The notes under the pieces were generated by a model. It was not told the DNA's origin. It worked only from the letters and a program-made list of their open reading frames with translations, and did not search any database. Positions 1 to 64,000 of a stretch of 64,000 nt of DNA are shown here, one piece after another. The DNA lies in IMG/VR virus record IMGVR_UViG_3300035666_000005, positions 56,877 through 120,876 of that record; one strand, written 5' to 3'. This DNA comes from a virus. Both the position numbers and the translations under genes were made by a program. Each line of letters opens with the position of its first letter. Position 1 is the stretch's first letter.

Positions 1-1393
1 TTTCATAATCAGAAGGATCAAACTCAACAAATATATCTCCCGTATTTATGAAAAATTTCGAAACCAAGCCGGTTTTTAAACCAGTTTTGTATTCATATAC
101 AAAAGAATATTGAGAACATATTGAATTACTTGGATTCGCATTACAAATTGTATTGTAATTTTCTTCGCTAATCGGTGGTGGAACAAAATTACCATTTGTA
201 TCTAAATACCACCCCCTTCTTTCATCTGGTACTATACCAGTAACGATTCCAGAAAAAAATCCTGTTAAAAATCCACCGTTAAAATTTAAAAATCCTGTAT
301 ATAAAATATCAGGTTGAAAACCTTTTGCACCTATATTTGTTAATGTAAAAATATTGCCTAAACCAGAACCTAATACAGTATAATTTTTTTCAATATATTG
401 GTCCTCAGCAACTTTAAACTCTCTTACAATACCAGATCCCGTTCCATATTCATAATAATTTCTTAAAAGGTTAAAACCACTTACGAAACCTGACACATTA
501 CTAGATAAAAATCCACTTCCCGTAATAAATCCAGAAACATTTTGATTAGTAACAAAAGCTGTCCTTTGAACATTCCTATAATAATCCCCAGTTAAGCCAC
601 TAATATATTTTAATTGTATTGATAAATTAGCAGAATCAGCATTTCTAAAAACTATATTATAATCTTTATAATAATTATTTTCTACATACAAAATATTCGG
701 ACCAAATGACAAATAATAAGTTTCATCTTCAAGTCGTATTCCAGATAAAGTGACACGTAATTCTTGAGTACCAAAATCTGTATCTAAAATAATATTTGTA
801 TTAGATAAACTAATTATATTATTTCTATTTATTAAATAAAAATATCCTGAATTATTTTGCTCTATACTTAAATTATTGAGCCCAGTTACAGTAAAATTAT
901 TATTAGTTACTATACCAGAAAAAATTGTAAAATTATAATCACTATTATTAATAATATTGATTTTTATTAATTCACCAGATCGATAAGAAACCTTTTCGTC
1001 ATAGAAATATTCTGGGGTATCACCTAAAATACTTAAATTTAAAAAATTAACGTTTTGGCTGCCAATTGAATTTAAACTAAAACCAGTAATTTTATCATAA
1101 TTTTGAATTGGAAGTCCAAGATATAAAGGGTTAGCATTATTATATAAATCAATTCTATTATTAGAAATATTCCCAGATAAATTTAAATTTGAGTTAGTTT
1201 CATAACTTCCGATAAAATCGCCACTAGGAGAATAAATTTTTCTATTTTCAATCGAAAAAATATTAAAAATATTGCCGCTATTCGAATGAAAATTAAAATT
1301 AAAAATACCCGTAGATACAGGTCTTAAATTGAATAACCAATTAACCGTATCTTGTGGGTATATATACCGAAACCTTGTACCAGATATTAACAT
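1..1393 (-). CDS. Partial tail-tip or adhesin protein, C-terminus outside window
   Basis: The reading frame is open from an ATG at 1393 to the left edge of the window, at least 464 codons with no stop. The translation starts MLISGTRFRYIYPQDTVNW and is rich in Asn, Ile, Gly and Ser. Many short SG/TG steps (for example TGFLTGFFSGIVTG) resemble those of the upstream gene at 4225-6087. It is the last visible gene of the late block, after the tail hub gene, which is where tail-tip or fibre proteins usually lie. No enzyme motif is seen. The function is inferred from position and composition only. Confidence 0.6.
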   Translation of the reverse strand, partial: MLISGTRFRYIYPQDTVNWLFNLRPVSTGIFNFNFHSNSGNIFNIFSIENRKIYSPSGDFIGSYETNSNLNLSGNISNNRIDLYNNANPLYLGLPIQNYDKITGFSLNSIGSQNVNFLNLSILGDTPEYFYDEKVSYRSGELIKINIINNSDYNFTIFSGIVTNNNFTVTGLNNLSIEQNNSGYFYLINRNNIISLSNTNIILDTDFGTQELRVTLSGIRLEDETYYLSFGPNILYVENNYYKDYNIVFRNADSANLSIQLKYISGLTGDYYRNVQRTAFVTNQNVSGFITGSGFLSSNVSGFVSGFNLLRNYYEYGTGSGIVREFKVAEDQYIEKNYTVLGSGLGNIFTLTNIGAKGFQPDILYTGFLNFNGGFLTGFFSGIVTGIVPDERRGWYLDTNGNFVPPPISEENYNTICNANPSNSICSQYSFVYEYKTGLKTGLVSKFFINTGDIFVEFDPSDYE

Positions 1394-1403
1394 CTTCTAA
1401 TTA

Positions 1404-1409
1404 TTACAC
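1404..1409 (-). promoter_or_regulatory. GTGTAA late element for the gene ending at 1393
   Basis: Minus-strand GTGTAA lies 10 bases before the ATG at 1393, in a 33-base gap. The downstream AGAAG could also act as a weak ribosome binding site. Confidence 0.5.
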
Positions 1410-1426
1410 ATAATTGTTAATATCAA

Positions 1427-4219
1427 TTAGACGTTTCTAACGGCTTTTTCATATTTTCTAAGATTAGTTTTATTAATAGGAGATATAGAGCCACTATTTT
1501 TTGCCTGTTTAATAGGAATAAAATTTCTTAAATTTTGTTTTAATATATCAATACTTGGTGGAGAAATAATTTTATCTTCTAATACATAATCTGTAAAAAC
1601 TCCATTATCTGTGACACTAATTGACACAGTAGACAAACCATCTTCTAATCCATAAGATGAAGAAAAAACGCCTGCTGACCTAAAAGATGCTCTATTTTGC
1701 ACTTCAGTCATACTATAGCGTGTAAATTCGTTAGCTTTGGACATGTATTGTTCGATAGATTTTTTATCTACTTGGCAATCTGCTCTTGAAGAATTTCTTG
1801 ATCCTTTATTATTCCTAAATATATTTAAATTATCTTCATCAATTTGTTCATAATGATAAATAACTTTAGATGCTTTTCGAATATTTTCTGCGTCGTACTG
1901 TTGAACATATTCAATTTTTGGAAAATATATTTTAAAATTACTACTTGCTGTTGCAATTACATCATAACCTGTTGAGGACCCTTCTGGAGCCTCATCACCA
2001 TAAAGAATTTCTGATGGTGCGCCACTTGCAGTAGTTCTAGAAAATGATTCTACGGGAGTATGAATTATTATATCAGAATTTGCGCCAATTGTTAAAACAA
2101 CATATTTAGCATCTTCTCCTAATCCATAGTTACATATTTCATTAATTTGAATTTCTCCAAAAATATCATGCTCTATTTCATTTTTTACTGGTTTTCGTTT
2201 AGATTCTTTTGGATGTTCTGTAGAATTTTTAATATCAAATTGTACTTTATAAGCGTCTAAATTTCCTTTTCTCACTATATATAAACGAATTTGTGGATCA
2301 TCTACTGCTTCTCTATATATATCAAAAAGAAGATCAGGCCGACCATCTCCTTGGGTAAATTTTGATGGTATTTGTCCTGCATACCAATCGAATAAGTCTT
2401 TATACCATTTTGCAAAGTCTTGTTCTGGTTCCCATTTTGGTTCCCGTTCGTGTAGTATAAAACCTTTTACTGTGAATTCTTTCTCCTCTGGATCATTAGA
2501 ATATGTATCTAATTGGGTATCATATTCGTCTTCCGCACTACTGATTTCATTATCTAAATTTGAAATAAAAGAACCTTCTTCATGACCAAAATCAAAAATA
2601 CTTAAATTCTTTAATTGGGAATTTTTATAGTACCAACTACCATTTCCGTCAGGACCTTCTATTGTAACTTCTGTTCTTGAGTTAGATGCGTTAGGTATCG
2701 TCGTTTCATAGTCTTTTATCCAATACTTGCCCAAAAAATTTCGAGCCAATTCTGTTTCTCTATCTCGTTCTTTATTATATAAATCTTCATTAGATTTAGC
2801 AATGAAAAAGTAATAATTAGGATTATCATCGGAACCTCTTGTTGTAGATCCGTTTAGACCTAAATTTAAAACATCTCTTTGTTCTTTAGATAACAAATCG
2901 CTTAGCCTTGCAAAATCAGCTCTATCATCACTATTTTCGCTATCAGGACTTAAGACCTTTAGCACTTCCATATTTCCAAAAAAAGATAATGTTTTTGCTG
3001 GTAATTTTCCGGAAGAAGCTCCTTGCCCACTAGAAGCTTTTTGTTGTACAAATTCATCTAATTTAGAAGAGTCGAGAATACCATAATGATAAAACCAAAG
3101 TATTGCATCCCTCATTTCTAAAGAATAATAACTTAAAGCAACAGCCAATTCTTTAGCTTCGAAATCTTTTAAATTGGAACCCTCTCCGCCAGACTCTCCG
3201 CCAGACTCTCCGCCAGACTCTCCGCCAGACTCTCCGCCAGACTCTCCGCCAGACTCTTCGTCAGACACTTGGCCGTCACCACTATCAAAAGACCCGTCTT
3301 CTGCAAGAGCACCAAGGGTCAAACAATTTAAATTTTCTAAAGTTGATTGTTGACAAGTATAAGGCTCTACGTTTCCTTGTCTACTAAAATAACCAATAGA
3401 TCCTTGTGTATAAGTATTCTCTACCGTTCCTCCGTACTCTAAATCTATTAAATCATTATCACTTTTTAAAGTACTTTCAGGTGGAATATTTATTCTATTT
3501 TTTCTACTAATAAATTTTAGTTCGTTTTTAAATGGGTCCCAGAAAAACGCCAATCCTAAATCAGAACACCAGCTACTTAATACTTGCCTTAAAGGTCCGA
3601 TATGATTAGATTTATATGAAGAATAATTACTTGCATTAAAAGAACAATTAAAATTATTTGATATCGCTGAAATTAATTCATTAAAAGTATAATAGACTTC
3701 AAAAATACTAAATTCTGATAAAACAGGGTCACAAGCATTCTCATATTTATTTGGAGGCATTTCGGGGCAAGGGTCGCATGGATCAACTTGACCATCAACT
3801 TCTTCATATTCAACCGTTGAGTCCAAATCTTGATCGCATGGATGATAAGCTTTTCCAAGAATTATTAAACGAGGAGCATTACGATTATTTTTATAACCCC
3901 ATTTATTCTGTAAACCGACGTAATAACGATCTAAATCAACACTTTGATCTGAGTAACTTAATTCTAATATTTTTCTATCAGGACTATTTTTGAGTTGATA
4001 AGAAGTTAAATAACCTTGAAATTTAAATTGTCCAATATCAATAGACTGTGGACGATCATATCCCAAACTAGATTGTGGATTTGCATAAACTCCCCGTTCA
4101 TTAACAACGCTAATAGTTAATTTTGAAGGGCTATCGCCACCATTAAAAGACCAATTTACATCAAAAGGCATTCCACCAAAAAAATTTCCACGGATATTAT
4201 TAACATTAATTACCTTCAT
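1427..4219 (-). CDS. Tail hub / baseplate-hub-like protein with a Gly-Ser-Glu linker
   Basis: 930 residues. The N-terminal 270 residues are beta-rich, with phrases typical of tail hub proteins (a short 'fold the field' barrel, then LELSYSDQSVDL and FWDPFKNELKFISRKN), as in gp27/gp44-like or gpJ-like tail-tip proteins. Residues about 318-346 are a Gly-Gly-Glu-Ser linker encoded by a 12-base tandem repeat. The rest is a large soluble domain with an Asp/Cys-containing section. It lies between the TG-rich proteins on either side and downstream of the tape measure, the normal place for the hub that opens the tail end. No lysozyme or peptidase motif was recognised. The hub assignment is by position and general character. 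Confidence 0.5.
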   Translation of the reverse strand: MKVINVNNIRGNFFGGMPFDVNWSFNGGDSPSKLTISVVNERGVYANPQSSLGYDRPQSIDIGQFKFQGYLTSYQLKNSPDRKILELSYSDQSVDLDRYYVGLQNKWGYKNNRNAPRLIILGKAYHPCDQDLDSTVEYEEVDGQVDPCDPCPEMPPNKYENACDPVLSEFSIFEVYYTFNELISAISNNFNCSFNASNYSSYKSNHIGPLRQVLSSWCSDLGLAFFWDPFKNELKFISRKNRINIPPESTLKSDNDLIDLEYGGTVENTYTQGSIGYFSRQGNVEPYTCQQSTLENLNCLTLGALAEDGSFDSGDGQVSDEESGGESGGESGGESGGESGGESGGEGSNLKDFEAKELAVALSYYSLEMRDAILWFYHYGILDSSKLDEFVQQKASSGQGASSGKLPAKTLSFFGNMEVLKVLSPDSENSDDRADFARLSDLLSKEQRDVLNLGLNGSTTRGSDDNPNYYFFIAKSNEDLYNKERDRETELARNFLGKYWIKDYETTIPNASNSRTEVTIEGPDGNGSWYYKNSQLKNLSIFDFGHEEGSFISNLDNEISSAEDEYDTQLDTYSNDPEEKEFTVKGFILHEREPKWEPEQDFAKWYKDLFDWYAGQIPSKFTQGDGRPDLLFDIYREAVDDPQIRLYIVRKGNLDAYKVQFDIKNSTEHPKESKRKPVKNEIEHDIFGEIQINEICNYGLGEDAKYVVLTIGANSDIIIHTPVESFSRTTASGAPSEILYGDEAPEGSSTGYDVIATASSNFKIYFPKIEYVQQYDAENIRKASKVIYHYEQIDEDNLNIFRNNKGSRNSSRADCQVDKKSIEQYMSKANEFTRYSMTEVQNRASFRSAGVFSSSYGLEDGLSTVSISVTDNGVFTDYVLEDKIISPPSIDILKQNLRNFIPIKQAKNSGSISPINKTNLRKYEKAVRNV
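3183..3266. repeat. 12-base tandem repeat encoding a GGES linker
   Basis: Six identical copies of tctccgccagac run from 3183 to 3254, followed by one degenerate copy. The repeat stays in frame inside the hub gene. It is locally GC-rich compared with its AT-rich surroundings and is likely to vary in length by slippage. Confidence 0.95.
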
Positions 4220-4224
4220 AATAT

Positions 4225-6087
4225 TTACATAAATAGAGTATTATTATTATATATTAAATTATTTTTTGTATCTAATATTGCAGCGCCATTATTTAAACTA
4301 AAATCACCATTTTCAATATAATCAAAATTTAATCTTTGCCTGATACCATTTTTATAAATTTTAGCAAAATTATTATAAAAAGTTCTATTAATAGAATATA
4401 AATGACCTGAACCGGTAATATTTATATTAAAGTTTTTTGGAATTAAAGCTAATTTACCGGAAATATCATCTCCTAAAATTTGGAAAAAATTATTAAAATT
4501 ATTATTAAAATAATGAATACCACTTGTAAGTTTTTGCCCATTAAAAAATACATCATATTCATTAAGATTATTAATATTTAATACTCCAGAATTGTTTTTT
4601 GTAAAACGGGTTTCTACGATAGAATTTCCCGTAATAAAATCTGCAAAAACACTATGAGTACTATCATATTCAGATAATAAAAATTCTCCTTTTCTTTGTG
4701 TAATATAATCACCACTAGCAATAAAAATATTTGGAGAATATACTGTGCCAATTTGACGACCAGACCCGCTGGTTAATAATACTCCATTTGCGTATATTGT
4801 ATGATTAAAATTATTAAAGTCAGATTTAATTCTAGAAAAAACATAAGTCTTATTAACTTCATCATAAAATGATCCAAAATTTTTTGTATACCTTAAGTCA
4901 TAATTGCCAGTAATAAACTGGGCTTCAATAATATCTTGAACATCTGTTTTAACTAATAAATTAATTTTATCTTTTCCGAACTCAACGACTTTTTTTTCAT
5001 CAATTTTTATAAATTCTTCAATAGTTCCGCTTTCAAATAATCTTAAACGCCCACTTAATGGCAAAAATCCCGTAATGAACAAATCGCCTATTAATTCAAC
5101 TTCTTGATAACCAGGCTCTTCATTACCGAACGCATCAATATAAGTACCTGTTATAATATATTCTATACCGGTTACGACATTTGTTTGAATTTCAATTATT
5201 CCAGTTTCATATCCAGTTATTCCAAATAAGTAGCCAGTTAAAAGAATTTCTTCACCCAAAACGCCTGTTGTAACCCCAGTCACTCCGGTTAGATATTCGT
5301 CAATAAAAAAATCGGTAGCTGGAAAATAATTTGATATAAAACTTTTTGTAATATTTTCAATTTCATATTGATATATAGAAGGAGAACAAAAAATTATTTG
5401 TTCTAGATATCCTTGGAACTGTTTATTATAATTATAAGAGTTTAATGATACTGGATTTTTACCTATAAAAATATTGTTAGGATTAAAAATAAATTGACTA
5501 TTAATATTAAAATTGTTTGAAACAATTCCAGACTCTATGAAATCATAATAACCGAAAGAAATATTACGATTCGCAATATTACAAAAAACAGCTGATTTAT
5601 CTCCAACGAAAAAATCAGAAGTGAAAACTTTAGGCCCTTCAGAATCGTAAAACTCGAAATAAAGTTTATCATTTGCTGTGAAACCAAATTCAAATCCTTT
5701 ATAAACAAGACTATTTAACGGAACCCCAAATTCATTAAAATATTCTTCTTCTTCTGCAAAAACTGTGGATAATAAAGTAGAACCTGTTTTTGCTATATTT
5801 TCATAAACACATACAAAACTAAAATCTTCAAAATCAATTATATTATCTGTATTATATATATTAATATAATTATTTTCAATGTACCCAGCGCCACTTTTAA
5901 ACCAAAAATTATTAACACTAGGTAAAATTTGACCACTAAATAAAAAATTATCATTAAAATCAGCTTTTCCTGATATGGGCGTAATAATAGAACTACCAGA
6001 ATCAAAAGAAAAATAAAATAAAAGATTTTCGTCAAGTTTTCCTGGAAATCTTTCGTTATAAAATTGTATTTCTGTAAGTTTATTCAT
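4225..6087 (-). CDS. Tail protein with LamG/concanavalin-like jelly-roll domain
   Basis: 620 residues. Residues about 60-245 follow the strand pattern of LamG-like jelly rolls: FSFVCVYEN, then GFEFGFTANDKLYFEFYD, SAVFCNIANRNISFGYYD, NIFIGKNP and GYLEQIIFCSPSIYQYEI. Such domains usually bind glycans or surface proteins. The middle carries many TG pairs (VTGVTTG, ITGYETG), and the C-terminal third is Asn-rich. The stop overlaps the neighbour by one base (TAATG coupling). A role in the tail tip or adsorption apparatus is inferred from position and the sugar-binding-like fold. Confidence 0.55.
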   Translation of the reverse strand: MNKLTEIQFYNERFPGKLDENLLFYFSFDSGSSIITPISGKADFNDNFLFSGQILPSVNNFWFKSGAGYIENNYINIYNTDNIIDFEDFSFVCVYENIAKTGSTLLSTVFAEEEEYFNEFGVPLNSLVYKGFEFGFTANDKLYFEFYDSEGPKVFTSDFFVGDKSAVFCNIANRNISFGYYDFIESGIVSNNFNINSQFIFNPNNIFIGKNPVSLNSYNYNKQFQGYLEQIIFCSPSIYQYEIENITKSFISNYFPATDFFIDEYLTGVTGVTTGVLGEEILLTGYLFGITGYETGIIEIQTNVVTGIEYIITGTYIDAFGNEEPGYQEVELIGDLFITGFLPLSGRLRLFESGTIEEFIKIDEKKVVEFGKDKINLLVKTDVQDIIEAQFITGNYDLRYTKNFGSFYDEVNKTYVFSRIKSDFNNFNHTIYANGVLLTSGSGRQIGTVYSPNIFIASGDYITQRKGEFLLSEYDSTHSVFADFITGNSIVETRFTKNNSGVLNINNLNEYDVFFNGQKLTSGIHYFNNNFNNFFQILGDDISGKLALIPKNFNINITGSGHLYSINRTFYNNFAKIYKNGIRQRLNFDYIENGDFSLNNGAAILDTKNNLIYNNNTLFM

Positions 6088-7703
6088 TATTGATATTTGA
6101 TTGTTTCACAATTTTCGGATATATTAAAACTATAATTAAAACCATTATCAGAATTTATAGGTGTAGTAACATTATCTTCGGTAGTTACTGATCTAATTGA
6201 ACCAACACTAGATTTTAAACTATTTAACTTATTAAAAGCTCGGCTCCTAATAGACCCCTTAAGAAGCGAAGAATCTCCCACGGCGGAACCATCAATACCA
6301 ACCGTACCTCTTTTAAAGAAATTTAAATTAAAAACCCCATTATCGCCATTTAAAAATTGAATTGGATTGTAAACATCTATAGATGGTGTTGCAGACAATG
6401 TATATTCAAATCTTTTTAAACCAGGAACTTCTTCAAATTGATTACTATATTCAGTAGAAAAAGAAAGCGAAATAATAGTATCCTCATATTGATTATAGGT
6501 CACGGTTGAGTTTATTGGATTAGAATTTAAATTTAAAGTTTTAGATTCCGCGTTTCTATTAAAAAAATTATTAGCTAAATTAAATAAATTTAAACTATTG
6601 TAGGCTGATTCTAATTTTATTTTTTTATCTTTTTGAGGTCCGCGCGCTGTTAAAGTTCCATTTATAGTAATAGTTGTAATATCTTTAATTCTATCATAAT
6701 TCATTTGATAACTAATATCTGATTTAACATCGTAAGGATCATTGGTAAAAGTATAGTTAAAATTTAAAGAATTATTGATCCTATCCTCGGTAATAGAAAA
6801 ATTTTCTGGATCTGGGTTTAAATAATTTAAGCCCGTAAGCTCTTTAAATCTTGTGAGCGCAAGGTTAAATAAGTTAATATTTTGTAAACTAGATTTTAAT
6901 TGAGTTTGTATCTGATCTGAATTGTCGTTTATATCAGATATATCAGAAGTAATTAAATTACCTTGTATATTTACTGTGTAAAGACCTGATTTTTCATCGT
7001 AATTAATATCAATAGAATTTGATAATATAATATTATTATTAGGTGCATTGGAACGATATATAAACTCGACATCTAGAGAAACAGTTCCTTCCATACGGTT
7101 AACTGTTTCAATCATCCGTCTTGGCTTTAAATTCGAGCCTGGATCTGTTAAATTTCCAATTGCAAACAAAATTGGTGGTACGATATTTTTTTGTGGGGTA
7201 ATTCCATTATTAATAAAATTTCTAGCATTATTTATTGCATCTGGCCCAAGACCTTGGGCAGAAATTTGTCTTGTGATAACAATTGTTCCGTCTGCATTTT
7301 CTGTAATTTGACGATTATCTACTGGATTTATTATTCTATAATTAATACTAGATAGATTATCTGGATAGCAAATAAAATTTGCCGTGTAATCTGCCCCACC
7401 AAAAAAACTAGATTGATTAATATCTACCGATTCGCATCTTGCAAATTGACCAGAAATATCTCCAGCGGTTATCGATTGAAAATCATTTTTTAAAGCTTCA
7501 AATAATGTATTAATTTTACTAGAAACATTTTGAGAATTTGAGCAAAAATTTGTAGGAAGAATTTTTCCTTGAATTGTAATTCTTTTTGAAGTTTTAAATT
7601 TACCGCCCACAATAACTTGCTCATCAGAAACACCTACAAAAGGATCTATTCCTTCAGAAATAGAAGAAAAATCAAAATTACCATAAGTTACTAAATTAGC
7701 CAT
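6087..7703 (-). CDS. Distal tail protein, paralogue of the next gene
   Basis: 538 residues. It begins with a beta-rich domain (VTYGNFDFSSISEGIDPF, then VIVGGKFKTSKRITIQGKI) that looks like distal tail (Dit) or baseplate wedge proteins. This is followed by repeated beta sandwiches, each ending in a helix with an LFNLA-type segment before the next sheet. The same plan occurs in the gene at 7734-9302, so the pair probably arose by duplication. It sits directly after the tape measure in transcription order. It has its own GTGTAA element and an AGGTAAAAGG ribosome-binding-like stretch upstream. Confidence 0.5.
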   Translation of the reverse strand: MANLVTYGNFDFSSISEGIDPFVGVSDEQVIVGGKFKTSKRITIQGKILPTNFCSNSQNVSSKINTLFEALKNDFQSITAGDISGQFARCESVDINQSSFFGGADYTANFICYPDNLSSINYRIINPVDNRQITENADGTIVITRQISAQGLGPDAINNARNFINNGITPQKNIVPPILFAIGNLTDPGSNLKPRRMIETVNRMEGTVSLDVEFIYRSNAPNNNIILSNSIDINYDEKSGLYTVNIQGNLITSDISDINDNSDQIQTQLKSSLQNINLFNLALTRFKELTGLNYLNPDPENFSITEDRINNSLNFNYTFTNDPYDVKSDISYQMNYDRIKDITTITINGTLTARGPQKDKKIKLESAYNSLNLFNLANNFFNRNAESKTLNLNSNPINSTVTYNQYEDTIISLSFSTEYSNQFEEVPGLKRFEYTLSATPSIDVYNPIQFLNGDNGVFNLNFFKRGTVGIDGSAVGDSSLLKGSIRSRAFNKLNSLKSSVGSIRSVTTEDNVTTPINSDNGFNYSFNISENCETIKYQ

Positions 7704-7723
7704 ACCTTTTACCTGTAATAATA

Positions 7724-7729
7724 TTACAC
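7724..7729 (-). promoter_or_regulatory. GTGTAA late element for the gene ending at 7703
   Basis: Reads TTTAGTGTAATATTATTAC on the minus strand, with GTGTAA 20 bases before the ATG and inside the 30-base gap between two distal tail genes. Confidence 0.6.
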
Positions 7730-7733
7730 TAAA

Positions 7734-9302
7734 CTAAGGCATTCTGAAGTAAGTTGCGCTAAAATTAAATTCTCTCTCTGATGGAGAGTATGAATATGAA
7801 ACATTTGAAATATAACCAATATTAGGAGCTAAACTTCTGGCTTTTGATAAATATTGTGATAATGAAACATCTGCTTTTCCATTTAAAACAATATTATAAG
7901 TTGTATTGTTTTCCAACAAATTCCTTTGTATTTGGGCAATTTCTTTTTTACCGACAATATTAAAAGTACTAAATAAATTTCTATTATAATCTTCTTGCAC
8001 ATTACTTATAATTTTTGTGAAAGGTCCGGTTTCTTGTATAGAGCTACTAGAATTATAAGATTTATTATATTTAACAGAACCTTGTATTTCCGAATGAGTT
8101 TCTGAAGAAGAAACTTCTTTTAAAGTAACCCCAGGTACATAATTAGTAATTCTATTTTTAATTTGAGATTTTTTGCTATTGTATAAAGCTAATGCTTTTT
8201 GATATTTTGTATTTGTTATATTAACTTCACGAACCCCAATAATTGTTCCGTCTTCGCTTCCAGTAATTTCTCCGCTTTCATTTTTTTCGATATTAATGCT
8301 ATATTCCCAGAATCCTTGTTCGGCTATTAATTCTCGTGAAGTCGTATATGAAATAGAGTAAGAAACCCTGCCTTCAAAAACTACAGAAGTAAAATTTTTA
8401 GTAATTGGTGTTGGTATTAAACTTCCATACTTAGCGACATTATAAGAATTAGATAAGTTTGATAAAGAACTATTTAATAATTGAAGAGCACGCGTATAAG
8501 CCGCATCATATCGCGCATTTACAGTCCCAGCAATATTAGATACACATTCGACATTTTCAGTCGCAATAATTATTCCATCTTGTTGATATGAGATTGATGT
8601 ATTTCTTGTTACTAAAACATTATCAGAGCTTTGACTTTCTCTTGGATATAAATCATAACTGACATTAAAACTATAAGTATTTGTTATTGGGTCATACGCT
8701 TGTTCGTAATACTTTTTAACAGATTTTTGATACTGGCCGGTAATTAAACTAGTTAAAGAATTATTATTAATAAATTTTTCTATAATGTTTTTTGCAACTA
8801 ATCTATTATTGGCTTGATTTTTAACCGGAGGTATTAATGACAAAGAAATTGTTTGACTATAAGAATCTTTTATGCCCTCTCCTTTTGTAAAAGTACTAGA
8901 TTCTGAAAAACTTTCTAAAAATTTAAAATTCGAATCAGATATTGAGCCATTTAAACCTTCTATAGAAGTATTAATACTGCCATCTTGAGGTATAACAATA
9001 TTTACAGAATATCTTTTATCATTTACGTCATCTCCTTCTGGGCCAGAGGTAAAATTTGTTATATACCCACTTCCAAAAGAAACTCCATTAATTGTAATGG
9101 GTTGATAAAAATTAGCGCTACTTGCAAAAATTGTATTTTCTAAATTATTAAGCTGAGCATGAATTGCATTATAAGTAGTTGAAGACAGGTCTAAAAAAAT
9201 ACCTTCGACTGTTATTTCTAGAACTGTCTTCCAACGCAAATTCTCTCCGAAAAATTCGGAACGACTATTAGCGTTTAATATTTGAACATTTGGAAAATTC
9301 AT
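7734..9302 (-). CDS. Distal tail protein (Dit-like) with repeated beta domains
   Basis: 522 residues. The first 100 residues (KTVLEITVEGIFLDLSS through GSGYITNFTSGPEGDD) resemble the ring-forming domain of distal tail proteins. Two or three later repeats share a layout: a beta hairpin with 'G.I...E.V.V' and then a helix with an 'A..LYNSKKSQI' type pattern. It is a paralogue of the gene at 6087-7703 by architecture. It starts ten bases after the tape measure stop, so it is probably co-translated with it. An enzymatic role is unlikely because no catalytic motif is visible. Confidence 0.5.
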   Translation of the reverse strand: MNFPNVQILNANSRSEFFGENLRWKTVLEITVEGIFLDLSSTTYNAIHAQLNNLENTIFASSANFYQPITINGVSFGSGYITNFTSGPEGDDVNDKRYSVNIVIPQDGSINTSIEGLNGSISDSNFKFLESFSESSTFTKGEGIKDSYSQTISLSLIPPVKNQANNRLVAKNIIEKFINNNSLTSLITGQYQKSVKKYYEQAYDPITNTYSFNVSYDLYPRESQSSDNVLVTRNTSISYQQDGIIIATENVECVSNIAGTVNARYDAAYTRALQLLNSSLSNLSNSYNVAKYGSLIPTPITKNFTSVVFEGRVSYSISYTTSRELIAEQGFWEYSINIEKNESGEITGSEDGTIIGVREVNITNTKYQKALALYNSKKSQIKNRITNYVPGVTLKEVSSSETHSEIQGSVKYNKSYNSSSSIQETGPFTKIISNVQEDYNRNLFSTFNIVGKKEIAQIQRNLLENNTTYNIVLNGKADVSLSQYLSKARSLAPNIGYISNVSYSYSPSEREFNFSATYFRMP

Positions 9303-9312
9303 ATTATGCTAA

Positions 9313-12300
9313 TCATCTAGTTCTCGGTGCAACGCGTGGCAATATCCCCTGTCTTTCTGCGGAAGCGACCATTTCTGCAGCGCGACCATATTTCTGATCC
9401 ATTTCGCTTTTGATTTGAGTAATCAGTGGACCGACTCTTGCTTCAATTTCTGAACCGAGTTCTTTTGCGTAATCTTGGGTTTTTCCTCCGGTCTGGGCTT
9501 CGTTTACGGTTAAACCGCCCAAGCTAACAGAAACCGCAGAAAATTCTGGAACAGAATTGGCAAAGTTGGGAATGTACATACGATTAGCCATTGCCATTCT
9601 TTCTTTCGCAATATTATTTTTTTCTTGTGGTGTATTAAAAGTTGCCATTCCTTCGGGATTATTTAATCCCTGGACTTCTGGTTGACGTTTTTGATAAACT
9701 TCGTTTGGAGCAAAGCCAGCATTGACTTCGTCCATAAATGAATTTATTTTAGGCAAAAAGCCTTCTGAGTAATTTTTAATTCTAGCGTTTGCGTTATTTT
9801 TTTCCATTTCGCGCAATACTTCTTGTGCTGGCCGTCCATCAATAAGCCCAGCCCCGCCAGGACCATAAGTGGGCTGCTCAGAATTTAAAGGGGATCCCGT
9901 TTTTGGGTCAAGACCAGCAGCAATCATGGCTCTATCATAGGCGGGATCAGATGGACGATTCGTCCGACCTTCTGCTAAGACTTCTCGCGTTGGGCGACCG
10001 TCAATAAAACCTTGACTACGTTGATCCTTTGGAATTCCTACGATTTCATCGATTACAGATTCGTTTCTAGCTCTTTGATATAAAGCTTCTTGATCTCTTC
10101 CGTAAGCCATCGCTCTATCATAACCCTCATTCGGATCTATTCCCTGTTTAGCCCACTCTGCATAAGCTTGTTTTACAGGATCATTCTTTTCATGCTTTTC
10201 GTAAATTTCTCTCAGTGACTCATATCTGCCTTGTTCATATAAGCGTTTGAATTCTTGTGTTTTCGCCATCAAAGCCCTTTTTTGGTCCATAGATTGGCGG
10301 GTTGGCCTATTATAAAAACCTTCTTGGCCAGAAAGTGCTTGGGTATAAGCTTCTACCAAGCTTTGTAGCATGAATTTGGCATTTGCTTGGGTAGTTCTTT
10401 CTGCGCGGCGAATTTCTGTTGTGGGTTTTATTCCGGCGCGGTCTGTAGATGTAGCGATATTAAATGTTCCGCCAGCCCCAGGTCCGCGCAAACCAAGCCG
10501 TTGTGCATCAACAGTAAACGTACCCGCTCCACCATATTCATCAATTTCATAACGATCACCAGTCATTTCATAACTTCTTGCTAAAGTCTCGCGTCCTCTT
10601 TTAATAACTGCTTCTGTTCTTTTAATAACTGCTTCTGTTCTTGCTCGTTCTTTAGCCCTTTGAGCGGCTAATTTATCTCTTGCCATCATTTGTTTATCGC
10701 TTTGGCGAGATTTGTTCCATTCTTTTTGTCTATAAAATAAAGTACTTAAATTATATAATTCTCTTGGGTTCAAAAAGTCGCTTGCGTTAGCTCCGGTTTT
10801 TCTAAATTCTGAAACTAAAGGTTCAGCAGCCTTATCATAAGATTTTTCTATTTCATTTATTTTTTCAAGAGTTTTGTCACGTTCTTTTATTAAATTATTT
10901 AATTGATCATTATCTTTATATAGTGATGGATCCCATCCAAAATATTCTTTTAATCTACGATCTCTTTCGGGGGAAGTTAAATCTAATTCTGCCAAATTGT
11001 TCCAAGCTTGTTTTGAACGATTTTCGTCCCAGTTAGCTCTTTTTGCCATGTGATTATAAAAGCTCTTTTTTTTCTCTTCCTGAAAAATGTCAACAAGAGT
11101 ATTGAGTTCAGTTTTTGACTTCGTTAAAGGATCTAACTCTTTTTTATATTTTTGATTTATTTCGTTTGCTTGTTTGATAAGACTATAAGGTATTTCTGGC
11201 ATTGGCACAAAACCTTCTGCGAAATTTGGAATATAACCTTCCGCCATGTTTTTGAAAGGATTTTTTATAATTTCCGGCTTTTTCTTTTTCCTGCGGATAT
11301 ATTTTCCGTCTTTATCAAAATAAGGATTTGGTTTAAATTTCGGATTTTTGAGAAGAAAAAGCTCGTTTCGAAGTGCCTGCTTTTTGCCGTAATCTTTATC
11401 TTGATAACCAAAGTCACCAGGTTCTGGCGTGCGAGGAATCTCATATTCAAGCTCAGAGATTCTTTGGTATAGCTCCCACTCTGGAGTATCCAAAGCACTC
11501 ATGATGCTTCCCATCCCACTCGTTATTCTTTGATTCGATGATGACCCAGAAATGCCCGACTTTGGAACAAAACCTTCCGCCATGTTTTTGAAAGGATTTT
11601 TAATTTCCGGCTTTTTCTTTTTCCTGCGGATATATTTTCCGTCTTTATCAAAATAAGGATTTGGTTTAACGCCATCTTTTGTAAGAATTTCTGCTTTTGG
11701 ATTTTGAAGAAGAAAAAGCTCTCTTTCAAGTTGTTCTAATTCGACTCTTTGCAGATATGATACTGGGGGTGTTAATTGTTTAATTTTTGTTTTAACTGAT
11801 AAAATCCTACTTTCTAATTCGTGACGTGGATCGTCAAGATATTTATCAAGTTCTGTCGTATCGAGTTTTGGCAACGATCCTTTTGCCGCGCGTTGCATAT
11901 CACGAGTTAAAAGAGCATCTTCTCCGGTCCCCATGTAATTTTTAATTAATTGTTCTCCTATATTCGCAACAACAGGTGCGCCATTAAAATTGGGTATGAA
12001 TGTGGGACGATCTGATGGGCGTGCGCCACCAACGCCTCTTTTTACGTCGCGCTTTTCTGCGATCATTGCAGGAATGGCTTCTAAAGGAATCGATCCAGAC
12101 GAATATGTTTTCGGAAGTTCTGGCTTTGGTGCAGTTCTATCTATAACGGGTTTTTCAGTTGGCAGGGTTGCGTTAGAAAAAGGATCTTGTAAAAATTTTG
12201 CTATTTTTAAGTCAGCACTATTTTGCGTATTTTGAATAGCCTTTAAAATTTCTTCAAGAGTTTTATTCGCGGCAGAAAATTGCAAAGATATAATTTTATT

Positions 12301-15300
12301 AGTATCCCCCGCAAGAAGCGATAGAGCGCTATCACCACCTTCGCCGAGTAATTTTTGTAATTCTGGCGGGAGTGAAGATTTTGCCTGTTCAATAAGTTTT
12401 TGATTTAATTCTCCAACTTTATTTTCGCCTTCTACTTGTTGTGTCGCAACTGTTTTACTATAACGTTTAATAAGTTCTGCATCAGATAATTGAGCAGCTT
12501 CCGGCTCCCCAATTTGTTCGGCGATTGATCTCCTAAAGCCTTCTAAGATTTCTCTTCCAGCCTCTCCTTCTACTCCGCCAAGTCCACTGATGACATTCGT
12601 TAATTGATTTTCAATATCTAATGCCCTAGCATCACGAATTGCGCTAATAACCGCGCTATTTTGACCTAACTCGGGGCCAAGGTTACGCCCAGTAATTTTA
12701 CTTAATTCGCTAACAACTCTTTGCAAGTTCCTACCAACTTCAATAATGCCTTTTTCTCCAGTTGGTTCCCCTATAATTTTTAAATTTGCAACGGCTTTAT
12801 CAAGACCTTCTGTGATACTGATATCATCATTAATAAAAGCCTGCAAACCACCAAAAGCACTATTAATAGAGGTTATTAGTTCGCGTAAACTTTCTTGAAA
12901 TTTTTGATTGGCAAGAATTGTTTTTTGCTCGATTAAAACTGCTTTATTTTTTACGAGTTCTTGATTAGTTTTATTTATGGCCTCACGAATAGCGTCTAAA
13001 CGTTTTTCACCTTCGGGGTCACCTTCGGGAATTTGTAGTGCTTGTGCAATTTCAGATAATTTAGCTTCTACGTCAAAACCAGTAAAAGTTGTCGGGTCTC
13101 CGATATCCAATAAACTACGAAACTGCTCTATATCAAAACCTTGTTTAACTGCTTCAGCTAAAACTCCTGCGGTTTCTAAATTTGCTTCGGCATTTTTTTG
13201 TGCATTATCGTCTCCGCCGATTGTACTCAAAGCTGCAAAAGATTGTCTTTGTTGTTCAAGAAATGCGCTACCAATTAAACTAATTGTTTCCCCAACAGAA
13301 TCTTTTATCGTATTGGCAAAATCCCCTTCTATTCTAAGAAGCTCTCCTTGTGTTTTACTGTCTGCCCGTCCAGCAGGGGTAGTTATTCCAAAAAGTTCTT
13401 CTTGAACGGCTTTTGTTTCAAATTGCGATACGCCGATGTTTGTTCCAGATTTTCTAATAGATGATTCACCCAAAAGTTGTAAATCAAGGGCAGACTGGCT
13501 TTGTCGCGCTAATTTCGCATAATTAGATTGTACGGTTTGTAAAGTTTTAGTTATTAATGCTATTACTTTATTGTTTTCACCGCTATTTCTCCCCGTCGCC
13601 TCTAAAGACGCTTTTAATTTATTTGCGGGGTCCGCAAGTTCGGCTATTAATTTTAAACCAACGCTAGGATTAAGTTTAAGAACAGCAACAAGATCATTAA
13701 TATTACTTTTACTTAAACCACTAAGAGGGGCTGTTTGAGTTAAAAGGTTTTCAAACTCTTCAAATATTTTATTCGCTTCATCTGTTGCGAAACCGGTAGG
13801 GCCGCCATCTGTTATTAAAGACCTCCGAGATATTTCCGATAATTGATTTATGCTATTTTCATCTAATTGCGTAATATTAATAATATCAGAAAAATTTTCT
13901 CCAATTTTGTCAAATTGTTTTTCAGAAATATTACCAGTAGATCTAGGCAGGGATTCAACTAAACTTGTTACAGCTAAATTTTTTTGCTGCGCTAGTGTAT
14001 TTTCTAAAACAGCATTTGTATTTTCTCCGATTACTTTTTGTAGAGATATAAAATCTTGATTTATTACAGCGGCGCTAGCTCCAGAAACTAATTCCGGAGT
14101 ATCTCTAAATTCTTTTCTAATAAATGAAAGTAAATCGGCTTCTAATTGGCCAGCTCTCTCGCCTTGACCAGCTTCTCTTAATTGTTTAATCTGTTCAAAA
14201 CTAGTTTGAACTTTTTGTCCCGCGTCATTTATCTTTGTAAGATTTTCAGAAGCCTTTTGTGCGGCGGCAGATAATTCTGGAATATCGGTAGACGCTTGTT
14301 TAATAACATCTATTAGCCCAAGCAAAGCTCCAGCGCTACCACCAATTGCCGCGCCAACAAGTGGATTTGGTGCCAGCATTGCCCCAAGACCAGCAAAAGA
14401 TCCCACTTGACCCAGAGCGCTAGCCCCAGCACCTAATGTTCTATCTGCTTTGGTTTCTTTCCCAATGGCATTCGCAATTGTTTCTGCAATAATTGGAGCT
14501 GCGATGGTTAAACCAATACCGCCTGCGCCAATAGCTGCGCCAGCTCTTTGACCACCTGTAGCTCCGTATCTTCCTTCTAACCCTCGAGCTTGGGCCTCTT
14601 CACCTGTTATTTTTCCCATTGCGACGAGTTGAGTATTAGCTGCTTTTTGAGCCTTTGTTAATTCTCCTGTTACCCGACCAGCTTCTTTATTTTTTTGAGT
14701 TAATTCAGTTAAACTTTGTTTATAAGAATCTCCAAAACCTTGAAGGCCAAAACCTAAAAATCCAATTTGAGTTGCAAGAGCCCCGAGTGAAGATCCTAAA
14801 TCTGCTGCTTGGGTATCTTCTGGTGCGAAGTTTGGAACAAAACCGCGAGCGAGACCTTGGGAGGCCGCCGAATTTTGAATCGCGCGCTTTAGACCTTCTG
14901 GATGATCTTTTTTAATCATCGCATTAAAATTAGACGATTGTCCGGGCTGGCGAACATATTGCATTCCTTTGTATTCGTCAAGCACAGCCCCTTTTCCGGC
15001 TTTTTTCTCTGTCTGTATAGCTCTTTCTCTAGCTTCTGTAATTGTTTTAGCAAAATTTGGAATAAAGCCAGCAGCTTTTCCTACAATACCAAATCTATCC
15101 CTTAAAGCTTGTCTTATCGCAACACTTCCAGTAACCCCCTCTTTTCTTAATTGGTCTACTGCGGCAGATCTTTCTTTAAGATAAGCGGCTCCAGCTTTAC
15201 CACTAGTTTTTTGAACAGTTGCTCCAGGTTTAGTTTCATTAAGAAGCTTTTGTAAAACTTCATTCGTTAATTCTGGAGATCTTTTTGCATCATATATCCC

Positions 15301-18300
15301 AGGAGCATTATTAAATATTGATCTTAGTCTTGGACTGATCTTACGAAAATCAATTCCGGCGTTCTGTTTTCTAACTTGATTCTGTAACAATGTTGTAATA
15401 CCGCCTTCAAAAGCAACACCTACAGCGCCTTTTGCGGCACCAGCGTTTGGAAGTTCATCGGCAGATTTTAAGAAATTAAAACCACCCAATGACTGACCAA
15501 ATTGATTAGCTTGTTTTACTAAGAAATCATCTATCTCTGTATCTAAATCTGGTAGTTGTGATTTAAGTTTGTCTTTATTTATTCCTGCTACTGGAATATT
15601 ACCTGTATATTGTTGTTTTAAATATGTTGCAGTGGCTGGCGCTAATTCATATGGTCCAGAAAGCCCAGGATAAATAAGAGATAAAACTTTTTTACCAAGT
15701 TTATTTGGAATTTTATCTAAATTTCCTAATTGAATTGGAGGGTTTTTTGTTTGGGCAAAATTTGGGATAAAGCCAGAAGCTAAATTTTTAAATGGAGCAT
15801 AAGATAAAATAATATTTTTTAATTTTAATTCATCAATAGTTCTATTTTTATATTTACCTCCAGCAGTTTGACCTTCATATTGTAAAGCTTTTGCGATTAA
15901 TATATTATCTGAAACTTTTCTTTGTGTTATTTTAGATTCTACTAAATAACTACCCCCCTGTTTTTTGACTAAAAAGTCCGCCCCAAATAAATCACCTTGC
16001 TTTTCTGCTACGCGACCTTTAGAACCAAAACGTCGCTGGGAATCTATTTCCCCCATTGCCCCTTTAATATTTGTATTATTAGAACGATCTTTTTTGGGGT
16101 CTAATAATGTTTGTGGTTTAATTTTATCTGTAAATTTAGAAATTGGTATTCCGCGATATTGCGAATTTTGGAAAATTGAGGCAACAGAAGAAGGATTTGA
16201 AGAAGCTTGATTTCTTATATTTTTAATAATATTATCTGCTTCTTTAGTATATTCTTTTACATTTTTAGGTAATGGTAATCTTTTTATGTTTGGCCTAAAA
16301 TATTCATCTTTTATTCCTTTATCTTTCGAATCTCCAACATTATATAAGTTTTGCAATAACCCTGCGGATCTTGACGCTTGTTTTTGTAAATTAGCAATTG
16401 TATCAACCGCGAAATTTGGAATAAAACCTTTTGCTTTATTTCTATCACTCTTATCTAAAATACTTCCACTTTCGCCATTAGCGATCATCTTTGTCGCTTC
16501 TTTAATTCCGTTTCCATATTTTGGAATTACTGCTGTTTCGCCTGTATTGGCAAAATTTCTTATTTGTAATTCTTGATTATTTGCTTCAAAAGATTTGCCC
16601 CCAATTTTTCCTACACCACGAACAGCCTTAACATTAGATGTAGCTCCTAATACTTTCGCTTGAAACTCTTCAGCAAAATTAGGAATATACCCACCAGCTT
16701 TTCCAGGTTTTGAAGTTTTTGCAACGGGAACTCCACCAGCAACTGTAACACTACCAGACCGAATAAATTGTGACGCAATTTTTGCAGAAATAGCTTCTTG
16801 TTTTTGTAATTCTAAAGTTTGTGCTCTTAAACTATTTAATAAAATTTCAGCGCCTTTATTTAAACCAGCGCTTCCTTGCTGCATTAATTTAAATAGTTCT
16901 GGATTTTTTTGTAAAATTTGTGCTACACTTTGCTGTAATTGCTGTTGTTGTTTAGAAGCTGTATTTAAATTTAAAAGTTCTTTTAAACTTCCAGTCGCAA
17001 ATTTTGCCAAATCTGAAAAAAGTTTAATAAAAATTCCGCCAATTAGTGCAAGTCCTGGGCCAGCAATTACTTGACCTAATCCATCTAAAATACCTTTTCC
17101 TAATGTGGCTCCCACTCCTTGCCCATCAGATTCATTAATACCACCAAGAATCTCATTCGTATTACCTACAACCCTATCAAAAGCTGGGCCAAATAATCTC
17201 TCACCAATTCCAGCCCCAGCCTGTTTAGCATTTTCTCTTAAAGCGTTTAATTGGGCAGCGTAAGTTTTATTTAATTCTTCATTACGACGAATAGCTTGGT
17301 CAGTAGTAGAGGCAGCGACCTGTAAAGCGTTATTGTATATAGAATATTCTTTACCTAAGTCTGCCAATGCAGATTTTAAAATGTTAATTTGGAATACGCC
17401 GCCAACTTTTTCTGCGACCTCTGCTTGTTGTAACGTTCCAAGTTGATCGTAAACTTTAGCAAGATCTGTTAATAAATTAATAGTACTTTTAATTTCTCCA
17501 GAAGAATCTCTTGTATTAACTCCCAAGCCTTCTAGTAAATCAACAACTTTAGTTCTTTGAAGTCTTGTGAAAATAGTTTTAAAGGAGTTACCGATTACCG
17601 CGCCACCACGAGCAGTTGTTTGTTGAGCCGAAGTAACAATGGCTATGAGTTCATTTAACGAAACGCCTGATTGAGCCGCACTACTACCAACACGACTAAT
17701 TGCTTCTGCAAGATCTGCAGAACTTACCGCAAAAGCTGCATCAACATTAGCAAACTTATTAACAATTTCTGTCGCCGTTACGGCTTGGCTAGCAAAAGAG
17801 TTTACTGACGCGGTAAGAGCTTCAACACTTTTAGCGGCATCCAATCCACTCAAACGAGAAAGAATTAAGGCCTCGTTAGTTCTTTTTAATGTTTCTGCGA
17901 CACCCAAACCTTGACGAGAAAATTCTGTAGCGGCTTTGGCAACTTCTGCGAAACTTTGCCCAGTATTTTTAGCGATACTAAATAAATTAGAACCAAATTT
18001 ATTTAATTCAGAAGAAGAGACATTTAAAATAACATTAATATCTGCTAAAGCTTTTTGGGTTTCTATGACAGAGCTGGCTAAAGCAGTAAAAGCTCTTTGT
18101 ACTCCAAAAATAATTCCAGCACTAGCACCGAAAGCGATAACACGCGCATTAGAAGCATCTAACGATTTAGTAAATTCATTTACTTTACCAGTAATCCTTC
18201 CAAGAGGCTGGTCGCCCCTTGTCTTTAAATTAATGTTGTAAGAACGACTAACAAGCTTTTGAATGTCTTTTTCAGCCTGTCTTGTATTTGCGCCTACATC

Positions 18301-18318
18301 AATATTAATAGCAGCCAT
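9313..18318 (-). CDS. Tape measure protein with embedded nuclease-like segments
   Basis: 3001 residues, very long for a tape measure. Residues about 50-400 match the TP901-type tail tape measure core (RQGLGVAETLKRTNEALILS, NSFKTIFTRLQR). Hydrophobic helices lie near 400-440 and 1225-1335. The peptide G(F/Y)(I/V)PNFA recurs at residues 543, 631, 849, 1084 and 1159. Looser copies occur near 2106, 2249, 2360 and 2915. The 631-849 segment holds E757, D781 and E794-S-K796 spaced as in PD-(D/E)XK nucleases. The 849-1084 segment holds E971, D990 and D1010-A-K1012. The C-terminal third is charged and repetitive. It determines tail length and is normally ejected ahead of DNA; a cargo role for the inserts is inference. 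A GTGTAA element and an AGGAAAAAGGA stretch precede the ATG. Confidence 0.9.
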   Translation of the reverse strand: MAAINIDVGANTRQAEKDIQKLVSRSYNINLKTRGDQPLGRITGKVNEFTKSLDASNARVIAFGASAGIIFGVQRAFTALASSVIETQKALADINVILNVSSSELNKFGSNLFSIAKNTGQSFAEVAKAATEFSRQGLGVAETLKRTNEALILSRLSGLDAAKSVEALTASVNSFASQAVTATEIVNKFANVDAAFAVSSADLAEAISRVGSSAAQSGVSLNELIAIVTSAQQTTARGGAVIGNSFKTIFTRLQRTKVVDLLEGLGVNTRDSSGEIKSTINLLTDLAKVYDQLGTLQQAEVAEKVGGVFQINILKSALADLGKEYSIYNNALQVAASTTDQAIRRNEELNKTYAAQLNALRENAKQAGAGIGERLFGPAFDRVVGNTNEILGGINESDGQGVGATLGKGILDGLGQVIAGPGLALIGGIFIKLFSDLAKFATGSLKELLNLNTASKQQQQLQQSVAQILQKNPELFKLMQQGSAGLNKGAEILLNSLRAQTLELQKQEAISAKIASQFIRSGSVTVAGGVPVAKTSKPGKAGGYIPNFAEEFQAKVLGATSNVKAVRGVGKIGGKSFEANNQELQIRNFANTGETAVIPKYGNGIKEATKMIANGESGSILDKSDRNKAKGFIPNFAVDTIANLQKQASRSAGLLQNLYNVGDSKDKGIKDEYFRPNIKRLPLPKNVKEYTKEADNIIKNIRNQASSNPSSVASIFQNSQYRGIPISKFTDKIKPQTLLDPKKDRSNNTNIKGAMGEIDSQRRFGSKGRVAEKQGDLFGADFLVKKQGGSYLVESKITQRKVSDNILIAKALQYEGQTAGGKYKNRTIDELKLKNIILSYAPFKNLASGFIPNFAQTKNPPIQLGNLDKIPNKLGKKVLSLIYPGLSGPYELAPATATYLKQQYTGNIPVAGINKDKLKSQLPDLDTEIDDFLVKQANQFGQSLGGFNFLKSADELPNAGAAKGAVGVAFEGGITTLLQNQVRKQNAGIDFRKISPRLRSIFNNAPGIYDAKRSPELTNEVLQKLLNETKPGATVQKTSGKAGAAYLKERSAAVDQLRKEGVTGSVAIRQALRDRFGIVGKAAGFIPNFAKTITEARERAIQTEKKAGKGAVLDEYKGMQYVRQPGQSSNFNAMIKKDHPEGLKRAIQNSAASQGLARGFVPNFAPEDTQAADLGSSLGALATQIGFLGFGLQGFGDSYKQSLTELTQKNKEAGRVTGELTKAQKAANTQLVAMGKITGEEAQARGLEGRYGATGGQRAGAAIGAGGIGLTIAAPIIAETIANAIGKETKADRTLGAGASALGQVGSFAGLGAMLAPNPLVGAAIGGSAGALLGLIDVIKQASTDIPELSAAAQKASENLTKINDAGQKVQTSFEQIKQLREAGQGERAGQLEADLLSFIRKEFRDTPELVSGASAAVINQDFISLQKVIGENTNAVLENTLAQQKNLAVTSLVESLPRSTGNISEKQFDKIGENFSDIINITQLDENSINQLSEISRRSLITDGGPTGFATDEANKIFEEFENLLTQTAPLSGLSKSNINDLVAVLKLNPSVGLKLIAELADPANKLKASLEATGRNSGENNKVIALITKTLQTVQSNYAKLARQSQSALDLQLLGESSIRKSGTNIGVSQFETKAVQEELFGITTPAGRADSKTQGELLRIEGDFANTIKDSVGETISLIGSAFLEQQRQSFAALSTIGGDDNAQKNAEANLETAGVLAEAVKQGFDIEQFRSLLDIGDPTTFTGFDVEAKLSEIAQALQIPEGDPEGEKRLDAIREAINKTNQELVKNKAVLIEQKTILANQKFQESLRELITSINSAFGGLQAFINDDISITEGLDKAVANLKIIGEPTGEKGIIEVGRNLQRVVSELSKITGRNLGPELGQNSAVISAIRDARALDIENQLTNVISGLGGVEGEAGREILEGFRRSIAEQIGEPEAAQLSDAELIKRYSKTVATQQVEGENKVGELNQKLIEQAKSSLPPELQKLLGEGGDSALSLLAGDTNKIISLQFSAANKTLEEILKAIQNTQNSADLKIAKFLQDPFSNATLPTEKPVIDRTAPKPELPKTYSSGSIPLEAIPAMIAEKRDVKRGVGGARPSDRPTFIPNFNGAPVVANIGEQLIKNYMGTGEDALLTRDMQRAAKGSLPKLDTTELDKYLDDPRHELESRILSVKTKIKQLTPPVSYLQRVELEQLERELFLLQNPKAEILTKDGVKPNPYFDKDGKYIRRKKKKPEIKNPFKNMAEGFVPKSGISGSSSNQRITSGMGSIMSALDTPEWELYQRISELEYEIPRTPEPGDFGYQDKDYGKKQALRNELFLLKNPKFKPNPYFDKDGKYIRRKKKKPEIIKNPFKNMAEGYIPNFAEGFVPMPEIPYSLIKQANEINQKYKKELDPLTKSKTELNTLVDIFQEEKKKSFYNHMAKRANWDENRSKQAWNNLAELDLTSPERDRRLKEYFGWDPSLYKDNDQLNNLIKERDKTLEKINEIEKSYDKAAEPLVSEFRKTGANASDFLNPRELYNLSTLFYRQKEWNKSRQSDKQMMARDKLAAQRAKERARTEAVIKRTEAVIKRGRETLARSYEMTGDRYEIDEYGGAGTFTVDAQRLGLRGPGAGGTFNIATSTDRAGIKPTTEIRRAERTTQANAKFMLQSLVEAYTQALSGQEGFYNRPTRQSMDQKRALMAKTQEFKRLYEQGRYESLREIYEKHEKNDPVKQAYAEWAKQGIDPNEGYDRAMAYGRDQEALYQRARNESVIDEIVGIPKDQRSQGFIDGRPTREVLAEGRTNRPSDPAYDRAMIAAGLDPKTGSPLNSEQPTYGPGGAGLIDGRPAQEVLREMEKNNANARIKNYSEGFLPKINSFMDEVNAGFAPNEVYQKRQPEVQGLNNPEGMATFNTPQEKNNIAKERMAMANRMYIPNFANSVPEFSAVSVSLGGLTVNEAQTGGKTQDYAKELGSEIEARVGPLITQIKSEMDQKYGRAAEMVASAERQGILPRVAPRTR
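10598..10639. repeat. Short in-frame tandem duplication in the tape measure
   Basis: Two adjacent copies of a 21-base stretch (tttaataactgcttctgttct) encode RTEAVIK twice in a highly basic helix. Confidence 0.85.
11237..11668. repeat. Two near-identical ~97-base copies inside the tape measure
   Basis: About 11237-11334 and 11573-11667 are direct repeats differing mainly by a 3-base insertion. Each encodes a peptide running from KPNPYFDKDGKYIRRKKKK to KNMAEG(F/Y). Both copies are in frame, so this is a recent in-frame duplication in the basic C-terminal region. Confidence 0.9.
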
Positions 18319-18349
18319 GGTGTAAATTCCTTTTTCCTAATATTATTAT

Positions 18350-18355
18350 TTACAC
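18350..18355 (-). promoter_or_regulatory. GTGTAA late element for the tape measure gene
   Basis: Minus-strand ATAAAGTGTAAATAATAATA lies in the 38-base gap, with GTGTAA 31 bases before the ATG. This is the longest leader of the set, and it contains a purine-rich AGGAAAAAGGA. Confidence 0.65.
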
Positions 18356-18356
18356 T

Positions 18357-19379
18357 TTATCTATTTTCACGCGCCTTTAAATACTGTTCTTTTTCTAAAG
18401 TTCCTCCAGCTTCTTGAGCCATTTGCAATAATGTTTTGCCACCTTTTAATTTATCTATCTGTGTGCCCATCTTTTTTAAATCTTCGGATGTAGCTCCAAC
18501 CGTGCTACTAACCATATTATTGCCACCAGTTTTTTTTCTGCTTTTGATAGGAGATCCCTTTTTATCTGGGGTTTGATTTTCTACCCATAAGACAAATTTT
18601 TCGGCGTCAGCCACAACATCATCTGGAACAGGCTTGCCATTTTCTGCGTAATTTCTAATTAAATTCTTATACATTTTACCATATACTAATAAATCAATTT
18701 GATATTTAGTGCATAAAACTGTGGGTTTACCCCAAAAACTATAAGCGTCTTCATTCAAATAAACTAAATTTTGAAAAAATCCAGAAGCCGCGACATGTTT
18801 TAAACTCAAAGCGCCAAAAACATTCGAATACTTGTTAAAAGCCTCTTTTATTTTATCAGAAAAACCGTCTGATAAATTGTAATATTCTTCTTGAGAGAAA
18901 GCTTGTTCTGTTAATTCTCGATTTTTAAAGGTTAAAGCAATGACTGTTTCATCTAAAAATCGTTTTGATGTATAATCTTCTGCCGTAAAGCTTACAATTT
19001 CATTACGTTCTTTGGCAAAAGTCATTAAAATACCTTGAGTTCTACGAATTTGTTTATCTATGCCTTCCCGCTGAGAAGGGAGAACTAACTTGGATTTTGT
19101 TTTGATTAAATTTGTAACGGTCTTTTTTAATCCCTGTATCTCCATTTCCTTTTCTTTTGACCACCACCCCTCCTCTATGGCTTCTCTAATTTTTTCTTCT
19201 TCTGTCGGAAGCCCTTGACGCTGAACATCTTTTAAAATTAAATCATAATTATTATAAATACTAAAGTATTCAGAAAAACTAGGATGTTTAAAATAAAATA
19301 TTTTTTTACTAATCTTTTCTTCTGAAAAGCCTTTTGCTATTTCATTATAGATACGACCATACTCAAAATCTTTATCCAC
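18357..19379 (-). CDS. Probable tail assembly chaperone (second of pair)
   Basis: 340 residues, mostly charged and helical, with a lysine-rich tail (SPIKSRKKTGG) and no catalytic motif. It lies between the first chaperone candidate and the tape measure, the classic position of the G/GT tail chaperones. The only good start is GTG at 19379. The previous stop is TAA at 19381-19383, giving TAATGTG, so reinitiation is likely. The upstream frame is closed four codons before the GTG, so an ordinary ribosomal frameshift fusion is not supported. Function is inferred from position. Confidence 0.5.
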   Translation of the reverse strand: MDKDFEYGRIYNEIAKGFSEEKISKKIFYFKHPSFSEYFSIYNNYDLILKDVQRQGLPTEEEKIREAIEEGWWSKEKEMEIQGLKKTVTNLIKTKSKLVLPSQREGIDKQIRRTQGILMTFAKERNEIVSFTAEDYTSKRFLDETVIALTFKNRELTEQAFSQEEYYNLSDGFSDKIKEAFNKYSNVFGALSLKHVAASGFFQNLVYLNEDAYSFWGKPTVLCTKYQIDLLVYGKMYKNLIRNYAENGKPVPDDVVADAEKFVLWVENQTPDKKGSPIKSRKKTGGNNMVSSTVGATSEDLKKMGTQIDKLKGGKTLLQMAQEAGGTLEKEQYLKARENR

Positions 19380-19380
19380 A

Positions 19381-20232
19381 TTATGCTGGAGTTACTGGAG
19401 TTGAAGAAACTTCTTCAGTATTGATAGTTTCAATTTTTTCAACAACTACTTTTTCTTCAACTGTTTTTTCAGTAGAAACTATTTCAGTTTTTTCTTCGGC
19501 TTGGTCTTCAACAACAACTTCTTCAGATTCTTTAATTAAATTTTGATAAAAACTATCAAAGTCTTCTTCTGTTTCTACTTTACCTAAGAACCATAGAGTA
19601 ATTAAATAAGTTAAACGTCTTATAGCGATAAGATTAATATTGTTTTCACTATTTAAATCTTCAAAAATATCATATGAATTTAATTTTTCATCGAAAGTTT
19701 CTCCATCAAAAAATGAAACATATTCACCATTCTTTTCAGTATAAGAAGTAAATAATACCCACCATAAAATGGTACGATTACGGGCTTTCGCTTCCGCAGT
19801 GTTCTCAAAAATTGAAATTTGTGAAGATTCAAAACTTTGAATTTCTTTTCTAATTTCATCTAATTCAATAATAATTTCGTCTGAGCGTTTTTTTTCTGCT
19901 TCGGTTCTTTCGCTTTCAGTTTTTATTAAAATTGATTGTAATTCAAATGACGCGTCACGAAATTTTAGAAGAAGTTCTCCGTATACTTCTCTTTCTTTTT
20001 CACTAATACTTCCCCCGCCATTAGATAAAATAGTTCCCCATGCGGCTTTAGGTAAGACCCCAGCTTTGGCAAAACGTGAAACTTCTTTAGCGTAAAATAA
20101 TTCACCGTCTTCTTTTAGTTTACGGTTGGGTTTTAATAGGGCAAGCTTGGCTTTTTCTTCTACGGTTTCGCCATTATTTTTATTAACCTTATTGGTTACT
20201 TCAAATTTATACATCCACGTTTTGTTAGTCAT
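19381..20232 (-). CDS. Probable tail assembly chaperone (first of pair)
   Basis: 283 residues, helical and acidic, with a Glu/Val/Thr-rich C-terminal tail (EKVVVEKIETINTEEVSST) that looks disordered. The central section resembles the folded domain of tail chaperones that bind the tape measure during tail assembly. It sits between the tail tube and the tape measure. A short upstream gene follows the tube terminator. Assignment is by synteny and not by a recognised domain. Confidence 0.5.
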   Translation of the reverse strand: MTNKTWMYKFEVTNKVNKNNGETVEEKAKLALLKPNRKLKEDGELFYAKEVSRFAKAGVLPKAAWGTILSNGGGSISEKEREVYGELLLKFRDASFELQSILIKTESERTEAEKKRSDEIIIELDEIRKEIQSFESSQISIFENTAEAKARNRTILWWVLFTSYTEKNGEYVSFFDGETFDEKLNSYDIFEDLNSENNINLIAIRRLTYLITLWFLGKVETEEDFDSFYQNLIKESEEVVVEDQAEEKTEIVSTEKTVEEKVVVEKIETINTEEVSSTPVTPA

Positions 20233-20241
20233 ATATTTATA

Positions 20242-20466
20242 TTATTTGTTTTTAAGTTTAAAATCAAAATTATCTAATTCTTCTTCTATATTTCTATAGC
20301 AGTTATTTCCATGATCAAGAACGCGTTTACGCATTCTTTGGAATTCCTCATCAGTAATTTTATCTTGATCTTTAAGGTCTTCTAAAGAATAAAGAAAACT
20401 TAAATATAATTTTTTTACGTCTCTATAAACGCAACCTTTTACAAAGTCATTTAAATCAATATTCAT
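20242..20466 (-). CDS. Small helical protein, unknown function
   Basis: 74 residues, charged and probably all-helical (DKITDEEFQRMRKRVLDHG). It is the first gene after the tail tube terminator and leads the chaperone and tape measure group. The start has an AAAGG just before the ATG and a GTGTAA element upstream. It may help tail assembly, but nothing in the sequence proves this. Confidence 0.75.
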   Translation of the reverse strand: MNIDLNDFVKGCVYRDVKKLYLSFLYSLEDLKDQDKITDEEFQRMRKRVLDHGNNCYRNIEEELDNFDFKLKNK

Positions 20467-20494
20467 CCTTTACAAACCTTTTACCTATTATTTC

Positions 20495-20500
20495 TTACAC
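20495..20500 (-). promoter_or_regulatory. GTGTAA late element restarting transcription after the tail tube
   Basis: Minus-strand TTTATATAGTGTAAGAAATAATA begins just downstream of the tail tube terminator hairpin, with GTGTAA 28 bases before the ATG at 20466. Terminator and promoter together isolate the tube gene from the chaperone and tape measure unit. Confidence 0.65.
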
Positions 20501-20505
20501 TATAT

Positions 20506-20533
20506 AAAAAAAACGGGCACTCGAAAGTGCCCG
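20506..20533 (-). terminator. Intrinsic terminator after the tail tube gene
   Basis: On the minus strand an 8-base-pair stem CGGGCACT / AGTGCCCG encloses a TTCG tetraloop and is followed by eight T residues. It lies 27 bases after the stop of the tail tube gene. Confidence 0.95.
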
Positions 20534-20559
20534 TTTTTAGATGAATAATTAATTTCTTA

Positions 20560-21663
20560 TTAAGAATTGAAAGAACCGGAAATAAAGACCCCTTTATTTA
20601 CATCTTGCGGTCCGCCCAACTGTACTTCGTAAGAAGCGGTCATTGTAGCATTATCACCGATTGCGCTCGAGAAACTTTGTGAAACAAGTTTAGCGCCTTT
20701 GAAAACATAGGCAAGAGCTGTAGGTTTATTGGCTTCGCAACCAGGTTCTTTCATCAAGATTGTAAATTCTTTTTCTGTTTCTCCGCAAAGAATATCAGCC
20801 AAATTACCATTGGCCAAATCTCCGACTTCAGCATTAACTTCAAGAGTTGCTGTTACTGGGAAATCAATCTCACGCGAAAAGGCAAAACGATTTCCAAGTT
20901 TTTGAAGTGGAGTACGAGAAAGATCAAACGAAAGTGTAAAATCTTGTACTTTTAAATCCGCTCCGTCAAAACCTAAAACTTTATTAGAATCTAAACTGAA
21001 AATAATATCGCCAGGTTGAAGGGCTGTAGGAATATCAGCGCCTGTGATACTTTGAGCAAGAGGCAATTTAAAAAATCTATCCGTTAAGTTGGCTCCGTCA
21101 ACAGGGTTAATAGCGGGAATCACTTCTTGACCAGTAGCATTTCCATAAACGCGAACATTTAAACCTTCAATTTCAACATCGGCTGTAGGAATTTCGCCAA
21201 CAGCGGCGCTAACACTATAAGAAGTTAAGAAACCATTACCTACGCCGATAACACCACTTTTAGATCCAGCGTATCCAGCAGCATCATTACCTTCTTCAAC
21301 GATTAAAAGATAGTAATTTTTTTCATCAGTAGCTTTCGTTAAAAGACCGGAAATACAAGAGCGTAAAGCGGAAGAATCGGTTCCAGTTCCATAAACATTT
21401 AAACCAAGATTTGTTTCATTTTGACCGTTTGTTAAATAATATGAAAAACTAGCTGTAACGTCAGGATTTTCAACTTCAATACGGTCAATAGCAGCCAAGT
21501 TTCCGAATTGGTTTACATCAGTAAAATTACGAGTAAAATCTTCGTCAAAACTTTGGACACGAGAAAGTTGCTTGATATCATTTGCGCCAGTTTGCATGCC
21601 AGTTGCACCAACTTGGCTTGCATAAAGGGCTAACACATTGTAAATTGTTCTATTTCTTGCCAT
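20560..21663 (-). CDS. Major tail tube protein
   Basis: 367 residues. The sequence has the balanced, moderately GC-rich codon use of a highly expressed structural gene. It is beta-rich with a long central insertion (VASFSYYLTNG-type strands, then an acidic loop EEGNDAAGYAG). It lies after the neck genes and before the chaperones and tape measure, and is the only gene in this interval with its own strong terminator, as expected for an abundant virion protein. The length exceeds typical tube proteins, so an extra decoration domain is likely. Confidence 0.75.
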   Translation of the reverse strand: MARNRTIYNVLALYASQVGATGMQTGANDIKQLSRVQSFDEDFTRNFTDVNQFGNLAAIDRIEVENPDVTASFSYYLTNGQNETNLGLNVYGTGTDSSALRSCISGLLTKATDEKNYYLLIVEEGNDAAGYAGSKSGVIGVGNGFLTSYSVSAAVGEIPTADVEIEGLNVRVYGNATGQEVIPAINPVDGANLTDRFFKLPLAQSITGADIPTALQPGDIIFSLDSNKVLGFDGADLKVQDFTLSFDLSRTPLQKLGNRFAFSREIDFPVTATLEVNAEVGDLANGNLADILCGETEKEFTILMKEPGCEANKPTALAYVFKGAKLVSQSFSSAIGDNATMTASYEVQLGGPQDVNKGVFISGSFNS

Positions 21664-21705
21664 ACTTATAATTACATTACATTCTTAAAGAAGACACTGT
21701 TTTTT

Positions 21706-22557
21706 TTAATAAATTCTTGGGTTTCTTATATCTGAAAGTTCAAAATCTATAAGTGCCGCAACACATTTTTTATTAATTTTTGCATTATCAATTTCGTCTA
21801 ATTTGGACACTGTTACACGGTCGATATGTACTAAATTGTAACGTGGTTGATTTTTACATAATTCTACATAATTAAAATTATTACCAGTTTTAAAATCACC
21901 AAAATAATTAAAAGGGAAATCATTGGGGCTTAATACTGGAAATACTTTTCTAGCGCTATCACTTAATACGGAAATAAGCCCGTCAAGAGAAAAACTATTA
22001 GAAGCTAATACAATACAACGAACCATTGTTTGAGTAGAATCTTCGCCGCCAAAAGCAAAAGGAACGTTTTCCCCCATCCGGTGTTTAATAAAAATACAAG
22101 GATATGGTGTATCTAAATAACCTAAAGCGCCAGTTACTTGTGTGACTTTTGGAGTAATATTATAAGCTTTTTCAAAAAGTAATTTTTCTTCACGCTCGTC
22201 TGTATAATAAATGCTGTACTCCTTAAAACTATAACGAGCAGTTACATTATTAAAATTAATTCCATTATTTAAAATTGCACGACCCTTATTAAAATCAATA
22301 TTTAAGCCACTAACCCCACGAGCCATATAATTTCCATTTACAAAAACTCCTGAAGGAATATTTACACTTGGAACGCTACTATCATAAACCCATTGACGAA
22401 ATGGCGCCCCATAAACAGAATTATTTGGAAAATTTGGATCTGGAGAATTATAAAGTTTTCCACTATAATTTATGAATGCCTCGCCGCGAGTTAAGATTTC
22501 ATGGTCTAGCCATAAATAAAAACTAGACATTAAATTTGTAATATAAGCCGCTTTCAT
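21706..22557 (-). CDS. Neck or tail-completion protein, unassigned
   Basis: 283 residues with mixed alpha/beta character and aromatic-rich segments (FRQWVYDSSVPSVNIPSGV). No family was recognised. It is the last of four tightly coupled genes (starts overlapping or touching the previous stops) between capsid and tail tube. In long-tailed phages this interval encodes head-tail connectors and the tail terminator. Its final section (KKCVAALIDFELSDIRN) resembles the closing strands of a tail terminator, but this is weak. Confidence 0.45.
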   Translation of the reverse strand: MKAAYITNLMSSFYLWLDHEILTRGEAFINYSGKLYNSPDPNFPNNSVYGAPFRQWVYDSSVPSVNIPSGVFVNGNYMARGVSGLNIDFNKGRAILNNGINFNNVTARYSFKEYSIYYTDEREEKLLFEKAYNITPKVTQVTGALGYLDTPYPCIFIKHRMGENVPFAFGGEDSTQTMVRCIVLASNSFSLDGLISVLSDSARKVFPVLSPNDFPFNYFGDFKTGNNFNYVELCKNQPRYNLVHIDRVTVSKLDEIDNAKINKKCVAALIDFELSDIRNPRIY

Positions 22558-23135
22558 TATTTAGCCCCCAGTCTTGTAAGAAATTTATTATACATATCAC
22601 TAAAATATCTTACATTTCTAAACCTACGATTTGAATAATTATATTTACTTTGAATACCACCACCAGAACGCGAATTCGCAAAACGGCCATATAAGTAGGC
22701 TCCCAATCCAGAAATTCCACGCTCAATATCTAATAACCAGCTACGACCACCCTCCCAAGGTAAACGACTGATTACAGCAAATTCTTCTTTTGATGGGATA
22801 TTTACTTTAAATTGGAATGTAGTCCCTTTATTTTTAATAAAATTACCCAAATTAATTTTTTGTATTAATAATTTTACTGGACCTGTTGGGTTTGACCCAT
22901 TATTAAAACCTAGAAAAGAAAATAAATTACCATAACCACCAAGAGTTCCTGATATATTAGATGCATTCTCTCCTCCGTCAAGTTCTTGTGTTACTGGGTG
23001 CGATTCAAACTCGGCTCTAAATAAAGCTTTTTCTTTTTCTACTTCTTTCTGAACAATATTTCTAACCATTCTTTGTACAGAGCGGCTTTCCAATATTTGT
23101 TTTTGAATAAGCTTTTTGTTAATTTTTCCAGCCAT
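22557..23135 (-). CDS. Neck protein, unassigned
   Basis: 192 residues. The N-terminal 45 residues are a strongly charged helix (RSVQRMVRNIVQKEVEKEKA). The C-terminus is basic and Arg/Tyr/Ser-rich. One-base overlaps with both neighbours show translational coupling. Position suggests a minor tail or head-tail joining protein (HK97 gp10-like genes often lie here), but no motif confirms it. Confidence 0.45.
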   Translation of the reverse strand: MAGKINKKLIQKQILESRSVQRMVRNIVQKEVEKEKALFRAEFESHPVTQELDGGENASNISGTLGGYGNLFSFLGFNNGSNPTGPVKLLIQKINLGNFIKNKGTTFQFKVNIPSKEEFAVISRLPWEGGRSWLLDIERGISGLGAYLYGRFANSRSGGGIQSKYNYSNRRFRNVRYFSDMYNKFLTRLGAK

Positions 23136-23566
23136 TACTCGCTCTCCTTAAAAAATAATGTATAAAAATCAATATTAAATAATCCATGAGGACGATTTGT
23201 ACCAAGGGCTTGAACTGGACGACCATCAATTTCAATACGTTCGGCATCACTAATAAAATCTACAAAATCTTTTTTCGCCTTAATGCGGCAAATATTACCA
23301 CGAACTTCTTCACGAATTTCTGGAAATCCACCCATTTTAGATGGATCTTGCCACTGAATGCGGCAATCAAATTTTCCGCTTACTGGAATATAAGTAATCT
23401 CAATTGATTCTTGTTCATTATATAGAAAATTGTAATTAGGATCGCTTGAAACAACTATCCGCTCTGGAGTTTTCCATGCCATAACGGGACGTGCAAACGT
23501 GTCATGCAAATTATTGAATTCATTTGCCAATGATAATTTTTCCGCATCTGAAACAAAACTTGGCAT
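23135..23566 (-). CDS. Head-tail connector candidate
   Basis: 143 residues, beta-rich, with a strand order similar to small head-closure proteins (FDCRIQWQDPSKMGGFPEI, then DFISDAERIEIDGRPVQ). The stop overlaps the next start by one base, and the upstream gene ends one base before its ATG. Assigned by synteny between capsid and tail tube. Confidence 0.45.
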   Translation of the reverse strand: MPSFVSDAEKLSLANEFNNLHDTFARPVMAWKTPERIVVSSDPNYNFLYNEQESIEITYIPVSGKFDCRIQWQDPSKMGGFPEIREEVRGNICRIKAKKDFVDFISDAERIEIDGRPVQALGTNRPHGLFNIDFYTLFFKESE

Positions 23567-23567
23567 A

Positions 23568-24101
23568 TTAATTTAGTGTTCTTTGATATTCTTGAATTAT
23601 ATAATGTGAAATGCCTTCGGTATCATCTCCAGCAATTTGATCGGGAATTGCATTATATTTTAAGTACATTTTTACAGTTTTATCTAATTCCGCTTTGCAG
23701 TCTTGAGCTAAACCCCTAAAGTTTTTAGATATTTCATTTTTATTAATTTTTGTAATAGTGCTATCGCCCTCTTTTAAAGTAGTCCAATCACTACCAATAG
23801 TTGCAGAACTTTTTGCCAAGTTTCTAGACTGGTTTTTTAAAAAATCGCAATCAAATATTATTTTATAAATAGCTAATTGATCATTGTTTGGTTCTGGGGT
23901 AATACCATAACCAGTAATAAGATTTTGTTCATTTTTATAGGCAACTCCAGAAAAAGATGTACCTATTAAATTATTTAGTTTCCCTAAATTAGAGTTATCT
24001 ATAAACCAAGAAGTCAACCGTGCTGGTGTATAATCTATAGGCTCTCCTAAATCATAATAAACGTTAGTAACAAATTGTGTTAAATAATCTTGACAGTTCA
24101 C
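23568..24101 (-). CDS. Head-tail adaptor candidate, GTG start
   Basis: 177 residues, helical, with an N-terminal segment (CQDYLTQFVTNVYYDLGEP) typical of ring-forming adaptors that dock under the portal. The only in-frame start at this position is GTG at 24101. GTGTAA lies 8 bases before it. Assignment follows gene order (capsid, small DNA-binding-like protein, adaptor). Confidence 0.5.
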   Translation of the reverse strand: MNCQDYLTQFVTNVYYDLGEPIDYTPARLTSWFIDNSNLGKLNNLIGTSFSGVAYKNEQNLITGYGITPEPNNDQLAIYKIIFDCDFLKNQSRNLAKSSATIGSDWTTLKEGDSTITKINKNEISKNFRGLAQDCKAELDKTVKMYLKYNAIPDQIAGDDTEGISHYIIQEYQRTLN

Positions 24102-24109
24102 ACATTATT

Positions 24110-24115
24110 TTACAC
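24110..24115 (-). promoter_or_regulatory. GTGTAA late element for the adaptor gene
   Basis: Minus-strand TTTTTGTGTAAAATAATGT precedes the GTG start by 8 bases, in a 19-base gap. Confidence 0.5.
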
Positions 24116-24120
24116 AAAAA

Positions 24121-24498
24121 TTAGGCACCTTCTCTTAAGATCTTTTTGGCTTTAGCGTCTAAATCATCAACGGATTTAACTTGGCCAGTAGCGACATTAC
24201 TACCATAACGTGAATTCCATTTTACAAACTCTTGGGCTAAACGATCTGTAAGAACTTTTCTATCTGGCGTGGGAACTAGTCCGATCTTATATGCATGTGC
24301 TTGTAAATCAGTCATATTCATTTCAGCTAATTGTCCACGATATTCTTCTGAGCTATTAGCCGTGTATATAGAAAGAGTTTCTCCCAAAATTTCATCTAAA
24401 GAAGAGGGTTGTTTTTGAACTTTTTCTTCTTTTCCGTGTACTTGTAACATTTCTTTTTTTGAAGGGCGTCCTCTTTTCTTTTTAGGTTGAGTATTCAT
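24121..24498 (-). CDS. Head protein with AT-hook-like and SAP-like motifs
   Basis: 125 residues. Residues 6-16 are KKKRGRPSKKE, an AT-hook-like basic patch (core RGRP). Residues about 58-90 (LAEMNMTDLQAHAYKIGL, then a PTPDRKVLTDRL helix) have the helix-turn-helix spacing of SAP/Rho-N-like DNA-binding motifs. It follows the capsid gene and its terminator. Similar small proteins occupy the place between capsid and adaptor in other phages. DNA contact at the neck or during packaging is a reasonable inference but is untested. Confidence 0.6.
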   Translation of the reverse strand: MNTQPKKKRGRPSKKEMLQVHGKEEKVQKQPSSLDEILGETLSIYTANSSEEYRGQLAEMNMTDLQAHAYKIGLVPTPDRKVLTDRLAQEFVKWNSRYGSNVATGQVKSVDDLDAKAKKILREGA

Positions 24499-24542
24499 CT
24501 TAAATATTATATTATTTTATATAATAATAATCTAATTTTTAT

Positions 24543-24569
24543 AAAAAAAGAGCCACCCTTTCGGGTGGC
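24543..24569 (-). terminator. Intrinsic terminator after the major capsid gene
   Basis: On the minus strand a 7-base-pair stem GCCACCC / GGGTGGC encloses a GAAA tetraloop and is followed by CTCTTTTTTT. It lies 26 bases after the capsid stop. Confidence 0.95.
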
Positions 24570-24595
24570 CCTTAATTTTTAAACTACTAGTTTAA

Positions 24596-25720
24596 TTATA
24601 CAATTAAACCAACAGCGGCACGAGCGTCAACAGCTACGCGGCCTTCTTCTACATAACTGTAGAAACCAACTTTTTGGCTACGAGCCAAGAATTGATCGTC
24701 AGGAAGAACCTTGACTTGACCACGGCTTTCGCTTTGGATTGCGACTGGGCGCAAGAAAGCGTTACGGCTAGCGTCGATACCGAGGATTAACTCGTCGTCA
24801 GCGCTTGTGAATGTTGTTCCACCAGTTAGGCCATATTCATTGAATTGTGTTGTACCAGCGAAGGTATCGAACAAGTCGTTATATTTGCGGCCCGCACCGA
24901 GTTCAAGCAATTCATGAATTGTTACGCCGAAGATTTCGTTCGTACCAGCGGCACGATAGATTTCTTCACGAACGCTGTCAGGAAGAGCTACCGAAGTAGC
25001 ACCACTTGTAGTAACAGCACCAGAACGGGTGTTCATTGGCTGATAAGCGAACGCACGAATTTGTTCTTTGACTTCTGGGCTTACGAAGATGTCGGTCAAG
25101 CCACGGCTCTGAAGAGCTTGTGGCGTACCGCCTGTGTAAGCAGCATTAAGTCTACGGACTAAAGTCCAAAGTTTATTCATGTCGTCGAGTTGGAAGGTAT
25201 CCTGAGTACCGACACGGAAAACGTGTTTAGTACTGTTTGTGGAAGCTTCGGCCAAGAGTTTGAGAATAACAGCCCAAGCATTACGTTCTTGTTTTACAAG
25301 AATTTCATTGGCCATACGTTCTAAACCAGCGGCTACAACGTCGAGACGTGCTCTACGAACATAACGCTTGTCCATACTGATTGCACTGTCAAGACGATAG
25401 GTATTAACCTTCATTTCTTGCATGCCTTGGACAAAGTTTGTAGGAAGTCCACCGCCAACAGTTTGTGACCAAACGCTGATGTGTCCTTCATTAAGACCAT
25501 AGTATAAGTCGAGAGGAATCGATGGGGAATCGTCTTCGTCAAATTCTACGTCACGATAAATCATTGAAGCAGTACCGGCTTGTAAGAGAACTTGCTGAAC
25601 AACATCACTGATGAATGCAGCAAAAGCTTCTTGAGCTTCTACAGCTACAGTTTTGTTGTCTGAAGCAAGAGCCTTGATAAGCTCGATTTGCTCAGGATTT
25701 TTGTCGAATTGAATTTTCAT
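24596..25720 (-). CDS. Major capsid protein
   Basis: 374 residues. It has the layout of HK97-fold capsids: a helical N-arm, then an extended loop region (MIYRDVEFDEDDSPSIPLD), a long spine helix (LERMANEILVKQERNAWAVI) and an A-domain with FVSPEVKEQIRAF. Codon use is visibly richer in GC and more selective than in its neighbours, as in very highly expressed genes. It lies directly after protease/scaffold and decoration genes and is followed by a strong terminator. The N-arm does not look long enough to be a covalent scaffold, which fits the separate scaffold domain upstream. Confidence 0.9.
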   Translation of the reverse strand: MKIQFDKNPEQIELIKALASDNKTVAVEAQEAFAAFISDVVQQVLLQAGTASMIYRDVEFDEDDSPSIPLDLYYGLNEGHISVWSQTVGGGLPTNFVQGMQEMKVNTYRLDSAISMDKRYVRRARLDVVAAGLERMANEILVKQERNAWAVILKLLAEASTNSTKHVFRVGTQDTFQLDDMNKLWTLVRRLNAAYTGGTPQALQSRGLTDIFVSPEVKEQIRAFAYQPMNTRSGAVTTSGATSVALPDSVREEIYRAAGTNEIFGVTIHELLELGAGRKYNDLFDTFAGTTQFNEYGLTGGTTFTSADDELILGIDASRNAFLRPVAIQSESRGQVKVLPDDQFLARSQKVGFYSYVEEGRVAVDARAAVGLIV

Positions 25721-25746
25721 ATTTTTTATAATTTCTTTCTAATTGA

Positions 25747-26283
25747 TTAGAGTTCTACCTTGAGTAAAGCATATCCTTCGTCGTTTTTAGGTCCGAGGAA
25801 TTTACCAACTGTTGCGCTGCCATAGGCAACTACTTTAAGGTCTCCACCGCCAGCGTCGGAAACAGCTGCGCCGCTACCGAATCCTGGGGTGCCAACAATA
25901 CCGTTAACAAGAACAAGACCCTTCGTAAGAATAGGACATGCTTGACCACTGATGATGACATCCATCTCAGCTGCCTTGCGTGGGTTGAAAATTAATTGTT
26001 CACCGTTCTCATCAACTTTGCGAACGTCTTTGAGCAATAATCCAACGATTGCACCTTTAGCTGCGCCAGAAGCGGCTGGGCTAACAGTCCAAGGAACATT
26101 GAATTGTGCTGAAAGAGTATTCCCGTAGGATGAGAGGTTATCTAAAGATGAAGCGTCTTTGAGATTAACACCATTGCTGTCGGCTGTAACTACAGTACCT
26201 TTATTGGCACTTACGGCATTGACGGCGAAAAGGTTAATAACATCATGCTCATCATAATCTCTGAATGGTTTTAAATTTGCCAT
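25747..26283 (-). CDS. Capsid decoration / head stabilisation protein
   Basis: 178 residues, rich in Gly, Ala and Val, with small beta strands (GAIVGLLLKDVRKVDENGEQ, AEMDVIISGQACPILTKGLV) of the type seen in DUF2190-like and lambda gpD-like stabilisers. It is encoded between protease/scaffold and capsid, as gpD is in lambda. Codon use is close to that of the capsid gene, suggesting similar high expression. A purine-rich AAGAAAGAAA lies just upstream of the ATG. Confidence 0.7.
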   Translation of the reverse strand: MANLKPFRDYDEHDVINLFAVNAVSANKGTVVTADSNGVNLKDASSLDNLSSYGNTLSAQFNVPWTVSPAASGAAKGAIVGLLLKDVRKVDENGEQLIFNPRKAAEMDVIISGQACPILTKGLVLVNGIVGTPGFGSGAAVSDAGGGDLKVVAYGSATVGKFLGPKNDEGYALLKVEL

Positions 26284-26305
26284 AATATTTTTTTCTTTCT
26301 TTTAT

Positions 26306-28126
26306 TTATTTGATTTTTACGCTATTTTTATTGAAAGCGGCACCGATTTTTTCAACCAGTGACACTTCTTGAGGAGAGGAAGCGTTTGGAAGGACTTCTT
26401 CCGTTACCTCTGCACTCGAAATTACTTCTTCTACAGTTTTTTCTTCGCTAGCTACAACTTCGGAAGTTTCGGAAGCTTTTTCTTCTTTTACTTCTTCCTT
26501 CATTTCTTCTTTTTTGTACTCAGCTTTAGCGGCTTTCTTTTTAGCGGCTGCGAATGTAGAGAACTTCTTATACCATTTTTCGAACTGTTCGTCGTTTTCA
26601 ATGGCGTTTAAATCTTCTGCGATGATACTACGATCTTCATCAGTAAGATCGAACTCTTCATCAAGCAAGGCCATACGGCGTTGGAAATTGGCTTCAATTT
26701 CTTTAGCTTTGAGGTCTTCTTGAATCTTCGTGAATTCTTCTTTTACTTTTTCACTATCAGCCTTGATTGCTTCGAGATCTGTTTTCAATGTTGAAATTTG
26801 ATCTTCGGCAGCTTTAAGTGCTGTTTCTTTTTCTTCAACTTTTGATTTCCATTCTTGGGCAAGTTCTGCAATACGATTCGAAATAAATTCACGAACAGCA
26901 CTAGCAGCAACTTCCTTGATGGAATCGTCCGTAATATCATCAATATTTTTTAGTTGCATATTATTTTTTACATTATTATTTTCTTCAGGGACACTTTTTT
27001 TATTCATTTTAATTTCAGAAGACTCTACTTCATTTTCTTCTTCATCATCTTCTTCTTCAATTTCTTCATAATCTTCACTACCACATTTGGGGCAAACTTC
27101 GGCTTCAGAGCCTTTGTATCCGCATTTAGCGCAAACATATTTTTCTTCTTCGGCTTTAACAGTTTCTTCTATTTGCGGCTTATCATAAGAAATAACTACA
27201 CCACTAACTTCGGCGGCTGGAGTATTGGTAAAACCAATTCCTAATGGAAGAACATTTCCTTGAAGATTTAAAAGAACCATCTCACCATCTTCAGTGAATC
27301 CGTTTCCACCAAATACTTTAAGGCGATCTTTTAATTCTACAATATCTTCTTCTTTCTCAATAATAGTTGCATCTGCTAAATTTTTATTACCTTTAGCAAC
27401 ATTAAATTCATTGAACCCGAGTTCCCAACTTGCACTAACAGAAAGATATTTATTAGAAGATGGGTCGCTACTCTCAACGAGTTCTGAAGCAAAATCAGGA
27501 TTTACAATTTTCCATACATATCCAGAAAGAACTACATTAAACGGATCTTTCATCGCTTTAACCTCTTCCAAAGTCAAAGGTTTGCTACTCCCAAATTCGC
27601 TGAAGCCGTATCCAGTACAAACACCAACAACGACTTTACGGTTATGTTCAATATTAAAAGGCTTATTAATAAAATTTTCAACCATTGCTAGTGCAACGTC
27701 TGTACTAATAATGTGTCCATTTTTATTTCCGCGATTAACAACGAAAGCATCAAAAGCAACGCCCATCAAATCACGATTCACATCAAGATCAACATTCTTA
27801 GGAAGATATTCTTTTAATTGGTCAACAGATGCCACTGCTAAATATTTGTCCTCGTCAGATGAAACCATCGCCTGAACTATAATCCCGTCAAAACGAATTG
27901 AATATTTAAAATCTTTCATTGTATCCATTGGTAAATTTACACTTTGTTCTTCTAATAGGGCAACATTTTTGAGTTTGTTGCTAATAACAATTTTATTGTT
28001 TTCAAATTTATCTAGCTCCATAGCGCACAAAGAGATAGGGCGCGAGAAAGAAAAAAGTAAATCGGACAAGTCAAACCCAGTTAAGGAGTCAACATTTTTT
28101 ACTGGCTCATCATCGTAAGTCGGCAT
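26306..28126 (-). CDS. Prohead protease fused to zinc ribbon and scaffold domain
   Basis: 606 residues in three parts. Residues 75-330 resemble a prohead serine protease: a His in FNIEHNRKVVVGVC (about residue 161) and a Ser in NKYLSVSASWELGF. Residues about 335-360 hold a four-Cys zinc ribbon (CAKCGYKG, then CPKCGSED), followed by a very acidic stretch. Residues 390-606 are a coiled coil with lysine- and glutamate-rich repeats, typical of scaffolding proteins. An internal ATG at 27007 could give the scaffold alone, as Nu3 lies inside C in lambda, but no ribosome binding site is clear. It should cleave head proteins and itself during prohead maturation. Confidence 0.75.
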   Translation of the reverse strand: MPTYDDEPVKNVDSLTGFDLSDLLFSFSRPISLCAMELDKFENNKIVISNKLKNVALLEEQSVNLPMDTMKDFKYSIRFDGIIVQAMVSSDEDKYLAVASVDQLKEYLPKNVDLDVNRDLMGVAFDAFVVNRGNKNGHIISTDVALAMVENFINKPFNIEHNRKVVVGVCTGYGFSEFGSSKPLTLEEVKAMKDPFNVVLSGYVWKIVNPDFASELVESSDPSSNKYLSVSASWELGFNEFNVAKGNKNLADATIIEKEEDIVELKDRLKVFGGNGFTEDGEMVLLNLQGNVLPLGIGFTNTPAAEVSGVVISYDKPQIEETVKAEEEKYVCAKCGYKGSEAEVCPKCGSEDYEEIEEEDDEEENEVESSEIKMNKKSVPEENNNVKNNMQLKNIDDITDDSIKEVAASAVREFISNRIAELAQEWKSKVEEKETALKAAEDQISTLKTDLEAIKADSEKVKEEFTKIQEDLKAKEIEANFQRRMALLDEEFDLTDEDRSIIAEDLNAIENDEQFEKWYKKFSTFAAAKKKAAKAEYKKEEMKEEVKEEKASETSEVVASEEKTVEEVISSAEVTEEVLPNASSPQEVSLVEKIGAAFNKNSVKIK

Positions 28127-28144
28127 TTTATTATTATAAATACA

Positions 28145-28150
28145 TTACAC
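28145..28150 (-). promoter_or_regulatory. GTGTAA late element for the protease/scaffold gene
   Basis: Minus-strand TTATAAAAATTAGTGTAATG, with GTGTAA 18 bases before the ATG. The TTATAAAA upstream is one of the clearest examples of the extended form. Confidence 0.65.
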
Positions 28151-28169
28151 TAATTTTTATAATTTATAA

Positions 28170-28865
28170 TTATAATCTTGCTGCTTGGATATGCATCGCA
28201 TCCATATTTCTTTCTTTTAACAAACTAACCCAGCCTTCAGATTCTACAATTTTCCAAAAATCATTATAAACCGGTTTTGCAAAAGATGCCTTATCTTTCC
28301 CCCATTTTAATTGATTATTATCTGGATCTAAATCAATTGCCGCTCCCCAGCTATGTATGCTCCAAGCTGATCCCCCGCGCATACGACGAACATTTAAACA
28401 CCCGCCAAAAATATCTAAACGCAATTTAGATATTTCTTTTTCGCCATATATTTTCAATGTATTTTCAAAAATTGTATAAAGTGATTTCGAAACTTTTTCA
28501 TGACAAGTAATTCGTGTTAATGTTGTCGATGGTGCCCATGCTAATTTAAGTTTATATGGAAGATCTAGTTTAGTTTGATTTTCACCGACTGGTCCATAAA
28601 AATTAACCATACTTGTATAATTTTGTTTTGGCCATTTTTGAGAAAGTGGCGTATTGTTAGAAATATTAGTTACAAGTTTCCAAGTTTTCGGACCTACAAC
28701 CCCATCTGGTTTTAAACCATTTTTAAGTTGAAATTTTATAGTCTCCCGTTCAGTTGCTGGACCAAAAGCCCCGTCAACATAAGGAATTTTATAACCAGCG
28801 CTCTGCAAAAACAATTGCCATTGTTTTACTTCTTCACTCACATCTCCTTTTTGTAAAACTTTCAT
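28170..28865 (-). CDS. Endolysin: peptidoglycan-binding plus M15-type peptidase
   Basis: 231 residues. Residues 1-65 form a PG_binding_1 repeat (LQKGDVSEEVKQWQLFLQSA, ending DGVVGPKTWKLV). Residues 110-231 carry the zinc-site signature of VanY/L-Ala-D-Glu M15 peptidases: SIHSWGAAIDLD (H171, D178) and a final DAMHIQ (H225). It should cut peptide bonds of the cell wall at lysis. There is no signal peptide, so it needs the holin next to it for export. It is the last gene of the lysis cassette. Confidence 0.9.
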   Translation of the reverse strand: MKVLQKGDVSEEVKQWQLFLQSAGYKIPYVDGAFGPATERETIKFQLKNGLKPDGVVGPKTWKLVTNISNNTPLSQKWPKQNYTSMVNFYGPVGENQTKLDLPYKLKLAWAPSTTLTRITCHEKVSKSLYTIFENTLKIYGEKEISKLRLDIFGGCLNVRRMRGGSAWSIHSWGAAIDLDPDNNQLKWGKDKASFAKPVYNDFWKIVESEGWVSLLKERNMDAMHIQAARL

Positions 28866-28869
28866 ATTA

Positions 28870-29343
28870 TTACCCTTCTTGATTAAACACCCAATCTATT
28901 GGGGCATATGATAGGTCATTTTTATATTTTTCAGCATAGACAACCGTTTGTTCTTCAATAATTTTTTCTTCACGTTGCTCAGATGTCAATACAGAATCTA
29001 AATTTGTGTTAGAGCTGCTGGCAAAACGAAAATCAGCAACAGTTTGAACGCCCAAGTAAGCTGCGATAATAATCGCAAAAACTTCTATTGTTTTTGAAAA
29101 AATTTGAACATAGCCAGCTATAAGCTCATTCCCTTTTGGTAAAAAAAACAAAACCGCAACAGAAATTATATAAAATAACATCAAACTAATAAATGATGTG
29201 AAGGCTATAAAAAATTTTTTAGATGCAAAGTGGTTTTCATTACGCATTGCTTTATACAATTCTATAGAAGTTCCTGGCGGCGCTTTGCTAGAGCTTAAAA
29301 ACGCTCCAGCTGATTTAAATAAATTAGTTATATTAGTCCACAT
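28870..29343 (-). CDS. Putative holin with two membrane segments
   Basis: 157 residues. Hydrophobic segments at about 44-67 and 77-98 are separated by a short polar loop (LPKGNELIAG), and the C-terminal tail is charged and soluble. It lies four bases before the endolysin start and downstream of spanin-like genes, so a holin role (timed membrane permeabilisation) is the best guess. It does not match a holin family that I can name. Confidence 0.6.
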   Translation of the reverse strand: MWTNITNLFKSAGAFLSSSKAPPGTSIELYKAMRNENHFASKKFFIAFTSFISLMLFYIISVAVLFFLPKGNELIAGYVQIFSKTIEVFAIIIAAYLGVQTVADFRFASSSNTNLDSVLTSEQREEKIIEEQTVVYAEKYKNDLSYAPIDWVFNQEG

Positions 29344-30094
29344 ATAATTGCCACCCTTTATATTCTTTACGTTTTCCCTGTATCATACGACAAAATTGTG
29401 TTTTTTCTAAACCTCTTTCTCGGCAGAAATTTAAACATCCAAAACCAGCTGGAACAATTTCATTTGTTAAAGTATTTATTAGAGCTGGTCTTGGTTTAGA
29501 TTTGTTTTCAGAAATTTTTCTACATGTTTCGGATGATCGTTTACGTCCAGTATGAAAAGCGATTATTTTTGCGATACTTTCGGATGATTTTTGACGACCT
29601 ATTCCCGCAAGTCCAATTTTTCGTTTTGATTCTTCAGTATGTTTTTTTCCTAAAAATCTTTTAGCATGTTTGCTATTTGTTCCTATTTTACGCTTATGTT
29701 CTTCGGAAAGTTTTTTGCCTTTATGTGCTAGAGACATTTTACGTTTAGATTCTTCAGTCCTTTTTCTTCCTTTAAGTTTTAAAATATTTTCTGTAGAAAG
29801 TTTACCTTTACTACCGCCACCTTCTCGTAGATTATAATTATCACGTTGATTTATAAATTCTTCTGTTACTAAACATTTTTCAAAAAAATTAAGAGCTACC
29901 TGATTAACAGCAAAAAGCAATATTTCTTTTTTAAAATTATCTTTACCATATTTTTTTAACGCCTTCAAAAGGCTAGATCCACTGCCCATATATCCATCAT
30001 TTAAATTTTTTGTGGTGTGTTGCCCAATATACGTTTTTCTATTTATTAAATTTGTTATTTCATATATATAATAATATGTTTTATCAGATTCCAT
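29333..30094 (-). CDS. GIY-YIG homing endonuclease with NUMOD3 repeats
   Basis: About 253 residues from the ATG at 30094, which I prefer to a start at 30127 because it removes the overlap with the upstream gene. The N-terminus has the GIY-YIG core (YYYIYEITNLINRKTYIGQH) and a catalytic-type Glu in FFEKCLVTEEF. The middle has at least four NUMOD3-type repeats (GRKRTEESKRKMSLAHKG, KKHTEESKRKIGLAG). The C-terminus resembles a NUMOD1 helix-turn-helix. It is probably a free-standing homing endonuclease, that is, a mobile gene between two lysis genes. It overlaps the holin start by 11 bases. Confidence 0.9.
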   Translation of the reverse strand: MESDKTYYYIYEITNLINRKTYIGQHTTKNLNDGYMGSGSSLLKALKKYGKDNFKKEILLFAVNQVALNFFEKCLVTEEFINQRDNYNLREGGGSKGKLSTENILKLKGRKRTEESKRKMSLAHKGKKLSEEHKRKIGTNSKHAKRFLGKKHTEESKRKIGLAGIGRQKSSESIAKIIAFHTGRKRSSETCRKISENKSKPRPALINTLTNEIVPAGFGCLNFCRERGLEKTQFCRMIQGKRKEYKGWQLYVD

Positions 30095-30098
30095 AAGA

Positions 30099-30620
30099 TT
30101 ATAAAAATACCCAAACAAGTGTTGCAAATAATCCAGCTCCGCCGATTGGAACTAACAAATTATATGGTGGTGGAACAAAAGTCATAAATTGTAATCCCAA
30201 CAAAACACCGCCAGCAGCCGCAATAAGCGCAGCAATCAATTTGAGACGATGATAACGTTTAATCGCATTTGTAAATTTTTCAAGCCATTTTTGTGCTTCG
30301 GCTTGTTGTACTACACCCCATTCTTTTAAAGTAGTAATATCTTTATTTAACTTTTCAATTTGTATAAATCCATTTTTAATATTAGTATTAGCTTCATTTA
30401 AATTTTGTTTCAACTTCGCGTTTTCATTTTTTGCAATTTTTAATTCGGATTGCAATTCTTTAACTATTTGTTTTGCGTCCTGTATTGGGTTTTTAGATTT
30501 TTCTACAACAACTGGAGTTGGTTTTGGAACTGGTGTGGGCTTTGGTTTTGGTTTCCAAAATTGTCCGAAACTTGTTCCAGACAAAATTAATAATATAATG
30601 AATGGTAATAATTTTTTCAT
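30099..30620 (-). CDS. Membrane-anchored coiled-coil protein, spanin-like
   Basis: 173 residues. Signal or membrane segment at 1-20, a Pro/Lys spacer (KPKPKPTPVPKPTPV), a long coiled coil at about 45-120 and one or two hydrophobic helices at the C-terminus (LIAALIAAAGGVLLGLQF; LLVPIGGAGLFATLVWV). It lies in the lysis cassette and overlaps the preceding lipoprotein gene by four bases (ATGA). The coiled coil plus lipoprotein partner suggests a role in outer membrane disruption, but two C-terminal helices are not usual for an i-spanin. A structural alternative is possible. Confidence 0.55.
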   Translation of the reverse strand: MKKLLPFIILLILSGTSFGQFWKPKPKPTPVPKPTPVVVEKSKNPIQDAKQIVKELQSELKIAKNENAKLKQNLNEANTNIKNGFIQIEKLNKDITTLKEWGVVQQAEAQKWLEKFTNAIKRYHRLKLIAALIAAAGGVLLGLQFMTFVPPPYNLLVPIGGAGLFATLVWVFL

Positions 30621-30889
30621 TTAATTGGTTCCTTTACATTCTTAGAATTTTCTTCTTGAATTTGTTCTAATAGTTTTTCTAAACGCTCAGCGAGTGTTAA
30701 AGCTTTATCTACTTTTTCGCCAACAATTGTATTTGAATCACCGGCTTTTTCTAATTCTGTTTTTGTTTTTTCTAAAGAATTAATAACTTCTCCGGTGTTC
30801 GCAATTGGTGGCGCAGATTTTTTATGATCTGGATTCAAACATACGCATCCAGTTAAAATAAGTGTTAAAACTAATAAAAAATATTTCAT
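30617..30889 (-). CDS. Small lipoprotein, o-spanin-like
   Basis: 90 residues from the ATG at 30889. The start MKYFLLVLTLILTGCVC is a lipoprotein signal peptide with lipobox LTGC. An upstream ATG at 30904 would put extra residues before the signal and lies inside the GTGTAC element, so it is rejected. The mature part is polar and helical (a TKTELEKAG to LEKLLEQIQEE coiled coil). The pair with the overlapping downstream gene fits a two-component spanin system and implies a Gram-negative host. Confidence 0.65.
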   Translation of the reverse strand: MKYFLLVLTLILTGCVCLNPDHKKSAPPIANTGEVINSLEKTKTELEKAGDSNTIVGEKVDKALTLAERLEKLLEQIQEENSKNVKEPIK

Positions 30890-30898
30890 ATTATATAT

Positions 30899-30904
30899 GT
30901 ACAC
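30899..30904 (-). promoter_or_regulatory. GTGTAC variant late element for the lysis cassette
   Basis: Minus-strand TTTTACGTGTACATATATAATATG. The last base of the hexamer differs (C for A). It lies 9 bases before the ATG at 30889. Confidence 0.45.
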
Positions 30905-30927
30905 GTAAAATAAATTATTAAAACAAT

Positions 30928-31836
30928 TTATCCCAAATCTATAACTTCATATGGAATATAATCTAATTCAAAAATTCTAAAAGCAAATTTATAAGTACTA
31001 CCAGAGATTACGTTTAAAAATATAGAGTTTCCATTTGCCTCTAACGAGCCATCTAAATTAGAATCCCCATAAAAAAAAGTTCCAGCTTCGCCACTAAATA
31101 AAAATCTAAATTGTATTCCAGTATTTTGATCGAATGTTAACGTTTTTTCATAACGCCACCCATCATAATAATAATTATAGTCTAATAGGGTTGTACCAAT
31201 TGGGCTATAATCGCTTACTAAATATCCGGTAGTATTGCTAGCCACATTCGGAGACCCGCCAGCAGTAAACTTTAATGTATTGGGATTAAAAGTAATTCTA
31301 AAATTTCCTTTAGCATTATCTGTAATCGTAATACCGTTATAACCACCCGAAAGTATGGCCGTCCCCTCTAACCCAAAGACTCCTCCCCACGTTTTATTTA
31401 CTCCGGAGCCACCAGTTCCATCCCAGAATCTATAAAAAAGATTTTGACTAACAGGTAAAAAAACTGCTCCAAAATATTTTACCCAAGAACCATTGGATGG
31501 GTTATATGATAGCATTCTTTGTTCAACCCCAAGATTGTTAAAATCAAAGGTTTGCCCACTACCTTCTACATAATAAAAATTATCAGACTGGTAATTACCC
31601 CATGTATAATTATAGTTTACATTAGAATTAATTCCGCTAGTATTCCCATCTCCCCAATCGGCAGTAATACTCCCATTAGTATAGGTAACACGAAAGTTAC
31701 TTAAAGTTTTATTAAGGGGGTTATCCGAAAATTGCCACAAGTTTCCGCTTGGTGACGGCCAAACTAGAGTTGTTCCCATGTATAAACGGCTAACAATTCC
31801 AGACCCCAAATGAAAATTATTAGCCTGTTGTAGCAT
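30928..31836 (-). CDS. Fibre-associated protein with WGDG and carbohydrate-module-like segments
   Basis: 302 residues. The first 27 residues (GSGIVSRLYMGTTLVWPS) match the small beta motif at the N-terminus of other phage fibre proteins, and the gene at 47042-47611 starts the same way. A WGDG segment in a beta hairpin resembles PKD domains. The C-terminus (FYGDSNLDGSLEANGNSIF, then TYKFAFRIFELDY) resembles starch-binding SusE/F-type sandwiches. It probably binds a glycan or another fibre. It is the last gene of the 31-38 kb fibre cluster. Confidence 0.45.
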   Translation of the reverse strand: MLQQANNFHLGSGIVSRLYMGTTLVWPSPSGNLWQFSDNPLNKTLSNFRVTYTNGSITADWGDGNTSGINSNVNYNYTWGNYQSDNFYYVEGSGQTFDFNNLGVEQRMLSYNPSNGSWVKYFGAVFLPVSQNLFYRFWDGTGGSGVNKTWGGVFGLEGTAILSGGYNGITITDNAKGNFRITFNPNTLKFTAGGSPNVASNTTGYLVSDYSPIGTTLLDYNYYYDGWRYEKTLTFDQNTGIQFRFLFSGEAGTFFYGDSNLDGSLEANGNSIFLNVISGSTYKFAFRIFELDYIPYEVIDLG

Positions 31837-31837
31837 A

Positions 31838-34800
31838 TTAACCTACAATTACATAAAAAGTTGCGGAATCTTTTGGTGAAAGCGCGTTGTATTCGGCCTG
31901 TGTTAATTTTATCATTGTAGTTATTGTATTATTACTACGGATTGCCTCTCCACTTAGGAGCACTCCCGTATTATTTACTAATAATCGCTCATTTGTTATC
32001 CATGTCCCAGATAAAATTCTATTTCTATAATCTAAAGAAATTAGTGTTGTAGTCCAATATAACTGACCTAAATTAAGATCAATTTTTCTATTTGCTCCGT
32101 CATCACCTGATCCACGTATTTCTGGAGCTATAATTACCTGATTAAAGTTTTTAACACCACTTATCGTTTGATCCCCAGTTGTATAAACAACATTTTCTAC
32201 AACACCCGCAGCGGCTTCTCCTTGAAGAAGAACTCCCGTTCCATTTACTGTTGGGCGTGAGACAAAATTTTTTGTTCCGCTTATTGTTTGATTTCCTGTT
32301 GTATAAACAATATTTTCAATAGAAGCGCTAGCACCAGCAGCTTCTCCCTGTAATAATACCCCTAATCCATTGACTGTTGGTCTTTTATTTAAAGATAAAT
32401 TACCATCAATTTTTACGTTTCCAGATATTGATAAAAATTCTAAATTTTGTGGATGCCCAATTTCGAAATTACTTTTATCAGTGGTATAAATAAGCCCACC
32501 ACCATAACCCACGCCATTAGATTGTACTTCGAAATTAGAACCTAATAAAAATATATTTCCACTTTTGTTTATCGCAGCAGCGTTTAAAAATCTTCCGTAA
32601 AGAGGTGCAACACTAGCCGCTTTGTAAGCTGCGTCAAAATCACCCAAAAATGTTTTAGATAAATTCCAACCATTTGTAGGGTTTCCAGTATATGCATATG
32701 CAATTCCCGCATTTCTTGCCAATTGGTCATCACTGCCAGCGCCAATTAATAGAATAGAACCATTACTATTCATTTTTAAAGAAGATCCGAACCCCTGTCC
32801 AGAATTAAAACCAGTGATTACTTGTTTTAAATTCCAAATACTTACAGAATTACCAGTAAATATTAAAACTGCGCCGACAGAATTATCAGAAGAAGAAACT
32901 AATGGAGAATTATAACTTGGGCCACCTAAAGCTATTATAGAAGCATCTTCACTTGCGGCTAAACTACTTCCAAATCTAGGGCCAACTGTAGACCCAAATT
33001 GACTTCCAACCGGGCTTGGAATACCTAATATTTTTTCTTTAAAAGCCCAACCATTTATTCGATTGCCTGTAAATACTGCAGCTCCTCCGGCATTATTACC
33101 ACCGTCATCATCATTTCTAGAAGTTATAATACATATTGTACCATCATAATTTAAATATGTTTGACTACCATATGCATCTCCACCTATTACTGATAATTTT
33201 TGTTTAAAATTCCAACCATTTATTGAATTACCTGTATATAGCCTAATGGATCCGTCAGCAGGATTTGGTAATAAAGAATCGAATGAACTACTAACTCCAA
33301 TAACAGAGGCGTCTTTTGAAATACCTATTGAAGTAATTCCATTATTCAATGATTCATTTAAAATAGAATCTTTTAATTCCCATTTACTATTAGAATTTCC
33401 AGTATAAATAGAAACGACTCCAGTTCTTGAAAAACTATTATTATTAAGCGTCGAACCAATAATTACAGATCCATCACCATTCATGCCGATCCTAAGTCCC
33501 AAATTATCGTCTGGAAAATTACCAGTTATTTTTTGTTTAATTTCCCAACCATTATTTTTATTTTCTGTATAAATTAGAATGGCTCCACGATTATTTGCAC
33601 CTGCGGATGGTCCACCAAAAGCAAGTATATCACCATTATCATTAAAAACTGAAAGATTGTAATTAGCAAATTCACCATCTCCAGTAATTTTTTGTAAAAA
33701 CCTATAATCTTGCTCAAAAACACCCGAATTTATTTTAAAATTATCTTTTGTTAATGCTTCGCCGCTTAAGAGAATTCCACTATTATTTACTGTTAATCGA
33801 TTGTTAAAATTTTTAATACCACTAATAGTTTGATTACCGATATTATAAACTAAATTTTGTGCGTAAATATTCCCATCTATCATTTCGTCTGCTTTAGATA
33901 AATAAATAGGATTATTAAAAGGGCATGCTACAATATATTTTGCATCTGAAGAGATAGAAATTCCCTGCCATTGAATAAGAGCTATACTTGATAATGGAGT
34001 TTTTTCTACCCAAGTTTGTCCATAATTTTGTGAAAAATGAATATTATTATTATTAGAAATAAAAATTTGATACTTTCCACATGAAGACATTCTAATTTTA
34101 TTAATTACTCTATTACTTGTTAATTTCCAAGTATTACCATAATCACTAGAAATATAAATACCATTAAAAGTTCCAGCTGTTTGAAATTGGCCATCGGAAG
34201 ACATTGCCAAATCTAAATAAGTTGTTGTTATGTTTTTTTCTGACCAGGTTTGGCCATAGTCTTGTGAAATAAAGATTTTTCCATTACCACCAGCAACAGT
34301 AATATATCTTCCATCAGAAGAAATAGCTGCACTTACCCATTGAACCGATAAATTTAAATTTCTACTACTCGTGTTTTGTATCCAAGTATTACCATAATCA
34401 CTAGAAATATAAATAAAATTACCATTACCAGCCCCAGCCGCAATTTGATATTGACCATTTGAAGATATGTCTACATAATTCCAAGATGTAGATGGACCCT
34501 TACTTATCCATGTATTTCCATAATCATTTGAAACATAAATATTTCCATTTTCAACAGAGGTTATTTGGTATTTTCCGTCAGAGGATATTCTAACGGATTT
34601 CCAATCCCTAATCTCTTGTCTCTCCCCCCAAGTTTCTCCATAATTATTAGAAATATAAATTCTACCATTACCAATGACTGCTGTTATATATTGACCATTT
34701 GAAGACATAGACACATCTGTCCATAAACGAGCGGTCTCAGTAGAAATCCAATTATCGCCAATATTAATAAGTTTTGTATTATTTTGTGTTAATTTAGTCT

Positions 34801-35095
34801 TTCCTAAAAAATTACCCCCATCATAATAACCAGTACGATTATTGCCTGTAATTTGTCCACTAGGCTGAGAAACAAAAAATAAATTATCTGATAACACAAA
34901 AGAATCAAATATTCCAGATACATTACCCGTTAATAAAAAATCTATTTCCGTAAAATCTCCGAAAGTAAGCAGTCCAGTATTTAAATATCTAGGACGATCA
35001 TAAAAATTTTTAACACCAGAAATAATTTGATCACCAACCGTATAAACAATATTTGGTGATCCAAGTGGATAATAATCTGATAATCTAAGACTCAT
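31838..35095 (-). CDS. Large tail fibre with two propeller-like repeat regions
   Basis: 1085 residues. Residues about 110-400 have six or seven BNR-type repeats, each with an Asp-box-like turn (SNNYGETW, SNDYGNTW, SSDYGNTW, SQDYGQTW), as in sialidase-like propellers. Residues 440-830 have a second set with the pattern 'YTGN...GW..KQ...G' and 'ASEDASIIALGG'. Three copies of a fibre spacer (YTTGNQTISGTKNF, then RPTVNGTGVLLQGEA) follow, and a C-terminal TQAEYNALSPKDS ending. It is probably a receptor-binding fibre. No catalytic residues for a sialidase were recognised. Confidence 0.7.
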   Translation of the reverse strand: MSLRLSDYYPLGSPNIVYTVGDQIISGVKNFYDRPRYLNTGLLTFGDFTEIDFLLTGNVSGIFDSFVLSDNLFFVSQPSGQITGNNRTGYYDGGNFLGKTKLTQNNTKLINIGDNWISTETARLWTDVSMSSNGQYITAVIGNGRIYISNNYGETWGERQEIRDWKSVRISSDGKYQITSVENGNIYVSNDYGNTWISKGPSTSWNYVDISSNGQYQIAAGAGNGNFIYISSDYGNTWIQNTSSRNLNLSVQWVSAAISSDGRYITVAGGNGKIFISQDYGQTWSEKNITTTYLDLAMSSDGQFQTAGTFNGIYISSDYGNTWKLTSNRVINKIRMSSCGKYQIFISNNNNIHFSQNYGQTWVEKTPLSSIALIQWQGISISSDAKYIVACPFNNPIYLSKADEMIDGNIYAQNLVYNIGNQTISGIKNFNNRLTVNNSGILLSGEALTKDNFKINSGVFEQDYRFLQKITGDGEFANYNLSVFNDNGDILAFGGPSAGANNRGAILIYTENKNNGWEIKQKITGNFPDDNLGLRIGMNGDGSVIIGSTLNNNSFSRTGVVSIYTGNSNSKWELKDSILNESLNNGITSIGISKDASVIGVSSSFDSLLPNPADGSIRLYTGNSINGWNFKQKLSVIGGDAYGSQTYLNYDGTICIITSRNDDDGGNNAGGAAVFTGNRINGWAFKEKILGIPSPVGSQFGSTVGPRFGSSLAASEDASIIALGGPSYNSPLVSSSDNSVGAVLIFTGNSVSIWNLKQVITGFNSGQGFGSSLKMNSNGSILLIGAGSDDQLARNAGIAYAYTGNPTNGWNLSKTFLGDFDAAYKAASVAPLYGRFLNAAAINKSGNIFLLGSNFEVQSNGVGYGGGLIYTTDKSNFEIGHPQNLEFLSISGNVKIDGNLSLNKRPTVNGLGVLLQGEAAGASASIENIVYTTGNQTISGTKNFVSRPTVNGTGVLLQGEAAAGVVENVVYTTGDQTISGVKNFNQVIIAPEIRGSGDDGANRKIDLNLGQLYWTTTLISLDYRNRILSGTWITNERLLVNNTGVLLSGEAIRSNNTITTMIKLTQAEYNALSPKDSATFYVIVG

Positions 35096-35106
35096 TATTA
35101 TTTAAT

Positions 35107-35112
35107 TTACAC
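35107..35112 (-). promoter_or_regulatory. GTGTAA late element for the large fibre gene
   Basis: Minus-strand CTTTATATAAGTGTAAATTAAATAATA, with GTGTAA 11 bases before the ATG at 35095. It overlaps the end of the upstream gene. Confidence 0.6.
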
Positions 35113-35340
35113 TTATATAAAGGTATTTGTTTCTGAATTATATGTTTTATACATATAATCTGGATTATAACCAGTAATAACACAAAGCGGTTTTATATAC
35201 ATAATTCCAGTTGTTTGATTATTTTCATCAATTAAAAAACTTGGTATTGCTGGGATTGGTTCTCCAGACGTATATATTTTATACGTATAACCATCTATAC
35301 GATTACTTTTTGGATCAATAAAATATGTTACTTTTCTCAT
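35113..35340 (-). CDS. Small protein between fibre genes, unknown
   Basis: 75 residues, beta-rich (KVTYFIDPKSNRIDGYTYKI). It sits between two fibre genes with a one-base gap upstream. A fibre chaperone or small decoration protein is possible; nothing identifies it. Confidence 0.6.
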   Translation of the reverse strand: MRKVTYFIDPKSNRIDGYTYKIYTSGEPIPAIPSFLIDENNQTTGIMYIKPLCVITGYNPDYMYKTYNSETNTFI

Positions 35341-35341
35341 A

Positions 35342-37018
35342 TTAAATTATTTTACTTATAAACATAAATGGAAGATTTCCATAGGGTGGTAAATATACAG
35401 GGTATCCCCATGGCTGGTCAGGTTGACCCTGTACAATTCTTAAAGCCCCAGCATGTAAAAAATCAGCCACTACATATTGAGGAGTTGTTATTTTAAAAGT
35501 GGTAAATCCTGCACACATAGCTTCTCCATTAAAAGTTGTTGCAATTGGGCCCTGCGCAAAAGATGAAAGCACGCGAGGTCTTTGAGGGCTAAAAGGAAGT
35601 AATGGTGGAGGATTTCCGGGGCCAAACCCCACATCTAGAAGAGGATTATTTATGGTTAACCCTCCAGGGATTTCAGTATCCCAAGATCTTAATCTTGCTC
35701 TTAAAAAATCACTTGTATCTCTTAAATTATAAGAACTGTATCTTAAATCTACATTATAAACCCCAGGTTCTCTAAAATAAATATTTTTTGTAGTAGAATT
35801 ATAAGTTATAAATTTTGTATTATCTATTGTAGAAGAAATGGCAGTATAATCGGTGTTAAAATATTCAATATTATTCCAAGGTATTTTATAATTGTTAACA
35901 TCTAAACTATCAAATAGTTCATTATTATTATTTTCTTGAATACTCAAATATAATAATGGAATAACATTGTTATTATTTACAAATTGATTATTTGAATAAC
36001 TATTATCTAAAATACTTATTCTCCACCCATAGGGTTGACCCTCCCAAACTAAAATAAAATGCGCGCCTCTTATATCACAAATTAAACCAGGAAGTCCAGA
36101 AAAACCTTCTATATTATGAGTGTTACTTTGAACAATTAAATTATTTATATGAAAACTTTTATTAATATCGATAATTTCTATAATATCCCCCAACTCTAAG
36201 CCAATAACTGGCAAAGATAATGTTAAACTATTAACAGAAGTATCAACTGCAATTTTTGAATTTCTTTGTATATTTCCGGAAACATTTTGAGAAGTAAATC
36301 TTAAAATAACTGGACCAGTTGAACCTGTAGCTCCTGTTGACCCTTGTATTCCAGTTGCGCCTGTTAAACCGGTCGCGCCAGTTGCTCCAGTTGAACCTGT
36401 AGCGCCTTGTGCCCCTGGAGGGCCTTCTAAATTAATTTGCCAAGATGTAAATGTTCCAGAACCTACTACACTTGTAATATTAACAGTAAGAGAATTTGAG
36501 GTATAGTTTAAAACTATACCTTTCATAAAATTAATTACAGAATTAGCTATTATTACAGGTTGTCCTATAGAATACGCTAACCCAGTAGACACGATAAAAG
36601 TTTTTGAACCAAGTGTAATTGAATGACTTGTATTAGAAGATGTGAAATACTTATCTCCTGATAAACCAGTTGCACCAGTAGAACCGATTCCCGTTGCTCC
36701 AGTTGCGCCTGGCGTACCAGTGCTTCCAGCTGGTCCAGTAGCGCCAGTACCTCCAATAGTACCAGTAGCGCCAGTGGCACCAGTAGCGCCAGTGGCGCCA
36801 GTGGCACCAAGTCCACCACTAGCAGTACTTAATTCTTGCCAAGACGTTCCATCATAATAATAATACTTGTTCTGATTTGTTACATAAACAATAATACCTT
36901 GATAAACACGATTTGATGCAACCAACGCATTTCTAGCTGCTTCATTGGCAACAACAATTCTATTATCAAGTGGAACTTGAGAATTTAAGTTAAAATTTAA
37001 TCCTAAGGGTATAGCCAT
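35342..37018 (-). CDS. Tail fibre with collagen-like repeats and C1q/TNF-like tip
   Basis: 558 residues. The N-terminus (RNALVASNRVYQGIIVYV, then KYYYYDGTSWQEL) is a common phage fibre head domain. Two runs of Gly-X-Y triplets, mostly GAT and GST (residues about 75-120 and 200-240), predict collagen-like triple helices. The C-terminal 200 residues are a beta jelly roll, with KFITYNSTTKNIYFREPGVY like the C1q/TNF fold. It is probably a trimeric receptor-binding fibre. It has no GTGTAA element of its own and is probably read from the portal side. Confidence 0.75.
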   Translation of the reverse strand: MAIPLGLNFNLNSQVPLDNRIVVANEAARNALVASNRVYQGIIVYVTNQNKYYYYDGTSWQELSTASGGLGATGATGATGATGATGTIGGTGATGPAGSTGTPGATGATGIGSTGATGLSGDKYFTSSNTSHSITLGSKTFIVSTGLAYSIGQPVIIANSVINFMKGIVLNYTSNSLTVNITSVVGSGTFTSWQINLEGPPGAQGATGSTGATGATGLTGATGIQGSTGATGSTGPVILRFTSQNVSGNIQRNSKIAVDTSVNSLTLSLPVIGLELGDIIEIIDINKSFHINNLIVQSNTHNIEGFSGLPGLICDIRGAHFILVWEGQPYGWRISILDNSYSNNQFVNNNNVIPLLYLSIQENNNNELFDSLDVNNYKIPWNNIEYFNTDYTAISSTIDNTKFITYNSTTKNIYFREPGVYNVDLRYSSYNLRDTSDFLRARLRSWDTEIPGGLTINNPLLDVGFGPGNPPPLLPFSPQRPRVLSSFAQGPIATTFNGEAMCAGFTTFKITTPQYVVADFLHAGALRIVQGQPDQPWGYPVYLPPYGNLPFMFISKII

Positions 37019-37023
37019 AATTT

Positions 37024-38145
37024 TTAAAAATCAAATGTGTAACCAAATGGGGATGCAAAAGTAACAGAAAGAGTTTTTTCTCTAACTGTATACACATGAG
37101 TTGAGCCATTTGCTAATGTAAAATTTAAATTAGATCTTGTTATCCAGTCAGAAGTATTATCGAAACCATTCTGGTCTCTAATTTCTGACAAAGACCCCCA
37201 AGATTGCGGATAGGCAAAATATAATTTTTGATTATTTGCACCAAAAAATAAAGTTTTATCAGATGGTAATTCAACTCTTTTAACAAGTTGTCCAGTAATT
37301 TGTGCCGGTGTTAAATTTGCGACACCCGATCCAAAATAAAATGGAGCTTCGAAATTTATAGTTCTTACATTACTAGTAATTTGTACAATTTGATTATTTT
37401 TATTTCTAGAATTTGCCCTCATGAATACATTATTAGAAGTATTTGTTAAATTTACAGTAACGCCAGTCGTAAAATTTACTGTAGGACTTGGTATCACAGG
37501 AACTCTTGGAGTATCATTAATAAAAGATCCTAAATTCGTAATTTGATTTATGTTTACGCTACCAGTTGTTATAGTTCCTACGAAATTAACAGTATTTAAT
37601 GTTGTTCCTAATTCATATACAATATCAAAACTGTTTAAATTAATTTTTGCTTGTACGAAAGGATAAAATAAATTATCTAAAAAAGTAGCAAGGTTATCGC
37701 CACCAGGTTCTAAATTTGTGAATCCAGGAACTTCTAAACTAATTTTTCTATTTCCATCAAAAACAGTGGAAGCTGCTCCAATCTCACCAGTCGTTGCTAA
37801 CCCAATACCATTTAAAGAAGGACGGGTGATGAAATTTTTAGTGCCACTAATAGTTTGATTGCCAATTGTATATACAACATTTTCAATAGAACCTCCTCCA
37901 CCGCCTTCTCCTTGTAGTAAAACTCCTATACCTCCAACAGTTGGTCTATTAACAAAATTTTTAGTACCACTTATTGTTTGATTGCCAGTTGTATATACAA
38001 TACCTTGAATAGGTAATCCGGCTTGTAGATTAATAAGAGATTGAGTTAATTCTATAGGTGTTATAAAAAAATTATCACCATATCCACTAATTAAATCAGC
38101 AATATCTGGATGTAATTGATTTTTTCTAATTAAACTTCTGCTCAT
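37024..38145 (-). CDS. Tail fibre with shared spacer repeats
   Basis: 373 residues. The N-terminus LIRKNQLHPDIADLISGYG is a typical attachment peptide of phage fibres. Two spacer repeats (YTTGNQTISGTKNFVNRP and YTIGNQTISGTKNFITRP, each followed by G.LLQGE or a similar ending) follow, joined by a poly-Gly link. The C-terminal 200 residues are beta-rich (TVNFTTGVTVNLTNTSNN), like an Ig-type or fibre-tip domain. It starts directly after the portal gene in transcription order. Confidence 0.65.
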   Translation of the reverse strand: MSRSLIRKNQLHPDIADLISGYGDNFFITPIELTQSLINLQAGLPIQGIVYTTGNQTISGTKNFVNRPTVGGIGVLLQGEGGGGGSIENVVYTIGNQTISGTKNFITRPSLNGIGLATTGEIGAASTVFDGNRKISLEVPGFTNLEPGGDNLATFLDNLFYPFVQAKINLNSFDIVYELGTTLNTVNFVGTITTGSVNINQITNLGSFINDTPRVPVIPSPTVNFTTGVTVNLTNTSNNVFMRANSRNKNNQIVQITSNVRTINFEAPFYFGSGVANLTPAQITGQLVKRVELPSDKTLFFGANNQKLYFAYPQSWGSLSEIRDQNGFDNTSDWITRSNLNFTLANGSTHVYTVREKTLSVTFASPFGYTFDF

Positions 38146-38146
38146 A

Positions 38147-40051
38147 TTAATCTAGTTTACTATGATATAATAAAATGGCTGTTTTATAATCTAAACCATA
38201 TTCAGCAGCAATTTCATTTATTTTTTCCATATTTGCATTTAATTGAACTGGTTTATTAATATAGTCATTGATTTTATTCATCCAGTCTTTTGGAGATTCA
38301 TTTGTTGCAATTGTTTCTGCAATTGTTTGAATAATTTCTTTTTGTTCTTTTGTTAATCTTTTACGATCATACTTTTCTTTTAAAGTTGTTTCCACGGCTT
38401 CAACTAAACTATCAAATTTTACTAGATTTTTGGCTACAAGATCTGCGTTAATTTTAGGTTTTACTTCCGATGCTTGAACGGTTGGCGCTGTTCTAGGCGC
38501 TTTTGTTGTTTGGGGGGTTCCGGTTCCAGCGGGGCGGCCAGTTTGTTGTTGTTGAGGTTTATTTAAAAGTGGTTGATATAAACCGTCTTCTTGAAGTTTT
38601 CGAAATTCTTGTTGAGATTCAACACTTTCTTCGGGTAGGGGTAATCTTCCAGTATCTATAGCCGTAATTCCCTCTTCTGGAGTCAGAACACCTAATTCTA
38701 TAAGCCTTGAATAAACGCGCGTTAAATTTGCGTCACTCTTAAAGTCAGCGTCTTTAAAACGTGCGACTGGCAAATTTTTAAAACCAAGATTTTTACCAAT
38801 TTTTTTCATTTCTGGTAAGATGAACTCATTCATAAATGTTTCACGCGCATGCTTTAATCTTGATAAGAATACTTCTATTTTAGTATTAGTATTGGCATAT
38901 TTTTCTTCGCCAAAAAGAACGTTATTTAAACCATAACGAATATCACGATCAACAACTTCATATTTTTTAGGATCAAGAATATTACTGATTTCTGGAATAA
39001 TAAATTTAATATTAGTTGTATAGTCAGTTACCAGAATACGGCCCACGCTTTCATTTTCGAAAATTTTTCTTAACGTTCCGATTTGTTCTTTAGTTGGCAT
39101 ACCGACTTCATCATTTCCCATTGTAACCAATAAGACCGCTTGCTGTATTGTACGGCTGATTGCCATATCCATGTTTTTAAGTTCTTGCTTCCAGTTAATA
39201 TCTTCGAGAACTGGGAAACCCATCGGGACGCTAAATGGTTCATAATCTTGTTTTTTATAAAATACTGGAATAAATCTTTCTGGATCTAATTCAAATATCA
39301 TGTATTGATTTGATTGGGTAATATTACTGGTAGTTTTTAAATCTTTTACATTTTTAACTCTTTGGGCAAGTTCTCTATCTTGTTCATTATCTGGATTCGT
39401 TAAAACTTGCATTTCAAAATCGTTTAAAACTTTAATATATTGAGGAGTAATAAATGAAGCTGATCCAATAGCTTGAATATCAGCAGGATTTAAAATAATA
39501 TATCTAACAGGAATTTCTCCGGTGCGAGCTTCTGTCGTGATTAAATCCGTAAGAACGCGCATATCTTGTTTGGTAAACTGAGCATTTAATTTGTATAAAA
39601 ATACATTTCCACTACGGAAAAATTCGCGGAAAAACATATCTTGTAATTTCCATAAATTAACACGGTCTCCCCATGCTTGGAAAAATTTACGGGATTGTTC
39701 ATTGCCACCAGTAAAATAAATAGGCGAGCAACTAAACTCGGTCATTAAATCAATAGTATTTCTAAAAATAGAAAAATTATAATAGGCTTTTTGACATAAA
39801 ATAATAGTGTCTTTAATACTTATATTAGAAGTATATTTACCATAACCGCCACCATAAATAAAAGGAATTACCCCACCTTCAATATTTGCATATTTATCAG
39901 TCCTAGAGATTGTGGATGACCTATTTCTTCTTACGGAAGTATTCACTTCACCACGACTAGCTTTGACTTCTATAGTATCTTTTGATTTTATAGACCCTTC
40001 AATTACCTGTGGTTCTGGGAACTTAATATTTTTATTGGTATTACGCGCCAT
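38147..40051 (-). CDS. Portal protein
   Basis: 634 residues, immediately downstream of terminase. Residues 60-130 (SIFRNTIDLMTEFSCSP, then FFQAWGDRVNLWKLQDMFF) and the stem region (LKNMDMAISRTIQQAVLLV) match the wing and stem of large portal proteins. The C-terminus has a Pro/Gln/Thr-rich flexible segment (about 490-530), then a helical cap. A dodecameric portal at one capsid vertex is the expected role. A GTGTAA element lies before the ATG. Confidence 0.85.
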   Translation of the reverse strand: MARNTNKNIKFPEPQVIEGSIKSKDTIEVKASRGEVNTSVRRNRSSTISRTDKYANIEGGVIPFIYGGGYGKYTSNISIKDTIILCQKAYYNFSIFRNTIDLMTEFSCSPIYFTGGNEQSRKFFQAWGDRVNLWKLQDMFFREFFRSGNVFLYKLNAQFTKQDMRVLTDLITTEARTGEIPVRYIILNPADIQAIGSASFITPQYIKVLNDFEMQVLTNPDNEQDRELAQRVKNVKDLKTTSNITQSNQYMIFELDPERFIPVFYKKQDYEPFSVPMGFPVLEDINWKQELKNMDMAISRTIQQAVLLVTMGNDEVGMPTKEQIGTLRKIFENESVGRILVTDYTTNIKFIIPEISNILDPKKYEVVDRDIRYGLNNVLFGEEKYANTNTKIEVFLSRLKHARETFMNEFILPEMKKIGKNLGFKNLPVARFKDADFKSDANLTRVYSRLIELGVLTPEEGITAIDTGRLPLPEESVESQQEFRKLQEDGLYQPLLNKPQQQQTGRPAGTGTPQTTKAPRTAPTVQASEVKPKINADLVAKNLVKFDSLVEAVETTLKEKYDRKRLTKEQKEIIQTIAETIATNESPKDWMNKINDYINKPVQLNANMEKINEIAAEYGLDYKTAILLYHSKLD

Positions 40052-40070
40052 AACTTATTATAACAGTCTA

Positions 40071-40076
40071 TTACAC
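40071..40076 (-). promoter_or_regulatory. GTGTAA late element for the portal gene
   Basis: Minus-strand GATTTTAGTGTAATAGACTG in the 42-base gap after terminase, with GTGTAA 19 bases before the ATG at 40051. Confidence 0.6.
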
Positions 40077-40093
40077 TAAAATCTGATATTTTA

Positions 40094-41998
40094 TTAGATT
40101 AATTCTGCTACAAAAGTTGTATTCTTTTTTGTAAAGTTCTCTGGGGCCATTATATCAAAATAGGCTTTAACACCCCAATTGCCAAGCATAAGAGTTGTAT
40201 AATTATCTTTTCTAGCTCTATTTATACTTGTAGATTTTCTTAAATGAGATGGCAAATCAAAACTTTGGGTACCCCTAGATGTTGTAGTGACCTCAACATT
40301 GGCACACTGATCTTTCGTATCTTGAACAATGAAATCCTGCTCTTCTATAAATTCGCGGACGGTCAATTTCTTTGTTTCGTATTCATTATCCGCCTTTTCC
40401 CCGATTCCTCTAGGATATATATACTCCATCGGAAGATTCATTGTAAAAATATTTTCTAAAATATCAGGATGGTTGCTCGCGCGCGAGGCAAACCATATTT
40501 TTTTATGATCAATGCAAGTTTGTAAATAAGAGTTCGCGCGACCCAAAAAGAAGCTTGTAAAATATTGTTTAATACATATGTTGCCAAAATCTTTATTGTA
40601 TTGACGCGCACAATCTTTTAACATTTTAGTATAATCCTCATTTTCTTTATCTGAATCAAAATCCACAAAACCAATCTTACGATTCATGTCTTTGAAAAAC
40701 TGAGAGTTATTTACCGCATCTATAAAAGTATCTGCACCCGCATGGTCAATAATAATCAAGGCAATATTAAAGTTTTTATATAAATAATAAAAATATTTTA
40801 TATGATCTTGCAACGATGACCCTGCGGCTTGGTATCCATGAACTAATACGCCTTGTTTTTTTTCTTCATCTAGCTCAATAACACTCATGGCAAAATAATC
40901 GGCAACTTTAGAAGACGAAAAGTTAGGGTCAATTGCTAAAATATATTTTTTATCACTATCGCCAATTACTTTGGTAGTTGGATATTCCCCATCTGAAATC
41001 GTACACTCATGCATTTTTTTAGGTGAAAAATAACTATCCCCGCCATCAATAAAACGAGCGCAATATTCTCTTAAGAACGAATGATGTGAACTTCCGCCAC
41101 TTTTAGCTACTTGAATTGCGCCTTGGTCCACCATATGTTGTGGTAAGGCTTCATAACTTAATTGGGAAATAAAATATGTCCCAGGAAGCTCTCCCTCTTT
41201 AGACTCTTGTTCGTCTGGATGTTCTACTAAATGTGACCATTGTTGATAGACGCGAAATAAATGTTCAAAGGTATAACTTGCAGAACTTAAACATAACATT
41301 TGAGATGTGTTCTCAAAAATATGCCTATTGTCTGGATGTAGCAAGCCCTTTTTTATTAATTCTTCTTCTAATTTTCTAATACGAATACGTTCGCCTACAT
41401 CTCTTGGAGAACTCAAGAATGGAATAAGAACATTGTCAATAATATCCGGAGGTAAAAGTAAAAACTCATCCAAAATAAGTACGTTAGCGCGGATACCACG
41501 AATTTTTTCTCCAGTTAGTGGAATAGCTGTGATGCTGCCACCATTAATTTGCCATTCGTATTGGTCATTCCGCTTACTTTTTAAACCAAAACATTGTCTG
41601 GCTAAGGCCGCGCCTGGAGACATTAAAAATTTTTCAATTTCATTAAAAACACGGCGACTAGTACGAAAGTTAATAGATGCAATAAGTATTTTAGTTCCAG
41701 GCTCTAACATACATTTAAGAATACAATAGATCGCAGCGCAAAAACTTTTAGCACCACCACGACCCCAAACTAACATACAGTAATTTCTATTAAAAAAAGA
41801 ATTCAGCGTTAATTCTTGGTAGGCTTCTAATGTTAAGCCCATTGATAGCTCTGTAGTAAAACCAAGATTATATCTTAGGAATTTAGCAAGGCTAACCCTT
41901 GCCTCTTCGTCAGTTAAATCGCCCTTTAAATTAAGTAACTCTTTATTAACGTTAGCTAATGGTTTAGATTTTTTTTGATTTCCTACGATGAGTGCCAT
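40094..41998 (-). CDS. Terminase large subunit
   Basis: 634 residues. Walker A-like WGRGGAKS is at 78-85, Walker B is ANVLILDEF with D177 and E178, and a coupling-type motif CLSSASYTF is near 236-243. The C-terminal RNase H-like nuclease shows AIDPNFSSS (D357) and IIIDHAGAD (D418). It powers DNA packaging and cuts concatemers. The start overlaps the upstream nuclease gene by 16 bases, so the two are probably co-translated. I could not identify the packaging strategy from sequence alone. Confidence 0.95.
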   Translation of the reverse strand: MALIVGNQKKSKPLANVNKELLNLKGDLTDEEARVSLAKFLRYNLGFTTELSMGLTLEAYQELTLNSFFNRNYCMLVWGRGGAKSFCAAIYCILKCMLEPGTKILIASINFRTSRRVFNEIEKFLMSPGAALARQCFGLKSKRNDQYEWQINGGSITAIPLTGEKIRGIRANVLILDEFLLLPPDIIDNVLIPFLSSPRDVGERIRIRKLEEELIKKGLLHPDNRHIFENTSQMLCLSSASYTFEHLFRVYQQWSHLVEHPDEQESKEGELPGTYFISQLSYEALPQHMVDQGAIQVAKSGGSSHHSFLREYCARFIDGGDSYFSPKKMHECTISDGEYPTTKVIGDSDKKYILAIDPNFSSSKVADYFAMSVIELDEEKKQGVLVHGYQAAGSSLQDHIKYFYYLYKNFNIALIIIDHAGADTFIDAVNNSQFFKDMNRKIGFVDFDSDKENEDYTKMLKDCARQYNKDFGNICIKQYFTSFFLGRANSYLQTCIDHKKIWFASRASNHPDILENIFTMNLPMEYIYPRGIGEKADNEYETKKLTVREFIEEQDFIVQDTKDQCANVEVTTTSRGTQSFDLPSHLRKSTSINRARKDNYTTLMLGNWGVKAYFDIMAPENFTKKNTTFVAELI

Positions 41999-42918
41999 TT
42001 TGTATCAAAGTAATATTGTAAATCTATTTTATAGGCCTCTTCATTCATACCTAAAATATGAAGTGTTTTGTTTTTCGCTTCTTCGCGCCCATCACAAAAA
42101 ACAAATTGTAAATTATCATATTGACGTAATAATTTTCTCATATTATGAGCAATAAATTCACCAGAAGCTTTACCAAATTTTTGTTTTTGATACATCATAT
42201 TATTTAGAGTTGATTCTACCACAACAACAATATAACCTTTTAATTTCTTAGCTTTTTGAATTTCGCGTTCAAATCTTTCACGACCACCACTTAATGTTCC
42301 ATACAAATCACTTAAACTTTTACGTTCAACAGCTAATTTATTATTGGGATGTAAAGAATAATCACCATATTCTAATTTAGATTCAATTAAAGTATGTTCT
42401 TCGAAATGAAATGGTTTTTGTTCACGACTATCCACAATAATTTGTGCAATTGGAGTCCAAGGAATCTCATCTGGAATTTGATAATTAAACATGGAACGTA
42501 ATCCAATTTTTTGGCATAAATTATTGTAATGCATTCCAGAAAAGGCTTCAATTGTACTAACAGGTAATAAACAATTAATACTCTGGCACTCAACTTGACC
42601 TGGTGCGACATCAATGCTTTTTAAATCACAATATTGTGCTAATTTACTTTTAAAATAATCTGCACACTCTTCTTTGGAAAGAGTCTTTAACCAGTTTTTA
42701 TAGTTTTTCTTATCGACAAAATCGCAAGTTATATATTGATCAAAAGATTTATATTCTAATTTTTTGCCATCAAAACGGTCTATACGTTTCCAATAAGTTT
42801 CAAAATAGGTTTTGCAGGAAAGCTTATGATAATGTCTTAAATGTTTTTGAAGCTCGGCAAAATAATTAAACTCCTCACCACAAACTTTACATTTTAAGTA
42901 TATTTTGTTCTTATCCAT
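41983..42918 (-). CDS. C2H2 zinc-finger plus ERCC4-type nuclease
   Basis: 311 residues. The N-terminus carries a C2H2-like finger (C10, C13, H26, H29/H31 in the KCKVCGEEFNYFAEL segment). The C-terminal half is an XPF/MUS81-type (ERCC4) nuclease: VDSRE at 162-166, GDYSL at 185-189 and ERKSLSD with E198-R-K200 and D204, giving the full GD-Xn-ERK-X3-D signature. ERCC4 nucleases cut branched or flap DNA. Next to terminase it may resolve branched replication products before packaging. The ATG is 11 bases after the previous stop. Confidence 0.85.
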   Translation of the reverse strand: MDKNKIYLKCKVCGEEFNYFAELQKHLRHYHKLSCKTYFETYWKRIDRFDGKKLEYKSFDQYITCDFVDKKNYKNWLKTLSKEECADYFKSKLAQYCDLKSIDVAPGQVECQSINCLLPVSTIEAFSGMHYNNLCQKIGLRSMFNYQIPDEIPWTPIAQIIVDSREQKPFHFEEHTLIESKLEYGDYSLHPNNKLAVERKSLSDLYGTLSGGRERFEREIQKAKKLKGYIVVVVESTLNNMMYQKQKFGKASGEFIAHNMRKLLRQYDNLQFVFCDGREEAKNKTLHILGMNEEAYKIDLQYYFDTKWHSS

Positions 42919-42929
42919 AATATATTATA

Positions 42930-44036
42930 TTAACTATGAACCATTTCATCTATATCAATTCCACGAATTATTGCCTTTAGTTCGTCCATGGATGATAAAC
43001 GTTTCGCTTCATCTTCTAAATTTTGTTTTTGAGCTTCTGCTAGATGAATAATACTTTTACGACGTTCCTCATCTTTCCACGCCTGCACTAAATTAAGAAT
43101 ACTAGCGTTTTCCTGTTTCCGCTCTTGTATTTTTTTAGATCTATCATCTACAAGTGATTTATATAATTTATTTTGCCTATTACGACATTGGTTATATTCA
43201 GTTTGTAAACTACTAATTGCCTCATTAAGACTCATTTTAATATTGCGCCCCTCGTCCTCTTCAGATGCTTGACGTAATAATTGACGCAAATCTTCAACTT
43301 GTTGTAAAATTGTAGAAGCCGTAACAACTTCTGTACATAAGGTAATAAATTGATCTAATTCTTCTTGTGTCAAATCTTCTTTATCATAAGTATAACGAAT
43401 AAAAGCATCTTCAAATAATTTACGGTCATCGTCACGACGATAAGTATTAATTTGATAACAAAAACTAAAAGTATTCAAATATCTTTGCAACATTTCTACC
43501 TGTTTGATTTGAACGGCTTTTAATTTTTTTTCTTCCCATCCTAAATTAAGATATTTATTAATTCTAAACAAGGTTTGATCCATACGGCGCGGCGGAAAAT
43601 ATTCTCCAATATGACTTTGTACCGGAGCCTCTGATTCTTTCGGTACATAAGTCGTCATATCTAAATATGTAGGATCAGCCTTTTGGAGTTTGTTAACATA
43701 TTTGTTGACTTCGCGTGATTCGAGACTGAGATGGGTCAAATTATTATTTTTAAATAAAATTTTAGCCATATCAAGATAGTGCTGATTTTTATAATTATTT
43801 TTTATAAATTCTTCATGATCTGTTGTTAATGAAATTCGATCTCTTTGAAAAACAGAGCGATTTTTATATTCAATATTATTATCTAATAAAAACTGTTTTA
43901 GTGCGCGCCCTTCTTTGCTACGACTATCTATATTTTCATTTTCATAAACATAGGCAGTAATTTCTGTTAAACTCGATTCGGGATTTTTTGTTAAAATTTC
44001 TTTTGCGCGATTTTGCTGATATTCATTTAAATGCAT
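42930..44036 (-). CDS. Helical protein, possible small terminase
   Basis: 368 residues. The N-terminal 60 residues look like a winged or helix-turn-helix domain (AKEILTKNPESSLTEITAYV). A coiled-coil C-terminus (about 240-350, QTEYNQCRNRQNKLYKSL) fits oligomerisation. No small terminase gene is otherwise seen near the large subunit, so this is the best candidate by position. It is longer than usual for that family. The start overlaps the sigma-like gene by one base. Confidence 0.45.
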   Translation of the reverse strand: MHLNEYQQNRAKEILTKNPESSLTEITAYVYENENIDSRSKEGRALKQFLLDNNIEYKNRSVFQRDRISLTTDHEEFIKNNYKNQHYLDMAKILFKNNNLTHLSLESREVNKYVNKLQKADPTYLDMTTYVPKESEAPVQSHIGEYFPPRRMDQTLFRINKYLNLGWEEKKLKAVQIKQVEMLQRYLNTFSFCYQINTYRRDDDRKLFEDAFIRYTYDKEDLTQEELDQFITLCTEVVTASTILQQVEDLRQLLRQASEEDEGRNIKMSLNEAISSLQTEYNQCRNRQNKLYKSLVDDRSKKIQERKQENASILNLVQAWKDEERRKSIIHLAEAQKQNLEDEAKRLSSMDELKAIIRGIDIDEMVHS

Positions 44037-44746
44037 TATAATACCTCCCTTACTACTTCACGAGCTTTTTGTAAAATTTTTGATTTGATTTTACTAATTT
44101 GTCTATATGCTGGCCGCCCTTCTTTTAAACTTAATTTATAACCCATTTTTTTTGCTACTTCCGCCTCGTCTAAATGCTGTAAAAACATATAGTCGTATAC
44201 TTTCCACTCAATGATACTTAGATTTTTCTTCATGATTTCATGAAAAAGTGGCATTAAATTTTCTATATCCATCATATTCTCCGTATCATGTAAAACATTT
44301 TCTAAGGTTGTTTCGGGATTGTCATGGTTTGGACTATGAATACTTAATGGAAATTTTACATCATATGCTGATTTTTTACTTTTTTCCCATTTAGAATAGT
44401 CCTTACAAGAATTATTTTGTGTTCCATATATAGAACAACCATAATCTCCAGTATTAAAAGGACATTTTAAACATGGGCGCGAGAAGTTAGAATAATGGTT
44501 TCTCAACATGTTTGTCATTTGGTGGTTAATAACTTGATTAAGCCATGGCCTCATAGGGCGTAATGGATCCCATTTCTCCCATTTCTTATAGATATGTATT
44601 CTTAATCTTTGAGCAACATCTTCGAAATCCATCCATGCGATGGCAGTTAAATGCCAACGATGTTTGCGTTTTTGAATTTCAGAATTAATAATATCTATCG
44701 AGTCTTCGAAAGATGGCCTAACAACGCCTTTTTTCTTACGTGGCAT
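44036..44746 (-). CDS. Sigma-factor-like protein with inserted cysteine cluster
   Basis: 236 residues. Residues 38-85 follow sigma region 2 (DFEDVAQRLRIHIYKKW, then WDPLRPMRPWLNQVINHQM). Residues 160-236 follow region 4 (LSIIEWKVYDYMFLQHLDEA, then AYRQISKIKSKILQKAREV). Between them are C92, C95, C104 and C114, a possible zinc knuckle that ordinary ECF sigmas lack. It lies near the head of the late block, and the GTGTAA element is not a standard sigma-70 promoter, so it is the best candidate for late promoter recognition. That link is inference. Confidence 0.7.
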   Translation of the reverse strand: MPRKKKGVVRPSFEDSIDIINSEIQKRKHRWHLTAIAWMDFEDVAQRLRIHIYKKWEKWDPLRPMRPWLNQVINHQMTNMLRNHYSNFSRPCLKCPFNTGDYGCSIYGTQNNSCKDYSKWEKSKKSAYDVKFPLSIHSPNHDNPETTLENVLHDTENMMDIENLMPLFHEIMKKNLSIIEWKVYDYMFLQHLDEAEVAKKMGYKLSLKEGRPAYRQISKIKSKILQKAREVVREVL

Positions 44747-44747
44747 A

Positions 44748-45152
44748 TTATTTAGATCTTAACGAGCCAGCTTCTTTTTGAAATTCTGATAAAATTTCTT
44801 CTTTAGTTTTTGTTTGAATATTATTTTGATTATTTACCTCGATAGGAGCAGATGGGTTATCAATTAAACTTCCAAAAGATTCCCCTTTAGGCTGGTAAAC
44901 ATCTACTTTAAAAGATGGTTTAATTTTTTTAAAGTCAATATTACTCTCTACCGTATCATAACTTTCATCGCTAATTTCTATAGAGTTTATATTTTTCTTT
45001 AATTTTAATTCATTTAAAAATTTATTTCTTTTATCTTCTACTGGCGCGGAAGATGATTTACTAGCAAACGATTGCCCACAAAAAGCGCAAAATTTTGGTA
45101 GTTCAAAATTATATTGGGTGGTCTTGCCACATTTTGAGCAAAAATATTTCAT
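44748..45152 (-). CDS. Zinc-ribbon protein next to sigma-like gene
   Basis: 134 residues. The N-terminus has two CxxC pairs (FCSKCGKTT and FCAFCGQSF), a zinc ribbon. The rest is polar, Asp/Ser/Lys-rich and probably disordered. It is the first gene of the leftward late block and ends one base before the sigma-like gene. A transcription co-factor is plausible but unsupported by any further motif. Confidence 0.6.
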   Translation of the reverse strand: MKYFCSKCGKTTQYNFELPKFCAFCGQSFASKSSSAPVEDKRNKFLNELKLKKNINSIEISDESYDTVESNIDFKKIKPSFKVDVYQPKGESFGSLIDNPSAPIEVNNQNNIQTKTKEEILSEFQKEAGSLRSK

Positions 45153-45171
45153 ACACTAGTATTCTATAGGT

Positions 45172-45177
45172 TTACAC
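45172..45177 (-). promoter_or_regulatory. GTGTAA late element heading the leftward block
   Basis: Minus-strand TTTTTTTGTGTAAACCTATAG lies 19 bases before the ATG at 45152. A second GTGTA overlaps that ATG. Confidence 0.55.
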
Positions 45178-45223
45178 AAAAAAATTCCAAAATCTCTTCT
45201 GTAAACATTTTATAAAAATGTTA

Positions 45224-45229
45224 GTGTAA
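45224..45229 (+). promoter_or_regulatory. GTGTAA late element on the plus strand
   Basis: TTATAAAAATGTTAGTGTAAATAA, with GTGTAA 10 bases before the ATG at 45240. This shows that the element follows gene direction, and it is back-to-back with the minus-strand element about 50 bases away. Confidence 0.65.
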
Positions 45230-45239
45230 ATAACTATTG

Positions 45240-45827
45240 ATGTCGTCTTTAATTAATTCCGAGGTGTTCGATATCATCAAGGAAGATATCGAATCTCTTG
45301 ATGGTCGTATTGTTTTATTAAAAGGAAATTATTGCGGTGGTAAGAGCAAATGCTCCGGCCTTTTTTATATGGATTCTAATGACGATCCAGTTATTAAAGT
45401 GGCCAAGGGTAATTTACATGAAGAAGAATGGTTCGGGGTTCTTTTACATGAATATTGCCATTTTATTCAATGGCGAGACGACTCTAAATTATGGAATAAG
45501 TTTTGCGATTATGATGTAACCTATTCACAAATTATTTTAAAGCCACAAAAATATAAAAAAGAACTTGCGGCCCTAATAGAATTAGAAATTGATTGTGAAA
45601 AATGTGCCACAAGTATTATAAAAAATAATAAGCTATTCGATTATAAGAATTATGTCCAAACCGCAAATGCAATTCTATATAAATATGCAATGTTATATAA
45701 ATATGGAAAATGGCCAAATGACAATAGAAAATATCAAAAAGTACAAGAATTTTGCCCAAAAAGAATTCTAAAATCTTATAAAGAATATCTGGAAATACCA
45801 GAACGTGTTATTCAATATTATAAGTAG
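45240..45827 (+). CDS. Zinc metallopeptidase-like protein (HEYCH)
   Basis: 195 residues from the ATG at 45240; a TTG one codon earlier is less likely. It contains HEYCH (H70, E71, H74), preceded by hydrophobic GVLL. About 45 residues later an acidic helix (ALIELEIDCEKC) could give the third zinc ligand, as in WLM/SprT-like peptidases. A Cys pair in the early part may form a further site. Substrate unknown. The stop overlaps the convergent gene by 20 bases. Confidence 0.65.
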   Translation: MSSLINSEVFDIIKEDIESLDGRIVLLKGNYCGGKSKCSGLFYMDSNDDPVIKVAKGNLHEEEWFGVLLHEYCHFIQWRDDSKLWNKFCDYDVTYSQIILKPQKYKKELAALIELEIDCEKCATSIIKNNKLFDYKNYVQTANAILYKYAMLYKYGKWPNDNRKYQKVQEFCPKRILKSYKEYLEIPERVIQYYK

Positions 45828-46071
45828 AATCAAACTGGCTAGGCGGAAGAATCAAACTGTTGTCCGTAATATATTGATTTAATTCTTCTTCACTATCCGC
45901 AATTACCATCGTAAAAGGACTCGAAGCTCCGCCAGCACATTGCAATGGAGGTACAATTACTTTATTAGTGATGGCGTCATAAATCATCCACCATTCAGTT
46001 TCGTTTACTAATATTCCGTCTACCATTGGAACAACATCTGGACGTTCTTGATTTGAATATATTTTAATCAT
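45808..46071 (-). CDS. Small fibre-cluster protein, unknown
   Basis: 87 residues from the ATG at 46071, chosen because it overlaps the LRR gene's TGA (ATGA). The sequence (DGILVNETEWWMIYDAITNK) is beta-rich, with a Cys/Gly-rich turn and a closing helix (DSEEELNQYITDN). Probably an accessory to the adjacent fibre. No family was recognised. Confidence 0.6.
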   Translation of the reverse strand: MIKIYSNQERPDVVPMVDGILVNETEWWMIYDAITNKVIVPPLQCAGGASSPFTMVIADSEEELNQYITDNSLILPPSQFDSTYNIE

Positions 46072-47036
46072 AATAAGTTTGTACCCGTAAATACTGTCCA
46101 TCCACGATTTCTTAAGGTTGTAACGTCTGTTACGCCTTGCCCCGTTGGTCTGGAATTAGTTGTTCCACCTAAATTTAATATGCATTCTCCATTTACTATT
46201 GGAGTTCCAGTTGTTCTTCCAGCTGTTACGAAAGCAGATAAAATTGAATTTACCGCGCTTACCCTCAGTTGATTATCGTGTGCTTGAAAATCTCCTAGCG
46301 TATTAGAAACAGAGCCACCAGCAAAGCCTGTTATTTTGGATGTTCCCCGTTGATTATAGCATAAAAATCTTTCTAATTTGGTATTTGCACTAAGGCTTGG
46401 TATAGAGTCTGTTAAAAGATTATTATGAAACCAGCATTCAGTGAGATCTACATTATTTGTTAGATTTGGTATAGGGCCTGTTAAATTACATGAAGCCAAT
46501 AAAAACCTTTGTAACTTTGTACAAGAATTAATATTAGGAATAGACCCTGTTAAAGGGTTTTCATAACAAGAAAATACCAACATAGCAAATTGATTGCTTA
46601 AAGATGGTGGAATTGGTCCTGTAAAATTATTTTGATGCACCAAAAAGTTTGTCCAACCATTATTATTGGTTAAATCAGGAATTGTCCCAGAAAGATTATT
46701 ATTATTAGTGCATTGAAAGTTCCTTAATTGAGAATTATAATTTGGAATAGTTCCTGAATATAAGTTATTGTTATATACAGCAACCCTTAAATTTGGAGTT
46801 CCCGTAAAAGATGGCAGTGATCCTGAAATTTTATTATTAGCAAGATTTATAAAAGTTAAATTTGCATTATTTTGATAACCACTAATAGCTGTAATGTCAT
46901 GATTAATACAACGAAAATCTTGCAAATTAGGAAAAGCAGATAGATTAATAGCTCCTCCCAATTTAGGAGAACTTGATCCACAGTTAATTTCTGTTACTGT
47001 TGGGTTATTTTGTAATATTAAACTAATTCCGGCCAT
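46068..47036 (-). CDS. Leucine-rich repeat protein of the fibre cluster
   Basis: 322 residues from the ATG at 47036. A further-upstream start at 47102 would overlap the previous gene and is rejected. At least nine LRR units of about 22-25 residues occur, with consensus LTG.IPNLTN and L..F.C..N. They resemble bacterial or plant-type repeats (LSGTIPDLTNNNGW, LTGSIPNINSCTKLQ). LRRs form curved solenoids that bind proteins or glycans. In a fibre cluster it may be a receptor-binding tip. Homologues are rare in phage virions. Confidence 0.85.
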   Translation of the reverse strand: MAGISLILQNNPTVTEINCGSSSPKLGGAINLSAFPNLQDFRCINHDITAISGYQNNANLTFINLANNKISGSLPSFTGTPNLRVAVYNNNLYSGTIPNYNSQLRNFQCTNNNNLSGTIPDLTNNNGWTNFLVHQNNFTGPIPPSLSNQFAMLVFSCYENPLTGSIPNINSCTKLQRFLLASCNLTGPIPNLTNNVDLTECWFHNNLLTDSIPSLSANTKLERFLCYNQRGTSKITGFAGGSVSNTLGDFQAHDNQLRVSAVNSILSAFVTAGRTTGTPIVNGECILNLGGTTNSRPTGQGVTDVTTLRNRGWTVFTGTNLL

Positions 47037-47041
47037 ATTGT

Positions 47042-47611
47042 TTAATTCAAGGTTACAAAAACATTTGTAATTCCTGGGGTCTGACCAGCCGCCCCTTTCC
47101 AAAAATTAATGCGTATAGTGTTTCCAGCAGGAACATTTGAAGCTGATAGAGTAACTGTTTGAGGGGTATTATTTATACTTGTATTTGCCAAAGTAGTTGA
47201 GGTGGTTTGATTTACTATGTTACACCCAAGACTCCAAGAGTTTGCATTAAAAGGATTAGACCCAAAAAATGTTAAAGTAACATTAGAAGTTACAGGCATT
47301 ACAATATTTTGAAAAAAAGGTACTAATCCACCTGCTTGTTCAGCGGACCTTGATAGAATGTTAAGATTTGCATAATAAACACCATTAAGTAATCTTATTA
47401 CAAAATCACTAGTTGCAGGGGCTGTTGCATTAGTATTCCATCCAAAAGGAACTGCTCTTCCCCACCAATTAGTAACATTACTAGTCATTCCAGAAACATT
47501 AGAAAAATCTCCATTGACAACTAGATTAGTCCAAATTAAATTATTATTATAATAAATTTGTTTAGCAGATTTCGGGCCGTATTGAATTACTTTTGATTGG
47601 TTTAAAGTCAT
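47042..47611 (-). CDS. Fibre-associated carbohydrate-module-like protein
   Basis: 189 residues. The N-terminal LNQSKVIQYGPKSAKQIYYN has the same fibre head motif as the gene at 30928-31836. The rest is a jelly roll (NLVVNGDFSNVSGMT, SVTLTFFGS-type strands, NTIRINFWKGAAGQTPGI) like CBM4/9-type carbohydrate-binding modules. The stop overlaps the long fibre gene by one base. Confidence 0.55.
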   Translation of the reverse strand: MTLNQSKVIQYGPKSAKQIYYNNNLIWTNLVVNGDFSNVSGMTSNVTNWWGRAVPFGWNTNATAPATSDFVIRLLNGVYYANLNILSRSAEQAGGLVPFFQNIVMPVTSNVTLTFFGSNPFNANSWSLGCNIVNQTTSTTLANTSINNTPQTVTLSASNVPAGNTIRINFWKGAAGQTPGITNVFVTLN

Positions 47612-50600
47612 TATATTAAAATATATAGCACTCCACTAATAGGAGTAAGAGAATTATATTCACCTGTAGTTAAGACTCGTATACCACTTGCGCCGCCTAA
47701 ATTTGTTACACGGTTATTAACTTGACCTTGTAACGTTGAACCTGTCGTCGCAAGGTTTGTTACCGTGGCATAAACAGATAAATCAAGCTCTCCTTGTAAT
47801 AAAACACCACTTTCATTAACTGTTGGGCGCGTATTAAAAGTGGCGCTATTAGCTTGAACGTTTCCAGCAAACGATCCATCGCCACTAACCGCATCAATAT
47901 AAAAACCTTTGCTAACCGACCCTTGGAAAAATACACCACTAAAATCATATGAACTAAAACTTAAGTTTGGTATTTGATACTGCAGGGTTAACCCTAAATT
48001 AGTTGGTGTTGGTTTGTGCCCCCATTGCAATCTCACGGGATAGCTTTGTCCAGAATTTAATGGTAAATTATCTAAAGCATTACCCGTATTTGTATTAATA
48101 TCCGCATTTCCACTCGTATAGCCATTAGAAGCTTTATCTCCTATCCAAAAATAAGCATCGTCATCTGCATACAAAGAAAAACTATAATTTTCTGTTACCT
48201 GTGGAACAAAATATCCAACCCATTCCCAAGAAGTGCCATTTGAAAGCGCACGAGCTGCATTAAAAATAGTACTATTTTCAGAATTTTGGGTTTGTGTTAC
48301 GGTAGAAATTTGAGTAGCTGGCAATTCGTCCCAATAATCTGTGCCATTTGCAGTACCATCTAGATAACCACCAAATGGTCCGTAACCCACTGGCGCATAA
48401 GCTTTACATATCCAATTAGATCCGCCATAACTTACAATATCATTAATATTATAGGTAGCTCCGCCACCCCAAGCCTGTATGCCTGTTGCTAAACCCCACG
48501 TTTCTAAATCAGATGATGTGTAGTGTTGAACATAATTTCCTGGATGCAAATACCAATAAGATTCTTCTGCTGGAAATTGACTATAGTAATCAATTCTCCA
48601 TCCATTTGGACCTTGAAAATAATTTGTCCCCTGATTAAGCGCGCTAGAAACTCTTGTATAAGTTCCAGAGGATGACACTCCAGTTAATACTAATTCATTT
48701 ATTATTGGTTTTAACGTGGCTGTTTTAAACCACTCTGAGTCGCCAGAAAAATAACCACTATATTGAATTCCTAGTAATCCATCTGTTAAAAGACCATTTG
48801 ATTGGGCGTATCCACCATCAATCTTATTTTCTGTTATAATTATAGAACTATTTCCAACTTTAATTCCGCTAGCAAAGAATCCGCTATTAGTAACTTTTAT
48901 ATTCCCAGCGACTTCTAATTTTTCAGATGGAGAATGCGTATCAATTCCAATTTTGCCATCGTTTTTAATTATTAACCTCTCAGTTCCATCACCAGGATTT
49001 ACAGAAGTAAAAAATCTTATATCTCCACCTTGCCAATTATATTGTTCAAAATCATTATCTTGTATTCCGAAAAATACCCCTCGATTAACCCCGCTATTAT
49101 TTAAAATTTCTAGCCATGTAGCAGGAGAATTGGTTTGAAGACTTAACGTATATTGAGAATTTGGATCTACGATACTATTTGCATCATTTCCAATTATTAA
49201 ACGGCCACTTTTAATTTGATTGCCAGTAGTAAAAACAATATTACTACCTGTAGAATTAATATAATCGCTTAAATTATCGACTTTCGTATTTAACGTCAAA
49301 CCTGTCGTCGCAAGGTTTGTCGTTAGCGTATCAAGATTTCCGCTTAATAGATTCAATTCTTGAACAGACGCAATATCATTTAAAATTGATAGATCGTCGC
49401 TTCTTCGGGCGATCCCAAATTTAAATTTGTTTGAATGATCAAAACCAATAATTGGGCCATAATCATTTACCCCTGTTAACCCACTTCCGGTAACAAAAAA
49501 TAAACCACCATCTACCGCACTGCCAGTTAAATTCAAAAGAATGTAGGGGCTTTCTATAAATTTATTTTCTACGTTCGCAATAAATTCTGTTCCAGTCACA
49601 TAAAGATCACTAATATATACAGTGTTACTGAAATATTTTGTTCCGAATATGGTTTGCTCTCCGTTTGTTAAAACTGCGTTTGTAATGAGTGCGTAACGGG
49701 TGTCTAATTCTCCAGTTTGGGTTGGAGAAATTTCTACATAATTATTTAATAAAGATATCCAAGCGTAAATTTTTGAGGTATCCAGTGCCGTATAAACACG
49801 ATTAACGTCTCCAGTAATTGGAAAAGAAGACCGGCTCGGAAGAATTGGAAAAAAATCAAGATGGGATCGCTGACTAGATAAACTACTAGTTAACAGGGTC
49901 CGACCAGCACTAGTTGAATTTGTAATATCTGATGCTACATGAGTATGATTTCCTGCGCTGACTTCATTACTAGCCGTTCCGACGTTACGAGTCGCTGCTG
50001 TCCCAAGATTTGTAACATCTGCAGCCACATGTGTATGTACTAAATTTGCCTTACCTGTAATTTGAGATTCTAGGTTTGAACCTGTTGTCGCAAGATTCCT
50101 CGCCAGTGTCGAACCTGTTGTCGCAAGATTTGTTACCGTCGCATAAACAGAAAGATCCAATTCTCCTTGCAACAAAACTCCGGTATTGTTAACTGTTGGC
50201 CTGTTCGAAAAACGCCACTCCCCACTTACGATACCGGTATTTTGTACGAAAATAACATTTGCCCCCGAAAATATATAATTATCGGCATAAAAAGTTTTAC
50301 TACCGCTTATAATTTGACTTCCGCTTGTGTAAACAATCGTATCTGGTAACCTGGCGGCTTCACCACTTAATAAGATTCCAGTTCCATTAACAGAAGGACG
50401 ATTAGTAAATTGACCATTAAGCTTTGTTACATAATTGTTATCTAAACTGTCAATTTGCGATTGTAGATTTTGTCCAGTTTGCGATAACTGCAAATCGCTC
50501 GCATAGTCAAGGTCTAGGTTATTGATTTGGTTTTGCAGGTTTTGACCTGTTGCTGTAAGATTCGATGAAATAGCCGCTCCAGTTTGCGATAACTGCAAAT

Positions 50601-50877
50601 CGCTCGCATAGTTAAGGTCTAGGTTATTGATTTGGTTTTGCAGGTTTTGACCTGTTGCTGTAAGATTCGATGAAATAGCCGCTCCAGTTTGCGATAACTG
50701 CAAATCGCTCGCATAGTTAAGGTCTAAGTTGTCGATTTGATTTTGTAATACAGACAAATCCCCAGAAGTTGCGAGTCCCGTAATTCCAATATCTTGTGGT
50801 GAAAGAGTAACAAAACCAATTTTGCCATTAACGGCCTGAACAGGTGCCGCGTCTAAAATTATATTAATATCAGCCAT
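47611..50877 (-). CDS. Long tail fibre with coiled repeats, PA14-like and CBM5/12-like domains
   Basis: 1088 residues. The N-terminal 100 residues contain 35-residue repeats (LDLNYASDLQLSQTGAAISS, then NLTATGQNLQNQ). Shared spacer repeats (RPTVN.TGVLLQGE) recur at about residues 165, 230 and 1030. Residues about 790-830 (WGGGATYNINDIVSYGGSNW) resemble chitin-binding CBM5/12. Residues about 860-980 (WEWVGYFVPQVTENYSFSLY, ADDDAYFWIGD) resemble PA14. The C-terminus has the TGEYNSLTPISG ending. It is probably the main side fibre. Confidence 0.75.
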   Translation of the reverse strand: MADINIILDAAPVQAVNGKIGFVTLSPQDIGITGLATSGDLSVLQNQIDNLDLNYASDLQLSQTGAAISSNLTATGQNLQNQINNLDLNYASDLQLSQTGAAISSNLTATGQNLQNQINNLDLDYASDLQLSQTGQNLQSQIDSLDNNYVTKLNGQFTNRPSVNGTGILLSGEAARLPDTIVYTSGSQIISGSKTFYADNYIFSGANVIFVQNTGIVSGEWRFSNRPTVNNTGVLLQGELDLSVYATVTNLATTGSTLARNLATTGSNLESQITGKANLVHTHVAADVTNLGTAATRNVGTASNEVSAGNHTHVASDITNSTSAGRTLLTSSLSSQRSHLDFFPILPSRSSFPITGDVNRVYTALDTSKIYAWISLLNNYVEISPTQTGELDTRYALITNAVLTNGEQTIFGTKYFSNTVYISDLYVTGTEFIANVENKFIESPYILLNLTGSAVDGGLFFVTGSGLTGVNDYGPIIGFDHSNKFKFGIARRSDDLSILNDIASVQELNLLSGNLDTLTTNLATTGLTLNTKVDNLSDYINSTGSNIVFTTGNQIKSGRLIIGNDANSIVDPNSQYTLSLQTNSPATWLEILNNSGVNRGVFFGIQDNDFEQYNWQGGDIRFFTSVNPGDGTERLIIKNDGKIGIDTHSPSEKLEVAGNIKVTNSGFFASGIKVGNSSIIITENKIDGGYAQSNGLLTDGLLGIQYSGYFSGDSEWFKTATLKPIINELVLTGVSSSGTYTRVSSALNQGTNYFQGPNGWRIDYYSQFPAEESYWYLHPGNYVQHYTSSDLETWGLATGIQAWGGGATYNINDIVSYGGSNWICKAYAPVGYGPFGGYLDGTANGTDYWDELPATQISTVTQTQNSENSTIFNAARALSNGTSWEWVGYFVPQVTENYSFSLYADDDAYFWIGDKASNGYTSGNADINTNTGNALDNLPLNSGQSYPVRLQWGHKPTPTNLGLTLQYQIPNLSFSSYDFSGVFFQGSVSKGFYIDAVSGDGSFAGNVQANSATFNTRPTVNESGVLLQGELDLSVYATVTNLATTGSTLQGQVNNRVTNLGGASGIRVLTTGEYNSLTPISGVLYILI
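50475..50745. repeat. 105-base tandem repeats in the long fibre gene
   Basis: Two nearly identical units begin at 50475 and 50580, and a partial third at 50685. The unit starts cagtttgcgataactgcaaa and the period is exactly 105 bases. Copy number can change by recombination, which alters the length of the coiled stalk. Confidence 0.95.
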
Positions 50878-50885
50878 ATATATTT

Positions 50886-50891
50886 ATACAC
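50886..50891 (-). promoter_or_regulatory. GTGTAT variant late element for the long fibre gene
   Basis: Minus-strand AATAAGTGTATAAATATATATG. The hexamer runs into TATAAATA, 8 bases before the ATG, giving a very short leader. Confidence 0.5.
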
Positions 50892-50894
50892 TTA

Positions 50895-51236
50895 TTATAC
50901 GTCATCTAGGATCGGTAAAATTCCTTTTAGATAAGTTACGGTTGCGTCTCCAGAATTTAATTCTAAATCATATTCATAATTTCCTTCTGTTAAATGACGG
51001 GTGTGATCTGCTAAAACTGCAGAGACAACGAGCCTATTTCCGGAAGTGGTAATAGAATTATTTTCTGTAGACCATAAAAGAGATAAACATCCATTTAAGG
51101 GGTTTTTTACTTTCAAATAAGCGTTAACCCCACCAACCTGTATTGGTTGGTTACCAGTATCCCAAAAATAAAAAGTTAATGGCCCATAGGAGTCACCACG
51201 ATATCCAGTGGGTAAATTATAAATTGCCGGAAGCAT
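50895..51236 (-). CDS. Small fibre base protein, upper baseplate-like
   Basis: 113 residues, a single beta domain (YRGDSYGPLTFYFWDTGNQP, then NAYLKVKNPLN and YEYDLELNSG). It resembles the N-terminal domain of BppU-type upper baseplate or fibre-attachment proteins. The last residues are acidic. It lies at the head of the 45.8-51.2 kb fibre cluster and may anchor the long fibre. Confidence 0.5.
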   Translation of the reverse strand: MLPAIYNLPTGYRGDSYGPLTFYFWDTGNQPIQVGGVNAYLKVKNPLNGCLSLLWSTENNSITTSGNRLVVSAVLADHTRHLTEGNYEYDLELNSGDATVTYLKGILPILDDV

Positions 51237-51247
51237 ATTACCTATAA

Positions 51248-51253
51248 TTACAC
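51248..51253 (-). promoter_or_regulatory. GTGTAA late element for the second fibre cluster
   Basis: Minus-strand TTATTATTAAGTGTAATTATAGG, with GTGTAA 11 bases before the ATG at 51236 and an AGG close to the start. Confidence 0.6.
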
Positions 51254-51273
51254 TTAATAATAATAATTAAAAT

Positions 51274-51999
51274 TTATTTTTTAGATTTTTCAAATTGTTC
51301 TATGATATAAGAGAGAATTTCAGATCGCACAATATCTTCTTTTCCAAACTCAAAAGTATAAATACCATGTTTTTCGGCTTCTTCTGTATTAAACATTTCA
51401 AATACTTTATTAAAGCCGCTTTGTTTAATATCTGATTGTTGAGCATCACCGCAAATAAAAAGCGTTGAGAATTTTGCCATTCTTGTCATTACCAATAAAA
51501 AATCTTCGACACGGCAGTTTTGAGCTTCGTCCATAATAAACGAGGCATTAGAAATATTTAACCCACGCAAAAATCCAAGTGGAACGCCGACAATTCTTTC
51601 GTCAGCTAAAAGTGCTTTTACATGGGGCTCTGTTAATAATTCATTTAATTTGTCCACCATAGGTTGAGTATAAGGAGACATTTTTTCTTCAGATGTTCCT
51701 TTAATATACCCAATACCGTGAATCGAAGCTTCTACTGGAACGCGGCTATAATATATTTCACTAATTTTTTTATCTTTTATTTTTTGTAGTGAGCAATATA
51801 CAGCAAGAAGGGTTTTGCTAGTGCCAGCAACACCTCGAGTGATAATTACTTTCGTATTTTTATCACTCGCAAGTTTAATAAACTCTTTTTGTTTATCAGT
51901 CCATGGTAATTCTCTTATATTGAGTTCAATGTTTGATTTAGTTTTTTTCTTCTCCGTATATGGAGAAACGTCACGAGGTTTTTCTTTTTTTGACTTCAT
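51274..51999 (-). CDS. PhoH-family ATPase
   Basis: 241 residues. Walker A-like GVAGTSKT (57-64), DEAQN (157-161) and GDAQQSDI follow the PhoH P-loop pattern. The usual GTGKT is GTSKT here. PhoH proteins are ATPases or RNA-associated helicase-like proteins, common in marine and environmental phages, with a debated role. The N-terminus is Lys-rich. The gene is read leftward from its own GTGTAA element. Confidence 0.85.
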   Translation of the reverse strand: MKSKKEKPRDVSPYTEKKKTKSNIELNIRELPWTDKQKEFIKLASDKNTKVIITRGVAGTSKTLLAVYCSLQKIKDKKISEIYYSRVPVEASIHGIGYIKGTSEEKMSPYTQPMVDKLNELLTEPHVKALLADERIVGVPLGFLRGLNISNASFIMDEAQNCRVEDFLLVMTRMAKFSTLFICGDAQQSDIKQSGFNKVFEMFNTEEAEKHGIYTFEFGKEDIVRSEILSYIIEQFEKSKK

Positions 52000-52015
52000 G
52001 AAAGAACACTATTAT

Positions 52016-52021
52016 TTACAC
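52016..52021 (-). promoter_or_regulatory. GTGTAA late element for the PhoH gene
   Basis: Minus-strand AATTATATAACGTGTAAATAATAG, with GTGTAA 16 bases before the ATG at 51999. Confidence 0.6.
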
Positions 52022-52103
52022 GTTATATAATTGGGACACTTTTTATTTAATTTTCTTAAATTTTTTTGAACGAATATAAAAACCATGAGTCTAATTAAGA
52101 ACT

Positions 52104-52511
52104 ATGAATATTAATGCAAGTCTCGTACCTAAATCTTATAGCGGTTATAACACATGGGAAATTGTTGATCTAATTGATGAAAATTGGCCCAAATGGGCAA
52201 CAATGTTCGATGTTGTTACAAGTCCGTCATATAGTTTCTCAAATATGGTTGGATTCAAAGAACAAAATAAAGATTCTTATAATTTAGAAATTGAACTTCC
52301 ACGTTTTCGTAAAGAAAATATTAAACTCTCTGCTGAAAATAATATTTTACATATTAGTGCCGAACAGGATAATCTTAAATTTTATCATTCTGTAAGTATT
52401 CCCGCAACTTTAGATACTAATACAATTGAAGCCGAACTTGACCATGGTGTACTCAAGATCTCCGCCCAAAAAGCCGAACAAGCTAAAACAAAAGCTATTA
52501 AAATTAAATAA
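52104..52511 (+). CDS. Small heat-shock protein (Hsp20 family)
   Basis: 135 residues. The alpha-crystallin core is clear: YNLEIELPRFRKENIKLSAE, then ILHISAEQ and, near the end, AELDHGVLKISAQK. The usual C-terminal I-X-I anchor is present as IKIK. Phages of cyanobacteria and other aquatic bacteria encode such chaperones. It should hold unfolding proteins, perhaps virion parts. It is the first of the rightward genes. No GTGTAA element precedes it, and no other promoter was clear. Confidence 0.85.
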   Translation: MNINASLVPKSYSGYNTWEIVDLIDENWPKWATMFDVVTSPSYSFSNMVGFKEQNKDSYNLEIELPRFRKENIKLSAENNILHISAEQDNLKFYHSVSIPATLDTNTIEAELDHGVLKISAQKAEQAKTKAIKIK

Positions 52512-52514
52512 ATA

Positions 52515-52543
52515 TTTACAAATGTATCATTTTTTGCTATACT
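52515..52543 (+). promoter_or_regulatory. Sigma-70-like promoter for the first glycosyltransferase
   Basis: TTTACA at 52515-52520, a 17-base spacer and TATACT at 52538-52543. The start codon GTG follows 8 bases later, so the mRNA would be leaderless or nearly so. This differs from the surrounding late elements. Confidence 0.6.
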
Positions 52544-52551
52544 AAAATATA

Positions 52552-53592
52552 GTGATAAATATATATTTTTTCCAATGGATTTCTGATCTTGGTGGCGCAG
52601 ATACGCGCCTAAAAGAATTAGTACAGTTATTGTCCTCAATGGGGCAATATAATTTATTTTCTATTCCAAACGATGATTCTCGTTTGCAGGAATCACATAA
52701 CGCCGCTTTTTTAAAAAAGCATAACGTAAAGACCATTTCGTGGAAAGAGCTTCCAGATAAAGATAATGGTATCGCAATTTCTTTTTGTAATTTTAGACTA
52801 TTCTCTGAAAAATGGAGGGTTGAAAAAATTAAATCAATGGGGCTAAAGTTTGTTTGGTCTAACGATATGATGTGGACAACCCCCGCAGAGTGCGAAGCGA
52901 TAGAAAATAAATATGTAGATGCGGTGATATTTACCAGTGAATTTCATAAATATATTTTGCAAAATAAATCGGGCCAGTTTTCGAAAGTTAAAAATTTTAT
53001 TGTTCCTAATTATTTTAATTTTGAAAATTATGTAAAATTAGATAAATACACCACATTAAAAGATAAATTTGTAGTCGGAAAACTCTCTCGGGCAGATGAG
53101 ATGAAATTTAGTGAAAACTTCCCACTGTTTTATGATAAAATGCCCATTAATAATCCAAAATTTAGAATTATGGGTTGGAATGATAAACTTCAAAAGAAAT
53201 TCGGTTGGTTTGATTTCGATTCTAATCGGTGGGATCTTTTGCCAGAAAATAAAGAAAGTATTATACAATTTTTGTCACAATTAGATTTATATGTATTCAA
53301 TGCTCATCATGAATATATAGAGAATCAAACAAGATCATTAATAGAAGCCCAATTGTTGGGTATTCCTGCGCTAGTCCCGAACTACGGAAATTTTCCAAAT
53401 ATGATTTGGCATGGTAGAAATGGTTTTGTTTACAAAAATAATGAAGAATGTTATCGTTACGCTAATTTAATAAATAAAAATCCTGATTTATATAAAGAAT
53501 TATCATATAATAGTAAAGATTTAAGTAAAACAATTTGGACAAATAAAGAATACCACTTAAACTTATGGGAAAATATTTTTAATAATTTATGA
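52552..53592 (+). CDS. GT4-like glycosyltransferase
   Basis: 346 residues with a GTG start. The N-terminus begins with a Rossmann-type strand and a glycine-rich loop (FFQWISDLGGADTRLKEL), as in GT-B enzymes. The C-terminal half has a typical nucleotide-sugar region: NQTRSLIEAQLLGIPALVPN, followed by the NGFVY segment of GT4 acceptor-proximal loops. It transfers a sugar from a nucleotide donor; donor and acceptor unknown. The stop overlaps the next gene by four bases, so the two are co-translated. Confidence 0.75.
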   Translation: MINIYFFQWISDLGGADTRLKELVQLLSSMGQYNLFSIPNDDSRLQESHNAAFLKKHNVKTISWKELPDKDNGIAISFCNFRLFSEKWRVEKIKSMGLKFVWSNDMMWTTPAECEAIENKYVDAVIFTSEFHKYILQNKSGQFSKVKNFIVPNYFNFENYVKLDKYTTLKDKFVVGKLSRADEMKFSENFPLFYDKMPINNPKFRIMGWNDKLQKKFGWFDFDSNRWDLLPENKESIIQFLSQLDLYVFNAHHEYIENQTRSLIEAQLLGIPALVPNYGNFPNMIWHGRNGFVYKNNEECYRYANLINKNPDLYKELSYNSKDLSKTIWTNKEYHLNLWENIFNNL

Positions 53593-54386
53593 ATAAGAAA
53601 ATATGTTATTGGTCAATATCTTGGGGTGATTATGACTACATGGTTCAATCCTTGGTGAATTCTTTTAAGGATGTTGGGATGGAAGAAGATTTTATAACTT
53701 TCACAGAAAAGCCAATTAAAAATTGTATTAATTATCGTTTAGACTCTTCTATTAATTTAGACCAATTACAATTCTTTAAATTCGAGTATCTTAAAAATAA
53801 AATGCAAAATATGGATTATGATATTTTTGTTTTTATTGATGCTGATCATTTTTTTGTTAGAAAACCTGAAATCGAAATTGAAGATATTTTACTAGATTCT
53901 CCTTGGCATTCTTTTTTAGAAAGTCCTATAAATACATTAAAAACAAGAAGAGATGATTGGTGGGGAATACCAAATCAAAATTTTACACAATTTATGCGCG
54001 CAAATGGAGTGATGTCTAAAGAAATTAGAAACACTAATGGCGGTTTTTGGATATGTAAAAAAGAATTTATAGATCAAGCTTCTAATCTTGCATATAAATT
54101 TCACAATTATTTAAAATCAAATAATTATACGGTTCCAGAAGAAGTATCTATAGCTTATCTTTCGCATCTAATGTCTCCAATTGTGCAGGAGAGATATTTA
54201 GAAAATTTTACAGATTATTGGGCCTCAGATTGGACTGAAAATTTTAAAGATCAAATACCTGAAAATCTGGAATGGGAATATACTTCTTATATGACTTATG
54301 AAAAAATAATAGTTAAACCAGCAATAGTACATGCGATGAGAAGTAAAAAAGCTTTAATCCAAAATGGTAAAAATCAATTAATATAA
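53589..54386 (+). CDS. GT-A type glycosyltransferase with DXD motif
   Basis: 265 residues. Residues 79-88 read IFVFIDADHF, with the DAD metal-binding motif at 84-86, typical of GT-A enzymes of the GT6/GT8 kind. The following segment (NTNGGFWICKKEFID) is similar to the acceptor-binding loop. The ATG overlaps the previous stop. With the GT4-like neighbour it probably builds an oligosaccharide. Confidence 0.75.
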   Translation: MNKKICYWSISWGDYDYMVQSLVNSFKDVGMEEDFITFTEKPIKNCINYRLDSSINLDQLQFFKFEYLKNKMQNMDYDIFVFIDADHFFVRKPEIEIEDILLDSPWHSFLESPINTLKTRRDDWWGIPNQNFTQFMRANGVMSKEIRNTNGGFWICKKEFIDQASNLAYKFHNYLKSNNYTVPEEVSIAYLSHLMSPIVQERYLENFTDYWASDWTENFKDQIPENLEWEYTSYMTYEKIIVKPAIVHAMRSKKALIQNGKNQLI

Positions 54387-55489
54387 TTTTTATATAAGAC
54401 TTCTAAATTTTTACCATCTTTTTCTGTATACCATCCTTTACCATTATATACATCAAGGATATCTTGGAAATATTTTTCATACATTGGAGCTACTTTTTCT
54501 AATGAAAAGTTTTCGCCCCATTTGCGGCAATTAATAGGCTTAATTTTATCTATATTTTTAATAGCTTGGACGAAATCTCCCATTGTGCGGCAACGATAAC
54601 CTGTAATCCCATGCAAATTATTTTCTGCAAAACTACCCCAATCAGTAGTAATAGTTGGTGTTCCAGAAAGTAAATTTTCAATTTGCACGCCACCAAACGG
54701 TTCAACATACATACTGGCTAGAAAACTGGCGCGAGCTTTTTTCATTAATCGTTTACGCGTTTCAACATCTGCATATCCAATATATTCAACATGGTCTGGC
54801 AATTTATATCCTTCTTCTTTTTGACCAGCGATAACTAATTTAACACCAGCAATTTGAGTTGCTTCGATTGCTATATTAACACCTTTACCATTATAGACGC
54901 GCCCCAAATAAAGAAAATAATCTTCTTTCTTATCGCAATAATCAAAATCTTCTAAATCAAAATAATTTGGTATAACAACTTCATACCAATCTTGATTACA
55001 TTGTCCCACGTTTTTTAATCCGCAGTAAGCATGATAAATTGCATAAGATTCAAAGATTTTCCAGCGCGCCCAATGTCCGCCAGCATATCCAATTCCAGGT
55101 TCAACCGTAATTAAATCAGGATGTGCATCACAGATCGCGCGCACGCCTGAGCCCCAAAATGGCAAAATAAAATCATGCTTTTGTTTTCTTTTACCAACTT
55201 CTATAATTGCATTTCTGAAAAAGGTTTGGTAAGCATGGTCATTTTGGTCAAATTTAAAAAATTTATTTTTCCAATCATGTGACCCGTAACTAATCTCAAA
55301 ATCACGATTAGTTAATACGGTAACGTGTTCATCGCAAATAACATCCGAATCTTCGTGCCCGTAATGAATGATCGTGTGACCACGAGCCTTCATCATTTTA
55401 CAAAATTTAACTACCTTTTGGGTATAGGCGCAGGCGTTAAACTCTTTACTGGTAACAGTATGTGGAAGACCTAATACGTGAAATCTCAT
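54374..55489 (-). CDS. GT4-family glycosyltransferase on the opposite strand
   Basis: 371 residues. N-terminal GT-B signature VLGLPHTVTSKEFNACAYTQ, and the C-terminal domain has the classic GT4 run FLYLGRVYNGKGVNIAIEA, KLVIAGQ, EYIGYAD and EPFGGVQIENLLSGTPTITT. The conserved EPFGGVQIEN segment holds the catalytic glutamates that bind nucleotide-sugar phosphate. It faces the 53589 gene with a 13-base overlap of ends. The codon style matches the late region. Confidence 0.85.
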   Translation of the reverse strand: MRFHVLGLPHTVTSKEFNACAYTQKVVKFCKMMKARGHTIIHYGHEDSDVICDEHVTVLTNRDFEISYGSHDWKNKFFKFDQNDHAYQTFFRNAIIEVGKRKQKHDFILPFWGSGVRAICDAHPDLITVEPGIGYAGGHWARWKIFESYAIYHAYCGLKNVGQCNQDWYEVVIPNYFDLEDFDYCDKKEDYFLYLGRVYNGKGVNIAIEATQIAGVKLVIAGQKEEGYKLPDHVEYIGYADVETRKRLMKKARASFLASMYVEPFGGVQIENLLSGTPTITTDWGSFAENNLHGITGYRCRTMGDFVQAIKNIDKIKPINCRKWGENFSLEKVAPMYEKYFQDILDVYNGKGWYTEKDGKNLEVLYKNYIN

Positions 55490-55501
55490 ATTAATTATTA
55501 T

Positions 55502-55726
55502 ATGAGTATTTGTATTTTATATAAATTAAAAGTAGCGAAAGCTGGGCACGCAGTGACTTTATATGTATATAAAAATTCTACATATGTATACGACCCAGCT
55601 TTCGCCAGTTATCAATTAACACAGTTTCCAGTGTATGAACCTTATAAGATAGTTCAACTTATGCATCCTATGAGTAAAGTAGAATGGGCTGAATATGCTG
55701 AAAATGTAGTATTGTATAATCCTTAG
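55502..55726 (+). CDS. Small papain-fold-like fragment, unknown
   Basis: 74 residues from the ATG at 55502. An upstream in-frame ATG at 55478 lies inside the 5' end of the opposite gene and is less likely. The segment KAGHAVTLYVYKNSTYVYDP looks like the His and Asp strands of a papain-like fold (GHAV, then YDP). The usual helix with catalytic Cys is missing; the only Cys is C4. It may be a degraded or truncated relative. It converges with the next gene. Confidence 0.4.
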   Translation: MSICILYKLKVAKAGHAVTLYVYKNSTYVYDPAFASYQLTQFPVYEPYKIVQLMHPMSKVEWAEYAENVVLYNP

Positions 55727-55890
55727 AAAAGAATACTCAAAACATTCTTAAAGCATAGCTTTATTAAACGACAACCACGTTTTAAGGATTTTCTGAATTC
55801 TAAACTTTCACCAATATAACCGATACCACCATACATACCATAAACTATACCACTGTTAGCTAAATATTGTTCAGTTTTAAATTTATTCAT
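55723..55890 (-). CDS. Small basic peptide with strong ribosome binding site
   Basis: 55 residues from the ATG at 55890, chosen because AAAGGAGGTG lies with GGAGG 5 bases before it, a near-perfect Shine-Dalgarno and the best in the window. The first half is Gly/Tyr-rich (GIVYGMYGGIGYIGES) and the C-terminal half is basic with two Cys. A sigma-70-like promoter lies just upstream. Such expression signals, unlike those of all its neighbours, suggest early or independent expression. Function unknown. Confidence 0.65.
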   Translation of the reverse strand: MNKFKTEQYLANSGIVYGMYGGIGYIGESLEFRKSLKRGCRLIKLCFKNVLSILF

Positions 55891-55893
55891 TCG

Positions 55894-55938
55894 CACCTCC
55901 TTTCTACTATATATTACAGCAAAAACGGTGCTAATCAA
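55894..55938 (-). promoter_or_regulatory. Sigma-70-like promoter plus strong SD for the 55-residue gene
   Basis: Minus-strand TTGATT (55933-55938), a 16-base spacer and TAATAT (55911-55916). AAAGGAGGTG is at 55894-55903. An alternative TATAGT is 5-6 bases closer to the gene. Confidence 0.65.
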
Positions 55939-55950
55939 GTTACAATATTG

Positions 55951-56367
55951 TTATAAAATTTTTGTTACTATTGGAACAGGTAAATAAATAGAATTAATAG
56001 TTAGCCAATTTGTCACAAGCCATGGGTACAACACATTTTCGGTACTGTAATAAATGCCTTCTAAACTATTTTCACTAAAATCATAAATTTGCCATTTATT
56101 TTCAAAATAAGCTGTAAAATAATTAGAATTACCATCTTTATTATAGTATGGCTTTTCATCAAATTCAAGAGTGTAATTAAAAACACCATTTAAGACGCTA
56201 TATCCACCATTCTGAATAAGTACGCTATTTAATAATCCTGGAAGTTCTGGTGGCAAAGGATTTTGTATGAAAAAAATAGATGTATTTAAAACATTATTTG
56301 TTCCCGCAAAAATTTGAGACCCTGTTTCTATACTATCAAGACCCCTAGGTAAAAAAAGATTATCCAT
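55951..56367 (-). CDS. Small fibre protein with common viral beta domain
   Basis: 138 residues. The second half carries a domain seen in many phage fibres: YSVLNGVFNYTLEFDEKP, YYNKDGNSNYFTAYF, then KWQIYDF and IYYSTENVLYPWLVTNW. The first half has the fibre spacer phrase SIETGSQIFAGTNN. It probably decorates a fibre. It has its own GTGTAA element and faces the methyltransferase gene back-to-back. Confidence 0.6.
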   Translation of the reverse strand: MDNLFLPRGLDSIETGSQIFAGTNNVLNTSIFFIQNPLPPELPGLLNSVLIQNGGYSVLNGVFNYTLEFDEKPYYNKDGNSNYFTAYFENKWQIYDFSENSLEGIYYSTENVLYPWLVTNWLTINSIYLPVPIVTKIL

Positions 56368-56376
56368 TAAAATATA

Positions 56377-56382
56377 TTACAC
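56377..56382 (-). promoter_or_regulatory. GTGTAA late element for the small fibre gene
   Basis: Minus-strand ACTTATAAAATGTGTAATATATTTTA, with GTGTAA 9 bases before the ATG at 56367. On the opposite strand the same sequence lies upstream of a TATAAT (56403-56408), 5 to 7 bases before the methyltransferase ATG. Confidence 0.6.
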
Positions 56383-56413
56383 ATTTTATAAGTTTAATGA
56401 TATAATAAATATA

Positions 56414-56989
56414 ATGCCATTTTCATCAAATACTTTCGATTCAGTTCTTAAAGAAAATTTATTACAAATAAATCCATCTAAAATATTAGATGTTGGTGCT
56501 GGAGCCGGTAAAAATTTTCAACTTATAAAACAAATTTGTCCTAACTCTATAATAGAAGCTATAGAACCAACAGATTCATACATTAATCAGTATAATTTAA
56601 ATCAATTATATGATAAAGTATATCATAAAACTCTACAGGAATTTTGTAAAGAAAATCCAGGAAATAAATATAATGTTGTGCTTTTCGGAGATGTTCTTGA
56701 ACATTTTTTTCGTTCTGAAGCTGTTGATTATATTGATTATTTTTTATATAGAAGTGATTGGGTTATTGCAATTTGGCCAACATTTATGCCACAAGATGAT
56801 TATGAAGGAAATCATTACGAAATACACAAAAGTAATTTTAATTTAATAGACCTTTCGCAAAAGTTTGACATTCATTATTATAAAAAACAATTTGGATGGT
56901 TTCATTGGAATGATTCTAAAAATACTCATTGTGAATATAATTATTGCGTTATGAAAGGTTATGTTACAAGACGCGATACGGGAATATGA
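56414..56989 (+). CDS. Class I SAM-dependent methyltransferase
   Basis: 191 residues. Motif I ILDVGAGAGKNFQLI, an acidic motif II (IEAIEPTDSY) and motif IV-like VLFGDVLEHFF match small class I methyltransferases. The acceptor is not apparent; similar enzymes in glycosyltransferase clusters methylate sugars. The stop overlaps the next gene (ATGA). Confidence 0.8.
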   Translation: MPFSSNTFDSVLKENLLQINPSKILDVGAGAGKNFQLIKQICPNSIIEAIEPTDSYINQYNLNQLYDKVYHKTLQEFCKENPGNKYNVVLFGDVLEHFFRSEAVDYIDYFLYRSDWVIAIWPTFMPQDDYEGNHYEIHKSNFNLIDLSQKFDIHYYKKQFGWFHWNDSKNTHCEYNYCVMKGYVTRRDTGI

Positions 56990-57885
56990 AGGTTCTTTTT
57001 TATACGCAAAATCGTTGGGCTTTTGGTTCTATTCACCACGGATTAATAAAAGAATTATATAAACATGGAATATATGGTAACTTAATTGATTGGACCATAT
57101 CTTATACAGAAGAAGAATTTAGGTATTTAAATAATGTGTACGATCTTTTTGTAACCACTCCTGAAGCGGTAATTTCGCTACATCAAACTTATAATATTCC
57201 ATTAAATAAAATAATTGCCGTTGCACATGGTCAATGGGACTTATTATTAGCAAAAGAAAAATGGGGCACAGAATTCTATTCACAAATTTATAATTTTGGA
57301 GTAGTATCAGAAATATTAAAAATTAAATCACAAGAATTTGGGATAGGAACAATTCCAAAAATTGTTGAGCTTGGTTTACATACAGATGTTTACCAATGCA
57401 AGCCTTCGCAAGAATTAAAAACGGTTGGCTATGGAGGATTAAAAGAAACAAAAAATTATTTTGGAGAAGAAATCAAACGTGGATGGATGGTAGAAACAGC
57501 CCTACAAAATTTAGGAGTTAATTTTAAATTTAATTATGAATTAAATCATTTATGTATGCCTGGATACTATAGAACAATAGATTGTTTAGTGGTGTCTTCT
57601 TCAGAAGAATCTGCTGGACTTCCTGCAATGGAAGCGGCGCTTGCTGGCCGTTTAGTTTTAAGTACTCCTGTTGGATATTTCGAAAGAAACGCTAAAAATG
57701 GCGGTGGTATATTATTACCACTTGAGCCAGAACCGTTTATGCAAAAATTAAAAGAATATATTACTTTTTATAAAAATAACCCAGAAGAATATCGACAAAA
57801 ATGTACTCAAATACAAAAATATGCACAAGAAAATTATCGATGGGAAAATAAAATAGATAACTGGATAGCTTTGTTCAATAAATAA
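56986..57885 (+). CDS. GT4-like glycosyltransferase
   Basis: 299 residues from the ATG at 56986, overlapping the previous stop TGA. The N-terminus starts MKVLFYTQNRWAFGSIHHGL. The C-terminal domain has the GT4 run VVSSSEESAGLPAMEAALAG, then RLVLSTPVGYF and a Gly-rich GGGILLPLEP. Few GT4 enzymes place an Asp/Glu pair differently here; the SAGLPAMEA segment is the E-x7-E equivalent. It probably adds one sugar in the same pathway as the neighbours. Confidence 0.8.
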   Translation: MKVLFYTQNRWAFGSIHHGLIKELYKHGIYGNLIDWTISYTEEEFRYLNNVYDLFVTTPEAVISLHQTYNIPLNKIIAVAHGQWDLLLAKEKWGTEFYSQIYNFGVVSEILKIKSQEFGIGTIPKIVELGLHTDVYQCKPSQELKTVGYGGLKETKNYFGEEIKRGWMVETALQNLGVNFKFNYELNHLCMPGYYRTIDCLVVSSSEESAGLPAMEAALAGRLVLSTPVGYFERNAKNGGGILLPLEPEPFMQKLKEYITFYKNNPEEYRQKCTQIQKYAQENYRWENKIDNWIALFNK

Positions 57886-57887
57886 AT

Positions 57888-58451
57888 ATGGATATTAAAA
57901 ATGATTTAAAATTTGAGAGTGAATATTGGGGTGATTGTACGAATACTTTTGATGAAGACCAAAAACACTATGTATATGCAAAGTATATGGGTTTACAACA
58001 AGAACATTTTAGTTTTAATATTTTTGGTAAATCAGTATTAGATATTGGCGGTGGTCCAACTTCAATGCTTCTTAAAACTAGAAACTTAAAAGAGGGTCTA
58101 GTATGTGATCCATTAAATTATCCACATTGGACAACATTAAGATATTTAGAAAAAAATATTAATGTAAAAGTAATTCGTGGAGAAGATGTCGTAGAAGAAG
58201 GGTGGGACGAAGTTTGGATTTATAATTGTTTACAGCATACAGACGATCCAGAAAAAATTATCCATAACGCATTAAAAGCCGCCAAAGTCCTTAGAATCTT
58301 CGAATGGGTAGACGTTCCTCCACACGAAGGTCATCCGCAAATGATTACTAAAGAATTTCTAGACAAGGCAATTGGTAAAGAAGGAAATACCGTCCAGCTT
58401 GCTGAAAATGGCTGCTTTGGTAAAGCTTATTTTAATATTAAGTTTATCTAG
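57888..58451 (+). CDS. Second SAM-dependent methyltransferase
   Basis: 187 residues. Motif I SVLDIGGGPTSMLL, LVCDPLNYPHW as motif II, and a motif IV-like WIYNCLQHTDDPEKI define a class I fold. The EWVDVPPHEGHP region is rich in His/Pro and may contact the acceptor. It is two bases from the previous gene and converges with the fibre gene (8-base overlap of ends). It probably methylates a glycan or sugar intermediate. Confidence 0.8.
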   Translation: MDIKNDLKFESEYWGDCTNTFDEDQKHYVYAKYMGLQQEHFSFNIFGKSVLDIGGGPTSMLLKTRNLKEGLVCDPLNYPHWTTLRYLEKNINVKVIRGEDVVEEGWDEVWIYNCLQHTDDPEKIIHNALKAAKVLRIFEWVDVPPHEGHPQMITKEFLDKAIGKEGNTVQLAENGCFGKAYFNIKFI

Positions 58452-60009
58452 TTTCGCGCCACTGTAAACTAGCAAAAGTATCACTTGCATTAGTGCCAAT
58501 TCCAGATCCAATTATAACAAAAACATTACTATTCGTACTATCGATATTTTGACTAATATATCCTCTTTTTGCGCTTGATAAAGCTGCTATTTGAGATTGT
58601 GCGCTAAATTTTCCAGCACCCTGACCGCCAGCAATGCAATATCCTGCGTCTACTAGCATTCCACTTGTAAAATTAACGCTTGTTGCACTAATATTATATT
58701 GAACAACGCTTTCATCATTTGCACTCACCCAAGAACCGCCAACTATCTGCCCCGTGCTTGGAATTCTCCAAAGCTCATAAGTTATTGCATCTGTTAAAGT
58801 ATAAATATTGGCCATGTTTGCTCTGACAACACTACGGTTTGGTTTTCCGTAATATCCAGTTTTTAATGCTATCGCAACTAAAGGAAGTTGACTGGTTGTA
58901 GTTACAGATCTTGCCATTGTATTTCTTGCTGAAAAATCTACACCTGCTTCATTGTAGCCACCCTCACTAATAACCGTTGCACAAATTTGATCCATCGTAT
59001 CTGTACCAACTGCGCTGCTATAATTTCTAATTTCACACCGGACTGGAAGATTTGGATTACTCCAATAAACGGCGGGTTTATTATTACTATTATAGAATTC
59101 GTGAGCAATCACGCTTTCGCCATTATGAACAAACCCAGCGCGTACTCTTCCAACCCCAAGCCATTGAAAATCTGCTGTAAATAATTGAGTTTTAGTAGGG
59201 TCTAAATTAAAACTCGACGCACCACTTCCATTGCATTTATCAATGTTCCAATTATTTTGTGTTATTCTTTCTTCCGATACAAATCCAGAAACATCACCTC
59301 TTAAAACAAGTGATAAAGTCCCATCGCCGCTCTGTTCAAAAAAGATTCCATTACGGTCATCAAAAAGACCAATTCTTTTATTTGTGCCATTACGATATCC
59401 TGTAAAATTAAAACTTTGGAAAGTTAATTCACTTTTACCTGGCATGTAGTGATGATACATGCGGCTTTGGTGGATGGTAAAATCATTTGCGCCAGTCCCA
59501 ACTTGCAATATTGCTTTTGCTTGATTAACATTGAATGATACAGAAGCATTCGCCCCACTAGTTTTAGTTAATAGTTCTGTTTCTTCTCCATAAACATGGG
59601 AATAGTCAGCGAGGGTAAATGGGTTAGATATTCTTTGGCGACCAAATGCATCTATTTGCGCTGATTGACTTGAAAAATTAGTTACATTAACATTAACTGG
59701 ATTGGTTACAGATACGTTACCCGTAACGTTTTGAACTGTTGGAAAATTCGCAACAGTTACGTTGCCCGTAACGTTACCCGTAACGTTTTGAACTGTTGGA
59801 AAATTCGCAACAGTTACGTTGCCCGTAACGTTACCCGTAACGTTTTGAACTGTTGGAAAATTCGCAACAGTGACGTTGCCTGTAACGTTTTGAACAGCTG
59901 GGAAATTGTTTACTAAAACTCCATCAACAACCGAAACTTGCACAGGTGTATTTTGGCCTTCTTGTTCGGCTTTATGTATTGTTTTGATCACTGTTGTACT
60001 ATTACACAT
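58444..60009 (-). CDS. Tail fibre with NVTG/NFPTVQ repeats
   Basis: 521 residues from the ATG at 60009 (MCNSTTVIKTIHKAEQEG). An upstream start at 60069 would add a hydrophobic stretch and overlap the divergent small gene, so it is rejected. Residues about 45-110 are repeats of VTVANFPTVQNVTGNVTGN (19 residues). The rest (residues 130-521) is beta-rich and soluble, probably the receptor-binding or adaptor domain. It is the last late-type gene before the compositional change. Confidence 0.65.
   Translation of the reverse strand: MCNSTTVIKTIHKAEQEGQNTPVQVSVVDGVLVNNFPAVQNVTGNVTVANFPTVQNVTGNVTGNVTVANFPTVQNVTGNVTGNVTVANFPTVQNVTGNVSVTNPVNVNVTNFSSQSAQIDAFGRQRISNPFTLADYSHVYGEETELLTKTSGANASVSFNVNQAKAILQVGTGANDFTIHQSRMYHHYMPGKSELTFQSFNFTGYRNGTNKRIGLFDDRNGIFFEQSGDGTLSLVLRGDVSGFVSEERITQNNWNIDKCNGSGASSFNLDPTKTQLFTADFQWLGVGRVRAGFVHNGESVIAHEFYNSNNKPAVYWSNPNLPVRCEIRNYSSAVGTDTMDQICATVISEGGYNEAGVDFSARNTMARSVTTTSQLPLVAIALKTGYYGKPNRSVVRANMANIYTLTDAITYELWRIPSTGQIVGGSWVSANDESVVQYNISATSVNFTSGMLVDAGYCIAGGQGAGKFSAQSQIAALSSAKRGYISQNIDSTNSNVFVIIGSGIGTNASDTFASLQWRETR
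59719..59889. repeat. 57-base tandem repeats in the fibre gene
   Basis: Three units of period 57 begin at 59719, 59776 and 59833, with the last decaying near 59875. Each contains a palindromic gtaacgttac-type stretch. The repeats are in frame and encode the 19-residue stalk. Confidence 0.95.
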
Positions 60010-60036
60010 TTTTTTTATTCTTTTTTTAAATATTAA

Positions 60037-60042
60037 TATAAT
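60037..60042 (+). promoter_or_regulatory. TATAAT box exactly 6 bases before a start codon
   Basis: TATAAT at 60037-60042 is followed by six bases and the ATG at 60049. The -35 region is only T-rich (TTTATT at about 18 bases). Confidence 0.5.
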
Positions 60043-60048
60043 GTTTAT

Positions 60049-60207
60049 ATGAAACAGTGTCAAATGCACATATCCCCAGCGCCCGAATGTCTTGTGCCAT
60101 GCCCAGAAGAAGCTACCGAAATACTAACATTAGGTAATCATACAGACATGTTACTTTGTAAAGAACACTACAAGTCTTTTAATAATCTTCATAAACAAGA
60201 AGATTAA
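60049..60207 (+). CDS. Small cysteine-containing protein, unknown
   Basis: 52 residues (starts MKQCQMHISPAPECLVPC). Cysteines at 4, 14, 18 and 37 and a nearby His (CKEHY) suggest metal binding. Divergent from the fibre gene at 58444-60009; its start lies 40 bases from that gene's start. It has a clear -10 box. Confidence 0.6.
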   Translation: MKQCQMHISPAPECLVPCPEEATEILTLGNHTDMLLCKEHYKSFNNLHKQED

Positions 60208-60535
60208 ATTAAAATCTAGAAAAATAAAAACCCCGCCGAATTTTTAGATTTGATTATTATTATTTATTATCTTTTACTCTTAAAGTTTTAGAAAAGGGTA
60301 GGGGGTGGCGTACATATATAAATACAGAGAAACCTATACATTACTATAGGAATATGTATAGAAACTATATATAAGAATAAGAGTAATGGGTTAAATTAAA
60401 TTAATTAAAATAAAAGTCCAGGAGATTGAAATTTCACCCCCCCGGCCCTAAAAAATAAAACGCCTGTTCGAATTTTTTCAAAAATGGGAGGGGGTTATCA
60501 CCTCAAAAAAAATTTAAAAAAATGCAAAAAATCGC
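60208..60535. other. 328-base non-coding junction between late and right-end modules
   Basis: No convincing gene was seen. It begins AT-rich, has a G-rich patch (GGGTAGGGGGTGG at about 60297-60309), a 9-base inverted repeat TTACTCTTA / TAAGAGTAA roughly 110 bases apart, a C-run (CCCCCCC at about 60437) and GGGAGGGGG near 60486. It ends where the first TTGCTT promoter of the right-end module begins. It might hold a regulatory RNA or an origin; nothing decides. Confidence 0.6.
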
Positions 60536-60563
60536 TTGCTTTTCTGCCGTCCCGTGCTATTCT
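60536..60563 (+). promoter_or_regulatory. Promoter TTGCTT-N16-TATTCT for the gene at 60570
   Basis: The -35 lies at 60536-60541 and the -10 at 60558-60563. Six bases separate the -10 from the ATG, so the RNA should start at or next to the A of ATG. Confidence 0.7.
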
Positions 60564-60569
60564 TTAACC

Positions 60570-60752
60570 ATGAAGAAGAAATACTACACCAGCACAGAGA
60601 TCATCGAATACGCCGAACAGGTCGGCGCGGTCTGCACCTTCGCCTCGCTCAGTCTGCGAGTGTTCAAAGGATGGACAGCGAAAGGCTCTTACGAGGTCAA
60701 ATTCCATCGCGTTGAGCCTTGCGTGTGGATGAAAAAAATCGTAAGAAAATAA
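60570..60752 (+). CDS. Small basic protein, unknown
   Basis: 60 residues, starting MKKKYYTSTEIIEYAEQVG, with a basic end (CVWMKKIVRK). The ATG at 60570 is chosen over an upstream one because it sits six bases after the -10. It has no SD. It is the first gene of the right-end module. Small DNA-binding or host-takeover function is possible. Confidence 0.75.
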   Translation: MKKKYYTSTEIIEYAEQVGAVCTFASLSLRVFKGWTAKGSYEVKFHRVEPCVWMKKIVRK

Positions 60753-60761
60753 AAAAATCCC

Positions 60762-60789
60762 TTGACTCTCACCGCATCTCTGATACTCT
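60762..60789 (+). promoter_or_regulatory. Promoter TTGACT-N16-TACTCT for the gene at 60796
   Basis: The -35 is at 60762-60767 and the -10 at 60784-60789, six bases before the ATG. It matches the others in geometry. Confidence 0.75.
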
Positions 60790-60795
60790 AAAAGC

Positions 60796-60975
60796 ATGAA
60801 AGAAAAAACACCACAAAAAGGCCAGCTCTGGGTGAGCGGCAACACAGTCTACCGCGTCATTCGTAACGAGGGCGACAAGACTCACGCTCATAATCATGGT
60901 AAGATGGGCCTGTTCTACACACGCAATCTGAAGATTGCGACCCCTTCCCAAGTCGCAGAATACTTGGGAAAATAG
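60796..60975 (+). CDS. Small basic protein, unknown
   Basis: 59 residues (MKEKTPQKGQLWVSGNTVYR). It looks like a single small beta-rich domain ending in a helix (TPSQVAEYLGK). It has a His-rich turn (THAHNHGK). The start is set by the leaderless promoter. No known family. Confidence 0.7.
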   Translation: MKEKTPQKGQLWVSGNTVYRVIRNEGDKTHAHNHGKMGLFYTRNLKIATPSQVAEYLGK

Positions 60976-60976
60976 T

Positions 60977-61005
60977 TTGACAATCACCACAAAACCTAAC
61001 AGAAT
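60977..61005 (+). promoter_or_regulatory. TTGACA-N17-CAGAAT for the gene at 61012
   Basis: The -35 TTGACA is perfect at 60977-60982. The -10 (61000-61005) is poor but lies six bases before the ATG. Confidence 0.55.
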
Positions 61006-61011
61006 AACAAC

Positions 61012-61200
61012 ATGACAAAAAAACAATTCACCGCCATCGCTCACATCTTGGGAAAACGCTTGGCCGAAAAAGTCGAAGCACCCATCGCAGAATACGAAGT
61101 CATCGAAGCTATCGCGTCTGACTTTGTCGAATACTTCAAAACTCAAAATCCTTTGTTTAAGGAAGAACTCTTTTTGGAAGCCTTCTATACCAGAAAATAA
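61012..61200 (+). CDS. Small helical protein, unknown
   Basis: 62 residues, amphipathic helices (AHILGKRLAEKVEAPIAEYE) and an aromatic end (FLEAFYTRK). Leaderless-type promoter; no SD. Resembles small phage regulatory or anti-host peptides only in size. Confidence 0.7.
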   Translation: MTKKQFTAIAHILGKRLAEKVEAPIAEYEVIEAIASDFVEYFKTQNPLFKEELFLEAFYTRK

Positions 61201-61204
61201 AACT

Positions 61205-61294
61205 ATGTCAATCTGGGTTCCACTCTTTTACCTGTGCATCTTTCCTTCTGCTTGTGCGATCCTCATCCTCTGGGCTGATTCCAGACAAAAATAA
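61205..61294 (+). CDS. Very short membrane peptide
   Basis: 29 residues, mostly one hydrophobic segment (WVPLFYLCIFPSACAILILW) followed by ADSRQK. It begins four bases after the previous stop. Its reality is uncertain because of its size. If real it would be a small membrane peptide. Confidence 0.35.
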   Translation: MSIWVPLFYLCIFPSACAILILWADSRQK

Positions 61295-61298
61295 TCAC

Positions 61299-61478
61299 AT
61301 GAAAAAATACATCACATTCGACAAGATTGCCTACGCAATGTCCCTCTCCACATTCATCTTCATCGCGGTAACGCTTTGTGCTGCTTGCATTGACTTGCAA
61401 CACCGAACCAGCAAAAACCAAAAGCAAATGCAGGAAGAAGTCCGCGCAATGTTTGCCCACATCGAGAAACCTCTATGA
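61299..61478 (+). CDS. Small membrane protein, unknown
   Basis: 59 residues from the ATG at 61299. One membrane segment at about 12-31 (AMSLSTFIFIAVTLCAACID), then a charged soluble part. The start is four bases after the previous stop, and an AAAAAT box sits six bases before it. It overlaps the next start by ATGA. Confidence 0.6.
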   Translation: MKKYITFDKIAYAMSLSTFIFIAVTLCAACIDLQHRTSKNQKQMQEEVRAMFAHIEKPL

Positions 61479-61675
61479 TCACACCCAACATCCAAAAAGC
61501 TCTTGAGTCAAACGGAGTCCGTTTCTTTGCAAAAGACTTCCTCATGGAAGGTATGCGGAAAGACTGCGTTGACGCCGTGCATGATGCAAAACTCGTTTAT
61601 GACTTACTGCGCGAACGCATGGAAGTCATTCTCTCACTCACTCCAACTTATCCAGAAACAGAAACAAATGAGTAA
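61475..61675 (+). CDS. Small helical protein, unknown
   Basis: 66 residues (MITPNIQKALESNGVRFFAK). Starts inside the preceding stop (ATGA), so translation is coupled. Charged amphipathic helices, with a Cys. No family recognised. Confidence 0.65.
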   Translation: MITPNIQKALESNGVRFFAKDFLMEGMRKDCVDAVHDAKLVYDLLRERMEVILSLTPTYPETETNE

Positions 61676-61856
61676 AGACCAAGTCAAAGCCGTGTGCGAT
61701 TACTCGCATGATGTCATAAAAAAAATCAGAGCAATGTTTGGCATAAAGAAAAAAGTGCCGTCACTTCTTTGTCATAGTCTCGCGCACCTGAACACCGCGA
61801 CATGGCTCGAGCGCGCCGTATGCAACGGCACAATCATGGACTACAAGCCGCGATAA
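61668..61856 (+). CDS. Small basic protein, unknown
   Basis: 62 residues from the ATG at 61668, overlapping the previous gene by eight bases. Earlier ATGs in the same frame lie inside that gene. Basic early part (KKIRAMFGIKKKVPS), and three Cys in the sequence. No known family. Confidence 0.6.
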   Translation: MSKDQVKAVCDYSHDVIKKIRAMFGIKKKVPSLLCHSLAHLNTATWLERAVCNGTIMDYKPR

Positions 61857-62045
61857 CGTAAAGCGCTAATAATCAAGCACTTACGGCGGCGCGCCCCGCC
61901 GCGCGACCTAAGTCCTTGATATTCAACGACTTACACAAACACACATTCACGAAGCATGCCAACATGCGTGTCAAGCACAAAAAATATTTTTTTTAATCGT
62001 AAAAAAATCCCTTGCTTTTTCCATGATCTGTGCTACTCTGTATGT
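61857..62045. repeat. Regulatory cassette copy 1 (about 190 bases)
   Basis: No gene. Contains ATCAAGCACTTACGGCGGCG, a GC-rich hairpin (GCGGCG / CGCCGC at 61886-61902), a second ATTCAACGACTTAC near 61920, then GTCAAGCAC, an A/T tract (aaaaaatatttttttttaat-like) and a TTGCTT promoter. A second copy with the same order lies at 63123-63309. Confidence 0.85.
62012..62039 (+). promoter_or_regulatory. Promoter TTGCTT-N16-TACTCT for the gene at 62046
   Basis: The -35 lies at 62012-62017 and the -10 at 62034-62039, six bases before the ATG at 62046. It closes cassette copy 1. Confidence 0.75.
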
Positions 62046-62399
62046 ATGAAAGATAAAGAAAACACCACGTTCAACGTCAACGGAACCCTCTGCACGCTCG
62101 TCGTCTCGGAAGACTTCGATGGAGATTGCACTAAACTCTGGCACGAACTCGTCAGCGTCGAGACTGGCAAGACCATCCACACTCTCGGCTGGTCGCCTTA
62201 CTCTTGCCCTTCTGATGAAGAAGTGCAACAGATCATCGACCTCGGTTTGCCCGATGGTTTGCGCTGGGCTAACTTCGATCCCTACTCTGGTTTCAACTTC
62301 GACAGCGAAACGCTGGCGAAATACCTCGCTGGCTACGAAGGTGTCAATGGTGGAAAAATGGAATTGACCTTCCGCAAGCGTTCCGCCATGGCCGCATAA
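62046..62399 (+). CDS. Protein of unknown function
   Basis: 117 residues from the ATG at 62046. Acidic, with a WSPYSCPSDEEVQQIIDLGL helix and an aromatic YSGFNFDSE turn. Higher GC than the late genes, mainly at third codon positions. It is the largest complete gene of the right-end module. No family was recognised. Confidence 0.75.
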   Translation: MKDKENTTFNVNGTLCTLVVSEDFDGDCTKLWHELVSVETGKTIHTLGWSPYSCPSDEEVQQIIDLGLPDGLRWANFDPYSGFNFDSETLAKYLAGYEGVNGGKMELTFRKRSAMAA

Positions 62400-62407
62400 A
62401 AAATCTC

Positions 62408-62436
62408 TTGCCATTAACCTCAACATCCCATATCCT
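62408..62436 (+). promoter_or_regulatory. Promoter TTGCCA-N17-TATCCT for the gene at 62443
   Basis: The -35 is at 62408-62413, the -10 at 62431-62436 and the ATG at 62443, again six bases. Confidence 0.7.
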
Positions 62437-62442
62437 AACAAT

Positions 62443-62733
62443 ATGAACAGCATCCACGACGACTACAACACGCAAACGCAATCCGACGAATACGCGACCG
62501 AGCACGAGGAAGTGCGCGGCACGTTCGCGGCTGAACCCGCCAACGAGGACAACCTCACACCCGCGCAGGAGTTTGACATCCTGTTCGGTTACGCCGAGGA
62601 GCGTCACCGCAACGATCCGTGCGCGCGTCCCGCGCCGGAACCCTACGATGGGTTCGAGGGTCAATGGCCTGGGGATGGGTCTGGCTTCGACGACCTCGCG
62701 GACTTGGGCGAACAGGAAGGTTGGGACAATTAA
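62443..62733 (+). CDS. Very acidic protein, unknown
   Basis: 96 residues, rich in Asp, Glu, Pro and Gly (DDLADLGEQEGWDN at the end). Such strongly acidic small proteins are often DNA mimics or anti-host factors in phages, but no homology is visible here. Proline-rich centre (ARPAPEPYDGFEG). Confidence 0.65.
   Translation: MNSIHDDYNTQTQSDEYATEHEEVRGTFAAEPANEDNLTPAQEFDILFGYAEERHRNDPCARPAPEPYDGFEGQWPGDGSGFDDLADLGEQEGWDN
62704..62731 (+). promoter_or_regulatory. TTGGGC-N16-ACAATT for the gene at 62738
   Basis: Weak boxes at 62704-62709 and 62726-62731, six bases before the ATG. They overlap the end of the preceding gene. Confidence 0.4.
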
Positions 62734-62737
62734 AATT

Positions 62738-62968
62738 ATGACAAACACAGACGGCATCATCAAGTCACTCGAAACGCTCATCAAGCATGAGAAAGTTATC
62801 CAAGCGCAAGAGTGCGACATCATCCAACTCAAAAACCTTTTAGCGCAAGCCTTGCACACGATCACCGCACACGAGCAAAAACTTAACTTCCTGTGTGGCG
62901 TTTCGACTACGCTTGCGGTAGAATTGGGCGCAGTGAAAAATCAGCAATTCTCGCAAGGAGTCAACTAA
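62738..62968 (+). CDS. Small coiled-coil protein, unknown
   Basis: 76 residues, two helices with heptad-like spacing (LKNLLAQALHTITAHEQKL). One Cys in each half. It may dimerise. It is followed by an AAGGAG that serves the next gene. Confidence 0.65.
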   Translation: MTNTDGIIKSLETLIKHEKVIQAQECDIIQLKNLLAQALHTITAHEQKLNFLCGVSTTLAVELGAVKNQQFSQGVN

Positions 62969-62969
62969 C

Positions 62970-63122
62970 ATGAGCAGAATAATTATGACAATCGACACGC
63001 GCCCACTCGCGCGCGCGATTGAGCGAAGCGTTCGCAAGACAACTTGCAAGCCTTCATTCGCTATGCGTGTCAAGAAAAAATTCGCGCGCAAGGCAAAGTT
63101 TTTTCGCGGTTGGTCTGACTAG
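62970..63122 (+). CDS. Small very basic peptide
   Basis: 50 residues (MSRIIMTIDTRPLARAIERS), highly rich in Arg/Lys, with a basic end (KKFARKAKFFRGW). It has a good SD, AAGGAG, 9 bases before the ATG at 62970, unusual in this module. Such a peptide could bind nucleic acid. Confidence 0.55.
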   Translation: MSRIIMTIDTRPLARAIERSVRKTTCKPSFAMRVKKKFARKAKFFRGWSD

Positions 63123-63309
63123 TAAAGCGTTGAATATCAACGACTTACGGCGGCGCGCCCCGCCGCGCAGCGTAACTCATTGCAAATCAAGCACTTACAG
63201 AATATGCTGTTCAGATGCCGTGCCAAGTGTCTTGTCAAGCAGAAAAAAAATATTTTTTTAATCGCAAAAAAATCATTGCATTTTTGCGCGGCTGTGCTAT
63301 TCTTTAAGC
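63123..63309. repeat. Regulatory cassette copy 2 (about 187 bases)
   Basis: Matches copy 1 in order: ATCAACGACTTACGGCGGCG with the GC-rich hairpin at 63150-63166, AATCAAGCACTTAC near 63186, GTCAAGCAG, an A/T tract, and a TTGCAT promoter. No gene. In both copies the core ATCAA(G/C)(C/G)ACTTAC occurs twice. Confidence 0.85.
63276..63303 (+). promoter_or_regulatory. Promoter TTGCAT-N16-TATTCT for the gene at 63310
   Basis: The -35 is at 63276-63281 and the -10 at 63298-63303, six bases before the ATG. Downstream of the -10 the bases (ttaagc) are close to those of the 60570 promoter (ttaacc). Confidence 0.75.
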
Positions 63310-63465
63310 ATGACAGAGAAAGAAAAACAAATCCAAGCCCTCGAGGAAAAACTCGAACAAATCGCAAACGACTTGATTGATCCCATGCTGGACGATCAAA
63401 CGACCGTTTTACTTCATGCAATGAGAAAAGTGCGCGAAAAAATAAACGCTCTCGTCGCGGAATAA
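63310..63465 (+). CDS. Small helical protein, unknown
   Basis: 51 residues (MTEKEKQIQALEEKLEQIAN), a charged coiled coil followed by a basic helix (MRKVREKINALV). Start set by its promoter. Confidence 0.65.
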   Translation: MTEKEKQIQALEEKLEQIANDLIDPMLDDQTTVLLHAMRKVREKINALVAE

Positions 63466-63468
63466 TCC

Positions 63469-63497
63469 TTGCAACCGAACGCAAAATCACAGAAAAT
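63469..63497 (+). promoter_or_regulatory. TTGCAA-N17-GAAAAT for the gene at 63504
   Basis: The -35 lies at 63469-63474 and the weak -10 at 63492-63497, six bases before the ATG. Confidence 0.5.
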
Positions 63498-63503
63498 AAA
63501 ATT

Positions 63504-63746
63504 ATGAAAATCACCAAGACTGACCTCTACGACACCCTCATCCAAGCTCGCGTTGCCTTGTCGAAAGACATCCGCGAAACCTTGCGGGGTCGCCACCTCT
63601 CCTACGTTCAAGACCTCTCGCGGAAATCCATCCGCGAAAAAATCGCGGCCTATCGGTTGCTCTCTAACCTCTCGGAAATCAACGCGGAAACCTACACGCA
63701 CAGCAAGCGTGACCTCGCTCGCGTAAAAAAAGCTCTTGCCAAGTAA
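63504..63746 (+). CDS. Small basic helical protein, unknown
   Basis: 80 residues, rich in Arg/Lys with amphipathic helices (YDTLIQARVALSKDIRETLR; SKRDLARVKKALAK). Possible nucleic acid or protein binding. No family recognised. Confidence 0.65.
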   Translation: MKITKTDLYDTLIQARVALSKDIRETLRGRHLSYVQDLSRKSIREKIAAYRLLSNLSEINAETYTHSKRDLARVKKALAK

Positions 63747-63764
63747 CGCAACCTCTGACAAAAT
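63736..63764 (+). promoter_or_regulatory. TTGCCA-N17-CAAAAT for the GP88-like gene
   Basis: The -35 is at 63736-63741 and the -10 at 63759-63764, seven bases before the ATG at 63772. Confidence 0.5.
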
Positions 63765-63771
63765 CACCACC

Positions 63772-64000
63772 ATGACACTACTAAGCACCAACAACACCAA
63801 AATCAAAAAAGGCGAAAAGCTCGGCTGGCGCACTTACGGCCTTTCACTCTCACCCGCTGGCAAAAGTGGCAAACAATTCTGTCCGCATCGCTCGACTGGT
63901 TGCGAGTTTGCTTGCTTGGATGAAAGCGGCATGGGAATCTTTGCCAACGTGCAAGCGGCTCGCCTTGCAAAGTCTCGTTTCTTCATCGACAATCGCAACG
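63772..64000 (+). CDS. Partial GP88-like protein, cut by window end
   Basis: 76 residues are visible and the frame is open to the right edge. The start KIKKGEKLGWRTYGLSLSPAGK, followed by a Cys cluster (FCPHRSTGCEFACLDESGMG: C-x6-C-x3-C) and QAARLAKSRFFI, matches the phage 'gene product 88' family. The function of that family is unknown. The Cys pattern suggests a bound metal or iron-sulphur cluster. Complete members are a few hundred residues. Confidence 0.75.
   Translation, partial: MTLLSTNNTKIKKGEKLGWRTYGLSLSPAGKSGKQFCPHRSTGCEFACLDESGMGIFANVQAARLAKSRFFIDNRN

What the first reader, a model, noticed from the sequence alone, without database searches (positions are those of the whole stretch)
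9313..18318. A recurring G(F/Y)(I/V)PNFA peptide divides the tape measure
The same seven-residue core occurs at residues 543, 631, 849, 1084 and 1159, with looser copies near 2106, 2249, 2360 and 2915 (for example YIPNFA at 9559-9576). Copies use different codons (GGT TTT ATT CCA AAT TTC GCG at 16408-16428 versus GGC TTT ATC CCA AAT TTT GCC at 15754-15774), so selection acts on the peptide rather than on a recent DNA duplication. The motif marks segment borders, and some segments look enzymatic. A protease-cleavage or docking role is inference. A prohead protease and scaffold fusion is encoded at 26306-28126.
Basis: partly seen in the sequence, partly recalled or inferred. Interest (0 to 1): 0.85.

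Follow-up and report, generated by a model that had tools for sequence, protein, structure and literature searches.

The report
Tape measure carries peptide-bordered enzyme cassettes
A long tail protein of an uncultured phage family carries, at a fixed place, a row of exchangeable enzyme-like modules separated by one short conserved peptide, which suggests that the tail "ruler" doubles as a cartridge that delivers different enzymes into the host cell.

Summary
The window's 3001-aa tape measure protein (TMP) has eight [FY][IV]PNF copies (0.002 expected). No other window reading frame has it. In IMG/VR, 118 of 120 loci found with the peptide carry it in a long reading frame; 59 of the 60 with a 5' end begin with a TMP N-domain. 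In a motif-blind search with the TMP N-domain, all 73 TMPs read carry 2-12 copies. Seven cultured-phage relatives examined have none.

Full form: A-x-G-[FY]-[IV]-P-N-[FY]-A. Its first copy lies at residue ~530-665. It marks module borders: 70-80% of homology breakpoints fall within 10 aa of a copy, 0.2-0.5% near segment mid-points. Between copies sit a ~70-aa entry box, exchangeable cargo domains and a ~65-aa exit box. The commonest cargo, in 60 of 65 complete TMPs, has an intact E...D...(D/E)xK signature, PD-(D/E)XK-like, although Foldseek, PDB and Pfam find no match. Others resemble nucleotidyltransferases, acetyltransferases and ADP-ribosyltransferases. Hydrophobic segments flank the array.

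Best reading: an effector cassette array delivered with the TMP, the peptide being a processing or docking linker. The architecture is shown; delivery and the peptide's biochemistry are inferred. No evidence links it to the prohead protease.

The parts
9313..18318 (-). tape measure protein gene, 3001 aa
16729..18318 (-). TMP N-terminal domain (residues 1-530; PhageMin_Tail at 116-307), conserved in all 80 motif-blind relatives
17014..17070 (-). hydrophobic TM-like segment before the array (about residues 417-435)
16672..16692 (-). motif copy 1, GYIPNFA, residues 543-549
16429..16671 (-). entry box (residues 550-630), ~60-85 aa module found first in the array of relatives
16408..16428 (-). motif copy 2, GFIPNFA, residues 631-637; homology of many relatives to the window stops here
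15775..16407 (-). cargo 1 (residues 638-848), carries GEID...GADF...YLVESK, a second PD-(D/E)XK-like signature
   Evidence: fold model poor
15754..15774 (-). motif copy 3, GFIPNFA, residues 849-855
15070..15753 (-). cargo 2 (residues 856-1083), nuclease-like domain with E971, D990, D1010, K1012; folded at pLDDT around 90 or more over most of model residues 34-235
15049..15069 (-). motif copy 4, GFIPNFA, residues 1084-1090; point where similarity to L235 collapses
14845..15048 (-). exit box (residues 1091-1158), DHPEGL type
14824..14844 (-). motif copy 5, GFVPNFA, residues 1159-1165; end of the main array
14302..14541 (-). hydrophobic TM-like segments after the array (about residues 1260-1278 and 1321-1339)
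11218..12003 (-). second, C-terminal array: copies at residues 2106, 2249 and 2361 with an entry-box-like stretch (RGVGGARPSDRPTFIPNFN...)
9559..9579 (-). last copy, MYIPNFA, residues 2914-2920

Best explanation
The TMP carries an array of exchangeable effector cassettes. After the conserved N-terminal TMP domain and a hydrophobic segment comes an entry box, then one or more folded cargo domains (mostly PD-(D/E)XK-like nucleases, sometimes other enzymes), then an exit box, then further hydrophobic segments and the long C-terminal part. Each module is bounded by A-x-G-[FY]-[IV]-P-N-[FY]-A. Shown: the fixed position, the borders, module swapping, the intact catalytic signature, the restriction to TMPs and the flanking hydrophobic segments. 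Inferred: the TMP travels in the tail tube and is ejected into the envelope at infection, its hydrophobic segments insert in the inner membrane, and the array between them reaches the cytoplasm where the enzymes act on the host (nucleic acid degradation, modification, counter-defence). The peptide is a linker recognised by one partner common to all modules: most likely a protease that frees the modules, or else a docking site that keeps the chain threaded in the tube.
For: First motif at residue 530-665 in nearly all TMPs with a 5' end. Motif-blind relatives: 73 of 73 TMPs have at least 2 copies, 313 copies in 167,501 TMP residues against 15 looser hits in 400,621 residues of other ORFs. Homology breakpoints: 70-81% within 10 aa of a motif against 0.2-0.5% near mid-segment controls, with motifs masked, mid-points masked, or both. 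Window versus L235: mostly 80-95% identity per 20 aa up to the motif at 1084-1090, then an unrelated exit box. Nuclease-like domain: G, D and K invariant, D/E before xK in 100%, helix E 95% plus D 5%, in 131 distinct sequences, present in 60 of 65 complete TMPs. AF2: core pLDDT mostly around 90 or more, motifs in weak linkers. TM-like segment before the array in 65 of 66 TMPs and within 350 aa after it in 58 of 66, rarely inside (11 of 66). A cytidyltransferase-type cargo passes Pfam's cut-off (34.2 vs 26.7 bits). TMPs are ejected and insert in membranes in phages studied (summarised in PMC13277306).
Against: No fold match for the main cargo in PDB or BFVD and no Pfam, NCBIfam or PDB sequence match, so the nuclease call rests on the catalytic signature. 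ART, kinase, HAD and zincin calls are signatures read by eye. No candidate protease was identified. No cultured phage carrying the array was found, so ejection of this TMP has never been observed. Folded 25-kDa domains may not fit several abreast in a tail tube.
Confidence: 0.6

Rival explanations
1. The motif is a docking peptide, not a cleavage site: each copy binds a groove of the tail tube, of a TMP chaperone or of the TMP oligomer, and keeps large inserted domains in register inside the tube. The modules may or may not be enzymes.
For: A 7-8 residue near-invariant core with aromatic and hydrophobic residues looks like a linear binding motif. The two genes upstream of the TMP are conserved in 77-78 of 80 loci and could be partners.
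Against: Catalytic signatures are kept intact, which a purely structural role does not need. It does not explain why exchanges use the motif as border.
Confidence: 0.25
2. The motif persists as a recombination anchor: short DNA similarity lets cassettes swap, and the peptide is only a tolerated linker.
For: Breakpoints coincide with the motif.
Against: DNA of copies within one TMP differs at 3 of 21 nt in the commonest case, and 109 different 21-mers encode the same peptides. The peptide is conserved, not the DNA.
Confidence: 0.07
3. The segments are ordinary TMP peptidoglycan hydrolases or structural spacers, and the motif is a structural turn that caps each repeat.
For: TMPs with embedded peptidoglycan hydrolase motifs are known (TM4, PMC1796659).
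Against: No hydrolase family matched any array. Modules are unrelated to each other, so no common repeat fold exists.
Confidence: 0.08

Closest known systems
Polyvalent proteins of phages and conjugative elements (Iyer et al. 2017, PMC5512222)
   Same: Several unrelated enzymatic domains in one polypeptide, encoded with virion genes and predicted to be injected with the DNA.
   Different: Those described are not presented as tape measures (the word 'tape' is absent from the paper) and no delimiter peptide is mentioned in the passages read. Here the array has a fixed place in the TMP and fixed borders.
MuF polymorphic toxins of temperate phages (PMC5576092)
   Same: A phage structural domain fused to variable toxin domains.
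   Different: MuF belongs to the DNA packaging module (abstract); the known scheme is not an internal multi-cassette array bordered by one peptide on both sides.
Mycobacteriophage TM4 tape measure with a peptidoglycan hydrolase motif (PMC1796659)
   Same: Enzymatic domain embedded in a TMP that helps infection.
   Different: Cell-wall hydrolase motifs, no array of intracellular-type enzymes and no such delimiter in the abstract.
TMP-related effectors of contractile injection systems, Sle1 (PMC13277306)
   Same: TMP-like delivery part with interchangeable functional domains, loaded in a tail-like particle.
   Different: C-terminal functional domain in a bacterial injection system, not an internal array in a phage TMP.
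PoNe PD-(D/E)xK effectors of type VI secretion (PMC6688995)
   Same: PD-(D/E)xK DNase used as a polymorphic delivered effector (abstract).
   Different: Different delivery system; no sequence relationship was found or tested directly here.

Membership tests
Phage tail tape measure protein (PhageMin_Tail) | Pfam PF10145 / PHROG tape-measure profile above cut-off | tested here: met
   95.8 bits against cut-off 33.2; phrog_4211 3.1e-50
Phage tail tape measure protein (PhageMin_Tail) | Very long protein with hydrophobic segments, largest gene of the late block | tested here: met
   3001 aa, the largest ORF in the window, TM-like segments, conserved synteny
PD-(D/E)XK nuclease superfamily (cargo 2) | E ... 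D ... (D/E)xK active-site residues conserved | tested here: met
   E 95% (D 5%), D 100%, D/E 100%, K 100% in 131 distinct domains
PD-(D/E)XK nuclease superfamily (cargo 2) | Core fold matching a solved member | tested here: inconclusive
   Confident model but no Foldseek match with E<=0.001 in PDB or BFVD
PD-(D/E)XK nuclease superfamily (cargo 2) | Sequence-profile match to a known member family | tested here: not met
   No Pfam, NCBIfam or PDB sequence match; only a weak Cas4 match of one member in PADLOC, E=0.011
Polyvalent proteins | Two or more disparate enzymatic domains in one virion-linked polypeptide | tested here: inconclusive
   Unrelated cargo families co-occur in one TMP, but most enzyme assignments are by signature; only the cytidyltransferase-type domain passes a curated cut-off
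Polyvalent proteins | Injected into the host | not testable with these tools
   needs virion and infection proteomics
Prohead-protease substrate | Same cleavage motif in capsid, scaffold or other head proteins | tested here: not met
   Motif absent from all other window ORFs; no A-x-G-[FY][IV]PNFA copy in neighbouring ORFs of 73 loci

The most novel reading that the evidence does not exclude
A widespread, uncultured phage lineage uses its tape measure as a programmable multi-effector cartridge: a peptide delimiter recognised by a dedicated processing or docking factor defines cassette borders, so that any enzyme flanked by it can be loaded into the tail and released in the host.
Probability: 0.42. 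Interest if true: 0.93.

Novelty: new variant of a known kind. Interest (0 to 1): 0.85.

Why it matters
It would give the tape measure a second job as a delivery vehicle for interchangeable enzymes, help to explain why many uncultured phages have very long TMPs, and supply a sequence signature that finds unknown injected effectors by simple search: everything between two copies. A peptide that lets unrelated folded domains be carried by a phage tail would also be a general rule for tail-tube protein delivery.

Tried and rejected
The single-protein relative search with the whole TMP gave nothing, as did the A2 profile scan; the N-domain alignment worked. Prohead-protease site: rejected, motif absent from head proteins. 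Recent DNA duplication: rejected by codon differences. AlphaFold2 of residues 531-862 failed for lack of relatives (pLDDT 42) and was not used. Foldseek hits to GTPases for the cargo-2 model (PDB E about 0.5, TM-scores about 0.1-0.2) are spurious. Profiles that included the motif drifted to everything and were not used for family claims. Motif hits in cellular genomes are mostly chance single copies (for example the Alicyclobacillus WAIGFIPNFAI family); a few MAG contigs hold arrays (L127, L152, L160, L175, L191). Seven stretches of cultured phages whose TMPs share the N-domain hold no copy of the motif.

Full report
Observation. The minus-strand ORF 9313-18318 encodes a 3001-aa tape measure protein (PhageMin_Tail E=4e-27; several PHROG tape measures). 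Eight [FY][IV]PNF occur against 0.0018 expected from composition, and none is found elsewhere in the six frames of the window. The window is bases 56877-120876 of a 120,876-base IMG/VR contig.

How widespread. In 118 of them the motif lies in a long ORF, 104 with two or more copies. The full consensus is A-x-G-[FY]-[IV]-P-N-[FY]-A, with G at 97%, F/Y and I/V almost exclusive, and A two residues before the G in 76% (S 15%). Of 60 such ORFs with a 5' end, 59 begin with the TMP N-domain, and the first motif lies at residue 530-665 with one exception at 880. The 257-Gb genome collection gave only 89 stretches, mostly single chance copies. To avoid circularity I searched with the N-terminal part of the TMP using conserved patterns that lie outside the motif: 387 relatives, best 80 kept. 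All 73 TMPs read from them have at least two copies, 65 complete ones 2-12 (seven loci were not read because my text filter missed the ORF). The density is 313 per 167,501 TMP residues against 15 looser hits of another form per 400,621 residues of other ORFs. Stretches of seven cultured phages whose TMPs share only the N-domain have no copy of this form, and no named phage matches the array region by tblastn.

Architecture. The order is: N-domain; motif; entry box of 60-85 aa (N-S-A-E or VANSSE type); motif; one or more cargo segments of 110-500 aa; motif; exit box of 58-77 aa (SQIxV..NPxGLxVxNxxDEPxG, or a DHGGL/DHPEGL type); motif; then about 950-1900 residues. Some TMPs have a second array near the C-end (L227, L228, L285; window 2106-2914). 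TM-like segments flank the array: one at about residue 415-430 in 65 of 66 TMPs, one within 350 aa after it in 58 of 66, and few inside (11 of 66).

Borders. With the motif masked, 70% of internal ends of protein homology between arrays fall within 10 aa of a motif position (16% expected at random). With segment mid-points masked instead, or both, 80-81% fall at motifs and 0.4-0.5% at mid-points. The window and L235 are the clearest single case: mostly 80-95% identity per 20 aa through entry box, cargo 1 and cargo 2 up to the motif at 1084-1090, then a different exit box. Other close relatives (N-domain 59-87%) carry different cargo sets. Within a TMP the copies differ at the DNA level, so the peptide is what is kept. 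Some loci come from the same contig in two searches (for example L101/L246); only identical regions were removed before the border test, and breakpoint counts include related pairs, so they are not independent events.

Cargo. 135 of 227 pooled long segments belong to one family. In 131 distinct domains G, D and K are invariant, D/E before xK is 100%, and the helix E is 95%. In the window these are E971, D990, D1010 and K1012. That is the PD-(D/E)XK catalytic signature, but neither Foldseek, PDB sequence search nor Pfam/NCBIfam recognises the family, so membership in the superfamily is not established. The rest fall in 37 clusters. One contains a cytidyltransferase-type nucleotidyltransferase above Pfam's cut-off and others GNAT-like domains just below it; HATPase matches are moderate (best 7.8e-5). 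P-loop, HAD, ADP-ribosyltransferase-like (LYRG..STS), zincin-like (HExxH) and kinase-like signatures are read by eye only.

Structure. AF2 of window residues 846-1170 with 62 sequences gives a compact cargo domain at pLDDT mostly around 90 or more, with the motifs in low-confidence flanks and linkers. The model of residues 531-862 is unusable.

Mechanism. Published work describes TMPs as tail-lumen proteins ejected at infection and inserted in membranes (summarised in PMC13277306). A loop of enzymes between hydrophobic segments could therefore be placed in the cytoplasm. That every module, whatever its family, ends in the same peptide points to one recognising partner. A processing protease is my first choice, docking the second; nothing here separates them. 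The product of 26306-28126 has no recognisable protease match, and the motif is not in head proteins, so that specific link is not supported.

Known systems. Polyvalent proteins (PMC5512222), MuF toxins (PMC5576092), TM4's hydrolase-bearing TMP (PMC1796659) and TMP-related injection-system effectors (PMC13277306) share parts of this. No held paper mentions the peptide in this sense, and I found none describing an internal cassette array in a TMP (the library holds open-licence papers only).

Noticed in passing
L241, L248, L253-L256, L259, L292, L300 (minus strand, ORFs of 1050-1081 aa): A large ORF on the opposite strand carries one conserved G[LIV]YIPN[FL]xGK stretch (YVPN in L248), similar to but distinct from the TMP motif.
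   Followed up: no
window 18357-19379 and 19381-20232: Two proteins directly upstream of the TMP, without solid Pfam matches, are conserved in 78 and 77 of 80 relatives; candidates for TMP chaperones or motif partners. No frameshift signal was apparent at their junction on inspection.
   Followed up: partly
window 31838-35095: 1085-aa protein with BppL_N, BNR/Asp-box repeats and a Phage_tail_C terminus, probably receptor binding.
   Followed up: no
window 28170-28865: Endolysin gene (PHROG 1.9e-76) sits beside the 606-aa putative scaffold/protease gene; not found in the relatives' flanks held here.
   Followed up: no
   Followed up: partly
L127, L152, L160, L175, L191 (genome contigs): MAG contigs with arrays, two of them binned as Flavobacteriaceae/Flavobacteriales: a weak hint at Bacteroidota hosts.
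   Followed up: partly
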